Of a stretch of 64,000 nt of DNA, positions 1-64,000 are shown one piece after another. Location of the stretch: assembly GCA_012729055.1 (NCBI GenBank), contig JAAYDW010000045.1, forward strand, positions 1 to 64,000. Reading direction: 5' to 3'. Position numbers and translations under genes: made by a program. The stretch comes from Deltaproteobacteria bacterium. GTDB taxonomy: Bacteria; Desulfobacterota; Syntrophia; Syntrophales; Smithellaceae. The notes under the pieces were generated by a model. That model was not told the origin of the DNA. It made no database searches and saw only the letters and a list, made by a program, of their open reading frames with translations. Every line of letters begins with the position of its first letter. The first letter of the stretch is position 1.

Positions 1-36
1 GCGCCTCCGCGGACCGTGATCATCGTCACAAATTGC

Positions 37-65
37 TTGACTTGTCCGCAGGAGTTTATTAAAAT
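37..65 (+). promoter_or_regulatory. Candidate sigma-70 promoter for the hybrid kinase
   Basis: TTGACT at 37-42, a 17-nt spacer, then TAAAAT at 60-65. Each hexamer differs from the vegetative consensus at one position. Transcription would begin near 72 and leave a leader of about 85 nt before the ATG at 157. Read by eye only. Confidence 0.55.
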
Positions 66-156
66 AAATCAAACGTAACGCATATCTAGGCTGGACATTT
101 CCCTACTGCTCTATGCGCCACTCATTGAAGATTTTTATCGTCGGGGCCCTTATACC

Positions 157-1683
157 ATGGAACGGTATTTAAAAAAGTATCAAAAAGACTCCTTCGAAAA
201 CATCATCGATCTGATTCCCTTCGGTTTACTGCTCGTCGGCGGCGCGCACGATATTGAATATTACAATCGCCAATTTGCCGAAATTTTCGGCTACGACCAC
301 CGTAAAATTCCCAGCCTCTCCGGATGGCTGAATACAGCCTTTCCCAAAAGCGACTACCGCCGCCAGGTGCGTGGAATTCTCTTTTATGAAATTCCATACG
401 CGCAGACCGACGGCAAAAGAACGTACACGGCCACCGTCGCCGCCGGCTCGGAACGCGAAAAGCTCGTACAATTCACGTCCGTGGAACCGGACAATGGAAA
501 AATTCTCTTGATCTGTGAAGACGTCACGCAGGAGAGGAAACTGTCCGCACAGCTGGAGCACGCACAAAAACTCGAATCCATCGGATTGATCGCGGGCGGC
601 GTAGCGCACGAAATCAACAATATTTTAATGGGCATCCAGGGCTACACCTCCCTGATGCTGATGGACATGGACGCCGCACACCCGCATTACGCAAAATTGC
701 AGGCCGTCGAAGCGCAGATCAACAGCGGCTCCGATCTGATCGAACAGCTGCTGCGGCGCTCGAAGGGAGAGCGTTTTGATTTCAAGGCCATTGAACTCAA
801 CGAATTTCTCTCCGGCCTCGCGGCCTCCTTAAGGCAGACGCGTCGCGGCATCGAGTTGAAAGAGCAGTATTCCGCCCATATCTGGGCGGTTGAAGCGGAC
901 GTTGCCCGCCTGGAGCAAGCCTTTCAGGACATCCTGACCAATGCGGTCATTATCGCACAGGGCAAAAGCGCCATGATGCTCAAAACCGAGAATTTCCTGC
1001 TGGATCCACCAGTCGTTTCCCTGCGCGGCGTCAAGCCCGGTCCCTACGTCCGGGTTTCCCTGACGCTGCCCCGGGCTTGGATTGATGATATGACCCGGCA
1101 GAGGCTGCTCGGTCAGGTCAGCGCGCCGGCAAACGGCGTCTTGCAGGCGGAGCCGGCGCTTTCCTTTGCGTACGACGTCATCAAAGGCCACGGGGGAGTG
1201 ATTTCCATCGAAAGCGATCATTTCCGGGGCACAGCTTACCATGTTTACCTTCCTGCATCCTCCCAGACGCCCCATAAAAAAAAGCAGCATCTTCCCACCG
1301 CGAAAACCTTGCCCCGGCAGGAAACGATTTTGCTGGTGGACGATGAAAAGGTCATCACGGAGGTCGCCGCCTCCATGCTGACTCAGCTCGGCTACGCGGT
1401 GCTGATCGCCGCCGACGGCGAAGAAGCGGTGTCGATTTTTCAGGAACACCAAAGCCGTATCGACCTGGTCATCATGGATATCGTCATGCCCGGCATGGGC
1501 GGCGGCGAGGCGATTGACCTCATCCGCGCCATGAATCCGTCCGTAAAAGTGATGCTGTGCTCAGGCTACAGTCTGGACGGCGCGGTCGAAGCCATCATGA
1601 AAAAAGGCGTGCAGATTTTTTTAAAGAAGCCCTTCAAGCTCAAGGATTTTACGCAGAAGATCCGAGACGCGCTCGACGGCTGA
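157..1683 (+). CDS. PAS - histidine kinase - receiver hybrid with degenerate ATP-binding domain
   Basis: 508 residues, probably cytoplasmic since no membrane segment is visible. A PAS-like sensor (about 10-125) is followed by a HisKA dimerisation helix with the H-box GGVAHEINN, a catalytic-ATPase-like region (about 215-370) and a C-terminal receiver (about 390-508) with the phospho-acceptor in VIMDIVMPGMGG and the lysine in LKKPF. The ATPase region aligns well with ordinary PAS-HK-REC kinases but lacks the expected glycine boxes: the G1 position reads LTLPRAWIDDMT and the G2 position PALSFAYDVIKGHGG; only the N-box asparagine (TNA) remains. It may therefore not autophosphorylate and could act as a scaffold or phosphatase, or be trans-phosphorylated. 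It overlaps the convergent aminotransferase by 35 bp. Confidence 0.85.
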   Translation: MERYLKKYQKDSFENIIDLIPFGLLLVGGAHDIEYYNRQFAEIFGYDHRKIPSLSGWLNTAFPKSDYRRQVRGILFYEIPYAQTDGKRTYTATVAAGSEREKLVQFTSVEPDNGKILLICEDVTQERKLSAQLEHAQKLESIGLIAGGVAHEINNILMGIQGYTSLMLMDMDAAHPHYAKLQAVEAQINSGSDLIEQLLRRSKGERFDFKAIELNEFLSGLAASLRQTRRGIELKEQYSAHIWAVEADVARLEQAFQDILTNAVIIAQGKSAMMLKTENFLLDPPVVSLRGVKPGPYVRVSLTLPRAWIDDMTRQRLLGQVSAPANGVLQAEPALSFAYDVIKGHGGVISIESDHFRGTAYHVYLPASSQTPHKKKQHLPTAKTLPRQETILLVDDEKVITEVAASMLTQLGYAVLIAADGEEAVSIFQEHQSRIDLVIMDIVMPGMGGGEAIDLIRAMNPSVKVMLCSGYSLDGAVEAIMKKGVQIFLKKPFKLKDFTQKIRDALDG

Positions 1684-2872
1684 CCTTTTTTGGCCGGCAG
1701 TCCTGAATCGCCCGGGCAAATCCTTCCAGAGAATTGACGATGGTTGAATCCTCCACGCAAAAAGCGATGCGAAAATAACCGGGACATCCGAAACCACGGC
1801 CCGGAACCACGAGAATATTCTCCTGCAAGAGCCGATGGACAAACGCCGCGTCGTCCGGAATCGGACTTTTCACAAACAGGTAAAAAGCTCCCTCGGGTCT
1901 GGCAAATTCGTAGCCGGCCGCGGCCAGCCCCCCGCAGAGGAGATCCCGCTTTTTCTGATAGATTTTGACATCAACCGAGACATTCTGGAGATGGGTCACA
2001 ATCCGCTGCATCAGAGCCGGCGCATTCACAAATCCAAGAATCCGCGTGCACAGAATGAGGGCGGCCATCAGGTCGTCCGCTTCGTGGATTCGCGGATGGA
2101 CGGCGATATAACCGATTCGTTCGCCGGGCAGCGACAATGTTTTGGAATAGGAATAGGCAATGATGCTGTTTGAGTAAGCCTTCAGGATGCTGGGAACCTT
2201 CACGCCGTCAAAAACGATTTCCGAATAGGGTTCGTCCGCAATCAGGTAGATCGGTCTTTTGCGTTCCCGCCCCTTCTTTCTGAACAGGCGCGCGAGATCC
2301 TTGATGCTCTTTTGACTGTACACCTTGCCGGTGGGATTGTTGGGCGAATTGATGATGACGGCCTTCGTCTTCCGGGTAATGGCCCGGCCGATGGCGGCGA
2401 TGTCCGGAGAAAAATCCGGCCGCGTGGAAACGTATTTCACTACGCCGTCGTAATTTTCGATGTAAAACGGATACTCCACGAAAAAAGGCGTGAGGATGAT
2501 GACTTCGTCGCCCGGATCGAGCAGCGCTTTCAGAATCACGTTGAGCGCGCCGCCCGCGCCGCAGGACATGACGATGTGATCGGCCGTCATTTTCAAGCCG
2601 GTCGTCCGGCTGATTTTCCGGGCCACCGCCAGGCGCGTTTCCGGATAGCCCGCGTTCGGCGTGTAGCCGTGCTTGAGCTTGATTTCCTGATCGGCGACTT
2701 TGATCAGCTCCCTTTTAAACGCTTCGGGATGATCCACGTTGGGATTGCCCAGACTGAAGTCATAGACCTTGTCCTCGCCGTGTTTCTTTTTAAGGGCGAT
2801 CCCCTCCTCGAACATTTTCCGGATCATGGACGATCCGGAAAGGGACGCTTTGATCTTTTTTGAAATACTCAT
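1649..2872 (-). CDS. PLP-dependent class I/II aminotransferase
   Basis: 407 residues from the ATG at 2872, chosen because AAGGAT lies just upstream and because the longer upstream reading has no homologous look. Fold-type I landmarks are visible: SPNNPTGK, then SYSKTLSLPGERIGY with the PLP-binding lysine and the phosphate-binding arginine, and a C-terminal FRIAFC segment. The family transfers amino groups between amino acids and 2-oxoacids (aspartate- or aromatic-aminotransferase-like); the substrate cannot be read from the sequence. It follows the HAD phosphatase gene with a 32-bp gap, suggesting co-transcription. The last residues (RRARLGSSA) overlap the end of the convergent kinase gene. 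Confidence 0.85.
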   Translation of the reverse strand: MSISKKIKASLSGSSMIRKMFEEGIALKKKHGEDKVYDFSLGNPNVDHPEAFKRELIKVADQEIKLKHGYTPNAGYPETRLAVARKISRTTGLKMTADHIVMSCGAGGALNVILKALLDPGDEVIILTPFFVEYPFYIENYDGVVKYVSTRPDFSPDIAAIGRAITRKTKAVIINSPNNPTGKVYSQKSIKDLARLFRKKGRERKRPIYLIADEPYSEIVFDGVKVPSILKAYSNSIIAYSYSKTLSLPGERIGYIAVHPRIHEADDLMAALILCTRILGFVNAPALMQRIVTHLQNVSVDVKIYQKKRDLLCGGLAAAGYEFARPEGAFYLFVKSPIPDDAAFVHRLLQENILVVPGRGFGCPGYFRIAFCVEDSTIVNSLEGFARAIQDCRPKKVSRRARLGSSA

Positions 2873-2904
2873 GACAATATCCTTGCATCGGTTGTCGGCA
2901 ACCG

Positions 2905-3567
2905 TCAGAAATTTTCCTTCAGGTACTCGGCGATTGCCCGGAAATCCGTAAACGGGCGGTACGGGGTCGTTCCCTCTTCCTCGCACCTGGCCAGGAGCGC
3001 GTCCTTGGCAAATACCAGATCCGCACAGCGCGACGGGCACACGTCGGAATAACCGTCGCCGATGTAGATGATGCGCTCATACATCAGGCGGTGGTCGTTT
3101 AGAATCTTGTTTTTACAGGTCCCGCAGCGTCCGCACAGGGCGTTGGCCGAGGGAAAATCAAACGACAGAGAGTTGTTCTCTCCGAACACGACGGCGTTGG
3201 AAAAAAATGCAATTTCCCCCAGGCGGTGTTTCTCCAGAATCGCGCGGATGTAAAAATCCAGGCCGTCGGAAACAATTATGACATCCACCTCTTTCTTTCG
3301 CGCCAAACGATAGAAACGCGCGAAGAAAGGATCAATCCGGCCGAGCTTGAGGACATAGGCGGCCAGCCGCCCGGGTGTGGCCTCCATCATCGGCGCGATG
3401 CGACGGTAAGCCGCACGTGAGCCGATGCGGCCGCGCACGGTCTCGCGATCGATGTCATTCCACCTTTTGCCGGTGAAGTGGTCGAGAACCCGGCTGCCCA
3501 CATCCACCGTGCAAATCGTGCCGTCGAAATCACTGATGACCAGCGCCTTTTTCTGTTTTCGTACCAT
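2905..3567 (-). CDS. HAD-IB family phosphatase (MtnX-like)
   Basis: 220 residues. HAD motif I is SDFDGTIC (nucleophile and acid aspartates), motif II is IIVSDG, and motif IV is YIGDGYSD. A cap insert holds a CxxC pair (CGRCGTC). The size and layout match the MtnX/phosphoserine-phosphatase-like HAD-IB group, cytosolic Mg-dependent phosphomonoesterases. The substrate is not evident; no methionine-salvage gene lies nearby. The ATG at 3567 was chosen over a TTG two codons upstream; neither has a clear ribosome-binding site. Confidence 0.75.
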   Translation of the reverse strand: MVRKQKKALVISDFDGTICTVDVGSRVLDHFTGKRWNDIDRETVRGRIGSRAAYRRIAPMMEATPGRLAAYVLKLGRIDPFFARFYRLARKKEVDVIIVSDGLDFYIRAILEKHRLGEIAFFSNAVVFGENNSLSFDFPSANALCGRCGTCKNKILNDHRLMYERIIYIGDGYSDVCPSRCADLVFAKDALLARCEEEGTTPYRPFTDFRAIAEYLKENF

Positions 3568-3582
3568 GATCAAAAAACGCGG

Positions 3583-3894
3583 CTAGTGCTTGCGGCGTTT
3601 GATCAGAACATAAAGGCCCAGCAGCACCAGTACCACCGGCAGAATGTACTGCGAATATTTGTACAGGTCAAAGCCGTAAAATTCGATGACCAGAAAGATC
3701 ACGCCGACCGTGGCGATAAACCAGCCTTCAATGGCCCGGAAACGGTAAATCAGGGTGCTGATGCCGATGACGATCAAAAGAACCGGCCAGGTCTGGCCGA
3801 AGTTGTAGCTGGTCGTCTTGCTGATGAAGATCAACACGCCCAGAGTAATCAAAATCAGTCCGCCGGTGATCACGTTGCGCTTTTCGTTTGGCAT
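3583..3894 (-). CDS. Small four-helix membrane protein (LiaF/LiaI-type transmembrane region, DUF5668-like)
   Basis: 103 residues, nearly all membrane: hydrophobic segments at about 9-26, 35-50, 57-72 and 80-97, ending in a basic tail (IKRRKH). The repeated hydrophobic-glycine pattern (GLILITLGVLIFI, WPVLLIVIGIS) is typical of the membrane part of LiaF-like proteins linked to envelope stress, but the soluble domain is missing. AAGGAG lies six bases before the ATG. It sits immediately downstream of the slipin gene, so it may belong to the same membrane-quality operon. Function unknown. Confidence 0.7.
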   Translation of the reverse strand: MPNEKRNVITGGLILITLGVLIFISKTTSYNFGQTWPVLLIVIGISTLIYRFRAIEGWFIATVGVIFLVIEFYGFDLYKYSQYILPVVLVLLGLYVLIKRRKH

Positions 3895-3941
3895 GGGATG
3901 CTCCTTAGCTGAAATTATTTTATCGGCACAACAGCTGCTGT

Positions 3942-4706
3942 TTATGCCTTTTCCGCCAGTTTCATGAAGGGCTTGAATAAATCGATCGGAATCGGAAACA
4001 CCGTGGTGGAATTGTTTTCCGCCGCAATCTGATTCAGGGTCTGCAGATAGCGCAGCTGCAGCGACATGGGCTGCGTCTCCATCAGGGCGGCTGCTTCAAT
4101 CAGCTTCTGCGCCGCCTGGAATTCACCTTCCGCGGCGATGATCTTTGCCCGTCGTTCTCGCTCGGCTTCCGCCTGCTTCGCCATCGCGCGCTTCATCTCT
4201 TCCGGCAGATCAATGTGCTTGACTTCCACGAGCGATATTTTGATGCCCCAGGGGTCGGTGCTGCGGTCGAGAATTTCCTGCAGCTGCAGATTGATTTTTT
4301 CGCGCTCCGAAAGAATTTCATCGAGTTCCACCTGACCGCAGACGCTTCGCAGCGTCGTCTGAGAGAGCTGCGACGTGGCAAAGAGAAAATTTTCCACATT
4401 GACAACGGCGGCGTTCGCGTCCAGCACACGGAAGTACACGACGGCGTTGACCTTGATCGAAACGTTGTCCTTGGTGATGACGTCCTGCGGCGGAACGTCC
4501 ATCGTGATTGTCCGCATGTCGATCCGGACGATTTTATCGATGCCGGGAATGATGATGATCAATCCGGGCCCCTTGACGTCGCGGATCCGTCCCAGACGGA
4601 AGATCACCGCCCGTTCGTATTCGTTGAGAATTTTAATGGCCGACGCCAGAAACATGACGACCAGAACAACCACCACCAAAAGGGGTATCGGTAATGAACC
4701 CAGCAT
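3942..4706 (-). CDS. Slipin / stomatin-like SPFH-domain membrane protein
   Basis: 254 residues: one N-terminal membrane helix (about 8-25) then an SPFH/band-7 domain ([33 protein letters not shown]), a coiled-coil rich in A, E and R ([20 protein letters not shown]) and a C-terminal oligomerisation tail. Slipins form membrane microdomain scaffolds and are the classic partner of NfeD-type serine proteases, which cleave the slipin C-terminus. The nfeD homologue is directly upstream in the same operon with a 22-bp gap. The start is supported by AAGGAGG seven bases upstream. Confidence 0.9.
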
Positions 4707-4728
4707 AGTCTTTCCTCCTTGATCTATC

Positions 4729-6030
4729 TTATTTTTCGTTTTTTATTTCTTCAACGATCAGCTTCAGGCCGTCTACTTTTTTGATTTTGACTTTCGCGCC
4801 CCGGGGAATGAACTCGTCGCTTAGGGCCGTCCAGTATTCCCCCTGGTAGAAGACCTTGCCCTCTTTGTCGATGTCCGTTCTGGCCTCGCCGCGTCCTTCG
4901 ATCATGGACTCGGTTCCCGAAAAATGCTTCCTCATCTGCGCCTTGACGGCCATCCCGATCACGACGATAAAAAATAAGGAAGCCGCCAGCACGGCCGGAA
5001 TCAGCACCTGCAGCGAAATCCGCAGCGCCGGCTCCGGCGTGTCAAACAGAATGAAGGACCCCAGGGCCAGGGAAATGACCCCGCCCACCGTCAGCATCCC
5101 GTGACTCATAATTTTAATCTCCGCGATAAACAAAACGATACTGAAGAGGATCAGCAAAACCCCCGTGTAGCTCACCGGCAGGGTGGCCAGGCCGAAAAAA
5201 GCCAGGAGCAGGGCAATGCCGCCGATGACGCCGGGCAGGATCGCCCCCGGCGTCGAAAATTCGAAATACAGCCCCGCCAGACCGATCAGCAAAAGCAGGT
5301 AGGCGATGTTCGGATTGGAAATCGCCGCCAGAATGCCCTGACGCGTCCCCATCTTCTTGGCGCTCGTGACGGCCCCGGCGCCGGCAATTTTCTTTTTCTT
5401 GCCGGCAACGGTCACTTCCTTCTGATCGATGGCCGCAAGCAGGCTGTCAATGTCGGGCGCCACGACGTCGATGACACGGAGCCGGAGGGCCTCGTCCGCC
5501 GTGATGGACTCGCTTTTGCGCACCGCCTTTTCCACCCATTCTTCGCTGCGCCCCCGCGTCCTGGCGATACTGCGCGCATACGCCGCCGCGTCGTTTTCAA
5601 TCTTGCGGGACATGGTTTTGTCCATCTGCCCGCCGCCGATGCCGATGGCCACGGGGTGGGCGGCGCCTATGTTGGTGCCGGGCGCCATCGCGGCGACATG
5701 CGCGGCCTGCGCGATGATTACTCCCGCCGACGCGGCCCGCGCGCCCGACGGATAGACATAGACGATGACCGGCAGAGGCGCGTTGAGCAGGCTCTTGGCG
5801 ATATCCCGCATGGCGTCGTCGAGTCCTCCGGGCGTATCGAGCAGAATAATCAGGCCCTCCGCCCCCGCTTGGGCGGCCTCCTCCACATTTTCCGCGACAT
5901 ACTTTGCCTGCGGCGAGGTGATGACGCCTTCCAGTTTTATGACCTGGAAGAGCGGCTTCTTCTCCGCGGCCTGAACGGCGCCGGCGGCCGCCGCCAGGCA
6001 AAGCAGCAGCAGGACAATTTTTTTCATCAT
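4729..6030 (-). CDS. NfeD1b-type membrane-bound ClpP-class serine protease
   Basis: 433 residues from the ATG at 6030. It has a signal peptide ([21 protein letters not shown]), then a periplasmic ClpP/crotonase-fold protease with DTPGGLDD and the nucleophile serine in [10 protein letters not shown]; the general-base lysine is probably in DKTMSRK. Several transmembrane helices follow (about 255-370), then a cytoplasmic OB-fold NfeD domain near the C-terminus. The family degrades stomatin tails, matching the slipin gene next door. The ATG overlaps the stop of the upstream uracil-DNA glycosylase gene (ATGA) and is preceded by AGAGGTG, so translation is probably coupled. A longer in-frame reading starting at 6105 lies inside the upstream gene and was not used. 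Confidence 0.9.
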
Positions 6031-6776
6031 GGCGACACCTCTTTGACCTGTGATGATTCTGCGCCCAGTCCGATCTCCTTCATAATCAGCTGGACGTCTT
6101 CCCAAACCTGTTTTTTCGCCGGCGGATTGCGCAGCAGATACGCCGGATGATAGGTCGGCATCAGTTTAATCCCCTCGTAGATATGAAAGCGTCCGCGCAG
6201 CGCGCTAATCGGCGTTTCGGTCTTCAGCAGTGTTTTCGCGGCAAACGATCCCATCGCGCAGATGACCTCGGGGGAGATGAGCGAAAGCTGCCGCTTCAGG
6301 TAAGGTTCGCACAGCCGGATTTCCTCGGGCAGCGGGTTGCGGTTTCCCGGCGGGCGGCATTTGAGAATATTGCAGATATAGACATCCTTGCGCTCAAGCC
6401 CCATGGCCCGAATGATGTTGGTTAAAAGCTGGCCGGCCCGCCCCACGAACGGCAGTCCCTGTTCATCTTCATCGGCGCCCGGCGCCTCGCCCACAAAAAC
6501 GAGGCGGGCGAAACGGTTTCCATCGCCGAAAACGACGTTCTTGCGCGTTTTGGAAAGCATGCAGCGCTCGCAGCCGGCGACATCCCTGTTGAGGTCGCGC
6601 CACAGGTCCGGAGGCTCCGCAACGGCCGGCCCGCCGCGCCGCGGCCGGGGCTTGCTTACGTCCACGCTCACGTAAAGACTCTCCGCGTTCTGGACCTGCC
6701 CCTTGACGGATTTAACGACCGACAAGAGCCGCCTGCGGATTTCTTCCGGAGATGATGGCGACAAGATATCCGTCAT
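6027..6776 (-). CDS. Type-4 uracil-DNA glycosylase ([4Fe-4S])
   Basis: 249 residues. The family-4 glycosylase signature is plain: [20 protein letters not shown] (uracil pocket and catalytic region), [14 protein letters not shown], and [13 protein letters not shown] at the active-site loop. Four cysteines are placed as cluster ligands: CERC near residue 80, the CNILKC region and C in RLCEPYL. It removes uracil from DNA as the first step of base-excision repair. The N-terminal 70 residues are a basic, low-homology extension. It overlaps coaBC upstream and nfeD downstream by 4 bp each. Confidence 0.9.
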
Positions 6777-7987
6777 TTCTTTCCGCGGGACCCTTTCTGT
6801 GCGCCAAGCGTCCGGACATGATCCAGGATGCGGTGGGCGGCTTCGAGTTTCGACATTTTTTCCAGAGCGATCGTCTTCCCGTTTCTGTCAAGAATCGTGA
6901 TGACGTTGGTGTCCGTCTGAAACCCCGCGCCTTCCTCGCGCAGATTGTTGGCGATGATCATATCCAGATTCTTTTTCACAAGCTTCTGGCGCGCATTGTC
7001 GAGCAGATCCTCCGTCTCCATGGCGAAGCCGACCAGCAGGCCTTTTTTCTTCCTGGCGCCGAGGTCCGCAATAATGTCGGGATTGCGCGCAAGCTCCACC
7101 GCCGTCATGCCGCGGTCTTTCTTGATTTTCTGAAGAGCCTGCGCTTTGGGCCGATAGTCGGCCACGGCCGCGGCCTTGATGATCAGCGTCGCGTCGTCGC
7201 AGCAGTCCATAACGGCCTGATGCATTTCCATCGCGGTGCGCACTTGAATAACTTTCTCCACCCGCGGCGCGGGAAGATGCGTCGGCCCGCTCACCAGCGT
7301 CACGTGCGCGCCGCGTTGATGAGCGGCCCGGGCCAGCGCGTAGCCCATTTTCCCCGACGACCGGTTGGTGATATACCGGACGGGATCCAACGGCTCCTGT
7401 GTCGGTCCGGCGGTGATCAAAACCTTTTCTCCCGCGAAATCCCTGGGCAAAAAAAGATTTTCGATCGCATCGAGAATGTCCGGAATATCGGGCAGGCGTC
7501 CCGCGCCTGTCGTTTTACACGCCAGTTCGCCGACGCCGCTTTCCATTACCGCATACCCGAAACGAATGAGTTTGCCGATATTTTCCTGCACGGCGGGATT
7601 GGCGAGCATCTTGTCGTTCATCGCCGGACAGACGAGCACGGGTTTGTTTTGCGCCATCAGCGTCGTGGTCAGAAGGTCGTCCGCGATGCCGGAGGCGATT
7701 TTGCCGATCACGTTTCCCGTCGCCGGCGCGACCACAAAAGCGTCGGCCCAGTCGGCCAGCGCGATATGGGCGATGTCGTAGCGCTCGGTCAGCGCAAACA
7801 GGTTCGTGTACACCGGACCCTGGGAAAGCGTCTGCAGCGTCAGCGGGGTGATGAACGCTTCGGCGCTTTTCGTCATGATGACCCGGACCTGCGCGCCTGC
7901 CTTGATGAGCGTGCGGGTCAGTTCCGCCGCTTTATAAGCGGCAATGCCGCCGGTGATTCCCAGTACTATTTTTTTGTTTTCCAGCAT
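6773..7987 (-). CDS. coaBC: Bifunctional phosphopantothenoylcysteine decarboxylase / phosphopantothenate-cysteine ligase
   Basis: 404 residues. The N-terminal CoaC flavoprotein half (about 1-185) has GGIAAYKAAEL, the PAMNDKM motif and the substrate loop GELACKTTGAGRL. The CoaB half (about 190-404) has ITAGPTQEPLDPVRYITNRSSGKMG, the phosphopantothenate site. Together they make 4'-phosphopantetheine for coenzyme A. Length and order are standard. No Shine-Dalgarno sequence is obvious before the ATG. The gene heads the minus-strand group coaBC-udg-nfeD-slipin. Confidence 0.95.
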   Translation of the reverse strand: MLENKKIVLGITGGIAAYKAAELTRTLIKAGAQVRVIMTKSAEAFITPLTLQTLSQGPVYTNLFALTERYDIAHIALADWADAFVVAPATGNVIGKIASGIADDLLTTTLMAQNKPVLVCPAMNDKMLANPAVQENIGKLIRFGYAVMESGVGELACKTTGAGRLPDIPDILDAIENLFLPRDFAGEKVLITAGPTQEPLDPVRYITNRSSGKMGYALARAAHQRGAHVTLVSGPTHLPAPRVEKVIQVRTAMEMHQAVMDCCDDATLIIKAAAVADYRPKAQALQKIKKDRGMTAVELARNPDIIADLGARKKKGLLVGFAMETEDLLDNARQKLVKKNLDMIIANNLREEGAGFQTDTNVITILDRNGKTIALEKMSKLEAAHRILDHVRTLGAQKGSRGKK

Positions 7988-8166
7988 GGGCGTTTTAGTC
8001 TCGTACTTGTTTTTTATAGGCGAAATATAACAGCGTTTCCCATCAAGATCAAGGCATAAACGCTTTGATTCAAAGGCGCCGGGGGATATTTTGCTTGCAA
8101 ACCCGGATAAAAATCATTATGAGTGCGCCGGTACATTTCAGATCATTTTTTTTCAGGAGTACAAGT

Positions 8167-9489
8167 ATGAAAAGAATAGGCGCTTATGTGGCGATTGTCG
8201 TTTTTGTCCTCATGGCCGGAGCGGTCGTCTGGCTTTACTTTGCCGGTTATCTGGACCGGGGCAAGCCCGGCATCACGCTCAAAGAAGAGATTTCGGCCAT
8301 AGGCAGGAAAAAAGACATCGATCTTACGCTTTCCGATGCGACAAGCGGACTGGCCCGCGTGAAAATCGAAATCTTCCAGGACCGTCAGACGCGCCTGGTT
8401 GCCGCCGAATCCTTTCCCCGGGGCGTCCGGCAGAAAGACCTGCGGGTGAGCGTCGACACCGAAGCCCTCAAGCTGAAAAACGGCCCGGCGAGCCTCACCA
8501 TCACCGCCGGCGACCATTCGCTGTTCGCAAACGAAACCGTCTGGTCGCAGCAGATCACAATCGATACCCTGCCGCCGCAGATCGCCATCCTCAATCCGGT
8601 GAATTACCTCAACCAGGGCGGAACCGGTTTCATTGCGTACCGGACCTCCAAGCCTTCCGCTCTCACCGGCGTGTACGTAGACCGGCGTTTTTTTGCGGGC
8701 CACACCATCGCGCTTGCCGGCCGGCCGACGACCGTCGCTTACTTCGCTGTTCCCCCGGATGCGGTCAACGGCAAAACGCGGATAGCCGTTTTTGCCCGCG
8801 ACGCGGCCGGCAATGAAGCGCAAACCACGCTGCCCTGTACGATCAAACCGAAAAAATTCCGTTCCGACAAGGTGGACTTGAGCAATTCCTTTCTGCAGAA
8901 AATTGTTCCGGATTTTCAGTCTTCAACGCCGCAGCTTTCGGGAAAAACGCCCGTCGAAGTTTTCGGATACGTCAACTCCACGCTGCGCGACGAAAACACG
9001 CGCACCATTCAGGCCGTCTGCGCCAGGACCGCTCCCGCACGACTCTGGGACGGCGCGTTTCACCGCATGCGCAACGCCAAGCCCATGGCGCTCTTCGGAG
9101 ACCAGCGGACCTACCTGGTGGACGGCAAGCCCTTCGGAAACTCGGTTCATCTCGGCATCGATCTCGCCTCGGTCGCGCACGCGCCGATCGAAGCGGCCAA
9201 CGCCGGCGTGGTGATTTTTGCCGGCCCCCTGGGAATTTACGGCAACGCCGTCATCATCGACCACGGCCTGGGCTTGTCCAGCCTCTACGGTCACCTGTCC
9301 GTCATCGAAACAGCCGTCGGCAAGAATGTTAAAAGAGAAGAAAAAATCGGCCTGTCGGGCCTCACCGGCCTGGCCGGCGGCGACCATCTTCATTTCAGCA
9401 TGCTTGTCGGGGGAGAATTTGTAAATCCCCAGGAATGGTGGGATCCGCACTGGATCGAAGACAATGTGATGAAAAAGATGCAAATTTAA
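8167..9489 (+). CDS. M23 family (LytM) zinc metallopeptidase, membrane anchored
   Basis: 440 residues from the ATG at 8167, which has AGGAG seven bases upstream; the in-frame upstream extension was not used. An N-terminal helix (about 7-28) anchors it in the inner membrane. Residues 30-280 form immunoglobulin-like extracytoplasmic domains. The C-terminal M23 domain carries HLGIDLA (zinc ligands His and Asp), YGHLS and the HLHFSM zinc motif, so it looks catalytically intact. Such enzymes cut peptidoglycan cross-links or regulate amidases. It stands alone, convergent with rapZ. Confidence 0.88.
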   Translation: MKRIGAYVAIVVFVLMAGAVVWLYFAGYLDRGKPGITLKEEISAIGRKKDIDLTLSDATSGLARVKIEIFQDRQTRLVAAESFPRGVRQKDLRVSVDTEALKLKNGPASLTITAGDHSLFANETVWSQQITIDTLPPQIAILNPVNYLNQGGTGFIAYRTSKPSALTGVYVDRRFFAGHTIALAGRPTTVAYFAVPPDAVNGKTRIAVFARDAAGNEAQTTLPCTIKPKKFRSDKVDLSNSFLQKIVPDFQSSTPQLSGKTPVEVFGYVNSTLRDENTRTIQAVCARTAPARLWDGAFHRMRNAKPMALFGDQRTYLVDGKPFGNSVHLGIDLASVAHAPIEAANAGVVIFAGPLGIYGNAVIIDHGLGLSSLYGHLSVIETAVGKNVKREEKIGLSGLTGLAGGDHLHFSMLVGGEFVNPQEWWDPHWIEDNVMKKMQI

Positions 9490-9495
9490 ATTTTA

Positions 9496-9525
9496 ATCCC
9501 CCTGCGCCGCCGGCCGCAGGGGGAT
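9496..9525. terminator. Strong hairpin between convergent M23 and rapZ genes
   Basis: Perfect 11-bp inverted repeat: ATCCCCCTGCG (9496-9506) and CGCAGGGGGAT (9515-9525) around an 8-nt GC-rich loop. There is no long T-run on either side, so it is either a weak bidirectional terminator or an RNA-stabilising end. Confidence 0.55.
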
Positions 9526-9560
9526 CGTCATCTCTCCCGCCTGTCCGCCATCCGCTCCGA

Positions 9561-10427
9561 TCAGCTTTTGTCAATGTCCCGGTCGGAGGTGTGAACGATG
9601 TATTTCATGCTCTGAAAATGCCGGCTGAACTGATTGGCCATGACCACGGACCGGTGCTTGCCGCCCGTACATCCGATGGCGATGTTGAGGCGTGCTTTTC
9701 CTTCCTTTTCATAAAGCGGAATGACAAAGTTCAGCATATCGATCGCCTTGGTCATGAACGTCCGGCATTCCTCGTTGTCCAGGACAAACATCTCCACGGC
9801 GCCGTGGTGTCCGTTATAACTTTTCAAATCATCGATATAGTAGGGATTGGGCAGAAAGCGGACGTCAACCACCAGGTCCGCGTCCGAGGGCAATCCATAA
9901 CGGTATCCGAAAGACATGACGCCGATAATCATTTTCTTCCGGCCGGACACCGGCAAGAACTGTCGCTGCACGATATCTTTGAGCTGATGAACATTGGTGG
10001 TCGTCGTATCGATGATTTTATCCGCCATCTGCCGAAGCGGCGCCATCTTCTCCATTTCCGTCTCGATGCCTTCCGGAAGGGAGCCCCGGGGGGCCAGGGG
10101 ATGAATGCGCCGGGTTTCACTGTAACGGCGCAGGAGCGACTCTTCGCCGGCTTCCAGAAAAAGAATTTCGATCGTGTAGCCTTTTTGCTTCAGGCGGTCG
10201 AAGATCTTCTCGTATTTTTCGAGAAATCTTCTTTCCCGTAAATCCATGACCATGGCCACCCGCTTGATTTCGGGCGAGGACTGAAGCGTGATGGTGAGAA
10301 ATCGGGGCAAGAGAATGACCGGAAGATTGTCGACACAGAAAAATCCTATGTCTTCGAGCGCCCGCAGCGCGGTGCTTTTTCCGGAACCGGATAAACCCGT
10401 GATGATCACGACGTGAATATTCTTCAT
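9561..10427 (-). CDS. rapZ: RapZ/YvcJ nucleotide-binding regulator
   Basis: 288 residues: N-terminal P-loop ATPase/GTPase with Walker [10 protein letters not shown], a Walker-B-like [10 protein letters not shown], and the conserved C-terminal sugar-phosphate-binding domain ([37 protein letters not shown]). In enterobacteria RapZ controls glucosamine-6-phosphate synthase RNAs; in other bacteria YvcJ binds nucleotides. Its place after ptsN and hprK-like genes is the common linkage with the regulatory nitrogen-PTS. The ATG directly follows the hprK stop and has AGAGAGG upstream. Confidence 0.93.
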
Positions 10428-11258
10428 TTACCCGACCTCTCTTATTTTTTTTATTGCTTGCGATAACAGATTTTCTTGCAAATAGCCAGACCGGGAAACG
10501 GTAATGCGCATCCGGGGCAGCCTGATCCCCAGGATGTCCGTACCGCCGCAACGGATCCCCCCTGCGCCCCGATCCGCCCGGACGACCTCGATCAGGGCTG
10601 CGAGACGCGCCTTCTTCCTGATCCGGGATGAATCCAGAATCTGGTCGACCTCGGCAAGCCCCGTTTCCGGCGTATGCAGATATTTCCTGATTCTGGCATG
10701 TCCGGAGAGCATCAGGGTTCCTGCGGCATTGCGCCGGATGACGGCCAGATCGTCCGCAATCCAGAAACCTCCCTGCGTTGCGACACACAGCGCGGCGGTA
10801 GTCTTGCCGACACCGCTGGGACCGGTAATCAGGATGCCCCCGCCTGGGGTTGCGATCGCCACGCCGTGAACCGAAACGGTTTTCCGGATCTTTTCGCGGA
10901 TGGCCGCTTTGATCCGGCTTTCCAGGAGGTTTTCATGGTAAGAGGATACGGCTGCCGGCAGCTGCATGCGCCGCAGCGGCGCGGCAAGCGGCTCGGGCAA
11001 AACGTCGCAGCGGGCAAAGACCAGCAGCGATGTTCTGCAGGCGCCGAGGCGCCGGAAAAACGCGCTGATCAAGGGCTCGGACAAGCGCAACAGCCGATCC
11101 CTGGCCTCTGTGGAAAGAATGACCACGGCGCCTTCGCCGCGCGGCGTTCGGGCGATGCTGCGCCAGATCTGTACGCAGGCTCCGACGGGCGAGGAAGACC
11201 ACCGGCCTTCAGCGAAGATGTGATGAACGCCCAGGGCGGGCAGACAGCCCCGGAACAT
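10428..11258 (-). CDS. hprK: Divergent HPr kinase/phosphorylase-like protein
   Basis: About 276 residues from the ATG at 11258; the start is uncertain, because an upstream in-frame ATG at 11360 would overlap ptsN by 65 bp and adds a stretch with no homologous look. The P-loop GPSGVGKTT followed by FWIADDLAVI matches the HprK kinase core, and the C-terminal ILGIRLPRMRITVSRSG resembles the HprK tail. The usual signature region after the P-loop and the PVRPGRN motif are not recognisable, and the N-terminal domain is short. The family phosphorylates a serine on HPr. With ptsN adjacent the target is presumably a PTS phosphocarrier, but no ptsH is in the window. Confidence 0.65.
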   Translation of the reverse strand: MFRGCLPALGVHHIFAEGRWSSSPVGACVQIWRSIARTPRGEGAVVILSTEARDRLLRLSEPLISAFFRRLGACRTSLLVFARCDVLPEPLAAPLRRMQLPAAVSSYHENLLESRIKAAIREKIRKTVSVHGVAIATPGGGILITGPSGVGKTTAALCVATQGGFWIADDLAVIRRNAAGTLMLSGHARIRKYLHTPETGLAEVDQILDSSRIRKKARLAALIEVVRADRGAGGIRCGGTDILGIRLPRMRITVSRSGYLQENLLSQAIKKIREVG

Positions 11259-11295
11259 CCCGGTCAGCGTGTTCGGTCTTTCTTTCGGGATTTTC

Positions 11296-11763
11296 CTACG
11301 CGGGGCAGGACTCGTCCTGCTCAACAATGGCTTTGTACAAATCGCTTTTGCTTTTCGCATCGAGCAGCTTCTTGCGGAAGTTGGGTGTTTTCAACATTTT
11401 GGAAATTTTGGCCAGCGCCTTCAAATGCTGCCCGGTGGAATTTTCCGGCGCCAGCAGGAGAAAGAACAGATGCACCGGCTTGCCGTCAATCGCGTCGAAG
11501 GCAATCCCCGTTTTGCTTCGTCCGAACGCAACGACCAGATCCTGAAGATCGGAAACTTTTCCGTGGGGAATCGCCACACCGTCGCCGATGCCCGTCGATC
11601 CCAGTTTTTCCCTCTGCTGCAGCACGTCGATGGCCTTGACCCTGTCGATCGTGAGGCCGCTGGCGATCAGAACGTTGATCAGTTCCGCCAGCACATCCGC
11701 TTTGGTGTTCGCCGTGAGATTTTCGCTGAGAAATTCGCTTTTAAATATTTGATCCAGTCGCAT
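11296..11763 (-). CDS. ptsN: Nitrogen-PTS EIIA component (PtsN)
   Basis: 155 residues from the ATG at 11763; a GTG at 11772 is an alternative with better Shine-Dalgarno spacing. The PTS EIIA-2 fold is clear: GVAIPHGKVSDL holds the phosphorylated histidine, followed by HLFFLLLAPENSTGQHLKALA. PtsN is the terminal acceptor of the regulatory phosphotransfer chain and acts through its phosphorylation state, not through sugar transport. Lying between hpf and hprK/rapZ in an rpoN cluster is its standard location. Confidence 0.92.
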   Translation of the reverse strand: MRLDQIFKSEFLSENLTANTKADVLAELINVLIASGLTIDRVKAIDVLQQREKLGSTGIGDGVAIPHGKVSDLQDLVVAFGRSKTGIAFDAIDGKPVHLFFLLLAPENSTGQHLKALAKISKMLKTPNFRKKLLDAKSKSDLYKAIVEQDESCPA

Positions 11764-11792
11764 GCTCCACACCTGATCCTGAAATCTTAAAA

Positions 11793-11844
11793 CGCCGTTC
11801 CCTTCCCTTCGCCGCTGTCGGACGAAGGGAAGGGAAAAACGGCG
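11793..11844 (-). terminator. Long intercistronic hairpin between hpf and ptsN
   Basis: CGCCGTTCCCTTCCCTTCG (11793-11811) is complementary to 11823-11844 apart from a bulge of three A residues; the loop is 11 nt. It lies after the hpf stop. It may reduce read-through into ptsN or protect the hpf end of the message. Confidence 0.5.
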
Positions 11845-11868
11845 ATGTCCTTTTCAATAGGTTTTTGG

Positions 11869-12402
11869 TTAGCTGTTCGTTTCGATATGCGCGAAGTTGC
11901 CGTCGTCAAGACGGTACACCAGGCTCACCTTTTCCGACGCTGTGTCGCGGTAAATCAGAAAACGGGTTTTGTTGCCTTCCAGCTCCAGGACCGCTTCCTC
12001 GAGCGACATGGGTTTCAGAACGACTTTTCGGGTTTCCACAACTTTGGTCGGCGCATCCTCATCTTCCTCCAGGCCTTCGACCGCTTTTACTCCCGGATGA
12101 CGGATGCTCTTGGGTTTGTGCTGTCTGTTTTTTTCCCGCTGCTTCTTGAGCTGTTTTTCAATCTTATCGACACAGCTGTCCACGGCCAGATGCATGTCCT
12201 TGGATTCTTCCTTGGCATTGACCGTCCAACCGTTGGCGCTTAAGTTGATTTCAACCACATTACGAAACTTTTCCGTTGAAAGAATAATGTGGGCTTCAGC
12301 GGGCACGTCGAGATATTTATTGAGTCTCTCCATCTTTTCCTCAACATAGGTTTTTTGCCAGCTTTCGCCTTCATTCGTTCTGAAAGTCACCGAAATGTTC
12401 AT
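11869..12402 (-). CDS. hpf: Ribosome hibernation promoting factor, long form
   Basis: 177 residues from the ATG at 12402, preceded by GGGAGG. The N-terminal S30AE/RaiA domain (about 1-105) binds the 30S decoding site. An acidic and basic linker leads to a C-terminal dimerisation domain (about 120-177, PMSLEEAVLELEGNKTRFLIYRD). The long form brings two 70S ribosomes together as 100S dimers in stationary phase. It follows rpoN, as in most proteobacteria, but here has its own candidate promoter and a structured leader. Confidence 0.95.
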   Translation of the reverse strand: MNISVTFRTNEGESWQKTYVEEKMERLNKYLDVPAEAHIILSTEKFRNVVEINLSANGWTVNAKEESKDMHLAVDSCVDKIEKQLKKQREKNRQHKPKSIRHPGVKAVEGLEEDEDAPTKVVETRKVVLKPMSLEEAVLELEGNKTRFLIYRDTASEKVSLVYRLDDGNFAHIETNS

Positions 12403-12480
12403 TATCTTTCCTCCCAATGAGATTCGGCAGCCCGGGCGCCCGAAAAAAAAACGCCCTTGCCGCCGGCAAGAAAGGTTAGT

Positions 12481-12509
12481 GGTATAGTGGCGACCATACC
12501 AAAAGTCAA
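12481..12509 (-). promoter_or_regulatory. hpf: Candidate sigma-70 promoter for hpf
   Basis: On the minus strand, TTGACT (plus 12504-12509), a 17-nt spacer, and TATACC (plus 12481-12486). Just upstream (12510-12529) is a CCGGAAT/ATTCCGG hairpin that may end rpoN messages. Between promoter and ATG the leader holds a TTGCC/GGCAA hairpin followed by nine T residues, like an attenuator. Confidence 0.5.
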
Positions 12510-12561
12510 CCGGAATTTTATCATTCCGGGTCTATTGTATTGCTCTTTTGAGGGTTTGTCT

Positions 12562-14034
12562 TTAAAAATATTTTTTTCGTTTGGACGACGGCAATATTCC
12601 GACCATTTCCCGATACTTGGCGACGGTCCGACGGGCGATGTCGATGCCTTTGGCCTTGAGTAAATCGACGATTTCACTGTCGCTGTAAGGTTTCTTGGGA
12701 TCTTCTCTGCCGACCAGGTGCTTGATTTCCTCTTTGACGCTTTTGGACGCAATACTTTCGCCGGTCGTCTTCGAAATCGAACTTCCGAAGAAATATTTCA
12801 TTTCAAAAATGCCGCGGTGCGAATGCATGTACTTGTTCGTTACCACGCGGCTGATGGTGGATTCATGCATTTCCACGTCGTCGGCGATATTTCTGAGCAC
12901 CAGCGGCTTCAGGTAGTCGATGCCCTTGTCGAAAAAATCCCGCTGGTGCCTGACGATGCTCTCCGCCACCCGGTAGATGGTTTTCTGACGCTGCTGAATG
13001 CTCTTGATCAGCCAGGTGGCCGACTGCACCTTGTCGCGGATGTATTTTTTCCCGTTTTCCTCCTCGTCATGGTTGCGGCCCCCCAGGCCGCCCATAATTT
13101 CCCGGTAGAAATTGCTGATCCGCAGGCGCGGCAGTCCGTCGTCGTTGAGAATGATCTTATAGTCATCGCCCGCTTTGACGACGTAGACATCGGGAATAAT
13201 CGACTGAACCCTGTCTTCCGTGTACACCGCTCCCGGTTTCGGATCCATTTTACTGATGAGCAAAACAGCGGCTTCCACTTCCCGGAGCGGCGCCTTCAGC
13301 TTCCGGGCAATGTGAACATAATTCTTCAGCTCCAGATCCTTGAGATGGTCGCGGATGATGACCTCAAGAAGCGGATGCTCCTTGGCAAACAGCCGAGACT
13401 GAATAAGCAGGCATTCCTGGAGATTGCGCGCCGCAATGCCGGGCGGATCCAGCTCCTGGATTTTCTTCAGAACGCTTTCGGCAAATTCTTCTCCGACGTT
13501 TTCCAGCTGGGCGATTTCCGCCGCCGTCGCGCAGAGATAACCGTTCTGATCCAGGTTGCCGACGATCTGCGCGCCGACGCGGACTTCCTCCTCGGTGAAA
13601 GGCGAAAGTTTCATCTGCCACATCAGGTGTTCGGTAAGCGACGGGCTCTGCGTCAGCATGTTTTCCAGCGTCGGAGCGTCAGAGTCCTGCCGGTCGTAAG
13701 ACACGCCGACGGGTCCATAGTCTTCCAGGTAGCTGTTCCAGTCGAATTCTTCGCGGCCGTCGCCTTCTCCCGTCACCTCAGCCGTGCGTTCGACGGCTTT
13801 CGTATCTTCCTTTTCAATGGAGTGGATGTCTTCCTCGATCTCGTTGCGCGCTTCTTCGGCCCCGGCCTCCTCCGGCGCCACTTCTTCCAGGAGCGGATTT
13901 TCCTCCATTTCCTGGTTGATCGTCTCCACCAGTTCCTGGCGTGATAAAATCAGGAGTTTGATCGCCTGCTGCAGTTGCGGCGTCATGATCAGCTGTTGGG
14001 ACAGTTTCAGGTTCTGTTTTAATTCAAAAGCCAT
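12562..14034 (-). CDS. rpoN: RNA polymerase sigma-54 factor
   Basis: 490 residues with the full sigma-54 layout: glutamine-rich region I (MAFELKQNLKLSQQLIMTPQL), acidic region II, the core-binding domain, a helix-turn-helix and the C-terminal RpoN box ARRTVAKYRE that contacts the -24 element. It directs transcription that requires AAA+ activators. It follows lptB with a 28-bp gap in the LPS-transport cluster, the usual proteobacterial arrangement. Confidence 0.97.
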   Translation of the reverse strand: MAFELKQNLKLSQQLIMTPQLQQAIKLLILSRQELVETINQEMEENPLLEEVAPEEAGAEEARNEIEEDIHSIEKEDTKAVERTAEVTGEGDGREEFDWNSYLEDYGPVGVSYDRQDSDAPTLENMLTQSPSLTEHLMWQMKLSPFTEEEVRVGAQIVGNLDQNGYLCATAAEIAQLENVGEEFAESVLKKIQELDPPGIAARNLQECLLIQSRLFAKEHPLLEVIIRDHLKDLELKNYVHIARKLKAPLREVEAAVLLISKMDPKPGAVYTEDRVQSIIPDVYVVKAGDDYKIILNDDGLPRLRISNFYREIMGGLGGRNHDEEENGKKYIRDKVQSATWLIKSIQQRQKTIYRVAESIVRHQRDFFDKGIDYLKPLVLRNIADDVEMHESTISRVVTNKYMHSHRGIFEMKYFFGSSISKTTGESIASKSVKEEIKHLVGREDPKKPYSDSEIVDLLKAKGIDIARRTVAKYREMVGILPSSKRKKYF

Positions 14035-14062
14035 GATTTACGTGTCGCTCATCCATCCGTTT

Positions 14063-14785
14063 CTACAAGCAAAAATCTTCGCCGAAATAAATCTTCCTGG
14101 CCAGCTCGCTTTGCGCAATCACTTCCGGCTCTCCATGGACCAGAATGGCTCCCTCGTTGACGATGTAAGCCCGGTCGCAACAGCAAAGGGTTTCACGAAC
14201 ATTGTGATCGGAGATAACGATGCCGATCCCCTTGTTTTTCAGTTTTTCAATGATCTTCTGGATATCGGCCACGGCCAGCGGATCAATGCCCGCGAAAGGC
14301 TCGTCCAGCAGAATATATTTCGGCGAGGTGACCAGCGCCCGGGTGATTTCCACCCGTCTTCTCTCGCCGCCGGACAGGGAATAGGCCTGGTTTTTGGCAA
14401 GCGCCGTGAGATCCAGTTCCCCCAGAAGCTCCGCCAGCCTCTCCTGTCTTTCGGCGTCGCTTATATCAAGCGTTTCCAAAATCGCCAATATATTTTCCTC
14501 GACCGTCAGCTTGCGGAAAATAGACGGCTCCTGGGGCAGATAATTCAGCCCTTTTCTCGCCCGCTTGTACATGGGGTCGCGGCTGATATCCTCCCCATCC
14601 AGAAAGATTTCTCCTCCGTCGGGCTTGATGAGGCCGACGATCATGTAAAACGTGGTTGTCTTCCCGGCGCCGTTGGGCCCCAAAAGGCCGACTACTTCGC
14701 CCGGCGAAATTTCCAGATCGATCCGGTTGACCACTTTCCTCTTATTATAGATCTTGACCAGATCCTTTGCCGCTAAATGCCCCAT
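14063..14785 (-). CDS. lptB: LPS export ABC transporter ATP-binding protein LptB
   Basis: 240 residues: Walker A GPNGAGKTT, signature LSGGERRRVEI, Walker B YILLDEPFAGIDP and the switch histidine in ISDHNVRE. It powers LptFG extraction of lipopolysaccharide from the inner membrane. It lies between lptA and rpoN, in the canonical order. Confidence 0.97.
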   Translation of the reverse strand: MGHLAAKDLVKIYNKRKVVNRIDLEISPGEVVGLLGPNGAGKTTTFYMIVGLIKPDGGEIFLDGEDISRDPMYKRARKGLNYLPQEPSIFRKLTVEENILAILETLDISDAERQERLAELLGELDLTALAKNQAYSLSGGERRRVEITRALVTSPKYILLDEPFAGIDPLAVADIQKIIEKLKNKGIGIVISDHNVRETLCCCDRAYIVNEGAILVHGEPEVIAQSELARKIYFGEDFCL

Positions 14786-14809
14786 GTCCCGTCCGCAACC
14801 GAGTAAACG

Positions 14810-15373
14810 TCAGTCCTTCTTTTCCTGCGGGTGAATGATCGCCGTCACCCTTTCCTTGCCGCCGGCATCGCACTGCTCGACCCGGCCGCGGTTTTCGTCG
14901 ATGAAAATCACGACCCGGCATCCCTTGATCAGATTCTTGCCCTGTTTTAAAACCGGATTTCCCGTCATGATCACTTTCGCGTCCTGCGCGTGGTAGACCG
15001 CTTCTTCGCCGGTCGCCGAAAGATCGTTTTGCGTGATGACCACGTTGCCCTTGAGCTCAATTCTCTCCAGGTCGCCCGCAACCGCCGCGTCGGGTCTGCC
15101 GGTTTTTTCCTTCGCCGGCCCCGAAGGCTTGTAGAAGATGGCCAGCCGATCCGTTTTCAGCGTGATGTCTCCGCGCGTCGCCACGGCGTTGCCGGAAAAA
15201 ACGATCGTGTGTTTTTCCTGAAACGCCTCCATCCGGTCGGAAACAATTTCAATCGGCCCCGACTTGCGCAAAAGTTCTTTTTTGTCCGGCACCGTTTGGG
15301 CCCAGGCGCAGGGGACTGTCATGAGGACAATCCACAAAGCAAACCCGTATATCTGTTTTCGTCTCTCTCGCAT
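14810..15373 (-). CDS. lptA: Lipopolysaccharide transport periplasmic protein LptA
   Basis: 187 residues: a signal peptide (FALWIVLMTVPCAWA, cleavage near residue 25) and an OstA-like beta-jellyroll (PIEIVSDRMEAFQEKHTIVFSGNAVATRGDI). LptA forms the periplasmic bridge that carries LPS to LptDE. It is 12 bp downstream of lptC and 24 bp upstream of lptB, consistent with one transcript. Confidence 0.93.
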   Translation of the reverse strand: MRERRKQIYGFALWIVLMTVPCAWAQTVPDKKELLRKSGPIEIVSDRMEAFQEKHTIVFSGNAVATRGDITLKTDRLAIFYKPSGPAKEKTGRPDAAVAGDLERIELKGNVVITQNDLSATGEEAVYHAQDAKVIMTGNPVLKQGKNLIKGCRVVIFIDENRGRVEQCDAGGKERVTAIIHPQEKKD

Positions 15374-15385
15374 ATCATGTTCCGA

Positions 15386-15940
15386 TCAGTTGATTTTTGC
15401 CCTGACGCCGGAAGAAAGCGTCAGTTCGCCCCGAGTCAGGTCGATGGAAAGGCCCACTCCCCGGATTCGGAATCTCTGGCTTTCCATCACAACCGGGGCA
15501 TCGGTATGGATTTTTTTCCCCGCATCGCTGTAACGCAGATAATCAGTGGTGAACTTTTCTCCCGTATCGGACGCAATCACCACGTGGCCCTTGATCGTGA
15601 CATCCTTTTTATCCGTGAGCATCTCTCCCTGATCGCCCGTCATGGTGAATGTTTTGCCTTCCTTTGTCGTCAATTTTATCTGAACCTGCTCAAAAAGGGC
15701 AAGGTTCTGCTTTTTCTGATACTGGGCGCTTTTGGCTTTCACTTCCCAGCGGATGTCGTCCCGGCCGACTTCCGTGTAGACAAAGTCCGCTATCCGGATA
15801 TCCGCCTCGTCGGGCAGTATTTTTATGATATCGGCTTTCTTGTCGCCGGCCAGCCGGAACACGATAAGGCCAAGCGCTGCGATCAACGCAAGCCCTATGA
15901 GCAATACCGCGATTATTTTTATCTTCTTCCCCGGTTTCAT
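15386..15940 (-). CDS. lptC: LPS export system protein LptC
   Basis: 184 residues: an N-terminal membrane anchor (IIAVLLIGLALIAALGLIVF) and a periplasmic LptC-type beta-jellyroll (DFVYTEVGRDDIRWEVKAKSAQY; GHVVIASDTGEKFTTDYLRY). It links LptB2FG to LptA. GAGGAAG precedes the ATG. Confidence 0.92.
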   Translation of the reverse strand: MKPGKKIKIIAVLLIGLALIAALGLIVFRLAGDKKADIIKILPDEADIRIADFVYTEVGRDDIRWEVKAKSAQYQKKQNLALFEQVQIKLTTKEGKTFTMTGDQGEMLTDKKDVTIKGHVVIASDTGEKFTTDYLRYSDAGKKIHTDAPVVMESQRFRIRGVGLSIDLTRGELTLSSGVRAKIN

Positions 15941-16093
15941 GCTTCCTCAAGGCCTTCGCTGCCGCGCGCAGTCGGTCGCGATGATTTCTTTATATCATTC
16001 GCCGCCGCCTTTTGCAAAGCGATTCGGCCCGCCGCAGCGTTCAGGTGATAAATACGGCGCGTGTGGAAGCGTCGCCGGTCGGATACCTGCCGG
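15941..16093. other. Gap between lptC and the SMR gene, no feature seen
   Basis: 153 bp upstream of lptC in which no coding frame or clear promoter was recognised. It breaks the otherwise tight kds-lpt spacing and coincides with the presence of the small transporter gene. Confidence 0.4.
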
Positions 16094-16417
16094 TTAACCG
16101 GACAGTCGCAGGCCGATCACGCCGGCAACAATGAGCAAAAAAGACAAAACGCGCATCATCGCCACGGAATCGTGAAACGCCAGGATTCCGATCAGAAAAG
16201 TTCCCGCCGCGCCGATGCCGGTCCAGACCGCGTAAGCCGTGCCGATGGGAATGACCTTCTGCGCCAGCCACAGGAAAAAACCGCTCAGCCCCATACAGAC
16301 GGCCGCGAGCAAAATAAAAAGAACGCGATGCGACGTGGTCTGCGACAGTTTGAATCCCAGCGGCCAGCCGATTTCCAGAACAGCGGCAATGAATAGATAC
16401 AACCAGCCCCGCGTCAT
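16094..16417 (-). CDS. SMR family small multidrug/guanidinium exporter (SugE/Gdx-like)
   Basis: 107 residues with four transmembrane helices. The membrane-embedded glutamate is in VLEIGWPLGFK, and GTAYAVWTGIGAAGTFLIGI is the family signature; the WPLGFK context and overall pattern look closer to the SugE/Gdx subtype than to EmrE. Proteins of this type work as antiparallel dimers exchanging protons for cations. It lies between kdsC and lptC, where KDO or LPS genes are expected, with a good GGAGGAG ribosome site. No guanidine riboswitch was recognised upstream. Confidence 0.85.
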   Translation of the reverse strand: MTRGWLYLFIAAVLEIGWPLGFKLSQTTSHRVLFILLAAVCMGLSGFFLWLAQKVIPIGTAYAVWTGIGAAGTFLIGILAFHDSVAMMRVLSFLLIVAGVIGLRLSG

Positions 16418-16453
16418 CTTTTTCTCCTCCGGCCGGCCGGTTTCAAGGGACTT

Positions 16454-16984
16454 TCAGAAATCATAGCGCGCGCTCACCTGCGCCCAGTGCCCCTGAGCCA
16501 TCAACAGCATTTCACAGACTTCCCGCACGGCGCCCTTTCCGCCCGGCTGGACCGTGACAAAATCGACGGAGCGCTTGACCACATCAAGCGCGTCGGCCAC
16601 GGCCGCGGAAAACCCGACCATTTTCAGGACGGGAATATCGACGATGTCGTCTCCCATGTAAGCAATCTCTTCCGGCGCCAGACGGTTTTTTTCGAGAATC
16701 GTCGCAAATACCTCTTTTTTATTGAGCGCCCCCTGGTACACTTCCGAAATCCGCAAATCGCGGGCGCGGTGCTCGACCACAGCCGAGGTCCGGCCGGTGA
16801 GGATGGCGACCTGGATGCCGTGCCGCTGAATCATGACCAGACCGTGCCCGTCGCGGACGTTGAATTTTTTCATTTCCCGGCCGTCGCTGTCCATGAGGAT
16901 CCCGCCGTCCGTCATCACGCCGTCCACGTCCAGAATCAGCATCTTGATCTTTGCAAGTTTTTCCGAAATTTGCTTCTCCAGCAT
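16454..16984 (-). CDS. kdsC: 3-deoxy-D-manno-octulosonate 8-phosphate phosphatase
   Basis: 176 residues, a minimal HAD phosphatase without cap (tetrameric KdsC class): LDVDGVMTDGG motif I, ILTGRTS motif II, YMGDDIVDIPVL motif IV. It dephosphorylates KDO-8-phosphate for the LPS core. It is 21 bp downstream of kdsA, and GGGAGGG precedes the ATG. Confidence 0.95.
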   Translation of the reverse strand: MLEKQISEKLAKIKMLILDVDGVMTDGGILMDSDGREMKKFNVRDGHGLVMIQRHGIQVAILTGRTSAVVEHRARDLRISEVYQGALNKKEVFATILEKNRLAPEEIAYMGDDIVDIPVLKMVGFSAAVADALDVVKRSVDFVTVQPGGKGAVREVCEMLLMAQGHWAQVSARYDF

Positions 16985-17005
16985 GAATACCCTCCCGCCC
17001 GCGGT

Positions 17006-17830
17006 CTAACGGCCTTTTTTCACCAGCGTGTCGATTTCTTTAAGCGTCGTAAGCAGCGCTTCGAGCGAATGCAGATACAGAGAATTCGCGCCGTCGCAAA
17101 GCGCCTGCTCCGGGTCCGGATGCACTTCCATGAAAACGCCGTCGACCCCCGCGGCCACCGCCGCCCGCGCCAGATACGGCACCATGTCGCGCTGGCCGCC
17201 CGAGGCCGTGCCCATTCCGCCCGGCAGCTGCACCGAGTGGGTGGCGTCGAAGATCACCGGAAAGCCCATCGCCCGCATGATGGGCAGAGAGCGGACATCG
17301 AAAACGAGATTGTTATAACCGAAAGACGCTCCGCGCTCCGTGATGAGAATGTTGCGGTTGCCGGCGGCTTTGATCTTCTCGATAATGTTGGCGACGTCCC
17401 AGGGCGCCAGAAACTGTCCCTTCTTCACGTTTACGACCGGCGCCCGTTTCGCGATTTCGACGACAAAATCCGTCTGGCGGCATAAAAAGGCCGGCACCTG
17501 CAGAACATCCAGAACTGCGCTCGCTTCGTCGATTTCCTCAAAACGGTGCACATCGGAAAGAACCGGCACGCCGGCTTTTTCCTTGATGCTTTTCAAAATC
17601 TGCAAGCCCGTCGTGAGCCCCGGTCCCCGGTAGGAGCAAATCGACGTCCGGTTGGCCTTGTCGTAGGAGGCTTTAAAAATAAACGGAATTTCCAGTTTCG
17701 CCGCAAGCGCTTTCAGATAGCGCGCAATGGCGAGCGCGCTATCTTCGTTTTCAATCACACACGGACCGGCGATCAGCACAAAACCCTGCGGATCGCCGAT
17801 TGTCAAATCATTCACTTTCACCTGTTGCAT
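17006..17830 (-). CDS. kdsA: 2-dehydro-3-deoxyphosphooctonate aldolase (KDO8P synthase)
   Basis: 274 residues, full length. AGPCVIENEDSA at the N-terminus, FKASYDKANRTS and the conserved DATHSVQLPGG metal/substrate loop identify the enzyme that condenses phosphoenolpyruvate with arabinose-5-phosphate. It precedes kdsC. CAGGAG precedes the ATG. Confidence 0.96.
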   Translation of the reverse strand: MQQVKVNDLTIGDPQGFVLIAGPCVIENEDSALAIARYLKALAAKLEIPFIFKASYDKANRTSICSYRGPGLTTGLQILKSIKEKAGVPVLSDVHRFEEIDEASAVLDVLQVPAFLCRQTDFVVEIAKRAPVVNVKKGQFLAPWDVANIIEKIKAAGNRNILITERGASFGYNNLVFDVRSLPIMRAMGFPVIFDATHSVQLPGGMGTASGGQRDMVPYLARAAVAAGVDGVFMEVHPDPEQALCDGANSLYLHSLEALLTTLKEIDTLVKKGR

Positions 17831-17845
17831 GACCTGCTCCTGTTG

Positions 17846-19828
17846 TTACTCCTTTTTCTGCATCATGAGAATACGCAGCCGGGGAATTCTTCCGGCCACG
17901 GGGGTCTCGGGATTGATCTCATAGGCGTTTTTATATGCTTTTAAGGCTTCGGCGTAAAGTCCTTTCTTCTCGTAAGCCTGGCCCAGATTGGCGTAAGTGA
18001 CGGCGTCTTCGGAATCATACTTCAGGGCCGTCAGATAGTTGGCAATCGCCTTCTCCGGGTCGCCCGCGGCGGCATAGGCAAACCCCAGACTGAAGTAGGA
18101 AGAAGCTTTTTTCGGTTCGAGCTTCACGATCCGCCGGTAATATTTAATCGCCTGTGCGGTGTTTTTGTTCTTGAGATGATAATTCGCGATGATGCCCAGC
18201 GTCTTTCGTGTCGGCGGGGAGATTTTTTCATAATAGGCGACGGCTTCTTTTTCCCGTCCCAGCTTCGTATACGTATAGGCCAGGTTATGGTAGAGCGCCT
18301 GATCTTTCACGCCCAGACGGACCGCCCGTTCATACTGCTCGGCCGACGCGGCATAATTTTTAAGCTCTCCGTAGGCAAAGCCCATGTTCACGCGAATGGC
18401 CGTCCTCTGCGGATATTTTTTCACCAGTCTTTCGTAGTAGCGGACGGCCTGATCGTACTGTTTGTTTTTAAAGGCCAGGTCCGCCAGGCGCTCCAGCGCG
18501 TCCGCATCCTCCGGATTTTTCTTCAGCACGGACGCGTATTCCCGTACGGCCTCGTCCGTCTTTTTTCTTTTTTCATACGCAGCGGCCAGATTGAAGCGGA
18601 TCACCGGATCGTTCGGCGCCAGCCGGACGGCTTTGAGCAGGTAATCCATTTCCTCAGCCGGCTTTCCCGCCCCGGCGTATGCGGTGGCCAGATTGGCGTA
18701 AACCGCCGCGTCTCCGGGAGCCCTTTTGACGGCTTCGCCGTAGCCGGCAATGGCCTTGTCATACTGCTTTTTCTGCAAATAAATATCTCCCAGCGCCCGC
18801 CACGGAGCCGCGTCATTCTTGTCGCGCAGGGCGACATAGCGGTATTGTTCAATGGCCTGTGCTGTCCGGTTCGACTTTTCGAGGGCCTGCCCCAGCAAAA
18901 GCCGTACGGCAAGATTGTCCGGTTCCATCCGGACGGCTCCGGCGTAAGCCTCCGCCGCGCGATCCCACAGTTTCCTGTGGCTGTAGGCGAGCCCCAGCAT
19001 GGCTGGCACTTCTGCGTCGCCCGGCTGAAGTTTCGCCAGAGCGGGCAGAACCCGGGCGGCCGAATCGTAGCGGCCGGTCTGGATATATGAGCGCGCCAGT
19101 TCCTTCATGGCGCCCGCATCATCGGGTTTGAGGCGCAGGATTTCCTCGTAGAGTTTCGCCGCCTCTTCCGGCCGGTTCTGACGAAGATAAATGCCCGCCA
19201 GAATCCGGCGCACGCCGGCGTCCTCGCTGTTGTAAGCCATCGCCTTTTTCAGGTTTGCGATCTGCTCCTCCGTCTGCGAAGAACTGTTGGCAAACCGGAG
19301 CCAGTCCTGCGGCGTGATGGCCAGCCGGATCGGCACCACGGCGAGGGACTTCCCGGCATAATCGATGCGGATCCGGTAAGCGTCGGCCGCCTGCCGGTCC
19401 TTCGTCACCGCTTCGCTTTGCATGATCCGGTTGACCAGATCAATGCCGCGCCAGAGCACCCCCAGCGCATTGCCGTCCCGGCCGGTTCCTTCCACCGTCA
19501 CCGCCGTGTATTTCCCGGCCCAGTCGTCGCTCGCCACCGCCTTGACGACAAATTCGTCCCGGTAGGTGACTTCCAGAGCGTCGTTGGGCCCCATGCGGAT
19601 GTCCTTGCCGTTTTTTTCCACCAGCAGATAATAAAAATGCGGCGGCTGCTGCAAGACGTAATAGGCGAAGGCGTTTTTCGCCCGGACCACGCCGGCATAT
19701 CCGGCGGGGAAAAATCGGGGCAGCCCCCAGACAAGCAAGACCGCCACAAGGACCAGCGCCGCGATGACTGCAATAATGACAGCCGCGTTCCCTTTCGATC
19801 CGAACCGGCTTCTGAAACGATTTGCCAT
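17846..19828 (-). CDS. Membrane-anchored TPR-repeat protein
   Basis: 660 residues from the ATG at 19828 (GAGG upstream; a GTG at 19837 overlaps the xerD stop). A transmembrane helix at about 16-38 is followed by a periplasmic domain of about 150 residues with no recognised family, then about twelve TPR units from residue 215 to the end (AYNSEDAGVRRILAGIYLRQ and repeats). TPR arrays are protein-interaction scaffolds. Its position between xerD and kdsA suggests an envelope role, but nothing in the sequence names a partner. Confidence 0.8.
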   Translation of the reverse strand: MANRFRSRFGSKGNAAVIIAVIAALVLVAVLLVWGLPRFFPAGYAGVVRAKNAFAYYVLQQPPHFYYLLVEKNGKDIRMGPNDALEVTYRDEFVVKAVASDDWAGKYTAVTVEGTGRDGNALGVLWRGIDLVNRIMQSEAVTKDRQAADAYRIRIDYAGKSLAVVPIRLAITPQDWLRFANSSSQTEEQIANLKKAMAYNSEDAGVRRILAGIYLRQNRPEEAAKLYEEILRLKPDDAGAMKELARSYIQTGRYDSAARVLPALAKLQPGDAEVPAMLGLAYSHRKLWDRAAEAYAGAVRMEPDNLAVRLLLGQALEKSNRTAQAIEQYRYVALRDKNDAAPWRALGDIYLQKKQYDKAIAGYGEAVKRAPGDAAVYANLATAYAGAGKPAEEMDYLLKAVRLAPNDPVIRFNLAAAYEKRKKTDEAVREYASVLKKNPEDADALERLADLAFKNKQYDQAVRYYERLVKKYPQRTAIRVNMGFAYGELKNYAASAEQYERAVRLGVKDQALYHNLAYTYTKLGREKEAVAYYEKISPPTRKTLGIIANYHLKNKNTAQAIKYYRRIVKLEPKKASSYFSLGFAYAAAGDPEKAIANYLTALKYDSEDAVTYANLGQAYEKKGLYAEALKAYKNAYEINPETPVAGRIPRLRILMMQKKE

Positions 19829-19833
19829 AGACC

Positions 19834-20721
19834 TCACCCTCGGGGATGATATTTCCGGTGAATATTCTTCAACCGGTCCCGCGTGACATGCGTATAAATC
19901 TGCGTCGTCGAGATGTCGGAGTGCCCCAGCATCACCTGCACCGCGCGCAAATCCGCTCCGCCCTCCAGAAGATGGGAGGCGAAGGAATGACGGAATGTAT
20001 GCGGATGCACTTTTTTTTGCAAGCCCGCTTTTTTCGCATAGCGAACGATGATCTTCCAGATCCCCTGGCGCGAGAACGCCCGGCCCGAACGGTTTAAAAA
20101 CAGCATGTCCGTCGGCCCGGATTTCATAAGCGACGGCCTGGCCCGGTCCACGTAACGCCGCAGGCAGTCGTAGGCCGTCCGGCCGACCGGGACCACCCGC
20201 TCCTTGGAGCCCTTGCCCATCACGGTCAGAAATCCCACCTGCCAGTTGATGCCGTTCATGGTCAATCCGACCAGTTCCGAGACGCGCAGACCGGTGGCGT
20301 AAAGAAGCTCCAGCATGGCGCTGTCGCGCTGCGCGGCGGGCGTTTCCTCTCCCGGCTGGGACAAAATGGCCGCCATCTCTTCCCGGCTCACCGTATCGGG
20401 CAGACGCATCCAGACTTTCGCGAGTTCCACGTGCGCAAGCGGCGATTCGTCGAGCGCTTTCTCCTCCAGGAGGAACTTGTAAAAACCGCGGAGCGCCGCG
20501 AGCGTCCGGTTTACGGAATTCGCCGACAATCCGTCGTTTTTGAGCCGCACGAGAAATTCGACGACGGTTTCGGCCGTGACCTGCCCCAGGTCGGCAAGCC
20601 CCTTTTCCTCCAAGAAGGAAACATACCGGTTCAAATCGCGTCCGTACGCCTCGAGCGTGTTTTCGGCCGCGCCCCGTTCAATCAGAAGATGACTGAGATA
20701 TCGATGAAACCAGTTGCGCAT
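19834..20721 (-). CDS. xerD: Tyrosine recombinase XerD-type
   Basis: 295 residues: an N-terminal SAM-like core-binding domain and a catalytic domain with ATGLRVSELVGL (first arginine), HPHTFRHSFASHLLEGGADL (HxxR), LGHSDISTTQIYTH (histidine and tyrosine nucleophile). The length and motifs fit a chromosome-dimer-resolution XerC/D enzyme, not a phage integrase. It heads the minus-strand LPS/rpoN cluster. Confidence 0.9.
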   Translation of the reverse strand: MRNWFHRYLSHLLIERGAAENTLEAYGRDLNRYVSFLEEKGLADLGQVTAETVVEFLVRLKNDGLSANSVNRTLAALRGFYKFLLEEKALDESPLAHVELAKVWMRLPDTVSREEMAAILSQPGEETPAAQRDSAMLELLYATGLRVSELVGLTMNGINWQVGFLTVMGKGSKERVVPVGRTAYDCLRRYVDRARPSLMKSGPTDMLFLNRSGRAFSRQGIWKIIVRYAKKAGLQKKVHPHTFRHSFASHLLEGGADLRAVQVMLGHSDISTTQIYTHVTRDRLKNIHRKYHPRG

Positions 20722-20830
20722 GGGCGTTTTTTACGCAAATCCGTCTTTTATGTAAAGTTTTTTTGTTGACATTGCATCTCAATGTTGTAGGAAGGACAAA
20801 CAAACGTTTGGAAAATACCGGAGAAAAAAA

Positions 20831-21277
20831 ATGGGAAAAATCGTTCTCGCCGGCGATCATGGAGCGGTTGAGCTGAAAAAACAGATCACTGATTTTCTGA
20901 AAAAGAAAAATATCGACATCACCGATCTGGGAACCTTCGGCGACGCGGCCGTCGACTATCCGGACATCGCCCTGGCCGCGTGCCGTGAATTTCTGAAGGG
21001 CGGCTATGATTTCGGCATTTTACTGTGCGGCACGGGCATCGGCGTCTGCATCACCGCCAACAAGGTAAAAGGCATCCGCTGCGCGCTCGTTTCCGATTTG
21101 TTCACGGCCGAAATGGCCAAAGCCCACAACAATGCCAATTTCATCGCCTTCGGCGGGCGGGTGGCCTATGCAACGCCGGTGACGGCGATGATTGAAAAAT
21201 TTATGACAACGGCCTATGAAGGCGGCCGCCACGAGCGGCGGATCGCCAAGATGATGGCCCTCGACAAGCAGGGATAG
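20831..21277 (+). CDS. rpiB: Ribose-5-phosphate isomerase B
   Basis: 148 residues. AGDHGAVELK at the N-terminus, the LCGTGIGVCITANKVKGIRCAL loop with the catalytic cysteine, and HNNANFIAFGGR are RpiB signatures (pentose phosphate pathway). GGAG lies at 20820-20823. It is divergent from xerD. A TTGACA at 20766 has no convincing -10 partner. Confidence 0.94.
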   Translation: MGKIVLAGDHGAVELKKQITDFLKKKNIDITDLGTFGDAAVDYPDIALAACREFLKGGYDFGILLCGTGIGVCITANKVKGIRCALVSDLFTAEMAKAHNNANFIAFGGRVAYATPVTAMIEKFMTTAYEGGRHERRIAKMMALDKQG

Positions 21278-21321
21278 CGTTTCCCGGGACAGATAGCAGC
21301 TGATGCCCTCCACCACCGGGA

Positions 21322-21351
21322 GCGCGGGCTTTAGGCGCTTCCAGCCCGCGC
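21322..21351. terminator. Hairpin between convergent rpiB and ABC transporter genes
   Basis: Perfect 9-bp arms GCGCGGGCT (21322-21330) and AGCCCGCGC (21343-21351) with a 12-nt loop, no T-run. The rest of the 210-bp gap (21278-21487) holds no recognisable gene. Confidence 0.4.
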
Positions 21352-21487
21352 GGTCCGGACAGGCGGTGAGCGCCCGATCGTCATGCGGATCGGTCTCCAG
21401 AAAGGAAATGCCTGCGGTCCTTGGCTTCCACCCGACAAACAGCGGTCGATCAGATCGAGCACTCCGAACTTCCGGTTTTTAATGACT

Positions 21488-22600
21488 TCAGCATGCGGAC
21501 CTTTTTGCCCACTCCGGCAGCGTCAGCCGCAGTCGGTTCACTTCCCCTTCGCGCGCGTAATCGTGGCCCGACACCAGTTTGCCCACAAGCGTCATGGGCA
21601 GGTCGTCTTCCTCCACCGCTGCAAACGGGTTATACGGTTTTCCCGCGCTCGCGAGCAGAATTTCCACGGCGCCGCTTTCTTCCGAATAGCCCACCGTGAC
21701 CGTGATGTCCACATGGTCGCCCGAAGCGGGCAGGAGTTTGTTGACCACGAGCTCCTCGATCACCAGTTGAATGTTGTAGATCCGGTTTTCCGAGAGAAAG
21801 TGCTTGCGCCCGAAGGCCTCCACGCCCGCGTTCATGGCGTATAAATCGAAATTCCGCGATTGGACGGCATACGTGGCGGTTTTCACGCGGTGAATGAACG
21901 CGCGTGTTTTCTCCCGCTCCGGGCGAACGAAAATCCGGTCGGGCGGCCCCTCTTCATAAATCACCCCTTCGTCCATGTACAGGACGCGCGTGGATACATC
22001 CCGCGCAAATTTCATTTCGTGCGTGACGATCATCAGCGTCATGCCGTCGGCCGCGAGTTTCCGGATGACCGCCAGCACTTCGCTCACCATCGTCGGATCG
22101 AGCGCCGAGGTCGGCTCGTCAAAAAGGAGGATTTCCGGCGTCATGGCCAGAGCCCGGGCAATGGCCACCCTTTGCTTCTGCCCGCCCGAAAGTTCGTCGG
22201 GGTACGCGGTGGCTTTTTCCGCGAGCCCCACCATCGCCAGCAGCCGAAGCGCTTCGTCGTAAGCCTCCTGCCGCGGCATCTTCAGCAGGTCGACCGGTCC
22301 GAGCATGATGTTTTCAATCACCATCAGGTGCGAAAAAAGATTGAAGGACTGAAACACCATGCCCATGCGCCGGCGCAGCAGCGAAATGTCGGTTCCGCGG
22401 TCCAGAAGACGAATGCCGTCGATGATGATTTCGCCGCCGGTCGGCCTCTCCAGCAGATTCAAACAGCGCAGGAGCGTGCTTTTGCCGGTGCCGGACGGGC
22501 CGATGACGGAAATCACCTCGCCCTTCTCGATGCGGAGATTGACGTCCTTCAAAACGACCAGGTCGCCGAAGTGTTTGGCAAGATGGTTCACTTCAATCAT
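21488..22600 (-). CDS. Polar amino acid ABC ATPase fused to an RsbW-like HATPase domain
   Basis: 370 residues. Residues 1-242 are a complete GlnQ/HisP-type ATPase: Walker [37 protein letters not shown], and VTHEM. A second domain (about 255-370) follows, with [14 protein letters not shown], an anti-sigma/GHKL-like N-box, and a beta-strand-rich end ([20 protein letters not shown]), resembling RsbW-type serine-kinase ATPases. Normal family members end near residue 245. The ATG overlaps the stop of the upstream permease fusion gene. The extra domain might connect transport to a partner-switching regulator (inference). Confidence 0.8.
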
Positions 22601-25599
22601 GCGTTTCTCACTCCCCTGACGACGCGGGGACGCCGTTTGGGATCAACCCGCATCTCCAACCGGCCCAGAAGCCACACCAGCGCATACGCCGCCACAAAAT
22701 AAATCACCGCCGTCGCGATCAACGGAAAAAACGCCTCGTAGGTCCGGCTCCGGATGATGTCGCTCATCTTGGTCAAATCCTGGATGGCGATGTAGCCCAC
22801 CACGGACGTCATCTTCAGCATCGAAATAAACTCGCCCTTGAACACGGGCAGCACGTGGCGCGCCGCCTGCGGAAACGTGATCTTGGCAAAAACCTGCATC
22901 CGACCGAATCCCAGCGCACAGGCCGCTTCATGCTGCCCCCGGTCCACCGCGTCGATGCCCGTGCGCATCATCTCCGAAATGTACGCGGCGAAATTGAGCG
23001 AAAATCCGATCACCGCCACCAGGATCGCATCGATATCCACGCTGCCGAACACGATGTAATAGAGGATCATCAGTAAAACGACGATCGGCGTTCCCTGGAT
23101 CGCCCGGATATAGATCTTTGCCGGAATATTCGCCAGACGCGACGGCGCCCGGCGCAGCACGCAGATTCCAAAGCCCAGGATTGTTCCGAATACCGCGGAC
23201 AGCACTGAAATGAGGAGCGTCACGCCCAATCCCTGCAACACCAGCCGGTAGCGGTTTTCCTTCACGAACGTCCGTTCAAAACTTGCCTTAAGGCCCCGCC
23301 AGAATCCCTCCCGGCCCGCCGCGGCCTCTTCCGGCAAAGCCGCCGGCGCGGCGACCATGACGGCGACGCCTCCCTGATAGTTGGGAATGCTGAACAGAAC
23401 CGACCGGGCGCGCTCTTCCGTGACGGTGATTCCGCAGGCGGCCATGTCGCTTTTTCCGGAGAGAAGCGACGCCAGGACTGCGGAAATATCCATATCGATG
23501 ATTTCCAGTTTTCGGCCGAGACGATCGGCAACCCGAAGCGCAATCTCGATATCGTAGCCGACCAGACAGTCGTCCTTGCGGTAGACAAAGGGCGCCATGC
23601 CGCTGTTCGTGGCCAGGCGGAGAACTCCCCTTTTGCCGCCGGGGGCCAGAGCCGGGAGCGTCCTGGCCGCTTCGTCCGCACCTAACCAGCGGGCCTCGAT
23701 CTCCCGCAGCGTCCCGTCGGCCTGCATCTGCCGGAGGGCGTCGTCAACGTCCTTTTGCAAGTCGGGCCGGCTTTTGGCAAAGGCGAACGCGTAACCGTCG
23801 GATGTGAGCAGATCCTTGAGCGTCGCGAGGCCGCCGGTGCGATTTTGAATGTCGCGCGCCATCGGCTCATCGACCAGAAAAGCCGCAATCTTTCCCGCCT
23901 TGAGCGCCTCGGCCTGATCGGAGAAATTGTTGAAATACTCGGGAACAGCCCGGGGGCATTTGCTTTTGAGGACAGCGTCGTAGGCGGAGCCGGTGATGAT
24001 GCCGACTTTTTTGCCGGCCAGTTGCGCTATTTGGGTCACGGCGGCGGCGACGGGACGGGACGGATCCGCCGCCACCACCACCACGGTGCCGCCCGTATAG
24101 TAAGGAATGCTGAACAGGACCGACTTGGCCCGCTCCTCGGTGATGGTGATAAAATCTCCCGCCATGTCGGTTTTTCCGGAAACCAGAGACGGAATGATGG
24201 CCGAGAAATCCATATCAATGATTTTCAGCCGGCGGCCGAGCTTCGCGGCGATGATCATGGCCGCTTCGATATCGTAGCCGACCAGTTTGCCGTTTTTAAC
24301 GTAGACAAAAGGCGCGCTGTCGCTGTTGGTGGCAAAACGGATGACGCCGTTGGGGCCGTCCAGCCTGTAGTCCGGCAGCGCCTTGGCCTTCTCGTCCGCG
24401 CCGAACCACTTGTCTTCCAGTTTTTTAATCGTTTGGTCTTTCTTCATCTGCTCGAGTACGGCGTTAACCTGTTTTTGCAGTCCGGATGATTTTTTGGAAA
24501 AGGCAAACGCGTATTCGTTGGTGTAGAGCCACTGGGGAAGATAGGCGAGGCCGGACGTCTCGCGGACCATGCCTCTGGCCACCACCTCATCGACCAGAAA
24601 TCCGGCAATCCGCCCCGTCTTGACCGCTTCGATCTGATCCGTAAAGGTGGTGAAATAAGAGGGAATCGCTTTCGGCACGGCCGTCTTGAGCACGTTTTCA
24701 TAGGTCGTTCCGGTCTGGACGCCCACCTTTTTCCCCGCCAGCTGCAAAATTTGCGTAATCCGTCCGGACGGGCGCACCGGCAGCCTGTCCTTGCGCACGA
24801 GGAAGGAAACTTCCGAATCCACGTAGGGATCGGAAAAAAGCATGATCTTCCGGCGCTCTTCGGTGGCGTTGAGATTCGCGATTAAAAGATCGATCTTGCC
24901 GGCGGCCGCGGCGGCGACAATGGCGGGGTACTCGATGGACTGAAAGGTGATACGGGCGTTCAGAAAAAGCGCGAGACGCTTCGCAAACTCGATGTCAAAT
25001 CCCGAAAGCCGCCCGTCGGCATAGTAGTTCATCGGCTCATTGCGGCCGTCCGTGCCGATGGTCAGCGCCAGCGCCGGGCGGTCCGGCTCCGGCAAATCGG
25101 GCATCTGCAGGTTTTTCGCCAAAATCCACCGCTCATACATCGCCTGGTAGGTTCCGTCCTGCCGGTACTGTCTGATAAAGGCGTTGACCTTTACAATTAG
25201 CTCCTCCCGCCCCGACGCGGCGCCGACGACGATTTGTTCGTCGCCGATCTTGTCGTCCAGGAGCGCCAGATCGGGATTCTGAACCGTCACGTATTTGAGC
25301 GTGTGCCGGTCAAAGGCGAAAGCGTCGAGTTTCCCGTACTTCACGCCCAGATACCCGTCGGCCAGCGATGCATAATATTCGATTTTACAGCGGGGGAAGT
25401 TTTTTTCGACCACCGTCATGGCGGCCGTTCCCTGTCCCACGCCGATGGTGTACGCGGAAGAATTCATCTGTGCCGCCGAATGCAACACGGGTCTTTGACC
25501 GTCGCGGTCGGAACATCCGTAAAGCGAACACAGGATCAGCAAAACCCAGACAGACAGCCTTCCTTTGCCTTTTCTTCCGCTTTTGCGCCCCACCCTCAT
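22597..25599 (-). CDS. Amino acid ABC transporter: tandem substrate-binding domains fused to permease
   Basis: 1000 residues from the ATG at 25599 (GGAAGGAAG upstream; a TTG at 25671 is the only longer start). A lipoprotein-type signal ends at LYGC. The SBP_bac_3 domains that follow are arranged unusually: a partial domain resembling only lobe 2, two full domains (each with a GYDIE/GFDIE-type ligand loop, a TEERRK/TEERAK motif and a KVGVQTG or KVGIITG hinge), and a final lobe-1-only segment ending in FSIPNYQGG. It is followed directly by a HisM/GlnP-type permease (about 770-1000; [36 protein letters not shown] loop). With the ATPase gene overlapping, this makes a two-gene importer. Confidence 0.88.
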
Positions 25600-25784
25600 C
25601 TTCCTTCCGCAGCCTTTGAACTGACATCCGAAAAGCCCCGCCACTATGACAAAAGTGAGATATCTTTGCAATGGGATAATCGGTTGGAAATGCCTATTTT
25701 AAAAAAAGAGAGCGCCGTCTTCGGCGTGAGACGACAAAACGCGCAAATCCGTTCTGACTGTGGATTTGGGGCCTGCAAAACCTG

Positions 25785-25813
25785 TTGACAATTGATTTGG
25801 AGGCTTTTATGGT
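25785..25813 (+). promoter_or_regulatory. Candidate sigma-70 promoter ahead of the propeller remnant
   Basis: Perfect TTGACA (25785-25790), 17-nt spacer, TATGGT (25808-25813). It points into the beta-propeller fragment. GGAGG at 25797-25801 and an ATG at 25809 lie inside the same stretch, but that ATG is followed by a stop three codons later. Confidence 0.45.
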
Positions 25814-25828
25814 TTTTTAAGTGGAAGC

Positions 25829-26122
25829 TTGGCCGTCGATAACAGAGGCAGATTTTTGTTTGTCGGCAACGACAATTCGGCCGACATCTCCGTCTTCGCC
25901 ATCGGCGCCGACGGCTCCCTCACTCCGGTTGCCGGCTCCCCCTTCGCCTTCGGCGCTTCCATCAACGGAATCACGCTCAACGTTGCCAGCGATCTTTTGT
26001 ATGTGGCGAACGGCAACACGAATGCCTTCATCGTTTTGGCTGTCGCCGCCGACGGAAGCCTCGCGTCCGTCAGAAGTTATGCGGCGGCCAATCCGCAAAG
26101 CACGTTCCTCTTCACAGACCAA
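25829..26122 (+). pseudogene. Fragment of a YncE/lactonase-type beta-propeller protein
   Basis: About 100 codons encode two blades typical of 6-phosphogluconolactonase/YncE-like propellers: GRFLFVGNDNSADISVFAI...DGSLTPVAGSPFAFG and LLYVANGNTNAFIVLAV..DGSLASV. A complete protein of this family has six or seven blades, so this is a remnant. The frame starts only with TTG. The nearby ATG at 25809 with a good GGAGG would enter this frame if the six-T run at 25813-25818 were one base longer, so a small indel may have killed the start. The frame runs into a strong terminator. Confidence 0.6.
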
Positions 26123-26158
26123 AGCCTCGGCCGGAACATCCGGCCGGGGCTTTTTTTT
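26123..26158 (+). terminator. Rho-independent terminator
   Basis: AGCCTCGGCCGG (26123-26134), loop AACAT, CCGGCCGGGGCT (26140-26151), then T residues to 26158. The stem is 12 bp with one G-T pair. It ends the propeller remnant; antisense to it, the alpha/beta hydrolase gene finishes 43 bp further on. Confidence 0.8.
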
Positions 26159-26200
26159 GACGCATTCATGTTTGGGCACTGCTTCCGCAAGGCCGGCGCT

Positions 26201-27079
26201 TCAGCGCGGCCCGCTTTCCAGGTCGTCCAGAAAATCCCGGACGACGGCGGCGAAAATCTGCGGCCGTTCGATCTGGTGCAGGTGCGAGGCCTGCGGAATC
26301 ACCGCCAGGCGGGCGCGGGGAAAGCGCTCCTGAAAGTCCTTCACCGTTTTGACGCCCGCCTCGTCGCGGTCGCCGCAGGTGAGAAGAACCGGCTCGCCGA
26401 TTGATGAAAGACGGGGCGCAAGATCGAAATCGCGGAGCTTTCCGGTGACGGTAAATTCGCTTGGCCCCCAGAGCGTGTTGTACACCTCGAGGCTCAGCCG
26501 GGAAAAGGCCGTCTCCAGAGACACGGGCCAGGGCGACAAGAGACAGACGTGCCGTTCGTAGTAGGCCAGCATCGCGCGCCGGTAAGCGTCGCCGAAGTCG
26601 CCGGACGCTTCGCCGGCTGCGATGGCTTCGCGCAGATCCGCGGGCATCCGCGCGATGTTGGCTCGCTGGTCTTCCTGCCAGGCAGGGCTGGAAATAAGCG
26701 GCGCGCACAGCATAACGCCGTGAACGCCGGCGGGCCGGCGTTCGAGAAGATAGGCGCAAACGAGCGCGCACCCCCAGGAAAAGCCCATCAGATAAACGTC
26801 GTCGAGATGCAGACCGGCCCGCACCTGCGCCAGTTCTTCAATATAGTTCGCCACCGAATAGAAACGCTTGTCGAAAGCCCGATCGCTTCTTCCGCAGCCG
26901 AGCTGATCGTAAAAATACACCGGACGGTCCTGCCACAGGAAGTCGAGGCCGTCGGTCATGCTGAGAAAGCCGGGGCCGCCGTGTACGACGAGCACCGGTG
27001 TTTTCCGCCGTTTTTCGCCGTACGCGGCATACCAGATCTTTCCGTTTTTTGTTTCGAGCTTTCCCTCGCGCATCGTCAT
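26201..27079 (-). CDS. Alpha/beta hydrolase, proline iminopeptidase family
   Basis: 292 residues from the ATG at 27079 (GGGGAG five bases upstream). VVHGGPG forms the oxyanion motif, GFSWGCALV holds the nucleophile serine, CGDRDE the aspartate and ASHLHQIE the histidine. This pattern is typical of prolyl aminopeptidase/tricorn-factor-F1-like hydrolases (S33), which trim N-terminal residues from small peptides; no signal peptide, so cytosolic. It lies 16 bp downstream of the serine acetyltransferase gene. Confidence 0.85.
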   Translation of the reverse strand: MTMREGKLETKNGKIWYAAYGEKRRKTPVLVVHGGPGFLSMTDGLDFLWQDRPVYFYDQLGCGRSDRAFDKRFYSVANYIEELAQVRAGLHLDDVYLMGFSWGCALVCAYLLERRPAGVHGVMLCAPLISSPAWQEDQRANIARMPADLREAIAAGEASGDFGDAYRRAMLAYYERHVCLLSPWPVSLETAFSRLSLEVYNTLWGPSEFTVTGKLRDFDLAPRLSSIGEPVLLTCGDRDEAGVKTVKDFQERFPRARLAVIPQASHLHQIERPQIFAAVVRDFLDDLESGPR

Positions 27080-27095
27080 CGTCACTCCCCTACGG

Positions 27096-28049
27096 TTACT
27101 TGTAAATCAGACGGGGCGGCTCCATCAGGACGGTGGTATCGGGCGGCACGGATTCGGTGATCCAGACGTTTCCGCCGATCACCGACCGCGCGCCGATGAC
27201 CGTGTCGCCGCCCAGAATGGTCGCGCCGGAATAAATGATCACATCGTCTTCGATCGCGGGATGGCGCTTTTTGCCCCGCAGGCGATCGCCCGCGTCCTTC
27301 GGCAGCGACAGCGCCCCCAGCGTGACGCCCTGATAGACCCGCACGTTCCGTCCGATGCGGGCGGTCTCGCCGATCACGACGCCCGTGCCGTGGTCGATGA
27401 CGAAGCGTTCTCCGATCACCGCGCCCGGATGGATATCGATACCCGTAACGCTGTGGGCGTGTTCGGTCATAATGCGGGGCAGGAGCGGCACCTGCAAATC
27501 GTAAAGTTTGTGAGCCACGCGATACACGCTCATGGCGTAAATGCCGGGATAGCTGAAAATGATTTCATCATGGCACGTGGCGGCCGGATCGCCTTCAAAG
27601 GCAGCCCGGACGTCTCCGGCCAGAAGACCGCGCAGTTCGGGAACTGCTTCCAGCATGATGAGCGCAATCTCCCGCCCGCGTTTCTCGCAGTCGCTGCAGG
27701 CCAGATCGTAGCGCAGGCAGTCGTGACGGATGTTATGCGTCACCAGTTCGGCCAGCCGGTCGTACAGAAGGCTGACCGTCTGCCCCATGTAGTATTGGAA
27801 ATTGACCGGATCGATCTTTTCCCGGGTGAAATAGCCCGGAAAGAGAACCTCGCGAAACTTTTCGATGAGGTCGATTACGCGGCTTTCCGCCGGCAGCGGC
27901 TCATCGTCCACATGCGTAAAGCACTCGCCGGTGCGGCAATGATCAATCAAGGCTTCGGCAATCGCGGGCAGTCTGGCCCGGGCCCGGGCGCAGACACTGA
28001 CATCGCTTTTGCAGTTTGAATAAGCGTTTGACTCGTCGTGGTCCGACAT
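27096..28049 (-). CDS. cysE: Serine O-acetyltransferase
   Basis: 317 residues from the ATG at 28049, supported by GGAGGAG. The N-terminal helical domain (about 30-190) is followed by a left-handed beta-helix with hexapeptide repeats (GIDIHPGAVIGERFVIDHGTG; VIGETARIGRNVRVYQGVTLG), the acetyl-CoA and serine sites. It makes O-acetylserine for cysteine synthesis. The length is that of the larger EpsC-like SAT group. No T-box or SAM riboswitch was recognised. Confidence 0.92.
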   Translation of the reverse strand: MSDHDESNAYSNCKSDVSVCARARARLPAIAEALIDHCRTGECFTHVDDEPLPAESRVIDLIEKFREVLFPGYFTREKIDPVNFQYYMGQTVSLLYDRLAELVTHNIRHDCLRYDLACSDCEKRGREIALIMLEAVPELRGLLAGDVRAAFEGDPAATCHDEIIFSYPGIYAMSVYRVAHKLYDLQVPLLPRIMTEHAHSVTGIDIHPGAVIGERFVIDHGTGVVIGETARIGRNVRVYQGVTLGALSLPKDAGDRLRGKKRHPAIEDDVIIYSGATILGGDTVIGARSVIGGNVWITESVPPDTTVLMEPPRLIYK

Positions 28050-28135
28050 AGACTCTCCTCCTGCAGGGTTGTTCTGGTGAATCATTTTTCGCAGCGCCCG
28101 GCCCGGCTTGAAAAGATCTGACGCTGAAGGCGACG

Positions 28136-28164
28136 ATTATTGTGCGTGCCGGCGCTAAAAGCAA
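28136..28164 (-). promoter_or_regulatory. Candidate promoter for cysE
   Basis: On the minus strand: TTGCTT (plus 28159-28164), 17-nt spacer, AATAAT (plus 28136-28141). The start would lie roughly 80 nt ahead of the cysE ATG. Confidence 0.4.
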
Positions 28165-28208
28165 TCTCTTTTTTCCCGGCAGACAAGGAAACAGGCGGTT
28201 GACCAGGC

Positions 28209-28243
28209 AAAAAAAACCGGAGCCGTCTCGAGGACGGCTCCGG
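28209..28243 (-). terminator. Rho-independent terminator of hcp
   Basis: On the minus strand an 11-bp perfect stem (plus 28217-28227 with 28233-28243, arms CCGGAGCCGTC / GACGGCTCCGG) with a 5-nt loop is followed by eight T residues (plus A-run 28209-28216). It separates hcp from cysE. Confidence 0.85.
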
Positions 28244-28273
28244 CAAAAAAGTTTTTGGATGGGGAAAAGGATA

Positions 28274-29917
28274 TTATCCCAGGATCGCCTTCAAATCCTC
28301 ATCCGGCGTTGAAATCGGCTTAATCGCAAAGTTCTCCACCAGAACATTCAGCACATTGGGTGTGATGAACGCGGGCAGCGAGGGCCCGAGACGGATATCC
28401 TTGATCCCCAGATACAAGAGCGTAAGCAGAATCGCCACCGCCTTCTGCTCGTACCAGGACAGGATCATGGACAGTGGCAGATCGTTCACACCGCAGTTAA
28501 AGGCCTTGGCGAGAGCCATCGCAATCTGAATGGCCGAGTAGGCGTCGTTGCACTGGCCGATGTCCAGGAGTCGGGGAATGCCGCCGATGTCGCCCAACTC
28601 TTTATCGAAGAAACGGAACTTGCCGCAGGCGAGCGTGAGGACCACCGTGTCCTTCGGCGCTTTTTCCACAAACTCGGTGTAGTAATTCCGTCCCGGCTTG
28701 GCGCCGTCGCAGCCGGCCACCAGGAAAAAGTGGCGGATGGCCTTGCCCTTGACCGCGTCGATAACCGCGCCGGCCACGTTCATGACGGCGTTGCGCGCAA
28801 AGCCGACCATAACGGACTTGCCTTCAGCATCTGCAGCAAATCCGGGTAGATCCAGCGCCTTTTGAATCACTGGCGCGAAGTTGTCGTCGGCGATGTGCGC
28901 CACTCCCGGCCAGCCGACCAGGCCGCAGGTAAAAATGTTGTCTTTGTAGGAATCCCGCGGTTTCTGAATGCAGTTGGTCGTCATCAGAATCGCGCCGGGA
29001 AATTCGGCGAATTCCTTGGCCTGATTCTGCCAGGCGGTTCCGTAGTGGCCGTAAAAATGCGGGTATTTTTTCAGTTCCGGATAGCCGTGGGCGGGCAGCA
29101 TTTCGCCGTGCGTGTAAATGTTGATGCCCTTGCCTTCCGTCTGCCTGAGCAGCTCTGCGAGATCCTTCAGGTCGTGGCCGGAAATAAGAATCGCCTTGCC
29201 TTTTTTCGCTCCCAGCGGAACCTTCGTCGGCACGGGATGTCCGAAAGCCGTCGTGTTGCCCGCGTCAAGCAGTTCCATCGCGCGCAGGTTGATCTCGCCG
29301 CACTTCAGGACCAGGCCAACCCAGCCGTTCAAATCGAGGGTTTCGCGCGCAATCGCCGCCAGCGCTTCGTGAACAAAGGCGTAAACCTTGTCGTCTTCCT
29401 GGCCCAGAATCTGGGCGTGGTCCGCGTAAGCCGCAACGCCCTTGATGCCGAAGAGCAAAATGTGCTGAAGCGACCGGATATCCGCGTTTTCGCCCGCGTC
29501 CGCTTTCAGAGAAGCCACGGCGGCCTGGGCCGTAAGCGCGTCTGCGGACGTCTGCGGGGCAAAGGTGACGCAAGGCGTTTTTTCATCGACGGCGGCGCCG
29601 GCTTTTCTGGCTCTTTCCTTAAGCGCGTCGCGCAGGGCGGCCGCTTTGCCGATCAGCGCCACGAAGCGCTCCGGATCGAAATCCACGTTGGTCAGGGTCG
29701 AAAAAAGCGCCTTGACGGTAAAGACATTACCCTCCGGATCGATAATCCCCTCCTTGCGCGCGTCTGTCGCCACGATCGACAGGCCTTCGAGAACGTAAAC
29801 CAGCAGGTCCTGAAGGGCCGATACGCCGGCGTCCTTCCCGCAAACACCCGCTTTCGCGCACCCTTCGCCTTTCGCCGTCTGTTCGCACTGGTAACAAAAC
29901 ATCGCTGAATTTTCCAT
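28274..29917 (-). CDS. hcp: Hybrid cluster protein / hydroxylamine reductase
   Basis: 547 residues from the ATG at 29917 (AAGGAG seven bases upstream). The N-terminal cubane-cluster motif CYQCEQTAKGEGC continues to GVCGKD. Hybrid-cluster ligands are in ISGHDL, NCIQKP, FTCGLVGWPGV, VAGCDGAKPGRNYY, TLACGKFRF and GQCNDAYSA. The protein reduces hydroxylamine in vitro and acts in NO detoxification or S-nitrosylation in vivo. It is divergent from an HcpR-like regulator with a palindrome between them. Confidence 0.97.
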   Translation of the reverse strand: MENSAMFCYQCEQTAKGEGCAKAGVCGKDAGVSALQDLLVYVLEGLSIVATDARKEGIIDPEGNVFTVKALFSTLTNVDFDPERFVALIGKAAALRDALKERARKAGAAVDEKTPCVTFAPQTSADALTAQAAVASLKADAGENADIRSLQHILLFGIKGVAAYADHAQILGQEDDKVYAFVHEALAAIARETLDLNGWVGLVLKCGEINLRAMELLDAGNTTAFGHPVPTKVPLGAKKGKAILISGHDLKDLAELLRQTEGKGINIYTHGEMLPAHGYPELKKYPHFYGHYGTAWQNQAKEFAEFPGAILMTTNCIQKPRDSYKDNIFTCGLVGWPGVAHIADDNFAPVIQKALDLPGFAADAEGKSVMVGFARNAVMNVAGAVIDAVKGKAIRHFFLVAGCDGAKPGRNYYTEFVEKAPKDTVVLTLACGKFRFFDKELGDIGGIPRLLDIGQCNDAYSAIQIAMALAKAFNCGVNDLPLSMILSWYEQKAVAILLTLLYLGIKDIRLGPSLPAFITPNVLNVLVENFAIKPISTPDEDLKAILG

Positions 29918-29990
29918 GAGCACTCTCCTTATTTTTAATTTTTTTGTTTTCCTTTGAGGGTTACCCTATCGCAGCCGGCCCAGTTGCGCC

Positions 29991-30004
29991 TTGACTTAAG
30001 TCAA
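29991..30004. promoter_or_regulatory. HcpR/FNR-type operator between hcp and hcpR
   Basis: Perfect 14-bp palindrome TTGACTTAAGTCAA. It has the TTGAC-N4-GTCAA shape expected of HcpR-type sites in deltaproteobacteria. Its centre is about 41 bp upstream of a position where TAGGGT (minus strand, plus 29963-29968) could serve as a -10 for hcp, the spacing of activator sites of this family. It also lies 35 bp before the hcpR ATG, so autoregulation is possible. Confidence 0.8.
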
Positions 30005-30039
30005 ACTTCAATGATACTTTTTCACAAAGGATATTTTCT

Positions 30040-30726
30040 ATGGATATGACATCGATAATCGCCGCGATCCCTTTGTTTCAGGGCCTGTCGCCCGACCAGT
30101 GCTCCAAGCTGGCCGCGATCGCGGCGCGGAAATACTATTCGAAGGGGCAGACCTTTTTTCTGGAAGGAGACGAGGCGGACGGCTTTTATATCATCCTCGC
30201 GGGCAAGGTTAAAATTTTCAAACTTTCTCCCGACGGCAAGGAACAGATCTTCCACATTCTGGAAGAGCATGATCCATTCGGCGAAGCGGCCGTTTTCGCC
30301 GGATCGCACTACCCCGCCTCGGCGCAGGCGCTCGCCGAAACGCCGGTGCTTTTTTTCCCGACGCGGAAATTCGTGGACCTGATCCGCCGGGACCCGACGC
30401 TGGCGCTGGCCATGCTGGCGCTGTTGTCCATGCGGCTGCGCAAGCTGACCGCGCTTGTGGAAAATCTTTCCCTCAAGGAAGTGCCGGGCCGGTTGGCCGC
30501 CTATCTCCTTTTGCAATGCGACGGAAGCGGTGCGCTGTCGACCTTCTCCCTCGACGTGACCAAAAATCAGATGGCCGCCCTGCTGGGAACGATTCCCGAA
30601 ACCCTGTCGCGCATCCTGAAACGGATGATCGACGAAAAACTCATCAAAACCGGCCCGCGGTCCATCACGATTCTGGACAAGCGGGGGCTTGCCGATCTGG
30701 CGGAAGGAAACAGAAAACTGGGCTGA
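30040..30726 (+). CDS. hcpR: Crp/Fnr family transcriptional regulator, HcpR-like
   Basis: 228 residues: an N-terminal cyclic-nucleotide-binding-type beta roll (about 20-120, GDEADGFYIILAGKVKIFKL, DPFGEAAVFAG), a dimer helix, and a C-terminal winged helix (TKNQMAALLGTIPETLSRILKRM). No Fnr-type N-terminal cysteine set is present, so it does not look like an O2-sensing Fe-S protein; HcpR-type regulators are thought to sense NO. Divergence from hcp and the shared palindrome support the assignment. AAGGA precedes the ATG. Confidence 0.88.
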   Translation: MDMTSIIAAIPLFQGLSPDQCSKLAAIAARKYYSKGQTFFLEGDEADGFYIILAGKVKIFKLSPDGKEQIFHILEEHDPFGEAAVFAGSHYPASAQALAETPVLFFPTRKFVDLIRRDPTLALAMLALLSMRLRKLTALVENLSLKEVPGRLAAYLLLQCDGSGALSTFSLDVTKNQMAALLGTIPETLSRILKRMIDEKLIKTGPRSITILDKRGLADLAEGNRKLG

Positions 30727-30779
30727 ACCCTCATCCGGCCCGGCGCCTGGAGCGTGGGGCTTACCCTCCGGGAGGCAAC

Positions 30780-31640
30780 ATGGCTGATTTTCCGGACAAG
30801 AGAAAGATACGTCAGGTTTTCCGAAACGTTCAGAAGCACAGGCAAATCGAGCAGCTCATCCGCCGGTTTTCCTCCGCCAAGGAGGATATCCGCCTGGCCG
30901 CTCTTGACCGGACGGACCTGTCCTCCTGCCGGACGGTCCTGGAACTGGGCTGCGCCTTCGGGGCGTTCACCGAAGCCCTCAAAAGCAGGCTCCACCCGGA
31001 AGCCTGCATCACCGGACTCGACATCATCGCCGAATACGGCCCCTTTTTTCGAGAAGCCTGCGCACGCGCCGGTTATCCGGGCCGCTTTTCTCCGGCAGGC
31101 GTGGAATCGATCAGAAAATTCCCGTCTGCGTCCTACGACCTGATCCTGTGCAGCTACGCCCTGTATTTTTTCGTGGACATGATTCCCCAGATCGCCCGTA
31201 TTCTGAAGAAAGACGGGCTTTTCATCACGATCACGCACGATGAATGCAACATGCAGGAGCTGATTCATCTCACCCGGGCGACGCTCAAGGAACACGGTCT
31301 TTTGGGCGACAACCGCCTGCTGCCCGTCGAAAGCATCCTCAGGCAGTTTTCCGCCGCAAACGGGAGGGAACGGCTCGGGCCGTATTTCGGGGATATCCGC
31401 GCGCTGGAGTTCCCCAATACGCTGGTGTTCCAGCCCTGGGAAATTTATTTTTTCGTGGACTACTACCAGTTCAAAAGCCCCTTCTTCCTTCTCGACACGG
31501 GGGCGGACAAACGGAAGATGGTCCGGACGCTGCTGCATAAACTTCAGGATATCGGTGCGGGCCGCAAGGTCATCTCGATGTGCAAGGACGATGCAATTTT
31601 CCTCTGCCGACTGCCTCTTTCGCCGGAGAATCCCTCATGA
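30780..31640 (+). CDS. Class I SAM-dependent methyltransferase
   Basis: 286 residues from the ATG at 30780, chosen for GGGAGG six bases upstream (an earlier in-frame start would lie inside hcpR). SAM-binding motif I is VLELGCAFGAF, with GLDI at the acidic end of strand 2 and DLILCSYALYFF as motif post-I/II. The substrate is unknown. It is 53 bp downstream of hcpR and overlaps the NUDIX gene by 4 bp, so likely one operon. Confidence 0.8.
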   Translation: MADFPDKRKIRQVFRNVQKHRQIEQLIRRFSSAKEDIRLAALDRTDLSSCRTVLELGCAFGAFTEALKSRLHPEACITGLDIIAEYGPFFREACARAGYPGRFSPAGVESIRKFPSASYDLILCSYALYFFVDMIPQIARILKKDGLFITITHDECNMQELIHLTRATLKEHGLLGDNRLLPVESILRQFSAANGRERLGPYFGDIRALEFPNTLVFQPWEIYFFVDYYQFKSPFFLLDTGADKRKMVRTLLHKLQDIGAGRKVISMCKDDAIFLCRLPLSPENPS

Positions 31641-32635
31641 AAAAAGAACGAAAATTCTGCCCGCACTGCGGGGGACAAATCGCGAAAAAGAAGGAAGACA
31701 ACGTTCTTCGGGACTGCTGTTCCCTGTGCCACAGTTTCTTTTACGACAATCCGCTGCCCGTCGTTTCGGCGATCGTGGACGAGGAGCGGCGGATTCTTCT
31801 GGTCAAACGCGACCGGCCGCCTTTCAAGGGCCGCTGGTGTCTGCCGACCGGATTTGCGGAGGCGGGAGAGAGCATTGAAGACGCGGCACTGCGCGAGCTT
31901 AGCGAGGAAACGGGCGTGAAAGGCCGCATCAACCGCCTGCTGGACGTCGATTCCTACAAGAGCCGGTTTTACGGAGACCTGCTCTTTCTGACCTTTGTGG
32001 TGGAAAAAACCGGCGGGAAAATCGCGGCCGGCGACGACAGCGCCCAGGCGCGTTTTTTCGCGGTGCACGATCTGCCGCCGCTGGCCTTTCGTTCGAACCG
32101 GCGGGCTCTCGACGTTTATATCCGCAGCCAGAAGGACTACTGGACCGTTCTGGACGCCATCGCCGAGCGTGAGGACAAGGCCTCGCCGACGCGCCAGGCC
32201 GCCAGCGCCATGACGCGGCGGCTGATCAACGTGATTTTGCGCAACCGGGAAACCATGATCCGGCAGTGGATGGAAGACATGGCGACCAACCCCTCAACCT
32301 TCGAATACCACCGCTCTACGGACCGCCTGCTCTACGGCATCTGCGACAAGATCATGTCCCAGATCGCGCTTTGGCTCGGCAACGCATACGACAGCAACCG
32401 CCTCAGGAGATTTTACACGAAACTCGGGCGGGAGCGCAGACAGGCCGGCGTCCGTCTCAGCGGCGTCTTAAGCGCGCTCAGCCTGATCCGCAAGCACATC
32501 TGGAATGTTGCCCTGGCCCGGGGCGCGCTGCAGAAGAACCTCGATCTTTACACGACCTTTGAACTGCAGCGGCGGATGACCGTTTTTTTCGATCTGGCCA
32601 TTTTTTACGTCACGCACGGCTATGAGGAACCCTGA
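31637..32635 (+). CDS. NUDIX hydrolase with zinc ribbon and RsbRD-like C-terminal domain
   Basis: 332 residues from the ATG overlapping the methyltransferase stop. A zinc ribbon (CPHCGGQI...CCSLC, about 7-38) leads to a NUDIX fold with the box GFAEAGESIEDAALRELSEE (about 75-100), which hydrolyses nucleoside-diphosphate derivatives; this zinc-ribbon type resembles NAD-pyrophosphatase-like enzymes. Residues 190-332 form a helical domain (RETMIRQWMEDM...FYTKLGRERRQAGVRLSGVL) resembling the RsbRD N-terminal sensor domain of stressosome and kinase proteins. That fusion is unusual. Confidence 0.8.
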   Translation: MKKERKFCPHCGGQIAKKKEDNVLRDCCSLCHSFFYDNPLPVVSAIVDEERRILLVKRDRPPFKGRWCLPTGFAEAGESIEDAALRELSEETGVKGRINRLLDVDSYKSRFYGDLLFLTFVVEKTGGKIAAGDDSAQARFFAVHDLPPLAFRSNRRALDVYIRSQKDYWTVLDAIAEREDKASPTRQAASAMTRRLINVILRNRETMIRQWMEDMATNPSTFEYHRSTDRLLYGICDKIMSQIALWLGNAYDSNRLRRFYTKLGRERRQAGVRLSGVLSALSLIRKHIWNVALARGALQKNLDLYTTFELQRRMTVFFDLAIFYVTHGYEEP

Positions 32636-32808
32636 ACCTAAAGGAAAGCCGCCGGCGGTCAGATTGCGACAGGTTGGAAATCCCCAAACGCATCATTGTC
32701 GAAGGAGATAACCTGTTCCCGGCGCGCCTGCATTTTCTTCGGCGCCGCACCCGCCGTCTTTTTCAAGGTCCGAAAACCGGCTTAAAAATCCGCTTTCTGC
32801 AAATTATA

Positions 32809-32837
32809 TTGACAGGTGCAAGCGCTTTTTTTATACT
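32809..32837 (+). promoter_or_regulatory. Near-consensus sigma-70 promoter of the hydrogenase island
   Basis: Perfect TTGACA (32809-32814), 17-nt spacer, TATACT (32832-32837). The transcription start is expected near 32844, leaving a leader of about 120 nt before the first hydrogenase gene. Confidence 0.75.
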
Positions 32838-32847
32838 GACGGTCAGT
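32835..32847. promoter_or_regulatory. Operator-like palindrome overlapping the -10 and start site
   Basis: ACTGACGGTCAGT: six-base arms ACTGAC/GTCAGT around a single G, overlapping the -10 hexamer and the predicted start. A protein bound here would block RNA polymerase, so repression is the simple reading. It does not match Rex or FNR consensus sites; the regulator is unknown. Confidence 0.6.
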
Positions 32848-32966
32848 GAAAAAGAAAATTCTGATCAGGAGCTTACAGGGCCTGACCAACTTTTTGGATT
32901 TGCTTTTAACATGAACTTCATCCGACGGGGGTTCGGATAAAACAATATATGGAAGGATATAATTTG

Positions 32967-35900
32967 ATGATAACCGTAAACATTGATGGAAAAGACTGCA
33001 TCACGGTCGACGGCGTGACGATCATCGACGCCGCGCGGTCGCACGGCATCGACATTCCCGCGCTTGGCTACGACCCGCGGGTCAGTCCGCCGAGCAATTT
33101 CGAAGCGGCCTTTGTGGAAGTGATTGAAAAAGGCAAGATCCTGTTTGTCTCCGCCACGTCCACAAAGGCTTCGGACGGCATGGTGATCCGGACGCAATCC
33201 GACGCGCTTACAAGCTACCGCCGGATTTATCTCCAGGCCCTTTTGCGCCACCACTGGGGCGACTGCGTGGCGCCCTGCGTGCTTCGCTGTCCGGCCGCCA
33301 TCGACATTCAGAAGTACATCTACCACGTCTCCTGCGGAAACTTTACGGAGGCGCTGGCCGTCATCAAGGACGCCAACCCGCTGCCCGCCGTCTGCGGGCG
33401 GGTCTGCCCGCATCCGTGCGAGACGGACTGCCGCCGCAACGCGATTGACGGCGCCGTTAATATCAACGGCATCAAGCGCTTCGTCGCCGACTGGGACGCC
33501 CTCCAGATGCAGCCCTACGCGCCTGTCTGCCTGCCGGATACGGGATATAAAATCGCCGTAATCGGCGCGGGTCCCGCCGGACTTTCCGCCGCCTGGTTCC
33601 TGCGCCGCATGGGGCATTCGGTCGCGATTTTCGAAATGCAGGAGAAGGCGGGCGGAATGCTGCGCTGGGGCATTCCCTACTACCGCCTGCCCGAGAAGGA
33701 CCTGGACCGGGAAATTGAAGCGATTCTGGATTTGGGCGTGGAAATTTTCTACAACAAAAAACTGGGGCGCGATTTCACGCTGGAATCCCTCAAAAGAGAC
33801 GGCTTTTCCGCCGTCTTCGTCGGCCTGGGCGCCCAGAAGGCGCAGGCCATCGGCGCCAGGGGCGAAGATGCGCCGGGCGTGATGTCCGGACTTGATTTCC
33901 TGGCGCGCCTGGCGCGCGGCGAAAGGCCGGCGCTCGGCCACCGGGTCATCGTCATCGGCGGCGGCAACACCGCCATGGATGCGGCCCGCAGCGCCGTCCG
34001 TCTGGGCGTGAAGGAAGTAATCGTCGCCTACCGCCGCACCCGCCAGGAAATGCCGGCCCAGCCCGTCGAAATCGACGAAGCCGTCGAGGAGGGAGTGAAC
34101 ATCCAGTTTCTCACCGCCCCCGTGTCGATTGCCGCCTCCGGCGGCGAACTCTCCCTGACCTGCGTCAAAATGGCGCTGGGCGAACCGGATGCCAGCGGAC
34201 GCCGCCGTCCCGTCGCCCAGCCCGGCTCGGAATTTACGCTTACGGCCACGACGATCATCTCCGCCATCGGCCAGACGGTGGACGGCTTGTGCCTGGGCGA
34301 CGCGATGCTGGTCGACAAGCGGGGCAACGTCGCGGTCGACCGGCAAACCCTCCAGAGCGCCCTGCCCTGGGTGTTCGCCGGCGGCGACTGCGTGACGGGA
34401 CCGGACATTGCGATTGCCGCGATCGGCGCCGGAAAACGCGCGGCGGCGGCGATCGACGAATTTGTACGGACCGGAAACGTGCAGACGGGCGAAACCCCTT
34501 ACACCTGCACGAAAGGCGCCTGGCGCGACCTGCCGTCCGACATGTTCCGGACGGTGGCGCGCGCCGAACGCCGGGAAGTTCCGGTACTGGCGCCCGATTT
34601 GCGCAAAACGACTTTTGACGAATCCTCCCGGACCTGGGATACGGACACCGCCATCGCGGAAGCCGACCGCTGCCTGGCGTGCGGCTGCACGGAGCGCTAC
34701 GACTGCTCGCTGCGCAATTACGCCAGCGCTTACGGCGTCACGCACGACGCGGCCGGTCCGCAGACACCCCTGCCCGTCGACGAAAACCACCCGATCATCA
34801 CCCGCGATCCCGGAAAATGCATTTTGTGCGGCCTGTGCCTGAAAGTCTGCCGCGAAATGGAGGGCGTCTCCGCGCTGAGTTTCTACGAAACCAACGATGT
34901 GCTCACCATCGGCCCCAACGACCACCGGCCGCTGGATCTGACCGTCTGCGTCTCCTGCGGCCACTGCGCCATGGTCTGTCCCACCGGCGCGCTCACGCTC
35001 AAGCCGGTTCTGCCGGACGTTTACCGCGCGCTCAAGGATCCCCAGCTCACCACCGTCGCCCAGATCGCGCCGGCGGTGCGCGCGGCCTTCGGCGAGCAGT
35101 ACGGCATTGCGCCGGCGGACGTTTTGCCGGTGCTGTCCGCCTGCCTCAAACAGCTCGGCTTCAATTTCGTCTTCGATACCTGCTGGGCGGCCGACCTCAC
35201 GATCATGGAGGAAGGCACGGAATTTCTGTCGCGCCTGGCCGAGGGCGGCGTGCTGCCGCAAATAACGTCCTGCTGCCCGGCCTGGATCAACTACTGTGAA
35301 AAGATGGCGCCGGATCTTCTGCCGCACCTGTCCTCCTGCAAATCGCCGCAGCAGATGTTCGGTGCGGTGATGAAGCGGTATTTCGCCAAAGAGCTCAAGG
35401 TGCGGCCGGAACTTTTGTACTTCGTTTCGATCATGCCCTGCAACGCCAAAAAATACGAGGCCATGCGCCCCGAATTCCGGACCGGCAACATTCCGGACGT
35501 TGACCGGGTCCTCACCACGTGGGACATCATGACCATGCTGGCGGAAAAGAGCATCGATCCGCGCACGATTCCGCCGGCGCCGGTGGATGCCTTTTTCGGG
35601 AAGGTGTCCGGCGCGGGCATCATCTTCGGCGCCAGCGGCGGCGTGGCCGAAGCGGCGCTCAGGCTCGCGGCCGAGCGCGTGACGGGCAAACGGATGGACA
35701 GCTTCAACTATGAAGGCGTCCGCGGCCTGCAGGGCGTGAAGGAAGCCGTCATTGCGCTGGGAGAAGTGAACGTGCGCCTTGCCGTCGTAAGCGGCCTGCA
35801 AAACGCGCAAAAGCTGATCGATCGGATGAGGGCCGGCGACGCCCCTTACGATCTCATCGAAGTCATGGCCTGCCCCGGCGGCTGCATCAACGGCTCGGGC

Positions 35901-36401
35901 AATCCCGCTCCGCTTTTGAAAAGCGATACGGGAGAACGCCTCGAGGTTCTGTACCGCCTCGACCAAGCCCAGCCGATCCGGACCAGCCAGGACAACCCGT
36001 CGGTTCAGGCCCTGTACACCAACTGGCTGGGCGAACCGGACAGCAAAACGTCGCATGCCGCGCTGCACACGACTTACAAACGTCGCTCCATGCGCGTGCA
36101 GGAGGTCAAAGAAGAAGTGGTCCGGGAAACGCCCGTGGTAGACGTCGGCGTCTGCATCGGCACCAACTGCTACGTGAAGGGCTCGTGGAAACTGCTCGAA
36201 GGCCTGGCCGCGGAAATCCGGCGGCGCGGGCTTACGGACCGGTTCCGCGTGAAGGCGCGCTTCTGCACCGGCCAGTGCGAAAGCGGGCCCAATGTGGCGG
36301 TGGGCAATAAAATCATCCCCGTGGAAAATGTGGAAGCGGCGGGCGCGTTCATCGACGCCCACCTGATGCCCGCGCTCTCCGGGGAAGAATCGGGAAAATG
36401 A
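32967..36401 (+). CDS. Multidomain [FeFe]-hydrogenase fused to GltD/NfnB-like flavoprotein
   Basis: 1144 residues from the ATG at 32967 (GGAAGGA nine bases upstream). Domains: an N-terminal plant-ferredoxin-like fold (1-75) in which all four cluster cysteines are replaced (IPALGYD, PPSNFEAAF, VSATS); a GltD-type cysteine-rich segment (about 98-155, CVAPCVLRC, CGRVCPHPCETDC); an FAD/NAD(P)H dehydrogenase (about 190-500, GAGPAGLSAAW, GGGNTAMDAAR); two [4Fe-4S] clusters (CILCGLCLKVC, CVSCGHCAMVC, about 618-675); an H-cluster domain (TSCCPAW about 767, MPCNAKKYE about 822, MACPGGC about 967); and a C-terminal thioredoxin-like [2Fe-2S] domain (CIGTNC, CTGQC). It probably links NAD(P)H to H2 in one chain. 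Cytoplasmic. Confidence 0.93.
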   Translation: MITVNIDGKDCITVDGVTIIDAARSHGIDIPALGYDPRVSPPSNFEAAFVEVIEKGKILFVSATSTKASDGMVIRTQSDALTSYRRIYLQALLRHHWGDCVAPCVLRCPAAIDIQKYIYHVSCGNFTEALAVIKDANPLPAVCGRVCPHPCETDCRRNAIDGAVNINGIKRFVADWDALQMQPYAPVCLPDTGYKIAVIGAGPAGLSAAWFLRRMGHSVAIFEMQEKAGGMLRWGIPYYRLPEKDLDREIEAILDLGVEIFYNKKLGRDFTLESLKRDGFSAVFVGLGAQKAQAIGARGEDAPGVMSGLDFLARLARGERPALGHRVIVIGGGNTAMDAARSAVRLGVKEVIVAYRRTRQEMPAQPVEIDEAVEEGVNIQFLTAPVSIAASGGELSLTCVKMALGEPDASGRRRPVAQPGSEFTLTATTIISAIGQTVDGLCLGDAMLVDKRGNVAVDRQTLQSALPWVFAGGDCVTGPDIAIAAIGAGKRAAAAIDEFVRTGNVQTGETPYTCTKGAWRDLPSDMFRTVARAERREVPVLAPDLRKTTFDESSRTWDTDTAIAEADRCLACGCTERYDCSLRNYASAYGVTHDAAGPQTPLPVDENHPIITRDPGKCILCGLCLKVCREMEGVSALSFYETNDVLTIGPNDHRPLDLTVCVSCGHCAMVCPTGALTLKPVLPDVYRALKDPQLTTVAQIAPAVRAAFGEQYGIAPADVLPVLSACLKQLGFNFVFDTCWAADLTIMEEGTEFLSRLAEGGVLPQITSCCPAWINYCEKMAPDLLPHLSSCKSPQQMFGAVMKRYFAKELKVRPELLYFVSIMPCNAKKYEAMRPEFRTGNIPDVDRVLTTWDIMTMLAEKSIDPRTIPPAPVDAFFGKVSGAGIIFGASGGVAEAALRLAAERVTGKRMDSFNYEGVRGLQGVKEAVIALGEVNVRLAVVSGLQNAQKLIDRMRAGDAPYDLIEVMACPGGCINGSGNPAPLLKSDTGERLEVLYRLDQAQPIRTSQDNPSVQALYTNWLGEPDSKTSHAALHTTYKRRSMRVQEVKEEVVRETPVVDVGVCIGTNCYVKGSWKLLEGLAAEIRRRGLTDRFRVKARFCTGQCESGPNVAVGNKIIPVENVEAAGAFIDAHLMPALSGEESGK

Positions 36402-36402
36402 C

Positions 36403-36711
36403 ATGTTACTGGTTACGATTTGCGTCGGCAGTTCGTGCAGTCTGCGCGGCTCCGACGAACTGGCGACGGAACTGTTCGAACTGATCAAGAAGGAAAAGCT
36501 TGAAGGGCTGGTCGATATCATCGGCGCCTTCTGCATGGATTCCTGCTCGAAGGGCGTCTCCGTGCGGGTGGGCGAACAGGAATTCAGCGGCATCCGTCCG
36601 GAGCAGGCGGAAACCTTCTTTTACCGGGAAGTCCTGCCCCGGGTGAAATCGCAGCTGCGGCCGGCAAGCGCCGATTCCGCGCCCGATGCCGGAAAGGAGG
36701 GTTCCTCATGA
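36403..36711 (+). CDS. Thioredoxin-like [2Fe-2S] ferredoxin
   Basis: 102 residues. The cysteine pattern CVGSSC and, after the helix, CMDSC matches the NuoE/HndA-type thioredoxin-like [2Fe-2S] fold. It lies between the fused hydrogenase and the sensory hydrogenase and overlaps the latter by 4 bp. It probably shuttles electrons within this group. The tail beyond residue 80 is low-complexity. Confidence 0.8.
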   Translation: MLLVTICVGSSCSLRGSDELATELFELIKKEKLEGLVDIIGAFCMDSCSKGVSVRVGEQEFSGIRPEQAETFFYREVLPRVKSQLRPASADSAPDAGKEGSS

Positions 36712-38426
36712 ACGCCCCGGCCATCATCACCAATCCCGCGCGCTGCCGCGACTGCTACCGCTGCGTGCGCCACTGCGGCGTCAAGGCCATCCGCGTCCAG
36801 GACGGCCAGGCGCAGGTAGTGCCGGAACTCTGCATCGTCTGCGGAACCTGCATCCGCGAATGTCCGCAAAACGCCAAGGACATGCCGAGCGCGACGCCGG
36901 AAATTCGACAGGCCATCCGGGACGGCCGCCGGGTCATCGCGTCCGTCGCTCCGTCCGCGCCCGCCTATTTCAACTTCACGCAGTTTGCCGAAATGGCGTC
37001 GGTGCTTAAAAAACTCGGATTTTTCGCCGCGGAAGAAACGGCCCGGGGCGCCGAAATCGTGGGACGCGCCCACCGCGACTACGTCGAGCGTCTGCCCGAA
37101 CGCCGCCCCGTCATCACCTCCTCCTGCCCGGTCATCGTGAACCTCATTGAAAAGTATTATCCCGACCTGATCAGCCATCTGGCGCCGATCGTTTCGCCGA
37201 TGATCGCACACGGACGCTGGCTTTCGAAAAAGTACGGACCGGACGCAATGATCGTTTTCATCGGCCCCTGCATCGCCAAGAAAATGGAAATCGCCGACGA
37301 GGCCGTTTCCGGCGTGGTTTCCGCGGCCATGACCTTCCGCGGTCTGGCCGACTGGCTGGCTGAAGAGCGGATCGTTATTCCGGAACTGCCCCAAACGGAA
37401 CCGCCGGCGCCGGCGGTGGACGCCAGGCTGTTTCCGATGGAAGGCGGCCTTCTCGCAACGGCGGGACTGAGCACGGACCTGCTGGCCTCCGAACTGGTCG
37501 TCGCCTCCGGACTGGAAATCTGCGGCAATATTCTGGACGATATCCGTGCAGGCCGCCTGAACGCCTCGCTCGTGGAACTGATGGCCTGCGCCGGCGGCTG
37601 CATCAACGGCCCGGCCATGGCAGACCTGGAAGGCGGCATTTACGCGGCCCGTCAGAAGATTCTCGAATACCTCCGCCGGCGGCCCGCCTATGACGCTTTG
37701 CCCCGCGAGGACTGGCCGGACCTGTCGCGCGGCTATACCGACAAACGGCAGCCTGTTCCCGAGTTCAGCGAAGAGCAGATTCAGGACGTCCTGCGCCGCG
37801 TGAACAAGTACACGCCGGAAGACGAGCTCAATTGCGGCGCCTGCGGCTATCCGAGCTGCCGGGAAAAAGCCATAGCCACGCTGCGGGGCATGGCGGAAGT
37901 CACCATGTGCATCCCCTACATGCGCAGCCGGTCCGAATCCCTGCGCCAGGTCGTCATGGACGTTTCCCCCAACTCCATCATCATCGTGGACAACCACCTG
38001 GTCATTCAGGACCTCTCCCCGTCGGCGGAGCGCCTGTTCGGCTGTTCGCGGGCGGACGTCAAGGGCCGGCACATCTCGCGGCTCATTCCGCTTTACGACG
38101 ATTTCGTGTCCGTGAGCGACACGGGCAAACCGGTGATCGGAAAAGTCCGGCGGATCAATGACCAGATCGTCGCGGAGCAAAACATCGTCCTGGTGGAAGG
38201 CCAGTCGCTTCTGGTGGCGATCATGCGCGACATTACCGAACGGGAAACGGAAAAGCAGAAATTCCACGAACTGCGGGCGCAGACCCTGGAGCAGACCCGC
38301 GAAGTGGTGCGCAAACAGATGCGGGTCGCGCACGAAATCGCGCACCTGCTCGGCGAGACCACGGCGGAAAGCAAGATGATCGTCTCCCACCTGGCGAAAA
38401 TCCTGGAAGAGGAAGAAGCGAAGTGA
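36708..38426 (+). CDS. Sensory [FeFe]-hydrogenase (group C, HydS-like) with Fe-S and PAS domains
   Basis: 572 residues. Two [4Fe-4S] motifs (CRDCYRCVRHC, CIVCGTCIREC) precede a compact H-cluster domain (about 70-300) with TSSCP, GPCIAKKME and MACAGGCINGP. The P1 segment TSSCP lacks the first cysteine of the TSCCP seen in the catalytic enzyme upstream, as in sensory forms. There follow a CGACGYPSC...C [4Fe-4S] motif (about 375-395), a PAS domain (about 412-508) and a C-terminal coiled helix ending in EEEEAK. There is no kinase domain. The ATG overlaps the previous stop and has a strong AAAGGAGG. It probably senses H2 or redox state and signals through the overlapping phosphatase gene. Confidence 0.88.
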   Translation: MNAPAIITNPARCRDCYRCVRHCGVKAIRVQDGQAQVVPELCIVCGTCIRECPQNAKDMPSATPEIRQAIRDGRRVIASVAPSAPAYFNFTQFAEMASVLKKLGFFAAEETARGAEIVGRAHRDYVERLPERRPVITSSCPVIVNLIEKYYPDLISHLAPIVSPMIAHGRWLSKKYGPDAMIVFIGPCIAKKMEIADEAVSGVVSAAMTFRGLADWLAEERIVIPELPQTEPPAPAVDARLFPMEGGLLATAGLSTDLLASELVVASGLEICGNILDDIRAGRLNASLVELMACAGGCINGPAMADLEGGIYAARQKILEYLRRRPAYDALPREDWPDLSRGYTDKRQPVPEFSEEQIQDVLRRVNKYTPEDELNCGACGYPSCREKAIATLRGMAEVTMCIPYMRSRSESLRQVVMDVSPNSIIIVDNHLVIQDLSPSAERLFGCSRADVKGRHISRLIPLYDDFVSVSDTGKPVIGKVRRINDQIVAEQNIVLVEGQSLLVAIMRDITERETEKQKFHELRAQTLEQTREVVRKQMRVAHEIAHLLGETTAESKMIVSHLAKILEEEEAK

Positions 38427-39598
38427 GACAACTCGTCGAATGCACCTGGATCAGCCTCAATAAAGCGGGCGAGGAGCTCTGCGGCGACTCGGTCATCATC
38501 CGCACCACGCCGGATTCCTTTGTGGCGGTGCTGTCCGACGGCCTGGGCAGCGGCGTCAAGGCCAGCATCCTGTCGTCGCTCACCGCGGAAATCGCCGCGC
38601 GGATGTTCGAGGCCGACGGCACCGTGGAAGACGTCATGCAAACGCTGATCGACACGCTGCCGGAATGCTCGGTGCGCAAACTGGCGTATGCGACGTTCGC
38701 CGTCCTGATCGTCTACGGCGGACGCGACGCCCACCTGGTCCTGTTCGATTCTCCGCCGCTCATTCTGATCCGCCGCAATACGATCGTCACCCTGCCGCTG
38801 GAAGAGCGCAAGGTCAAGGACCGGATCGTCCGCGACGCACACTTCGCTCTGGAAGAAAACGACTACATGGTCCTGATCAGCGACGGCTACACGCACGCGG
38901 GGCTGGGCGGCATCTACCGGATGGGCTGGGGCTGGAAGAATGTCGCCACCGCCGTTCAGCGCTTCGTCCAGACGGGCGTGGATACCGTGAAGCTCACCGA
39001 AGCCCTGTCGAAAACCTGCATGAAGCTCTACAACGACGAACCGGGCGACGACGCCACCGTCATCTGCATGAAAGTGCGCCCCGCCGTTTCCGTCTGCCTG
39101 CTCACCGGCCCGCCCGCCAACAAGGAAATGGACGAATTCGCCGTCAAACGGCTGATGGCGGCCGAAGGCGACAAAATCATCTGCGGCGGCAGCACCGCGC
39201 AAATGTCGGCCCGCGTACTTGGCGAAAAACTCGAGGTGGAATGGGTTCCCCCGTGGAAGCGGACCGGCAAGGAACCCAAAAAGAAGGGATCGCCGCCCAC
39301 TGCAACGATCCGGGGCATCGACCTCGTCACGGAGGGCATTCTCACCATCGGCCAGGCGCTGGAAATCATCCGGGAAGCGAAAACCATCCACGATCTGCCC
39401 CGGGACAACGACGCGGCCACCCGCCTCGCCCACTATCTCCTGGCGGCGGACGACATTCATCTGATTGTGGGCACGGCCATCAATCCCAACCAGGTCGCGG
39501 ATCTCATCCGCGGCGAACCGATGCGGATGCTGTACGTTAGGGAACTGGTTGCGGCGCTTAAGGCCAGAAACAAGATCGTCAAGGTGGAGAGGGTGTAA
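38423..39598 (+). CDS. SpoIIE-type PP2C serine phosphatase
   Basis: 391 residues from a GTG overlapping the upstream stop (GTGA). Metal-binding aspartates are in CGDSVI, SDGLGSG, ISDGYTHAG and GDDATV, so the catalytic domain (1-215) looks intact. Residues 225-391 form an additional domain (LTGPPANKEMDEFAVKRLMAAEGDKIICGGST) of unclear family. SpoIIE phosphatases dephosphorylate antagonists in partner-switching systems. Translational coupling to the sensory hydrogenase suggests the two act together. Confidence 0.88.
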   Translation: MRQLVECTWISLNKAGEELCGDSVIIRTTPDSFVAVLSDGLGSGVKASILSSLTAEIAARMFEADGTVEDVMQTLIDTLPECSVRKLAYATFAVLIVYGGRDAHLVLFDSPPLILIRRNTIVTLPLEERKVKDRIVRDAHFALEENDYMVLISDGYTHAGLGGIYRMGWGWKNVATAVQRFVQTGVDTVKLTEALSKTCMKLYNDEPGDDATVICMKVRPAVSVCLLTGPPANKEMDEFAVKRLMAAEGDKIICGGSTAQMSARVLGEKLEVEWVPPWKRTGKEPKKKGSPPTATIRGIDLVTEGILTIGQALEIIREAKTIHDLPRDNDAATRLAHYLLAADDIHLIVGTAINPNQVADLIRGEPMRMLYVRELVAALKARNKIVKVERV

Positions 39599-39600
39599 AA

Positions 39601-39673
39601 AAGGTTCAAGGTGCAAGGTGCAAGGTGCAAGGACTGAATCTTCCTGTTATTACCTTGTTCCTTGTTCCTTATT
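39601..39673. repeat. Seven-base tandem repeats forming an imperfect hairpin
   Basis: Four copies of AAGGTKC (AAGGTTC then AAGGTGC three times, 39601-39628) and, 20 bp further, three copies of CCTTGTT/CCTTATT (39653-39673). The two blocks are about 80 percent complementary over 18 bp, so they could form a long stem after the phosphatase gene. The second block overlaps the end of the minus-strand HATPase gene. Confidence 0.7.
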
Positions 39674-40184
39674 CTTCTTCATGCAGAATCATCTTCGCTT
39701 CCGGCGCCTGGAAGGTCTGTTTGCGCGGGAGTGTGATGGACACGGTGGTGCCCGTGGGACCCTGCGACGGATCGGCGTTGGAGACGACGGCAATGTCCCC
39801 TGAATGGCCTTTCACGGTCGCATAAGCTTGCGGCAGGCTGAGCCCCGTCCCGTCCCCCACCGGTTTTGTCGTAAAAAAAGGCGTAAACAAGAGCGGAAGA
39901 TTTTCTCCGGAAATTCCTTGCCCTTCATCCCGCACCTGCAGCGTGACGCACGTTTCATCCCCCGCTTGCGAGATGGTAAGACGCCCTCCTCCGGGCATGG
40001 CCTCCGCGGCGTTGCGCTCCAGATCGGTCAGCACCGACGCCATCCGTTCGTGATCAATCCACGCCTTATCATCCTCCAGCGCGGATTCCACGATCACCTC
40101 GACGTTGTCCGGAAGGTTTGCGGCCCGGAGACTGTCCGCGATGATTTTGGCAATGCGGGTTTCCCGAAATCGAAGTCCGTGCAC
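39669..40184 (-). CDS. Stand-alone histidine-kinase ATPase (HATPase_c) domain
   Basis: 171 residues from a GTG at 40184 (AGGGG upstream). N-box ERNAAEAMP, G1 DEGQGI, F-box LFTPFFTTK and G2 GTGLSLPQAYATVKGHSG are all intact, but the phospho-accepting histidine helix and any sensor are absent. It is the only minus-strand gene in the 32.9-51.6 kb island. It is either the end of a broken kinase or a free ATPase subunit. Confidence 0.65.
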   Translation of the reverse strand: MHGLRFRETRIAKIIADSLRAANLPDNVEVIVESALEDDKAWIDHERMASVLTDLERNAAEAMPGGGRLTISQAGDETCVTLQVRDEGQGISGENLPLLFTPFFTTKPVGDGTGLSLPQAYATVKGHSGDIAVVSNADPSQGPTGTTVSITLPRKQTFQAPEAKMILHEEE

Positions 40185-40479
40185 TGGTTTTCCCCTGTCG
40201 AATGCCGGACGCCCGCCGCAAAACCGATTTTTGCCGGCCGTCTGCGTCCTTGGTTTCGGCGAGTATCGGGGACGGCCCGATAATTGTCAACCGCAAAATG
40301 CGCCGCGCTCCGCCGCGCTCGGTATTTCATCATTTTATCTTATTGACTTTACGTTCACGGCCATGATAGAAGTAGCGAAAAAATATACAAGTACAGACAA
40401 GAACAGAAGAGCAAAACAAACAACAACGCAGATCTTCCCGAACGCCGCAGGGCGCTCGGACCAAAATAAGGAGCCACCT
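40185..40479. other. Gap between minus-strand HATPase and first DRTGG gene
   Basis: 295 bp with no gene recognised on either strand. TTGACT at 40343 followed 16 bp later by GATAGA is at best a weak promoter for the DRTGG operon. Confidence 0.3.
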
Positions 40480-40854
40480 TTGAAACTTTCCGATGTAAAA
40501 GAAATCCTGGATGCGGAAGTCATTGTCGGAGAAGACAATCTTGACCTGGATGTCAAAACCGCCTTTGGCGCAGATTTGATGAGCGACGTTCTCGCATTTG
40601 CCAAAGCCGGCAGTCTTCTGCTGACCGGTTTGACCAATACCCAGGTGATCCGCACCGCCAACGTGCTGGACATTGCCGCCATCATTCTGGTGCGCGGCAA
40701 GAAACCGTCGACTGAAACCATCGCGTTGGCCAGGGAATTGAAAATCCCCATCCTCACGACCAAATACATTCTATTTGAAACAGCGGGTCGCCTTTACACC
40801 AAAGGCATCGTCGGCTGTCTGCAAAAAGTTGATAATACCAGTGGCCGAAACTAA
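40480..40854 (+). CDS. DRTGG-domain protein 1
   Basis: 124 residues from a TTG at 40480, chosen because AAGGAG lies six bases upstream and the DRTGG homology begins here. The sequence KLSDVKEILDAEVIVGEDNLD...FGADLMSDVLAF matches DRTGG domains found near hydrogenase clusters and in phosphotransacetylase-like proteins; the literal DRTGG motif is not kept. Function of the family is unproven. It overlaps the RsbW-like ATPase gene by 14 bp, implying coupled production. Confidence 0.7.
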   Translation: MKLSDVKEILDAEVIVGEDNLDLDVKTAFGADLMSDVLAFAKAGSLLLTGLTNTQVIRTANVLDIAAIILVRGKKPSTETIALARELKIPILTTKYILFETAGRLYTKGIVGCLQKVDNTSGRN

Positions 40855-41278
40855 CCAAAACCTGTATTCTGGAACTTTCAATATCGAAGGCGGCAACTTC
40901 AACTCGGCGGGAATCGTCTCCACCGGCATCAAATCCACCCTCAAAAAACTGGGGATTCCCAGCGATCTCGTCCGCAAGGCCGCCATCGTTTCCTACGAAG
41001 CGGAAATCAACGTCGTTTCCTACGCCAAAAAAGGCGTGATGACGCTGACGGTTCATCCCGGCGTCGTCTGCATCGAGGTCACGGACGAAGGCCCGGGCAT
41101 CCCGAACATCGATTTGGCCATGCAGGAGGGTTACTCCACCGCCGACCAGCGCATCCGGGAAATGGGTTTCGGCGCCGGCATGGGGCTGTGCAACATCAGG
41201 AATTATTCCGACGCATTTCAGATCGAGTCGGAAGTCGGCAAGGGTACGCGCCTGAAGATGACGATTACAACGCCATGA
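40841..41278 (+). CDS. RsbW-like anti-sigma factor/serine kinase ATPase
   Basis: 145 residues from a GTG at 40841 (alternative in-frame starts lie inside the DRTGG gene). GHKL ATPase features: VRKAAIVSYEAEINVVSYA (N-box), VTDEGPGIPN (G1), and GFGAGMGLCNIRNYSD (G2). This matches the single-domain RsbW/SpoIIAB class that phosphorylates STAS antagonists and binds sigma factors. No STAS or sigma gene is next to it; instead DRTGG genes flank it on both sides. Confidence 0.8.
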   Translation: MAETNQNLYSGTFNIEGGNFNSAGIVSTGIKSTLKKLGIPSDLVRKAAIVSYEAEINVVSYAKKGVMTLTVHPGVVCIEVTDEGPGIPNIDLAMQEGYSTADQRIREMGFGAGMGLCNIRNYSDAFQIESEVGKGTRLKMTITTP

Positions 41279-41296
41279 TTTTTATAAAAGGGTTCG

Positions 41297-41641
41297 ATGA
41301 TGAAAATTGAAGAAATTGTTCAAGCGCTGGGACTGGAGGTCAAATGCGCCAAAGATTGCCTGGACAGAGAGGTCACGGGAGGCTACACGGGAGATCTTTT
41401 AAGCGACGTGATGGGCAATTCCAAGGCCGGCTACATCTGGATCACCCGTCAGGTGCACCAGAATATCGTCGCCGTCGCCAGCCTTAAGGAACACTCGGCG
41501 ATCATCCTGATCAATTCTTCCCAGCCGACGGCCGAAACCATGGATAAAGCCGAAGCGGAGAAAATTCCGATCATGGTGTCCGATCTGCCCGCTTTTGAGA
41601 TATCGGGCAAGATCTACAACCTGTTGACAGCGAACAGCTGA
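41297..41641 (+). CDS. DRTGG-domain protein 2
   Basis: 114 residues (or 113 from the second ATG). MKIEEIVQALGLEVKCAKDCLDREVTGGYTGDLLSDVMG is homologous in pattern to the first DRTGG protein, and the VTGGYTGDLLSDV segment is closer to the family motif. It lies 18 bp after the RsbW-like gene. Its role may be as target or antagonist of that ATPase (inference). Confidence 0.72.
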   Translation: MMKIEEIVQALGLEVKCAKDCLDREVTGGYTGDLLSDVMGNSKAGYIWITRQVHQNIVAVASLKEHSAIILINSSQPTAETMDKAEAEKIPIMVSDLPAFEISGKIYNLLTANS

Positions 41642-41705
41642 CACCCGCAGACCGTTTCCCACTCCCTCCGGCGCTGGTATCCTTCTTTTCTCACGGGTAA
41701 AACCG

Positions 41706-42443
41706 ATGTTGAAAGTTTATCACTGCGACCTTCACATTCACACCTGCCTGTCGCCCTGCGCCGAACTGGACATGCATCCGCAGGCTCTGGTCGACCGGGC
41801 CCTTGAAAAGAACCTTGACATCATCGCCATCAGCGACCACAACGCCTCCGCCAATGTCCCCTATGTCCAGGCGGCCGCCGCCGGAAAAAACATCCGCATT
41901 GTTCCGGCGATGGAAATCACGACCCGCGAGGAAGTGCACCTCCTGGCGCTTCTGGAAAACCTTTTTGCCCTCCGGGAACTCCAGACCCTGATCGACCGGC
42001 ACCTGTTCGGCGAAAACGACGAGGACCGTTTCGGCGTCCAGGCCGTCGTCAACGAGCGCGGGGAAGTGGAGGAATTAAACAACCAACTCCTCATCGGCGC
42101 AACCGATCTGTCGATCGACGAGATCGTGGACACCATTCACCGCCTGAAGGGCCTGGCCATTCCCGCGCACATCGACCGGGAAAGTTTCAGCGTGCTGGGC
42201 CAGCTCGGTTTCATCGACGACAACGCGCACTTTGACGCTCTCGAAATTTCCGGACGCACCGGCCTTGCCAAAGGCAGGCTCCAATATCCGGAACTCAGAC
42301 ATTATCCTTTTGTAACGTCCTCCGACGCCCACTTCGTCAGAGATATTGGAACTGCAACGACCCCTCTGCTTCTGGAGGCCCCGACCTTTGCGGAAATTAA
42401 GATGGCGCTTGCCGGTCAAAACGGCCGCCGGATCGTGGAGTGA
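41706..42443 (+). CDS. PHP-domain metal-dependent hydrolase
   Basis: 245 residues. Metal-binding motifs DLHIHTCLSPC, AISDHNAS, EITTREEVHLLAL and SSDAHFVRD are intact, giving a trinuclear-site phosphoesterase of the PHP/YciV-like type. The substrate is not evident from the sequence; a nucleotide or protein phosphate are both possible. PHP genes recur beside Hnd-type hydrogenase operons, so a regulatory role is plausible. Confidence 0.8.
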   Translation: MLKVYHCDLHIHTCLSPCAELDMHPQALVDRALEKNLDIIAISDHNASANVPYVQAAAAGKNIRIVPAMEITTREEVHLLALLENLFALRELQTLIDRHLFGENDEDRFGVQAVVNERGEVEELNNQLLIGATDLSIDEIVDTIHRLKGLAIPAHIDRESFSVLGQLGFIDDNAHFDALEISGRTGLAKGRLQYPELRHYPFVTSSDAHFVRDIGTATTPLLLEAPTFAEIKMALAGQNGRRIVE

Positions 42444-42445
42444 TC

Positions 42446-42994
42446 ATGCTCACCCTGGCCGATCATATACTGGACATCACGGAAAACTCGGTTCGCGCCG
42501 GCGCAAAACTCATTGAAATCAGCATTGAGGAAGACACGGCCCGGGACCGGCTCGTCATTGAAATAAGGGACGACGGCCACGGAATGAACAAGGAAGTGAT
42601 TCAAAAGGTTCTTGATCCGTTTTTCACCACCAAAACAGTCCGGCGCGTCGGATTGGGGCTGCCGCTGCTTAAAGACGCCGCCGAAAGATCGCAAGGCGAT
42701 TTTTTCCTGGAATCGCAACAAAATTCCGGAACCACAGTAAGAGCCAGCTTCGGCCTCAGGCATCTGGACCGGCAGCCGCTCGGCGCCATAATCAGCACCG
42801 TCATTATTCTGATAATTTCGAATTCTCAGGTTGATTTTTTTTATAAACATAGGCATAATGACCGCCGGTTTGAATTGGATACACGTGAAATTCGCAAGGA
42901 AATCGATGATGTACCAATTAACCATCCTGAGATAATCAAATATATCAGGGCTGCTATGGAAGAAGGATTGCGCGAGATCGAATCTGAAGCTTAG
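42446..42994 (+). CDS. Second stand-alone HATPase protein of the hydrogenase island
   Basis: 182 residues from the ATG at 42446 (GGAG five bases before it). LADHILDITENSVRAGA is the N-box, RDDGHGMNKE G1, LDPFFTTK the F-box and VGLGLPLLKDAAE G2. There is no histidine-phosphotransfer helix. A C-terminal extension of about 65 residues (after GAIIST) has no recognised family. It overlaps the PHP gene end region and precedes hndA. Confidence 0.75.
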   Translation: MLTLADHILDITENSVRAGAKLIEISIEEDTARDRLVIEIRDDGHGMNKEVIQKVLDPFFTTKTVRRVGLGLPLLKDAAERSQGDFFLESQQNSGTTVRASFGLRHLDRQPLGAIISTVIILIISNSQVDFFYKHRHNDRRFELDTREIRKEIDDVPINHPEIIKYIRAAMEEGLREIESEA

Positions 42995-43022
42995 CGCGCC
43001 CGGAAGATTGAGGAGGAATGGA

Positions 43023-43517
43023 ATGAAAGCCGAAGACACTGAGTTGTTGAAAGAATTCACACCTGAACAAGTCGCCAAACTGGACAGCATCATCGAAAAA
43101 CACAAGGGAAAGGCGGGTGGATTGATTCCCGTCCTGGAGGAAGCCCAGGTCTGCCTTGAATATCTGCCCTTGCCCGTACAGAAGAGAATCGCTCAAGGAT
43201 TGAATTTGCCGTTGAGCCGCGTTTACGGGGTGGTCACGTTTTATTCGTTCTTCACCATGACCCCGCGCGGCAAGCACACCGTCCGCGTCTGCCTAGGAAC
43301 CGCCTGCTATGTGCGCGGCGGCAAGGCCATTGCGGAGGCGCTGGAAAAACAGTTCAACATTCGAGAAGGTGAAACCACGGAGGACCGGATGTTTACCCTG
43401 GAGTCCGTCCGTTGTCTGGGCGCCTGCGGCCTCGGGCCGGTTGTGGTTGTCGATGAAGACGTTCACGGCCGCGTGAAGCCCGCAAAGCTCAAGGAGATCT
43501 TAAGTCAATACCATTAA
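43023..43517 (+). CDS. hndA: Hydrogenase subunit HndA / NuoE-like [2Fe-2S] protein
   Basis: 164 residues from the ATG at 43023 (AGGAGG six bases upstream). An N-terminal helical bundle leads to a thioredoxin-like [2Fe-2S] domain with CLGTACYVRGG and CLGACGLGP ligands. It feeds or receives electrons at the NuoF-type flavin subunit of NAD(P)-linked or bifurcating [FeFe]-hydrogenases. First gene of the hndABCD set. Confidence 0.92.
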   Translation: MKAEDTELLKEFTPEQVAKLDSIIEKHKGKAGGLIPVLEEAQVCLEYLPLPVQKRIAQGLNLPLSRVYGVVTFYSFFTMTPRGKHTVRVCLGTACYVRGGKAIAEALEKQFNIREGETTEDRMFTLESVRCLGACGLGPVVVVDEDVHGRVKPAKLKEILSQYH

Positions 43518-43553
43518 CGATTACCGATTATCAAGATAACGGAGGACGCGCCC

Positions 43554-43937
43554 ATGGCGAAATTAACGATTGATGATTTGAAAAAAATCAAAGAGAAAGT
43601 CCACAAGGAAATGTCCCTGCGCGACGGCGACCGCCGCGTCAGAATCACGGTTCATATGGGAACCTGCGGCATCGCTTCCGGCGCCAAGGAAGTCATGGAT
43701 TCGCTGCTGGAAGAAATCGAAGCCGCCAAGGTCAACGATGTGGTCGTCACCACCTCGGGTTGCATGGGATTGTGCAGCCGCGAGCCGCTGGTCACCGTGG
43801 AAGTCATAAACCAGGAACCCATCAAATACGAATACGTCAATCCCAACAAGATGCGGCAGATTTTCAAAAGACACGTTCTGGCCGGTGAAGTACAAACGCC
43901 CTTTGTCCTGGCGAAAGGTTCTGAAGTGATTAAATAA
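43554..43937 (+). CDS. hndB: Hydrogenase subunit HndB-like thioredoxin-fold [2Fe-2S] protein
   Basis: 127 residues: MGTCGIASGAKEV and SGCMGLCSREP hold the conserved cysteines of the HndB group. In HndABCD enzymes this small subunit sits near the flavoprotein; its exact role is not settled. GGAGGA precedes the ATG. Confidence 0.88.
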   Translation: MAKLTIDDLKKIKEKVHKEMSLRDGDRRVRITVHMGTCGIASGAKEVMDSLLEEIEAAKVNDVVVTTSGCMGLCSREPLVTVEVINQEPIKYEYVNPNKMRQIFKRHVLAGEVQTPFVLAKGSEVIK

Positions 43938-44001
43938 ACACATGATCAATCATCCGGGACGCGCTCTCCGGGACATGATTGCTAAGGAGGATATGAAATC
44001 A

Positions 44002-47000
44002 ATGAAAGTATTTCGTTCACACATACTCATTTGCGGTGGTACGGGCTGCCAGGCTTCCGGCAGCCTTGGTGTAAAAAATGCCCTTCTTGAAGAGATTGTC
44101 AAAAGAAAACTGGCCGACGAAATCAAAGTGGTTGAAACCGGCTGCAACGGATTCTGTGCGCTGGGCCCCATCATGGTGATTTACCCGGAAGGCATTATCT
44201 ACATCAGCCTCAAACCGGCCGATATCCCCGAACTGGTCGAAGAACATCTGGTCAAGGGCCGCATCGTTGAAAAACTGCTCTACCGCGAACCGGGCACAGA
44301 CAAGGCCATTCCCACGATGCAGGACATCCCTTTCTTCGCCCACCAGGAACTGCGCGTTTTGAAGAACCGCGGAATGATCGATCCGGAGAAAATAGAAGAA
44401 TACATCGCCCGCGACGGTTATGCCGGCATGGCCAAGGCGCTCACCGAAATGGCGCCGGAACAGATTGTCCAGGAAATGCTGGATTCCGGCCTGCGCGGCC
44501 GCGGCGGCGCGGGATTCCCCACCGGCTTGAAATGGAAATTCGCCGCCCAGTCCAAGGGTGACATTAAATACGTTTTGTGCAACGCCGACGAAGGCGATCC
44601 TGGCGCGTTCATGGACCGCTCGGTTCTGGAAGCCGATCCCCACGCCGTTCTGGAAGGCATGGTCATCGCGGCCAAAGCCATCGGTTCGCACCACGGCTAC
44701 ATCTACTGCCGCGCGGAATATCCGCTGGCCATCCACCGCCTCAACGTCGCCATCGGCCAGGCCAAGGAAGCCGGCCTCCTGGGCAAGGACATCCTCGGCA
44801 CGGGCTTCGACTTCGACCTGGAAATTTACCAGGGCGCGGGCGCGTTCGTCTGCGGCGAGGAAACGGCCCTCATGACTTCGATTGAAGGCAAGCGCGGCAT
44901 GCCCCGTCCCCGTCCGCCCTTCCCCGCCGTGGCGGGCCTGTGGCAGAAACCCAGCATCCTCAACAACGTCGAAACGCTGGCCAATGTGGGCCAGATCATC
45001 CTGCGCGGCGCCAAGTGGCACGCGTCGGTCGGCACGGAGAAAAGCAAGGGCACGAAAGTGTTCGCCCTCACCGGCGACGTCAACAACGTGGGTCTGGTGG
45101 AAGTGCCCATGGGCACCACGCTGGGCACCATCGTCTATGACATCGGCGGCGGCATTCCCAAAGGCAAGAAGTTTAAAGCCGCGCAGCTCGGCGGCCCGTC
45201 CGGCGGCTGTATTCCGGTTCAGCACCTCAACGCCCCGGTCGATTACGAGAAAGTCGCGGAACTGGGCGCCATCATGGGGTCCGGCGGTCTCATCGTCATG
45301 AACGAAGACAAGTGCGCAGTCGACATGGCGCGCTTCTTCATGGACTTCTGCCAGGACGAGTCCTGCGGCAAGTGCACCCCCTGCCGTGAAGGCACGAAGC
45401 GCATGCTGGATATTTTAACGGGCATCACCAAAGGCAAGGGCAAGGCCGGCGACATCGAGCTGCTCGAGGAAATGGCCGGCGTCATTAAGAACGCCGCCCT
45501 GTGCGGCCTGGGCCAGACGGCTCCCAATCCCGTTTTGAGCACCCTCAGATATTTCCGGAAAGAATACGAAGAGCACATCTTCGAGCATCGCTGCCGCGCC
45601 ACCGTCTGCTCGGCGATGTACAAATCTCCCTGCCAGCACACCTGTCCGATTGAAATGGACATTCCGTCCTACATCGCGCTGGTGCGCGAAGGCCGGTTTG
45701 AAGACGCCTATAAGATCCTGCTTCAGACCAATCCCTTCCCGTCCGTCTGCGGACGCGTCTGCGACCACAAATGCCAGACCAAGTGCCGCCGCGGCAACAT
45801 GGACGAACCGCTGGCCATCAAGTTCCTGAAGCGCTTCATCACGGACAATGCCCCGCGTCCGAAAACGGATCCGGTCGCGGTCACCCGCAAGGAAAAGATC
45901 GCCGTGATCGGCGCAGGCCCCGCGGGACTTACCGCCGCGCGCGATCTCGCGCTGCGCGGCTACAAGGTGACCGTGTTTGAAGAACTCTCCTATGCGGGCG
46001 GCATGCTCCGCTGGGGTATTCCCGCGTACCGTCTGCCCCGCAACATCCTGCAGGGCGAAATCGACGACATCACCGCGCTGGGCGTGGAGATCCGCCTCAA
46101 CACCCGCGTCGGACGCGATATTTCGTTTGCACAGATCGAGAAGGATTTTGACTACTTTTATCTTGCCACCGGCGCGCACAAGAGCCAGAAGATGCGCGTT
46201 CCCGGCGAAGATCTGGGCAACGTATTCGGCGGCGTTGAATTCCTGCGCGACTTCAACGACAACGAAGAAAAGTGGCTCAAAGGCGAGAAAACGCTGGGCA
46301 AGAAAGTCGCCGTCATCGGCGGCGGCAACTCGGCCATCGACGCGGCCCGCGTCGCGCTCAGGCTCGGCTCCGACGTCACCATCCTGTATCGCCGTTTGAG
46401 ACAGGACATGCCGGCGGCCGAAGAGGAAATCAAGGCGGCGGAAGAAGAAGGCATCAAGATCGAATACCTGGTCGCCCCGCTGAAAATCGACGGCGCGAAA
46501 GGCAAGGTCAAATCCATTACCTGCCAGCGAATGAAGCTGGGCGATTTCGACGCGAGCGGCCGCAAGAAACCCGTTCCGATTGAAGGATCCGAATTCACTC
46601 TGAACGTGGACGCGATCGTCGCGGCCATCGGCCAGGTGCCGGATATGAGCTTCATCGACAAGAAGATCGACGTCGAAGTGAACAAGTGGGATTGCTACAC
46701 GGTCGGGAAGGGATTCAAGTCCCGCACGACAAATCCCCGCTACTTCGCCGGCGGCGACGCCGAAACCGGTCCCGACACCGTCATCGCGGCCGTCGGCGCC
46801 GGCCATCAGGCGGCCGATGACATCGACGCAGCCATCCGCGCGGCCAACAACGAACCGGCCTACGTGAAGCCGGCGCGCGAAGAAATCCTCGTTCCGCTGG
46901 TGATCGACGAAGAAACGGCCGAGGCGCCGCAGATGCCGATGCCGGAAATGCACGCCGCCACGCGCAAGATGAGCTTTGCGGAAGTGGAACTGGGCTTCAC

Positions 47001-47058
47001 CCGCGAAGACGCCATCAAGGAAGCCTGCCGCTGTCTGCGTTGCGACGCCGCCGTTTAA
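44002..47058 (+). CDS. hndC: HndC/NuoF-type flavoprotein fused to a GltD-like FAD/NAD(P) module
   Basis: 1018 residues from the ATG at 44002 (AGGAGG at 43985-43990); in-frame ATGs at 43942 and 43993 are less well placed. A thioredoxin-like [2Fe-2S] domain (CGGTGC, CNGFCALGP) is followed by the NuoF core (about 95-500): GRGGAGFPTGLKW for FMN, CNADEGDPGAF for NAD, and ESCGKCTPCREG for the N3 cluster. Where HndC normally ends in a 2x[4Fe-4S] ferredoxin, this protein has a GltD/NfnB-type domain (about 530-1018; CQHTC, CGRVCDHKCQTKC, GAGPAGLTAAR, GGGNSAIDAAR). It thus carries two pyridine-nucleotide sites. Confidence 0.92.
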   Translation: MKVFRSHILICGGTGCQASGSLGVKNALLEEIVKRKLADEIKVVETGCNGFCALGPIMVIYPEGIIYISLKPADIPELVEEHLVKGRIVEKLLYREPGTDKAIPTMQDIPFFAHQELRVLKNRGMIDPEKIEEYIARDGYAGMAKALTEMAPEQIVQEMLDSGLRGRGGAGFPTGLKWKFAAQSKGDIKYVLCNADEGDPGAFMDRSVLEADPHAVLEGMVIAAKAIGSHHGYIYCRAEYPLAIHRLNVAIGQAKEAGLLGKDILGTGFDFDLEIYQGAGAFVCGEETALMTSIEGKRGMPRPRPPFPAVAGLWQKPSILNNVETLANVGQIILRGAKWHASVGTEKSKGTKVFALTGDVNNVGLVEVPMGTTLGTIVYDIGGGIPKGKKFKAAQLGGPSGGCIPVQHLNAPVDYEKVAELGAIMGSGGLIVMNEDKCAVDMARFFMDFCQDESCGKCTPCREGTKRMLDILTGITKGKGKAGDIELLEEMAGVIKNAALCGLGQTAPNPVLSTLRYFRKEYEEHIFEHRCRATVCSAMYKSPCQHTCPIEMDIPSYIALVREGRFEDAYKILLQTNPFPSVCGRVCDHKCQTKCRRGNMDEPLAIKFLKRFITDNAPRPKTDPVAVTRKEKIAVIGAGPAGLTAARDLALRGYKVTVFEELSYAGGMLRWGIPAYRLPRNILQGEIDDITALGVEIRLNTRVGRDISFAQIEKDFDYFYLATGAHKSQKMRVPGEDLGNVFGGVEFLRDFNDNEEKWLKGEKTLGKKVAVIGGGNSAIDAARVALRLGSDVTILYRRLRQDMPAAEEEIKAAEEEGIKIEYLVAPLKIDGAKGKVKSITCQRMKLGDFDASGRKKPVPIEGSEFTLNVDAIVAAIGQVPDMSFIDKKIDVEVNKWDCYTVGKGFKSRTTNPRYFAGGDAETGPDTVIAAVGAGHQAADDIDAAIRAANNEPAYVKPAREEILVPLVIDEETAEAPQMPMPEMHAATRKMSFAEVELGFTREDAIKEACRCLRCDAAV

Positions 47059-47105
47059 GACGCGTCGCCCGGGGAGCAGGATCCCGGCCGTAAACCGCTG
47101 AAACC

Positions 47106-47141
47106 GGGCGGAGGCGCTGAACCCAGCCCTCCGCCCTTTTT
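47106..47141 (+). terminator. Intercistronic terminator-like hairpin between hndC and hndD
   Basis: GGGCGGAGG (47106-47114) and CCTCCGCCC (47128-47136), 13-nt loop, then five T residues. It lies within the presumed hnd operon and could lower read-through into hndD. Confidence 0.65.
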
Positions 47142-47164
47142 AGATACGCACAAGGAGAATTTTC

Positions 47165-48928
47165 ATGTCAACCGTGAAATTGACCATCGATAATCGTCCG
47201 GTGGAAGCCCCCGCCGGCGCCACGATCCTGGAAGCGGCCCGCAGCGCGGGGATCAAGATCCCCACGCTTTGCGCCTGGCCGGAAATTCATCACACGCCCG
47301 GCGCCTGCCGCGTCTGTATGACGGAAGTGGAAGGCCAGCGGTCCTTGATTGCCGCCTGCGTTTTCCCCGTGTCCGAAGGCATGGTCGTCCGTACCAACAC
47401 GGAAAAAGTCCGCAAGGCCAGAAAAATGGTCGTGGAACTGCTTTTGGCGAATCATCCCCAGGAATGCAACTTCTGCGTCCGCAACGGCAGCTGTGAACTG
47501 CAGAAAGCGGCCGAATTCGTCGGCCTCAAGGAAGTCCGTTTCCCCTGCACCGAATTTCCGCAGAAGGAAAAAATAATCGACCGCTCCAGCCCGTCGATCG
47601 TCCGGGACAACCGCAAGTGCATCGAATGCCACCGCTGCGTGACGGTTTGCGATCAGATCCAGACCGTAAGCGTCCTGACGCCGGCTTTCCGCGGCAGCGC
47701 CGTCAAGGTGACTCCCGCTTTCGACCTGCCGCTCATTGCATCGAACTGCGTCGCCTGCGGACAGTGCATTCTGGCCTGTCCGGTGGGCGCCCTTTATGAA
47801 AAAGACGACGTGGACGCGGTCTGGGCCGCACTGCAGGATCCGGCAAAGCATGTCATCGTTCAGGAGGCGCCGGCCATCCGCGCGGCGCTCGGCGAAGAAT
47901 TCGGCATGCCGCCCGGATCGCTTGTCACCGGCAAGATGACCGCCGCCCTGCGCCGTCTGGGATTTGACAAAGTCTTTGACACCAATTTCACCGCCGATCT
48001 CACCATCATCGAGGAAGGCAACGAACTGCTCAAACGCGTGAAGGAAGGCGGCACGCTGCCCATGATCACCTCGTGCAGCCCCGGCTGGATCAAGTTCTGT
48101 GAGCATTTCTATCCGGACCTGCTGCCGCATCTCTCCACCTGCAAATCCCCGCAGCAGATGTTCGGCGCGCTGGCCAAAACCTACTATGCGGAATTCGCGG
48201 GCATCGATCCCAAAAACATCGTTTCGGTTTCGATCATGCCCTGCACCGCCAAGAAATTCGAAGCCCAGCGTCCCGAAATGGCCGCGAGCGGCTATCGCGA
48301 TGTGGATTACGTGCTCACCACGCGGGAGCTCGGCCGCATGATTCGTGAAGCGGGCATCGATTTCGAAAATCTGGCGGACGAGGACTACGATGCGCCCATG
48401 GGCGAATACACGGGCGCGGGAACGATTTTCGGCGCCACCGGCGGCGTGATGGAAGCCGCGCTGCGCACGGTTTACGCGGTGGTAACCGGCGGGAATCTGC
48501 CGAATCTCGATATCACGCCGGTCCGCGGCCTGGAGGGCGTCAAGGAAGCCACCGTCAAGGTCGGCGCGCTGGGCGACGTCAACGTCGCCGTCGCCCACGG
48601 TCTGGGCAACGCCCGCAAGCTTCTGGATAAAATCCGCGAAGGAAAAGCCGACTATGCGTTTATCGAAGTGATGTGCTGTCCGGGCGGGTGCATTGCCGGC
48701 GGCGGAGAACCGATTCCGACCAACAACGACATCCGCCTCAAGCGCTCCGCGGCGCTTTACGCCGACGACGGAAAAGTGCAGAAAAACCGCCAGTCCCACG
48801 AAAACGAATCGGTGAAGAAGCTCTACGACAAGTTCCTCAAGGAACCGCTGGGGCACAAGTCCCATGATCTTTTGCATACGCATTACACGAAGCGGGGCAC
48901 GGAAATGCCTCACGGCCAAGGCCGATAG
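47165..48928 (+). CDS. hndD: [FeFe]-hydrogenase catalytic subunit HndD/HydA
   Basis: 587 residues. N-terminal [2Fe-2S] ferredoxin with all cysteines present (IPTLC, GACRVC, AACVFP), a His-Cys3 [4Fe-4S] motif (HPQECNFCVRNGSC), two [4Fe-4S] clusters (CIECHRCVTVC, CVACGQCILAC), then the H-cluster domain: TSCSPGW (about 302), MPCTAKKFE (about 358), CCPGGCIAGGG (about 504), and a C-terminal small-subunit-like helix segment. Standard length for group A3-type enzymes, which reduce protons with electrons from NADH and, when bifurcating, ferredoxin. AAGGAG precedes the ATG. Confidence 0.95.
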   Translation: MSTVKLTIDNRPVEAPAGATILEAARSAGIKIPTLCAWPEIHHTPGACRVCMTEVEGQRSLIAACVFPVSEGMVVRTNTEKVRKARKMVVELLLANHPQECNFCVRNGSCELQKAAEFVGLKEVRFPCTEFPQKEKIIDRSSPSIVRDNRKCIECHRCVTVCDQIQTVSVLTPAFRGSAVKVTPAFDLPLIASNCVACGQCILACPVGALYEKDDVDAVWAALQDPAKHVIVQEAPAIRAALGEEFGMPPGSLVTGKMTAALRRLGFDKVFDTNFTADLTIIEEGNELLKRVKEGGTLPMITSCSPGWIKFCEHFYPDLLPHLSTCKSPQQMFGALAKTYYAEFAGIDPKNIVSVSIMPCTAKKFEAQRPEMAASGYRDVDYVLTTRELGRMIREAGIDFENLADEDYDAPMGEYTGAGTIFGATGGVMEAALRTVYAVVTGGNLPNLDITPVRGLEGVKEATVKVGALGDVNVAVAHGLGNARKLLDKIREGKADYAFIEVMCCPGGCIAGGGEPIPTNNDIRLKRSAALYADDGKVQKNRQSHENESVKKLYDKFLKEPLGHKSHDLLHTHYTKRGTEMPHGQGR

Positions 48929-48958
48929 GTTTTTTCCGTCCGGCGTTCATTTTTTTAC

Positions 48959-48992
48959 AGAGGTTTGCCCCGTCCGGGCAGACCTCTTTTTT
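48959..48992 (+). terminator. Rho-independent terminator after hndD
   Basis: AGAGGTTTGCCC (48959-48970), loop CGTCC, GGGCAGACCTCT (48976-48987) and T residues to 48992. Arms pair with one internal mismatch. It separates hndD from the lyase/hydF pair. Confidence 0.8.
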
Positions 48993-49003
48993 CTGGGACC
49001 GCC

Positions 49004-50386
49004 ATGACCGATTGCAGAACCGAAAAGGATTTTTTAGGCGCGCTGGACGTCCCGCGCGACGCGTACTGGGGCATCCACACCGAGCGCGCGCGGCGCAATT
49101 TCCGCATCAGTTCGCTTACCGTTCATCCGGCGCTCATCCGGGCGCTTGCGCGGGTAAAACAGGCCTGCTGCCTGGCCAACGCCGCAACGGGAAGCCTGTC
49201 CCCGGAGAAAGCCGCGGCCATCGGCAAAGCCTGCGATGAAATCGCGGCGGGAGAGTTCGCCGATCAGTTTCCGCTCGACGCCCTGCAGGGCGGCGCGGGA
49301 ACGTCCACCAACATGAACCTCAACGAAGTCCTCGCCAACCGCGCCATCGAACTTCTGGGCGGCGAAAAAGGCGACTACGCGATCGTCTCTCCGCTCGGCG
49401 ACGTGAACCGGCATCAATCCACCAACGACGTCTATCCCACCGCCGTCAAAATCGCCGCCATCCGGGGCCTGCGCGATCTCGCGTCGGTCGCGGCGGCGCT
49501 GCAGGGCGCCTTCCAGGAAAAAGAAAAGGAATTCGCCCCGATCGTTAAAATGGGGCGCACGGAACTGCAGGACGCCGTACCGATCACACTGGGCGCCGAA
49601 TTTTCCGCCTTTGCCGAGGCGATCGGGCGCGATCGCTGGAGGACGTTCAAATGCGAAGAGCGCCTGCGCGTGGTGAATCTCGGCGGCACGGCCGTCGGCA
49701 CGGGCCTTACCGCGCCCCGCGACTACATTTTTCTGGTTATCGAAAAATTGCGGGAAATCACCGGCCTGGGACTTTCCCGCGGCGAAAATCTGATGGGCGA
49801 AACGGCCAACGCCGATGTGTTCGTGGAAGTCTCCGGCATCCTCAAAGCGCACGCCGTCAATCTCATCAAGATCGCGGGCGACCTCCGGCAGATGAATTTC
49901 CTGGGTGAAATCCATCTCCCCCGGATGCAGACCGGCTCTTCCATCATGCCCGGCAAGGTCAACCCTGTCGGGATGGAAGCCGCGATCCAGGCGGGCGTCA
50001 AAGTCATCGCCAACGACGCCATCGTCGCCGAGGCGGCATCGCGCGGCACGTTCCAGATCAGCGAGTTTCTGCCGCTTCTGGCCGTCGCGCTGCTGGAATC
50101 CCTGGAGCTCCTCGCCGCCATTGACAAACTCCTCACGGATCAGGTAAAAAATCTGATAGCCGATCCGCAGCGGTGCGGGGAATTCGTCGACAAAAGCCCC
50201 TCGATCATCACCGCTCTGCTCCCCGCCGTGGGCTATGAGCAGGCGGCGGCGCTGGCGGCGGAATTCGCGGCCGGGCCGGAAAAAAGCATGCGGACGTTTC
50301 TCATCCAAAAACTGGGCGCCGATCCGGTGGAGCGCTACCTCTCGCCTTCCGCCCTGACCGCGCTGGGGTATAAAAACCGTGGATAA
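49004..50386 (+). CDS. aspA: Aspartate ammonia-lyase / fumarase family lyase
   Basis: 460 residues from the ATG at 49004. The superfamily signature GSSIMPGKVNP is present, with TSTNMNLNEV, NRHQSTNDVYPTA and MGRTELQDAVP. Overall pattern is AspA-like; fumarase activity cannot be excluded. It overlaps hydF by 8 bp. aspA-type genes commonly travel with hyd maturation genes, and a role in supplying ammonia for the H-cluster bridging amine is possible (inference). Confidence 0.85.
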   Translation: MTDCRTEKDFLGALDVPRDAYWGIHTERARRNFRISSLTVHPALIRALARVKQACCLANAATGSLSPEKAAAIGKACDEIAAGEFADQFPLDALQGGAGTSTNMNLNEVLANRAIELLGGEKGDYAIVSPLGDVNRHQSTNDVYPTAVKIAAIRGLRDLASVAAALQGAFQEKEKEFAPIVKMGRTELQDAVPITLGAEFSAFAEAIGRDRWRTFKCEERLRVVNLGGTAVGTGLTAPRDYIFLVIEKLREITGLGLSRGENLMGETANADVFVEVSGILKAHAVNLIKIAGDLRQMNFLGEIHLPRMQTGSSIMPGKVNPVGMEAAIQAGVKVIANDAIVAEAASRGTFQISEFLPLLAVALLESLELLAAIDKLLTDQVKNLIADPQRCGEFVDKSPSIITALLPAVGYEQAAALAAEFAAGPEKSMRTFLIQKLGADPVERYLSPSALTALGYKNRG

Positions 50387-51626
50387 AACGCCGAAAGCCA
50401 ACCGTCTGCACATCGCGCTTCTGGGGCGCACGAACGTGGGGAAGTCCAGCCTGCTGAACTGGATGCTCGGGCAGGATATCGCCATCACCTCTCCCGTCGC
50501 GGGCACAACGACCGACGTCGTGGAAAAAGCCATGGAGCTCCTGCCGCTCGGGCCTGTCCTGTTTCTCGACACGGCCGGTCTGGACGACATTTCGGAACTT
50601 TCCGGCCGGCGGCTGGAAAAGACCGCGCAAGTCTTTGACCGCGCCGACGTAGTCATGCTGATTGTGGAAGCGGATACCTGGACGGCCGATGAGGAAGCGG
50701 TGCTTGCCGAAGCGGAAAAACACAGGCTTCCCGTTCTCGCCGTTGTCAACAAAATCGACCTCGCGGCTCCCTCTTCCGAATATCTGAACTTTCTTGCGCA
50801 AAAAACAGGAAGGGTTTTGACCGTCTCGTGCGCCGACCCGGCGAAGCGGGAAACCTATCTCGACGAGCTGAAAAAACAATTGCTCGCGGCGGCGCCCGCC
50901 GATTTTCTGGCCGCGCCGTCGCTCGTCGGCGATTTGCTGCCGCCCGGCGGCCTGGCCCTCCTGGTGGTGCCGATCGACCTGCAGGCGCCCAAAGGACGGC
51001 TGATTCTGCCGCAGGTGCAGACGCTGCGCGACATTCTGGACAATGACGCACAGGCGCTGGTCGTCAAGGAAAGAGAGCTGGCCGCCGCGCTCGCCGGTCT
51101 GAAAAATCCGCCTTCCCTCGTGATTACGGATTCCCAGGCGGTGCTGAAAGTTACGGCCGACGTTCCCCCAACCATTCCCGTCACCACCTTTTCCATTTTA
51201 TTCGCCAGGCAAAAATCCGACCTGGCCGCCATGGCGGCGGGCGCCGCGGCCATCGACCGGCTTACCCCCGGCGACCGGGTGCTCATCGCCGAAGCCTGTT
51301 CGCACCACGCGCTCGAAGACGACATCGGCCGCGTGAAGATTCCGCGCTGGCTCCGCCAGTATATCGGCGGCGACCTGCACATCGATACGGTCTGCGGCCG
51401 CGACTATCCGGACAATCTCGCGGACTACCGTCTGATCTTCCACTGTGGCGCCTGCATGCTGAACCGCCGCGAAATGCTTTCGCGCATGGCCAGGGCCAAA
51501 GACGCGGGCGTGCCCGTCACCAACTACGGCGTCGCTATTTCGTTTTTACAGGGCGTTCTGGCGCGCAGCCTCGCCCCCTTCCCCGCCGCGCTCGCGGCCT
51601 TTGAAAAGGCCGCAAAAAACGCCTGA
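50379..51626 (+). CDS. hydF: [FeFe]-hydrogenase H-cluster maturation GTPase HydF
   Basis: 415 residues from a GTG at 50379. GTPase domain: GRTNVGKSS (G1), GTTTD (G2), DTAGLDD (G3), NKID (G4). The C-terminal Fe-S domain has EACSHH and, about 50 residues on, HCGACM, the family's histidine/cysteine ligand set. HydF is the scaffold that delivers the diiron subcluster to the hydrogenase. HydE and HydG, also needed, are outside this window. Confidence 0.96.
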   Translation: MDKTPKANRLHIALLGRTNVGKSSLLNWMLGQDIAITSPVAGTTTDVVEKAMELLPLGPVLFLDTAGLDDISELSGRRLEKTAQVFDRADVVMLIVEADTWTADEEAVLAEAEKHRLPVLAVVNKIDLAAPSSEYLNFLAQKTGRVLTVSCADPAKRETYLDELKKQLLAAAPADFLAAPSLVGDLLPPGGLALLVVPIDLQAPKGRLILPQVQTLRDILDNDAQALVVKERELAAALAGLKNPPSLVITDSQAVLKVTADVPPTIPVTTFSILFARQKSDLAAMAAGAAAIDRLTPGDRVLIAEACSHHALEDDIGRVKIPRWLRQYIGGDLHIDTVCGRDYPDNLADYRLIFHCGACMLNRREMLSRMARAKDAGVPVTNYGVAISFLQGVLARSLAPFPAALAAFEKAAKNA

Positions 51627-51639
51627 GGCTTTGTTGCGG

Positions 51640-51660
51640 GCGGTTGGGGAAAACCGCATT
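51640..51660 (+). terminator. Possible weak terminator after hydF
   Basis: GCGGTT/AACCGC hairpin (51640-51645 with 51652-51657) followed by ATTTTGT. The stem is short, so termination would be partial. Confidence 0.35.
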
Positions 51661-51716
51661 TTGTCTCTTGATGAAAAAATAAAAAAGATTTAGATTGACG
51701 TCGAAGTTCGCTGCCG

Positions 51717-51737
51717 TTTTGATTTACAAAATCAAAA
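51717..51737. promoter_or_regulatory. Inverted repeat upstream of the triheme cytochrome gene
   Basis: Perfect 9-bp arms TTTTGATTT and AAATCAAAA around ACA, 38 bp before the cytochrome ATG. TTGACG at 51695 could be a -35 with a -10 inside the repeat. The TTGAT...ATCAA core recalls FNR sites but the spacing is seven, not four. Confidence 0.45.
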
Positions 51738-51774
51738 TAATTCACCCTCCAGCGACCAAGGAGTAGAAAAACAT

Positions 51775-52077
51775 ATGAAAACCTGGAAAAAAGCCGTTCT
51801 CTGTGTGTGCGCCATCGTGTTCACCATCGCCACCGTCACCGTCATCGTCAGCGCCGGCGGACCGCCCCTGAAGGAAAAGACGTGCAGCGCCTGTCATTCG
51901 GACTACGCCAAGATCCTTCCCAAGCCGCATCCGGACGTCGACAAAACCGCTCCCTGCCTGTCCTGCCATGCGCAAAAGCCGGGCAGCGACGAACCGACCA
52001 AGTTCTCCACCGGCGTCCACAAAGCCCACCAGGGCGAAAAGACCAAGCTGGAATGCAACGCCTGCCATGCTATTTAA
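51775..52077 (+). CDS. Small periplasmic triheme cytochrome c
   Basis: 100 residues: a signal peptide (AVLCVCAIVFTIATVTVIVSAGG) and three CXXCH haem sites, CSACH, CLSCH and CNACH, the last at the C-terminus. Additional histidines (KPHPDV, GVHKAH) could be distal ligands. A soluble electron carrier of the c7/c3-like or NrfH-less small multihaem type. AAGGAG lies upstream of the ATG. It ends in a strong terminator and faces a Tat-exported flavoprotein gene. Confidence 0.88.
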   Translation: MKTWKKAVLCVCAIVFTIATVTVIVSAGGPPLKEKTCSACHSDYAKILPKPHPDVDKTAPCLSCHAQKPGSDEPTKFSTGVHKAHQGEKTKLECNACHAI

Positions 52078-52086
52078 CGGGAACTG

Positions 52087-52122
52087 CGCCGTCTGATCCG
52101 ACCGGATCAGACGGCGTTTTTT
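52087..52122 (+). terminator. Rho-independent terminator after the triheme cytochrome
   Basis: Perfect 14-bp arms CGCCGTCTGATCCG (52087-52100) and CGGATCAGACGGCG (52103-52116), then TTTTTT. The T-run overlaps the stop codon of the convergent FAD oxidoreductase gene. Confidence 0.9.
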
Positions 52123-53746
52123 ATCTTAAATCCAGAACGAGGCTGCGAAAGGCCGCTTTGCCGCCGAGGAGCGCCCCTTCGTGGCCGCCGCCGGGATTGC
52201 TCCAGGCGCCGGCCAGATAGAGCCCTTTCACGGGCGTGCGGACGTCCAGGCGGTTCATGAAGGTATTCTCCCGAGTCTGATCGAAGCCGTAAATTGCTCC
52301 GTCCGTATTTCCGGTGAAGCGCCGGTTGGTGAGCGGCGTTGCGACCTCCCGCATATCGATCATCCCGGACAGGCCGGAAATCAGCTGCTCTTCAACCCGG
52401 GCGATAAGCCGGTCGGCCACGCGGTTTTTCTCGCGGTTGTAAGCGTCCTTTCGCCCCGCGTCGTAGTCCTTTTCAAAGCGCCGCCAGGGCTCGTATCCGC
52501 ACAGAAACATAATCGACAGCGTGGATTTTCCCTCCGGAGAAAAGCCGGGCACAAGGTTGTCGTAGATCAGGCAGGCCGCGCCCGCCCTGTCCGGATCACC
52601 CGCAACCGAGGCCGCATAGCCTGCCTCGGCATCGTAGTCCGGATAGAAGTTGACCTCCGCCCGGCGCTCGGTTTTTGTGATATCCGTCCTGAGGCCGAGC
52701 CAGACGACAAAGCTCGACAGACTGATCGGATAAGCGTTCGTGCGCGCCCGGTAGGAGGCGGGAACGGCTGCGGGGGTTGAAAGCATGGCCAGCGTCTGGG
52801 GAAAGGAGGCGTTGCTGACCACGGACCGGGCGGAAAACTGTTTGCCGGAGGCCGTCCGGACGCCGCGAACACCCGTTTCGCCGACTGAAATTTCCGTCAC
52901 CCGTTCGTTCAAAAGCAGCGCGCCTCCGTTATTTCTGATGACGTCCGCCAAGGCGTCGCTTAAGGCCTGCGACGTTCCTTTCAGGTAATAAGCGCCGGAA
53001 GAAAGATACTCGCCGAAAGGCAGCAGATAGTAAAAGGCCGAAAGCCTGGCCGGCGGCAGGCCGTAGTAGCCCCAGGTCTGGCCGATCAGGAATCTCAACT
53101 GTGGATGGTTCAGGTACAGATTGAGCACTTCACTAAGCGTCCGGTTTCGGATGTCCCACATCGTCGGGTAGCAAAGCGGAAAAAGAATTTTCAATACCGG
53201 CATGCCGTCGCGGTGAAAGCGCTCCATTTCGTCCAGGAGATTTTGCCAGTAGGCGAAAAATTTCAAAAGCCCCTGTTTCTCGGCGGGATAAAGCCCGATC
53301 AGCATATCGCGGAAGGCGCCGAGGCCCCGGGGAATCTCCAGCGTCCGGTCCGGAAAGCGGGAGCACCAGGTAATTGCGTGGGGAACAAAGGTCAAGCGGT
53401 CCCGGACGCCCAGCTCCCCGTAAAGCTGCTGCAGGGCCGTCGCGCCGGCTGCCGTGGCGTGCAGCGACACTTCGCAGGCGTAGCGCTCCCGTGCGCCGCC
53501 GCTTCTTTTGAACGAGGACGCGTATCCGCCGGGCACATGGTGTTTTTCCAGCACCAGAGGGCGATAGCCGTTCACGGCCAGGTAAGCGGCGGAGGAGAGT
53601 CCTCCCAGCCCCGCCCCGACAACGACGGCATCATACGCGCCGGGTCCCGCTTTTCCGGCCGCCGCGTGGGCCGGCGGCCGCCAGTTCACCAGTGTCGCCG
53701 CCGCGCACATACTCATAACCGAAATGAAATCCCGCCTTGTGATCAT
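52121..53746 (-). CDS. Tat-exported FAD-dependent oxidoreductase (CrtI/retinol-saturase-like)
   Basis: 541 residues. A twin-arginine signal (TRRDFISVMSMCAAATLV) predicts folded export. The dinucleotide fold VVGAGLGGLSSAAYL binds FAD; PGGYASSF and the C-terminal GLYLAGAWSNPGGG are typical of phytoene-desaturase/retinol-reductase-like flavoproteins. Cytosolic versions saturate or desaturate isoprenoids; the exported form's substrate is unknown. AAGGAG precedes the ATG. It converges on the triheme cytochrome, which could be its electron partner (inference). Confidence 0.82.
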   Translation of the reverse strand: MITRRDFISVMSMCAAATLVNWRPPAHAAAGKAGPGAYDAVVVGAGLGGLSSAAYLAVNGYRPLVLEKHHVPGGYASSFKRSGGARERYACEVSLHATAAGATALQQLYGELGVRDRLTFVPHAITWCSRFPDRTLEIPRGLGAFRDMLIGLYPAEKQGLLKFFAYWQNLLDEMERFHRDGMPVLKILFPLCYPTMWDIRNRTLSEVLNLYLNHPQLRFLIGQTWGYYGLPPARLSAFYYLLPFGEYLSSGAYYLKGTSQALSDALADVIRNNGGALLLNERVTEISVGETGVRGVRTASGKQFSARSVVSNASFPQTLAMLSTPAAVPASYRARTNAYPISLSSFVVWLGLRTDITKTERRAEVNFYPDYDAEAGYAASVAGDPDRAGAACLIYDNLVPGFSPEGKSTLSIMFLCGYEPWRRFEKDYDAGRKDAYNREKNRVADRLIARVEEQLISGLSGMIDMREVATPLTNRRFTGNTDGAIYGFDQTRENTFMNRLDVRTPVKGLYLAGAWSNPGGGHEGALLGGKAAFRSLVLDLR

Positions 53747-53999
53747 CGCTGCTCCTTGCGCTCCAATAAAGCTTTCGTTCCTCTGGAAAAAACATTTGGC
53801 GGATCGCGGCCTTCAGTATAAAAAATGCGCGCCGTGTCTGTCAATGAAAGAGTAAGGCGGGATCTTCCGCCGGGACCTGCGGTTCACTTTGCAAAAGAGG
53901 TCACCCGCCGCTGGAAGGAAAAACCGCTCTTGTTTGAGGCGTCGTTTCCTGCTATTCAGCCATAGAGCACCTTGACTTAAGACGGCGGGCCTCTGTTGA

Positions 54000-54491
54000 A
54001 TGACAGACAAATTTCTGAAAATTTATTTTGCCGGCGCGATCCGGGCGGGACGCGGTGACACTGCGGTTTACGAAGCGTTGATCGACGTGCTCAAAGCGTT
54101 CGGCGACGTGCTCACCGAACATGTCGGAGATCCGGCGCTTTCCGAGGCGGGCGGCGACGGCCCCGACGACCGGCAGATCCACGATCGGGACATGGCCTGG
54201 CTGCGCGCCTGCGACTGCGTGGTGGCGGAAGTGACGACGCCGTCCCTGGGCGTGGGCTACGAACTGGCCTGGGCGACGGTTCTGAAAAAGCCCGTCTTGT
54301 GCCTGTACCGCAGCGTGCCCGGCCGTCCGATCTCCGCCATGATTGCCGGAAGCCCAGGCGTCGCCGCTGCCGCCTATACCTCGCTTGCGGAGGCCATAAC
54401 CATAATGAAGGAATTCGTCAGGCCGTTTGCAGAAAAGGGTTCTGCCCCGTTTAGGGCCGCAGTCCCCGGAAGAACCGGAAAAATTGCATGA
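54000..54491 (+). CDS. Nucleoside 2-deoxyribosyltransferase family protein (DNPH1/Rcl-like)
   Basis: 163 residues. KIYFAGAIRAGRGD at the N-terminus, VLTEHVGDP, and the DRDMAWLRACDCVVAEVTTPSLGVGYELAWA segment with catalytic Asp/Glu match the 2'-deoxynucleoside 5'-phosphate N-hydrolase group, which removes damaged deoxynucleotides. Residues after 145 are a low-homology tail that overlaps the U32 gene. No clear ribosome site at the ATG. Confidence 0.85.
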   Translation: MTDKFLKIYFAGAIRAGRGDTAVYEALIDVLKAFGDVLTEHVGDPALSEAGGDGPDDRQIHDRDMAWLRACDCVVAEVTTPSLGVGYELAWATVLKKPVLCLYRSVPGRPISAMIAGSPGVAAAAYTSLAEAITIMKEFVRPFAEKGSAPFRAAVPGRTGKIA

Positions 54492-56314
54492 CCATCCCCC
54501 TGGAATTACTTTCCCCCGCGGGCGACGCCGACATCGGCATGGCCGCCATTGACGCCGGCGCGGACGCGGTGTACATCGGCGCGCCCCGATTCAGCGCCCG
54601 GGCCGCCGCCGGCGTAAACAGCGCCGACCTGGACCGGCTCATCCGGCAGGCGCACTTCTACCGGGCGAAAGTCTACGTGGCGCTCAATACCATTCTCACG
54701 GATGCGGAACTGGCCGAAGCGCTGGACATCATCCGGGAAGTTTACGCTCTCGGGGCCGACGGCCTGATCCTTCAGGACGTGGGCCTGCTCGAACTGGACC
54801 TGCCGCCGATTCCGCTCATCGCCAGCACACAGATGCACAACAGCACGCCGGAAAAAGTGAAATTCCTGGAAGACGTGGGTTTCCGGCGCGTAATCCTGGC
54901 CCGTGAACTATCGCTTCGCGACATTGCCGCCATCCGCCGTCACACCAAAACCGTCGAACTGGAAGCGTTCGTTCACGGGGCGCTTTGCGTTTCCTACAGC
55001 GGGCAGTGCTACATGAGCCAGGCCGTGGCCGGACGCAGCGGCAATCGCGGCGTCTGCGCGCAGCCCTGCCGCTCCCACTACACACTCATCGACGGCCGTG
55101 GCCGGCCGATCGCGCAGAATTCATACCTCCTTTCGCTCAGGGACATGAACCGCCTGGCCGCCCTGCCGGATTTGATTGCGACGGGCGTCACATCCTTCAA
55201 GATCGAGGGGCGCTACAAGGGAATCAGTTACGTAAAAAATGTCACGGCAGCCTACCGCCAGGCCATCGACCGGTTCATCGGCGGGCACCCGGAATACCGT
55301 CGCGCAGCCTCCGGCGCCTGCGCGTTTGACTTTATGCCGGACGTGCACCGCACCTTCAACCGCGGCTACACCTCCTTTTTTCTTTCCGGCGGACAAGAAA
55401 AAATCGCGTCTCTCCACACGCCCAAATCCATCGGGCAGTCTCTGGGAAAAATCAGCGCGGTGGGGAAGGATTTTTTTCAGATGGCCCGCTCCGACCTGCA
55501 AAACGGCGACGGGCTCTGCTTCTTTACCCGCCGCAACCGTCTGGCCGGCGTTCGCGTGGAGCGCGTGGAGCATGGCAAGATCTTCCCCGGCAGCATGAAG
55601 GACCTGGAAACGGGCGTCGTTGTGTATCGCAACTTCGATGCGGCGTTTGAAAGAATCTTGAAAAAAGCGACGGGAAACCGCCGCATCGGCGTGGAACTGG
55701 ATTTTCGGCAGGATCCCACGGGCATCCGGCTTACGGCGCTGGATGAAGACGGCAACAAGGCCGAAACGGCGCAAGAGAGATTACGGGAGCCGGCGCGAGA
55801 CCCGGACCGGGCCGCCGAGGCGATAAAAAAGCATCTGACCGGCGCCGGCAACACGCCCTACCGGATAACGAAGCTTAGCATCGCTCCGCGAAAGCCGGGG
55901 TTTCTTTCCGCCGCCGTTCTCAACGGCCTTCGCCGCGACGTTCTGGAAAAGCTCACGGCCGCTCGGCTTGCCGCCTGTCCGCGGCAGGACTTGCCCTTTC
56001 GCCCCAATGATGCGCCCTACCCGGAAAAATCGCCGGACTTCCACGCCAATGTGATGAACGCGGCGGCGCGGAAATTCTATGAACGCCACGGCGCAAAAAT
56101 AGCGGAGCCGGCGTTTGAAATCCTTCCCGACATCGTCGGCAGGACCGTCATGACTTCCCGCTACTGCATCCGGTATCAACTGGATCTGTGCCCTCGATTG
56201 CAATCCCCGAAAACCACCGTCCCGGAGCCTTTGCGCCTCCGGGACGCCCATCACACCTATCGTCTGGAATTTGACTGCCAGGCGTGCCGGATGAGGGTGG
56301 CGCTGGAAAAATAA
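54488..56314 (+). CDS. Peptidase U32 family protein (RlhA/YdcP-like)
   Basis: 608 residues. The TIM-barrel core starts LELLSPAGDADIGMAAIDAGADAVY; the family signature EAFVHGALCVSYSGQC and NRGVCAQPCR supply the cysteines that are Fe-S ligands in related proteins. C-terminal domains contain further cysteines (RYCIRYQLDLC, FDCQACRM). Characterised members act in tRNA or rRNA hydroxylation, not proteolysis. It overlaps the DNPH1-like gene by 4 bp (ATGA). Confidence 0.88.
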   Translation: MTIPLELLSPAGDADIGMAAIDAGADAVYIGAPRFSARAAAGVNSADLDRLIRQAHFYRAKVYVALNTILTDAELAEALDIIREVYALGADGLILQDVGLLELDLPPIPLIASTQMHNSTPEKVKFLEDVGFRRVILARELSLRDIAAIRRHTKTVELEAFVHGALCVSYSGQCYMSQAVAGRSGNRGVCAQPCRSHYTLIDGRGRPIAQNSYLLSLRDMNRLAALPDLIATGVTSFKIEGRYKGISYVKNVTAAYRQAIDRFIGGHPEYRRAASGACAFDFMPDVHRTFNRGYTSFFLSGGQEKIASLHTPKSIGQSLGKISAVGKDFFQMARSDLQNGDGLCFFTRRNRLAGVRVERVEHGKIFPGSMKDLETGVVVYRNFDAAFERILKKATGNRRIGVELDFRQDPTGIRLTALDEDGNKAETAQERLREPARDPDRAAEAIKKHLTGAGNTPYRITKLSIAPRKPGFLSAAVLNGLRRDVLEKLTAARLAACPRQDLPFRPNDAPYPEKSPDFHANVMNAAARKFYERHGAKIAEPAFEILPDIVGRTVMTSRYCIRYQLDLCPRLQSPKTTVPEPLRLRDAHHTYRLEFDCQACRMRVALEK

Positions 56315-56389
56315 CGGCGGAAGATCGGCCGGCGGGGCCAGACGGCCCTCTTCTCCCGATAAATGACGGATGCGGCCGCAGACGGGATT

Positions 56390-59029
56390 TTACACGTCCA
56401 GGACTTCCCGAATTTTGCCGAGCAGGGCATTGATCGGCGACGGTTTGGGAATAAAGTTCAGCCCTTCCGCCAACGCCCCCTGCCGGGCGATCAGATCCTC
56501 CGGATAACCGCTGGTGAAAATGGCTTTGATCCGCGGAAGAATGCGTCTCGCCTCATCGTAGACTTCTTTTCCGTTCTTCCCGGGCATGATGACGTCGAGG
56601 ACCAGGAGATCGATGCGGTCCCGGTGCTGAACAAATTCCCGGATGGCCTTTTCGCCGTCTTCGGCCGCAATCACCGTGTAGCCGAACTTCTGCAGCACGC
56701 GCGTGTTCATCTCCCGCAGGGCTTCATTGTCCTCGGCCAGAAGAATCGTTTCCGTTCCGCCTATAATCGCATGATTGATTGCCACGCCTGCGTCTTTTGC
56801 CTCTTCGCGCTCCGTAAGAGGCAAGTAAATCTGAAATGATGTTCCGTTGCCGGGTTTGCTGGTCACGGAAATATGGCCGTTGTTCTGTTTCACGATGCCG
56901 TAAACGATGGCCAGACCGATGCCGGTTCCCCCGCCGCGCTCTTTGGTGGTAAAGAAGGGCTCGAAGATCCTTCTCTGGATGTCCTCATCGATGCCTTCGC
57001 CCGTATCGCTGATCCGAATAACCGCGTACGACCCTCCTGTTTCGCCGTCCGCCGACGGAATACCGACCACACCGCCGTCGGCCAGCGCTGTCTCGATGAC
57101 CAGATCGCCTCCCCCGGGCATGGCGTCGCGCGCATTGGTCGCCAGGTTCATCAAGATCTGCTCGATCTGGATGATGTCCGCGTATATCGGCAGCTGCCCC
57201 GGAAACAGGTTGGTTTTGAGCGAGATATCCTCGCCGATGATTCTCGTGAGAAACGTTTCAATTTTCGCAATGCACGCGTTGAGGTCCATCACTTGGGGAT
57301 GGATGATCTGTTTCCTGCTGAAGGCGAGCAGGCTCTGCGTCAGGTTGGCCGCCATCTCCGCAGAGGCCAGAATGTGGTTCAGATACGTGCGGTTCGGATC
57401 GGCCAGCTTCATTTTTTCCTGCAGGAGACTGCCGTATCCGATAATGGCGCCGAGAATATTGTTGAAGTCGTGGGCAATGCCGCCCGCAAGCCGGCCGATG
57501 GATTCCATCTTCTGGACCTGGTAAAGCTGCGCCTGAAGCTTTTGTTTCTCTTCTTCCGCCTGCCGGCGTTCGGTGATGTCCCGCACGATGACCAGAACGT
57601 AATCCTCCCCCTTGACCTGTGTGGCGGACAGAACCGCCTCGCTCCAGAAGAGCTCGCCGTTTTTCCTCCTGCACAACCACTCCAGATTCTGCGGTCCATC
57701 GCGGACGGTTTTGAAGATCCAGTCCATCGCTTCGCCGATCGTGTAGGGAGGCTCTCCGGCAATGAGGTTTTGTTTATCCAGGATCATGATTTCTTCGCGG
57801 CTGTATCCGAACATTTCAATGGCGGTGCTGTTGAGTTCAGCGATCTTTTCCAGGGCAACGTTAAACAGAAAAATCGCGTCCCTGGTCGCGTTGAAAATAT
57901 TTCTGTAGCTGCTTTCGCTCTCGACGAGCGCTTCCTCACGGGTTTTCAGCTTCCGGGCCATAACGTCAAAGGCCTGCCCCAGACCGCCGATCTCTCCGCC
58001 GGCGACGCGGTCGGATATTCTCACATCAAGATCGCCGTCGGCCATTTTTTGCGATGCCGCTTCGAGCTCGGTGATCCGGTCCGCAATAGAGCGTCGCCCG
58101 ATGAACCAGGCGACGAATACGGCAATGCAGAGGACAAAGGTAAAAAAAGCCAGGTTGCGAAACAGGATGCGGTTGGCATCGGCAAGAACATCTCCAACAG
58201 GAACGCCGACCCGGATGTACAAATAGGGAGACGTCTCGCCGGGCAGCCTCAGTTTGCGATAACTGAGAATGCTCCGTCTCCCGGTGATCGCTAGGACGTC
58301 CGAAGAGGTATGGACGTCCGGTCCATCCTTCATCCGACTGAACAACTCGGCGTCGTACAGTTTGCCGATGTATTTTTTCGGGTCAGCCGTGTTGTATAAA
58401 ACGACGCCGTTATGATCGAGAATCACAAAACCGCTTTCGGGCGGTAATCCCGAACGGGCCAGCGCCTGCCGGTAATATTCGAGCACAAAACCCACGATGA
58501 TGACGCCGTCGATTGCGCCGCGCCCGTTCCGGAAGGCCTGCGCAATGTTGAAGGTGTGATGCGTTGTAATCCGGCTGTGGATATATTCCCCCGATGACAG
58601 TCCGCCGCTCGCCATTGCATTTTGAAAGTATCTCCGGTCGGATACGTGAATGGACGGTCCGCCGGGAATGGCATGGGCCCAGACATGTCCATCGGGGCCG
58701 GCAATCAGGATGTTGGAATACTGGGGACTTAATCTCTGAATATTGATCAGCACCTGCGACATGCGCTCCCTGTTCCGGGCCTGAACGTCGGGCAACTGCG
58801 CCAGCGCGATCATCAGTTGTTGGGCGGCCGTTACGAGATTCGTCTGCTCGGCCGCGATATTTTCGGCCAGGCGCTGCGTTTGCAGGCGGGCGTCATGGAC
58901 GGCTGCGTTTCTCATGGTGATGCCGGAATAAACGATGATGCCCAGAGCAGGAATGGCGACAACGGACATGAGAACCAGAATCTGCGTTCTGATCGAGACG
59001 CGCCTGAATAAGGACATCAGATTTTTCAT
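56390..59029 (-). CDS. Cache-HAMP-PAS hybrid histidine kinase with receiver
   Basis: 879 residues: a transmembrane helix (about 17-37), an extracytoplasmic double-Cache sensor (about 40-295), a second helix (about 295-315), HAMP (ITELEAASQKMADGDLDVRI), PAS/PAC (SYRNIFNATRDAIFLF to VIVRDITERRQAEE), HisKA (GGIAHDFNNILG), HATPase (NLATNARDAMPGGG, ISDTGEGID, GTGIGLAIVYGIVKQ, all intact) and a C-terminal receiver (LLVLDVIMPGKNG, IPKPSP). It senses an external small molecule, often an organic acid or amino acid for Cache domains. Unlike the kinase at the left edge, its ATP motifs are complete. Gene stands alone. Confidence 0.93.
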   Translation of the reverse strand: MKNLMSLFRRVSIRTQILVLMSVVAIPALGIIVYSGITMRNAAVHDARLQTQRLAENIAAEQTNLVTAAQQLMIALAQLPDVQARNRERMSQVLINIQRLSPQYSNILIAGPDGHVWAHAIPGGPSIHVSDRRYFQNAMASGGLSSGEYIHSRITTHHTFNIAQAFRNGRGAIDGVIIVGFVLEYYRQALARSGLPPESGFVILDHNGVVLYNTADPKKYIGKLYDAELFSRMKDGPDVHTSSDVLAITGRRSILSYRKLRLPGETSPYLYIRVGVPVGDVLADANRILFRNLAFFTFVLCIAVFVAWFIGRRSIADRITELEAASQKMADGDLDVRISDRVAGGEIGGLGQAFDVMARKLKTREEALVESESSYRNIFNATRDAIFLFNVALEKIAELNSTAIEMFGYSREEIMILDKQNLIAGEPPYTIGEAMDWIFKTVRDGPQNLEWLCRRKNGELFWSEAVLSATQVKGEDYVLVIVRDITERRQAEEEKQKLQAQLYQVQKMESIGRLAGGIAHDFNNILGAIIGYGSLLQEKMKLADPNRTYLNHILASAEMAANLTQSLLAFSRKQIIHPQVMDLNACIAKIETFLTRIIGEDISLKTNLFPGQLPIYADIIQIEQILMNLATNARDAMPGGGDLVIETALADGGVVGIPSADGETGGSYAVIRISDTGEGIDEDIQRRIFEPFFTTKERGGGTGIGLAIVYGIVKQNNGHISVTSKPGNGTSFQIYLPLTEREEAKDAGVAINHAIIGGTETILLAEDNEALREMNTRVLQKFGYTVIAAEDGEKAIREFVQHRDRIDLLVLDVIMPGKNGKEVYDEARRILPRIKAIFTSGYPEDLIARQGALAEGLNFIPKPSPINALLGKIREVLDV

Positions 59030-59357
59030 CGGCCGGAATCCCGCACAAAATACCGCGTCATTGCATCACATTTTTTTATTCGCTTGCCGCAGCGGTTCTC
59101 AGTATAAGAAACGCCCCCGCGCGAGTCAAGGCGATTTTAACCGCAACATCAGCCGCATAACATTGATTATGTTAAGAAAGACAAATGTGGAAAATCATGC
59201 CCGAACGGCTCTGTGCCCTGGAAAAACCGCCTGCTGCCTTGCCGGTTGTCGGGGTCGCTGGAAAGCCGCGCTCGAGGAAAAAAATTGAAAACAGGCGCAA
59301 ATCCGATATAGTGTTTCCGGCAGGCGTCCGTGTCCCGGCAAGAGAAAGGAAACAACC
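59030..59357. other. Divergent gap between hybrid kinase and CoA-transferase
   Basis: 328 bp without a gene. It contains an inverted repeat TAACAT-TGATT-ATGTTA (59158-59174) and the promoter at 59285-59312; nothing else was recognised. Confidence 0.4.
59285..59312 (+). promoter_or_regulatory. Candidate sigma-70 promoter for the CoA-transferase
   Basis: TTGAAA (59285-59290), 16-nt spacer, TATAGT (59307-59312), each one base from consensus. The start would lie about 40 nt ahead of the ATG. Confidence 0.55.
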
Positions 59358-61133
59358 ATGACGGATGAATTTCGCGACCTCATTGAAAACACTTTTTCCC
59401 TGAGAGAAAACGAAGGCGAGGACAAGGTCGTCGACCTCCGGGAGGCGATTTTGCGCTCTATCCGGCCGGGGCAGAAGATCCACATCGCGGCGACGCACTG
59501 CTCGCCCAGCGCAGCGATCCTGGAAATCGCCCGCCGCTTCCATGGAAAGAAACCGGAGTTCACCATCATCATGCGGGGCATCCGGGACACGGCCGTCATC
59601 CTGGTACACCTGGGACTGGCCAAAAAGATCATCACCTCTTTTTCTGGCAATGTTTATCCCTGGTACGGCCCCAACGCCGTCTGCCAGAAAGCGTACGCCG
59701 GAAAGCAAGTGGAGCTGGAAGACTGGACGATCCTCACCTTTCCGCTCAGGCTGATGGCGGGCGCTTTCGGCGTCGAAGCGATCACGACCAAGTCGCTCAT
59801 CGGCAGCTCAATGGCGGAAAGGAACCGGCACGCTTTCACCGTCATCGACGATCCCTTCGGCAGCGGCAACCAAATTGGGCTTCTTCAGGCCCTCCATCCC
59901 GACATCTCGATCGTCCACGGTCTTGCCGCCGACCGGGAGGGGAACACGATCCTCACCGCTCCATACAGCGAAAGCGTCTGGGGCGCGAAGGCCAGCCGGG
60001 GCGGCGTCATCGTTACCGTGGAACGGCTGGTTTCGACCGATTTCATCCGGAAGCACGCGCACCTGGTAAAACTTCCGGCTTTTATGGTGCAGTCCGTTTC
60101 CGTCGTGCCGCAGGGCGCGCATCCCGGAGGCGTGTGGAACGCGGGTCTGGAAACGTTTGAAGCCTATGCCGAAGACTACGACTTCATGACCGACTTCAAC
60201 CGCGCGTGCAAGGACCCGGCGGCGCTGGACAGGTGGATCGACGCCTGGGTGCTGCAATGCCCCTCTTTCGACGATTACCGGACCAGGCTCGGCGCGGACA
60301 GAGTGCGCAAGCTGAAAGACGCCGCCCGGGAAGACGCCTGGCGCGAACGCCTGAACGCTTTCGGGGGCCGCATCTCTCTGTCGGAAGAATGCAATGACAT
60401 CGAACGGATGGTGATCATCGCTTCCCGGGTGCTGCAATCCCGGATTCCGGCCGAAGGCCACAAGACTGTGCTGGCGGGCGCGGGCACGGCCAATCTCGCG
60501 GCGTGGCTCGCCAAGTACCGCCTGCGGGAAGAAGGCTACCCGGTCGAGCTTCTGGTGGAGCTGGGCTACTTCGGCAACTCTCCCCGGCCCGCCGAGCCCT
60601 TTCTGCTCAATTTTGAAAATTTCGCCACCTGCAAGATGCTCACGGAAACGCTGGACACGCTGGGCGTTTTCACCTGCGGCGCGACCAACCGCTGCATCGG
60701 CGTTCTCGGAGCGGCCCAGATCGACAAGGACGGTAACATCAATTCTCACTGGATTTCCGACGATCTGTACATCACCGGCTCCGGCGGCGCCAACGACGTC
60801 GCCACGGGCGCCCGAGAAACGCTGGTCGTGATGCAGCACTCCCGGGAGCGCCTGCTGGAACGCGTCCCTTTTGTCACCGCGCCCGGCAATCGGGTGAAAA
60901 CCCTGGTTTCAACCAGGGGGCTTTTTGAAAAGCCCGCGGGCGACGGCGAATTCATTCTGACGGGCTACTTCACCGAGGAGAACCGCCTCCGGGAAGAGAT
61001 CCTCCGGGAAATCAGTGAAACCTGCGGCTGGCCGCTAAAAATCGCGCCCGATCCCGCGCCGATTCCGCCTCCGACCTCCGAAGAGCTGAGGCTTTTGCGC
61101 ATCTTCGATCCGCAGCGATTCTATCTGAAATGA
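59358..61133 (+). CDS. Fused family-I CoA-transferase (GctA-GctB-like)
   Basis: 591 residues. The N-terminal half (about 25-300) resembles glutaconate CoA-transferase subunit A (AATHCSPSAAILEIARRF; RGGVIVTVERLVS), the C-terminal half (about 335-591) subunit B (IASRVLQSRIPAEGHKTVLAG; ELLVELGYFG, where the glutamate is the likely catalytic residue; GAAQIDKDGNINS). Most members are two proteins; here they are one chain. It exchanges CoA between organic acids; the acid cannot be read. AAAGGA precedes the ATG. Confidence 0.82.
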   Translation: MTDEFRDLIENTFSLRENEGEDKVVDLREAILRSIRPGQKIHIAATHCSPSAAILEIARRFHGKKPEFTIIMRGIRDTAVILVHLGLAKKIITSFSGNVYPWYGPNAVCQKAYAGKQVELEDWTILTFPLRLMAGAFGVEAITTKSLIGSSMAERNRHAFTVIDDPFGSGNQIGLLQALHPDISIVHGLAADREGNTILTAPYSESVWGAKASRGGVIVTVERLVSTDFIRKHAHLVKLPAFMVQSVSVVPQGAHPGGVWNAGLETFEAYAEDYDFMTDFNRACKDPAALDRWIDAWVLQCPSFDDYRTRLGADRVRKLKDAAREDAWRERLNAFGGRISLSEECNDIERMVIIASRVLQSRIPAEGHKTVLAGAGTANLAAWLAKYRLREEGYPVELLVELGYFGNSPRPAEPFLLNFENFATCKMLTETLDTLGVFTCGATNRCIGVLGAAQIDKDGNINSHWISDDLYITGSGGANDVATGARETLVVMQHSRERLLERVPFVTAPGNRVKTLVSTRGLFEKPAGDGEFILTGYFTEENRLREEILREISETCGWPLKIAPDPAPIPPPTSEELRLLRIFDPQRFYLK

Positions 61134-61352
61134 AGCTCTGCGCCGGCGGCCCCGCCAAAGCTCCCGCAAGGAAACCCGCTTCGCACAAATCAAACCGGCA
61201 ACGGATATTTTCTTGACGTCCCGCGCGACTCTACATATACTCGCGCCGCGCCGCCGAAGGCCCGGGGGACCTTTCCGGCGGAGGAACAGAATATCTGCTG
61301 AATCATTCCGGACGCCCCGGCAATGCTTCAGCCGTTTTCGAGGTAACACATC
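61134..61352 (+). other. Leader region of the paaK-iorA operon
   Basis: 219 bp without a gene, containing the promoter at 61213-61241 and a GC-rich imperfect inverted repeat (roughly CCGCCG...CGGCGG, 61249-61280) just downstream of the start site. Confidence 0.4.
61213..61241 (+). promoter_or_regulatory. Near-consensus sigma-70 promoter for paaK-iorA
   Basis: TTGACG (61213-61218), 17-nt spacer, TATACT (61236-61241). It leaves a leader of about 105 nt before the paaK ATG. Confidence 0.7.
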
Positions 61353-62642
61353 ATGCAGAAAATTTTCACACCGGCCTTGCTGACCCAGGAACAGCTGGCC
61401 GGCATTCAACTGGCCGGTTTGCAGTGGACGGTCCGGCACGCCTACGCAGGATCGGACTTCTACCGCAAAAAATTCGACGCGGCGGGCGTCCGGCCGGAAG
61501 ACATCCGCACGCTTGACGATTTAAGGCGGCTTCCCTTTACAACGTCCCGGGACCTGCAGGAAAACTACCCCTATCCGCTGCTGTCCGTTCCCTTTGAGGA
61601 TGTCGTGCGCCTGCACGCCTCCTCCGGCACGACGGGCAAAAGAAAGGTCCTGGTCTATACGGCAAAGGACATTGACGACTGGGCCGACATGTTTGCCCGC
61701 TGCTATGAAACGGCTGAACTCACCAGAAGCGACAGGGTGCAGATCTGCGTCGGCTACGGCGTCTGGACGGCGGGAGTGGGCTTCCAGGCGGGCTGCGAAC
61801 GGTTCGGCGCTTTTGCCGTTCCGGCCGGCCCCGGCAACATTGACATGCAGTTGCAGTTCCTGGTCGATTTCCAGACCACCGTCATCTGCAGCACCGCGTC
61901 CATGGCCCTTCTGCTCGCGGAGGAGGTTCACGCCCGCGGCCTTAAGGACAGGATCAGCGTCAAAAAAGTGATCTTCGGCGCGGAGCGCGCGAGCGACGCC
62001 CTGCGGCAGAAAGTCAAAGCGCTCCTGGGCGCAGAGCATATCTTCGACATTCCGGGGCTCACCGAAGTTTACGGACCGGGCACGGGTCTCGACTGCCCGC
62101 ATCACACGGGCATTCACTACTGGTCGGATTACTACATCCTGGAAATCCTCGATCCCGAAACGCTCGAACCCGTCGCCCCGGGAGAAGTGGGCGAGATGGT
62201 CTACACAACGCTGAGGAAGGAAGGAGCCCCCATGATCCGCTACCGCTCCCGGGATCTTTCGCGCCTGATTCCCGGCCGGTGCCCCTGCGGATCGCCTTTT
62301 CCGCGCCACGACCGGATCGTGGGGCGTTCCGACGACATGTTCATCGTGCGGGGCGTCAATGTCTATCCCAGCCACATCGACGAAATCCTCTCCCGGCAGA
62401 AAGGCATCGCAACGGAATACCAGATCCATCTCGACCGCCTGGAGGACGGAAAGGACTACCTGACCGTCAAGGTTGAACGCGAAAAGGACGGAGACGCGGG
62501 CCGGGATGCCGCGCTGGCTTCCGCGATCGAAAAAACCATCCGCAAGGAGACGCTCGTGAGCGGCAAGGTGGATATCGTGGATTACCAGTCTCTCCCCCGG
62601 ACCGAGCGCAAGGCCAAAAGGGTCTTCGACCGGCGCGGATGA
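61353..62642 (+). CDS. paaK: Phenylacetate-CoA ligase
   Basis: 429 residues, standard length. AMP-binding motif ASSGTTGKRKVLVYT, TEVYGPG, YRSRDLSRL and the C-terminal GRSDDMFIVRGVNVYPSHIDE are PaaK signatures. It activates arylacetates to CoA thioesters with ATP. Here it is followed by iorA, so it probably works on arylacetates or arylacetyl-CoA formed from aromatic amino acids; in reverse direction such pairs can conserve ATP (inference). Confidence 0.92.
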   Translation: MQKIFTPALLTQEQLAGIQLAGLQWTVRHAYAGSDFYRKKFDAAGVRPEDIRTLDDLRRLPFTTSRDLQENYPYPLLSVPFEDVVRLHASSGTTGKRKVLVYTAKDIDDWADMFARCYETAELTRSDRVQICVGYGVWTAGVGFQAGCERFGAFAVPAGPGNIDMQLQFLVDFQTTVICSTASMALLLAEEVHARGLKDRISVKKVIFGAERASDALRQKVKALLGAEHIFDIPGLTEVYGPGTGLDCPHHTGIHYWSDYYILEILDPETLEPVAPGEVGEMVYTTLRKEGAPMIRYRSRDLSRLIPGRCPCGSPFPRHDRIVGRSDDMFIVRGVNVYPSHIDEILSRQKGIATEYQIHLDRLEDGKDYLTVKVEREKDGDAGRDAALASAIEKTIRKETLVSGKVDIVDYQSLPRTERKAKRVFDRRG

Positions 62643-62716
62643 GCTTTTGCGCATGCGCGGGAAACCGTCCGCGGACCGGACAGGTTTCCGAATCAGAAAA
62701 CACAAGGAATGCGTCA

Positions 62717-64000
62717 ATGTCACAAAATGAAGAAAGAATTTTGATGGGCAACGAAGCGATCGGCCGTGGCCTCGTCGAATGCGGCTGCGAGTTCATCGCC
62801 GCCTATCCCGGAACGCCGTCTTCCGAAATCCTGTCCTCGGCCGTAAAGTTTGTCCGGGAAACGGGCGTAAAAACGCACCTCGAGTGGTCCGTCAACGAAA
62901 AGGTGGCCTACGAGGCGGCGCTTGCTTGCGCCTACACGGGCAAGCGCGCGGCCGTGGCGATGAAGCAGGTGGGCCTCAACGTCGCCGCCGATCCGTTCAT
63001 GCGTTCGGCTTACCTGGGAACGAAAGGCGGATTTGTTCTCGTCGCGGCGGATGACCCCGGACCCCACAGTTCGCAGACCGAGCAGGACAGCCGCTTTTTT
63101 GCGCTCTTTGCCAATATTCCCGTTTTCGATCCGGCGAGTCCCGCCGAGGCCAAAGACATGGTGAAGCAGGCCTTCGCGCTTTCGGAAAAATACGAAATTC
63201 CCGTCATGCTGCGGCCTACGACGCGCGTGTGCCACGCCCGCCAGAACGTGCCCTGCGGCCGGCCGGAAGTTTTAAACCGTCCGCCGCGTTTTGAAAAAGA
63301 TCCGGGCCGTTGGATCGCCACGCCGCAGTTTCTTCCGGACCTCCACCGGCAGCTCAACGAAAAGATGGACCGAATCGCCGGCGAAGACGCTTTGGGTCCC
63401 CGCGCGTTTCGGGGAGACGGCTCGCAGCCGCGCCGCTGCGTCATCGCCTCCGGCGTCGCTTTCGCCCACGCGTACGACCTGCTCGCGGACATGGGCCTTC
63501 TGGGCCGGATCGATCTTTTTCAGGTCATCCTTCCCCACCCGCTGCACAAGGGCTTTATCGAAGAGATCCGCGCGGGCTACGACGCGATCCTCGTCGTCGA
63601 GGAAACCTACCCGGTCATCGAAACGCAGCTGATCAATGAACGCGTGACGGGCCGGCGCTCCGGGCACATTCCCAACCGGGGCGAACTGACGCAGGACGTC
63701 GTCTTGTCCGTTCTGGATAAATTTCTCAACCGGACGCCCGATCCGGCGACACGCACCGCACCGGAAAAAGGCAAACGGCCCTCGCTTTGCGCGGGGTGTC
63801 CGCATCGCGCCGCGTACTGGGCAATCAAGACAACCTTCCCCGGCGGCATCTTTCCCAGCGACATCGGCTGCTACACGCTGGCCATGAACTTCGGGGCCAT
63901 CGACACCTGCCACTGCATGGGCGCCTGCATCAGCCAGGCGGAGGGATTTTATTTTGCCTACGCGGACGAGAAAAATCCGCCGGCCATTGTCGTCAGCATC
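62717..64000 (+). CDS. iorA: Indolepyruvate ferredoxin oxidoreductase alpha subunit (partial, runs off the edge)
   Basis: The first 428 codons are open to the window edge; the gene is incomplete. The ATG at 62717 has AAGGA eight bases upstream. LMGNEAIGRGLVECGCEFIAAYPGTPSSEI starts the pyrimidine-binding half; CAGCPHRAAYWAIK, PSDIGCYTLAM and CMGACISQAEGFYFA belong to the thiamine-diphosphate half. The C-terminal ferredoxin domain is beyond the edge. The enzyme oxidises aryl pyruvates to aryl-acetyl-CoA with ferredoxin reduction; iorB should follow. It is 74 bp after paaK. Confidence 0.93.
   Translation, partial: MSQNEERILMGNEAIGRGLVECGCEFIAAYPGTPSSEILSSAVKFVRETGVKTHLEWSVNEKVAYEAALACAYTGKRAAVAMKQVGLNVAADPFMRSAYLGTKGGFVLVAADDPGPHSSQTEQDSRFFALFANIPVFDPASPAEAKDMVKQAFALSEKYEIPVMLRPTTRVCHARQNVPCGRPEVLNRPPRFEKDPGRWIATPQFLPDLHRQLNEKMDRIAGEDALGPRAFRGDGSQPRRCVIASGVAFAHAYDLLADMGLLGRIDLFQVILPHPLHKGFIEEIRAGYDAILVVEETYPVIETQLINERVTGRRSGHIPNRGELTQDVVLSVLDKFLNRTPDPATRTAPEKGKRPSLCAGCPHRAAYWAIKTTFPGGIFPSDIGCYTLAMNFGAIDTCHCMGACISQAEGFYFAYADEKNPPAIVVSI

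Follow-up and report, generated by a model that had tools for sequence, protein, structure and literature searches.

Genes of the two units

In the window (the whole stretch of 64,000 nucleotides that was analysed), two gene sets lie side by side. Unit A (32949-39598) encodes an [FeFe] hydrogenase, a 2Fe-2S protein, the PAS-bearing HydS and a SpoIIE phosphatase. Unit B (40480-48928) encodes a DRTGG protein, a SpoIIAB/RsbW-like ATPase, a further DRTGG protein, a PHP protein, a HATPase and HndABCD. Between them is a gene, HKm, that is absent from the first-pass annotation. Rfam matches were not found within the window. The features are:

12562-14034, minus strand: rpoN, sigma factor gene, within the window and more than 20 kb away
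32949..36401, plus strand: unit A fused [FeFe] hydrogenase, 1150 aa (Pfam Fe_hyd_lg_C and SSU; glutamate-synthase-like NAD(P)H oxidoreductase domain)
36403..36711, plus strand: unit A small thioredoxin-like 2Fe-2S protein, 102 aa (sub-threshold Pfam match)
36708..38426, plus strand: unit A HydS, putative sensory [FeFe] hydrogenase with PAS (Fe_hyd_lg_C, 1e-51; PF04060 FeS; PAS)
38423..39598, plus strand: unit A SpoIIE-type PP2C phosphatase (SpoIIE profile, 6.6e-15)
39669..40184, minus strand: HKm, stand-alone histidine-kinase-type catalytic (CA) domain without phosphoacceptor domain (profile, 3.3e-17)
40480..40854, plus strand: unit B DRTGG1 (Pfam DRTGG, 1e-12, over the cut-off)
40841..41278, plus strand: unit B SpoIIAB/RsbW-like ATPase (HATPase; complete N, G1 and G2 boxes; TIGR01925, 6.8e-14)
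41297..41641, plus strand: unit B DRTGG2 (alignment with DRTGG1 and shared invariant motif only)
41706..42443, plus strand: unit B putative PHP phosphoesterase with conserved His, Asp and Glu positions (profile match)
42440..42994, plus strand: unit B histidine-kinase-type ATPase with C-terminal extension and no phosphoacceptor domain (HATPase profile)
43008-43517, plus strand: unit B HndA (Pfam)
43554-43937, plus strand: unit B HndB (Pfam)
43942-47058, plus strand: unit B HndC, NuoF-GltD fusion (Pfam)
47165-48928, plus strand: unit B HndD, [FeFe] hydrogenase (Pfam)

The hydS and spoIIE genes overlap by 4 nt (GTGA), as the first-pass annotation had noted for a PAS-bearing hydrogenase and a phosphatase, and 4-nt gene overlaps are found in several unit A lineages. 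HydS has the four conserved H-cluster cysteines, with TSSCP replacing TSCCP. Its C-terminal helix carries a His (VAHEIAHLLGE), which is present in every HydS examined from the host's order; a Gln is found there in other phyla. The AlphaFold model of the phosphatase (pLDDT 87) has SpoIIE 5ucg as its best fold match (Z 23.5, residues 1-223), and across 27 sequences conservation of the metal-binding residues D39, D154, D209 and D210 is 90% or higher. Beyond the phosphatase part is a conserved C-terminal domain (residues 223-391), for which no separate fold match was listed in whole-protein fold searches.

The Fd2S-HydS-SpoIIE core is collinear wherever flanking DNA is covered, even far from unit B, and it recurs in other phyla, with the position of the 2Fe-2S protein ahead of HydS conserved. 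The fused hydrogenase is upstream of this core in 16 of the 17 unit A loci of the host's order, the window counted; in L059 it sits elsewhere in the genome. Both the fused hydrogenase (32949-36401) and the 2Fe-2S protein (36403-36711) belong with HydS-SpoIIE and lie outside the span described earlier.

HKm occupies the same position in most unit A loci of the host's order, but L165 has no HKm next to unit A. A catalytic domain that resembles HKm occurs in L195, as part of a HydS-kinase fusion. As HKm is on the minus strand between SpoIIE and DRTGG1, the gene set is not one collinear operon.

The order in unit B is as first described, an RsbW-like ATPase flanked by two DRTGG proteins and followed by PHP, a second HATPase and hndABCD, with DRTGG2 below the Pfam cut-off (19.2 bits against 25.2). 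The adjacency of the Hnd genes to the rest of the unit is conserved. The DRTGG1 model (pLDDT 94) matches the folds of 2ioj (TM 0.79) and 3l2b, and its gene overlaps that of the ATPase. A Ser-Asp pair is invariant in 41 DRTGG sequences, the Ser, which is S35 in DRTGG1, being placed by the model at the start of a helix. Matches of DRTGG to the PDB 'Pizza' designed repeats were rejected as an artefact of summed repeats, at ∼6 bits per repeat. The ATPase contains the N (E..N), G1 (DxGxG) and G2 boxes and scores 51.9 bits against a TIGR01925 equivalog cut-off of 135; it is thus related to SpoIIAB and is not an anti-sigma F factor. In unit B, conservation is at least 97% both for the kinase-type boxes and for the His, Asp and Glu positions of PHP.

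Separate inheritance of units A and B

The segment 36708-42994 had been described as one H2-sensing partner-switching module. Its genes are indeed present, with Pfam or TIGRFAM matches for the hydrogenase-PAS protein, SpoIIE, DRTGG1, the ATPase, PHP, the HATPase and HndA-D, but it is not one switch: it comprises two separately inherited gene sets, with HKm overlooked between them. Among 119 genomes of the host's order, the unit B ATPase is found in 93, any [FeFe] hydrogenase in 43 and the unit A phosphatase in 16. The DRTGG-RsbW association proposed earlier is borne out by gene neighbourhoods, and retention of SpoIIE with RsbW is not. Of the 93 genomes with the unit B module, 77 lack the unit A phosphatase and 57 lack any [FeFe] hydrogenase. 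This speaks against the role of opposing enzyme that had been assigned to SpoIIE, and it gives no support to the hydrogenase as an obligate target.

Other data point the same way. In other phyla the RsbW module is without a unit A-type SpoIIE in 31 of 50 genomes, and DRTGG or RsbW genes were found near SpoIIE in none of 18 usable contexts. Locus decay is seen in L171 and L174; in L174, a genome of the host's order, the RsbW module is intact and only a decayed stub of SpoIIE is left next to it.

Juxtaposition of the two units is recurrent but optional. They are adjacent in 7 of the 16 unit A-bearing genomes of the host's order. In Bacteroidales both are present in 38 genomes (odds ratio 24, p 7e-15; the genomes are not independent). 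In 4 of these they are no more than 1.5 kb apart. Given this co-occurrence and the adjacency in both orders, a functional link between units A and B may exist.

Linkage within unit B and related systems

In 73 of 75 loci from many phyla the DRTGG1 gene immediately precedes that of RsbW, and two independent genomes (L109, L214) encode them as a fusion. These gene data support DRTGG and RsbW as a true pair, as was first proposed. The partial sequences of the natural fusion seemed misaligned, with DRTGG rows at 10-18% identity. Cross-phylum loci also retain DRTGG2 (64/73), PHP (55/62; 28/35 in a further count of loci with RsbW) and HndC (43/55). Other fusions are CBS-CBS-RsbW (CBS-CBS-HATPase), found in part of L215-L223 and in the host genome's own second copy, group D hydrogenase-DRTGG2 (L224, L229) and PHP-HATPase (L088). 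The natural fusions and the invariant DRTGG Ser-Asp tie the parts of unit B together. A sensory-type hydrogenase is kept with the cluster, as the earlier proposal would have it, but it is a PAS-less group D type (55 of 73 cross-phylum loci), and the window's unit B is without this gene. Unit B accompanies NADH-linked enzymes across many anaerobic bacteria. No account of the cluster was found in the open-access literature searched.

Unit A represents a known kind of putative H2 sensor with its phosphatase. HydDB [FeFe] group C3 comprises phosphatase-linked putative sensors (PMC5037454), and an adjacent Ser/Thr phosphatase gene is stated for C3 (PMC5037454) and for the Ruminococcus albus HydS cluster (PMC6776011). 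By domain content and the adjacent phosphatase gene, unit A appears to match C3. Like C3 and the HydS proteins of R. albus (PMC6776011) and T. maritima (PMC10055695), it has an H-cluster domain and PAS beside hydrogenase genes. It differs in the preceding fused 1150-aa hydrogenase, in the His in place of Gln in the C-terminal helix of the host HydS, and in a convergent stand-alone kinase domain.

Unit B is a widespread uncharacterised regulatory cluster. In most phyla its PAS-less H-cluster protein seems to share its domain order with TamHydS, a group D (M2e) protein of Thermoanaerobacter mathranii, as presented in the available portions of the reports (PMC8163306, PMC13104023); by Pfam, the unit B proteins of L059 and L084 have two Fer4, an H-domain and a C-terminal FeS, and no PAS. 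Those portions do not discuss a surrounding DRTGG/PHP/Hnd cluster, and the window's unit B differs in the absence of the group D gene. DRTGG1 resembles in fold the CBS-DRTGG region of the Clostridium perfringens pyrophosphatase (3l2b, 3l31), where CBS accompanies DRTGG as in the CBS-CBS-HATPase and DRTGG pairs of unit B relatives; the pyrophosphatase region, however, regulates an enzyme within one chain and has no HATPase partner.

With the SpoIIAB/RsbW anti-sigma kinases of the Rsb system, unit B shares the ATPase fold and complete N/G1/G2 boxes. A SpoIIE-type PP2C phosphatase also lies near, but is separately inherited, and phosphatase and kinase are not conserved together as in an Rsb-type system (16 vs 93 of 119 genomes). 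The partner is DRTGG instead of STAS. The reported lack of a STAS gene holds for the locus, where no STAS antagonist is encoded, and not for the genome, which has six STAS matches, none on the window's contig; one belongs to a STAS/RsbW pair at C37:31261-32002. Likewise, no cognate sigma factor gene adjoins units A or B, but the window does contain a sigma factor gene, the distant rpoN, the only one seen; an unlinked partner may exist.

Candidate mechanisms and their significance

Two adjoining regulatory units, A and B, probably provide the best explanation of the locus. From the sequence and gene order observed for unit A, we infer that HydS would sense H2 at its H-cluster, that the PAS domain and C-terminal helix would relay this input to the SpoIIE-type Ser/Thr phosphatase, and that this enzyme would control H2 genes through a target whose gene lies elsewhere, possibly a STAS protein. 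For unit B, linkage and fusions are observed, and the biochemistry we infer is as follows. The RsbW-like ATPase and DRTGG1 would form a switch or kinase responding to adenine nucleotides, a binding property suggested by the CBS fusions and the fold only; where a group D hydrogenase is present, the pair would respond to H2 or redox state as well. DRTGG2, the PHP phosphoesterase and the second ATPase would complete a circuit controlling the NADH-linked HndABC. Units A and B would be neighbours because both serve H2/NADH metabolism, not through mutual need.

The single partner switch proposed earlier, in which an RsbW-like kinase phosphorylates DRTGG as a STAS stand-in and the HydS-controlled SpoIIE dephosphorylates it, would account for the recurrent adjacency and the Bacteroidales co-occurrence, the DRTGG1-RsbW fusions and the invariant Ser at a helix start. 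It is nonetheless very unlikely, given the many RsbW modules without this SpoIIE, the stub in L174 and the SpoIIE contexts of other phyla, which lack DRTGG and RsbW genes. Unit B might instead have its own phosphatase. The PHP family includes protein phosphatases (CpsB/YwqE), and PHP is co-conserved with RsbW and keeps its His/Asp/Glu positions, so that it might oppose the RsbW-like kinase on the DRTGG Ser or on a nucleotide ligand. The nearest curated models, however, are the TrlF family, anti-phage Ppl, CehA/McbA, RNase RNM and nucleotide phosphatases, and this role is rather doubtful.

Much the same doubt attaches to a reading without signalling, whereby unit B is a set for assembly or conformational control of the HndABC flavoprotein complex, in which GHKL ATPases and DRTGG serve as chaperones or as allosteric subunits. 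Unit B does follow HndABC even in genomes lacking [FeFe] hydrogenase, and no regulator gene was recognised next to it; the SpoIIAB-type boxes, CBS fusions and clustered group D hydrogenase nevertheless point to signalling. For unit A of the host lineage, HydS and HKm could be a split histidine kinase, HydS supplying a phosphoacceptor-like His. The restriction of that His to the host's order among the HydS compared, the usual position of HKm and its likeness to the L195 fusion are consistent with this, but the arrangement probably reflects a single evolutionary event, HKm is missing in L165 and no response regulator is adjacent. We consider a split kinase unlikely.

A further and more speculative reading, itself unlikely, makes unit B a widespread STAS-free phospho-switch of anaerobes. 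An RsbW-type kinase would act on the invariant DRTGG Ser and PHP would reverse this, with adenine nucleotides and an H-cluster sensor, the group D hydrogenase, setting the state and NADH-linked hydrogenase/diaphorase complexes being controlled.

It is still an open question by what route putative H2-sensing [FeFe] hydrogenases transmit their signal (Land et al.). The analysis separates two regulatory circuits otherwise studied as one, and unit B, conserved over many phyla with informative fusions, names candidate signalling partners. If true, the STAS-free phospho-switch would account for onward signalling by group D sensory hydrogenases.

Genes in and around the hydrogenase locus

The host genome (3.36 Mb) is close to Smithella-type Syntrophales, and the RsbW-like gene has its nearest named relative in Smithella sp. 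PtaU1.Bin162 (72% identity). The genes listed in the first-pass annotation were all found in the window, with strong Pfam scores except for DRTGG2, which falls under the Pfam curated cut-off yet aligns with DRTGG1 and has the same invariant Asp-x-x-Ser-Asp motif. That annotation had missed a stand-alone kinase-type domain (HKm), an upstream 1150-aa fused [FeFe] hydrogenase and a small 2Fe-2S protein (Fd2S). Unit A (32949-39598) comprises this hydrogenase, Fd2S, the PAS-bearing sensory hydrogenase HydS and a SpoIIE phosphatase; unit B (40480-48928) comprises DRTGG1, RsbW, DRTGG2, PHP, HATPase and HndABCD. Further features of the window are:

12562-14034, minus strand, rpoN (sigma-54)
21488-22600, minus strand, ABC transporter ATPase with a fused C-terminal RsbW-like HATPase_c_2 domain; adjoins a 1024-aa protein that combines a permease domain with three SBP_bac_3 stretches
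39669-40184, minus strand, HKm, histidine-kinase-type catalytic domain of 171 aa, between SpoIIE and DRTGG1
43942-47058, HndC, a NuoF-GltD-like fusion of 1038 aa
50379-51626, hydF, hydrogenase maturase gene

HndC relatives are retained in Syntrophales genomes without any [FeFe] hydrogenase.

Distribution and linkage of units A and B

The locus had been read as one partner switch, with SpoIIE opposing the RsbW-like kinase and DRTGG proteins replacing the STAS antagonist. Counts in 119 Syntrophales genomes, including the window's own, point instead to two units. RsbW-like relatives are present in 93 (a few matches, in G002, G061 and G077, are weak or partial), and HydS-linked SpoIIE in 16; an [FeFe] hydrogenase domain of any kind occurs in 43. 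All 16 SpoIIE genomes also carry a hydrogenase and the RsbW module; 77 RsbW genomes are without HydS-linked SpoIIE and 57 without any [FeFe] hydrogenase. SpoIIE tracks hydrogenase presence (Fisher p 1e-8) and RsbW does not (p 0.36), both values being descriptive, as the genomes are related. Many genomes are fragmentary, so that a single absence says little; the totals, however, are large. The earlier observation was mostly right, and its mechanistic picture partly so.

Among the 16 unit-A genomes, the units are adjacent in seven (G000, G002, G006, G008, G031, G034, G068) and apart in seven (G007, G012, G015, G020, G022, G053, G072). Two have a remnant neighbour: a decayed SpoIIE stub beside intact unit B (L174:7855-8073), and a decayed RsbW beside intact unit A (L171:5959-6072), where unit B lacks DRTGG1 and most of RsbW. 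In other phyla, SpoIIE is found in 19 of 50 genomes chosen for RsbW, and neither DRTGG nor RsbW lies near it in any of 18 contexts with usable flank (19 fetched). One genome, G405, has an additional copy with the units adjacent (L131). In a sample of 149 Bacteroidales around it, 52 carry SpoIIE and 48 RsbW; the overlap is 38 genomes (odds ratio 24), and the two genes lie within 1.5 kb in 4 of them and within ~10 kb in 9. On these counts, the units lie side by side more often than random placement would give, and came to do so in more than one lineage, but neither unit requires the other.

Unit A: a putative sensory hydrogenase and its phosphatase

Fd2S, HydS and SpoIIE are collinear in all Syntrophales loci that cover that stretch, beside unit B or apart from it (L160-L163, L165, L167), and the 1150-aa hydrogenase lies upstream in every one except L059. 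The same core is found in Bacillota and Bacteroidota, accompanied by different hydrogenases, and several lineages share a 4-nt overlap between the HydS and SpoIIE genes. The predicted phosphatase structure (pLDDT 87) matches Bacillus subtilis SpoIIE (Z 23.5, rmsd 2.8, 214 residues). Residues 223-391 of the SpoIIE protein (38423-39598) form a C-terminal domain without a Pfam family, with strongly conserved TGPP, GIDLVTEGILT and VGTAIN. The pairing of sensor and phosphatase is that of HydDB class C3, 'phosphatase-linked (putative)' (PMC5037454), and of an R. albus gene cluster whose expression drops in co-culture with an H2 consumer (PMC6776011).

HydS and HKm may, as an alternative, form a split histidine kinase in this lineage. 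Syntrophales HydS has a His in the helix VAHEIAHLLGE (C-terminus, near 38330-38423 of the window) at a position that is Gln in the SpoIIE-linked HydS from other phyla, HKm adjoins most unit-A loci of the order, and at L195 HydS forms a fusion with a complete histidine kinase, the catalytic domain of that kinase being similar to HKm; however, the pattern of His and HKm probably represents one evolutionary event. On the favoured reading, unit A would be an H2 sensor with phosphatase output, acting on a target encoded outside the locus. A STAS/RsbW gene pair is present elsewhere in the genome (contig C37) and is a candidate for this target, though a candidate only.

Unit B: a conserved ATPase/DRTGG gene set

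Across many phyla (80 loci, the best profile matches rather than a random sample), the usual order is DRTGG1, RsbW, a group D-like hydrogenase, DRTGG2, PHP, HATPase and Hnd genes. Where flanks suffice, the counts are 73/75 loci for DRTGG1, 55/73 for the hydrogenase, 64/73 for DRTGG2, 55/62 for PHP and 43/55 for HndC. The hydrogenase gene is mostly absent from unit B in Syntrophales (present in 5 of 38). Its product has two Fer4 domains, an H-domain and a C-terminal FeS domain but no PAS, a domain order that TamHydS appears to share.

Fusions tie the parts of unit B together: DRTGG1-RsbW (L109, L214), group D-DRTGG2 (L224, L229), PHP-HATPase (L088) and CBS-CBS-RsbW (several loci within the window's phylum, L215-L223), the CBS label in these loci coming from sequence likeness. 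As these were read off assembled sequence, any single one might be an assembly error. In a second copy in the window's own genome (C21:78.3-79.6 kb; L037:8263-9564), ~38 kb downstream of RsbW on the same contig and distant from any Hnd genes, a second DRTGG gene precedes a CBS-CBS-RsbW-like ATPase fusion (CBS by Pfam match).

Conservation of RsbW residues E53, N57, D82, G84 and G86 is 97% or higher across 150 sequences, and PHP has conserved His, Asp and Glu positions, as expected for a metal site. For DRTGG1, the predicted structure (pLDDT 94) is similar to 2ioj and to the CBS-DRTGG region of a pyrophosphatase. The invariant Ser35 of DRTGG1 is predicted to start a helix, a placement that recalls, by analogy, the phosphorylated Ser of STAS proteins.

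No account of unit B was found in the open-access literature, the only literature covered, and hence no priority is claimed. On the favoured reading, unit B would be an ATPase/DRTGG switch for HndABC, responsive to nucleotide or redox state, with PHP as the better-conserved candidate for the reversing enzyme. Of the two units, it is the more interesting object.
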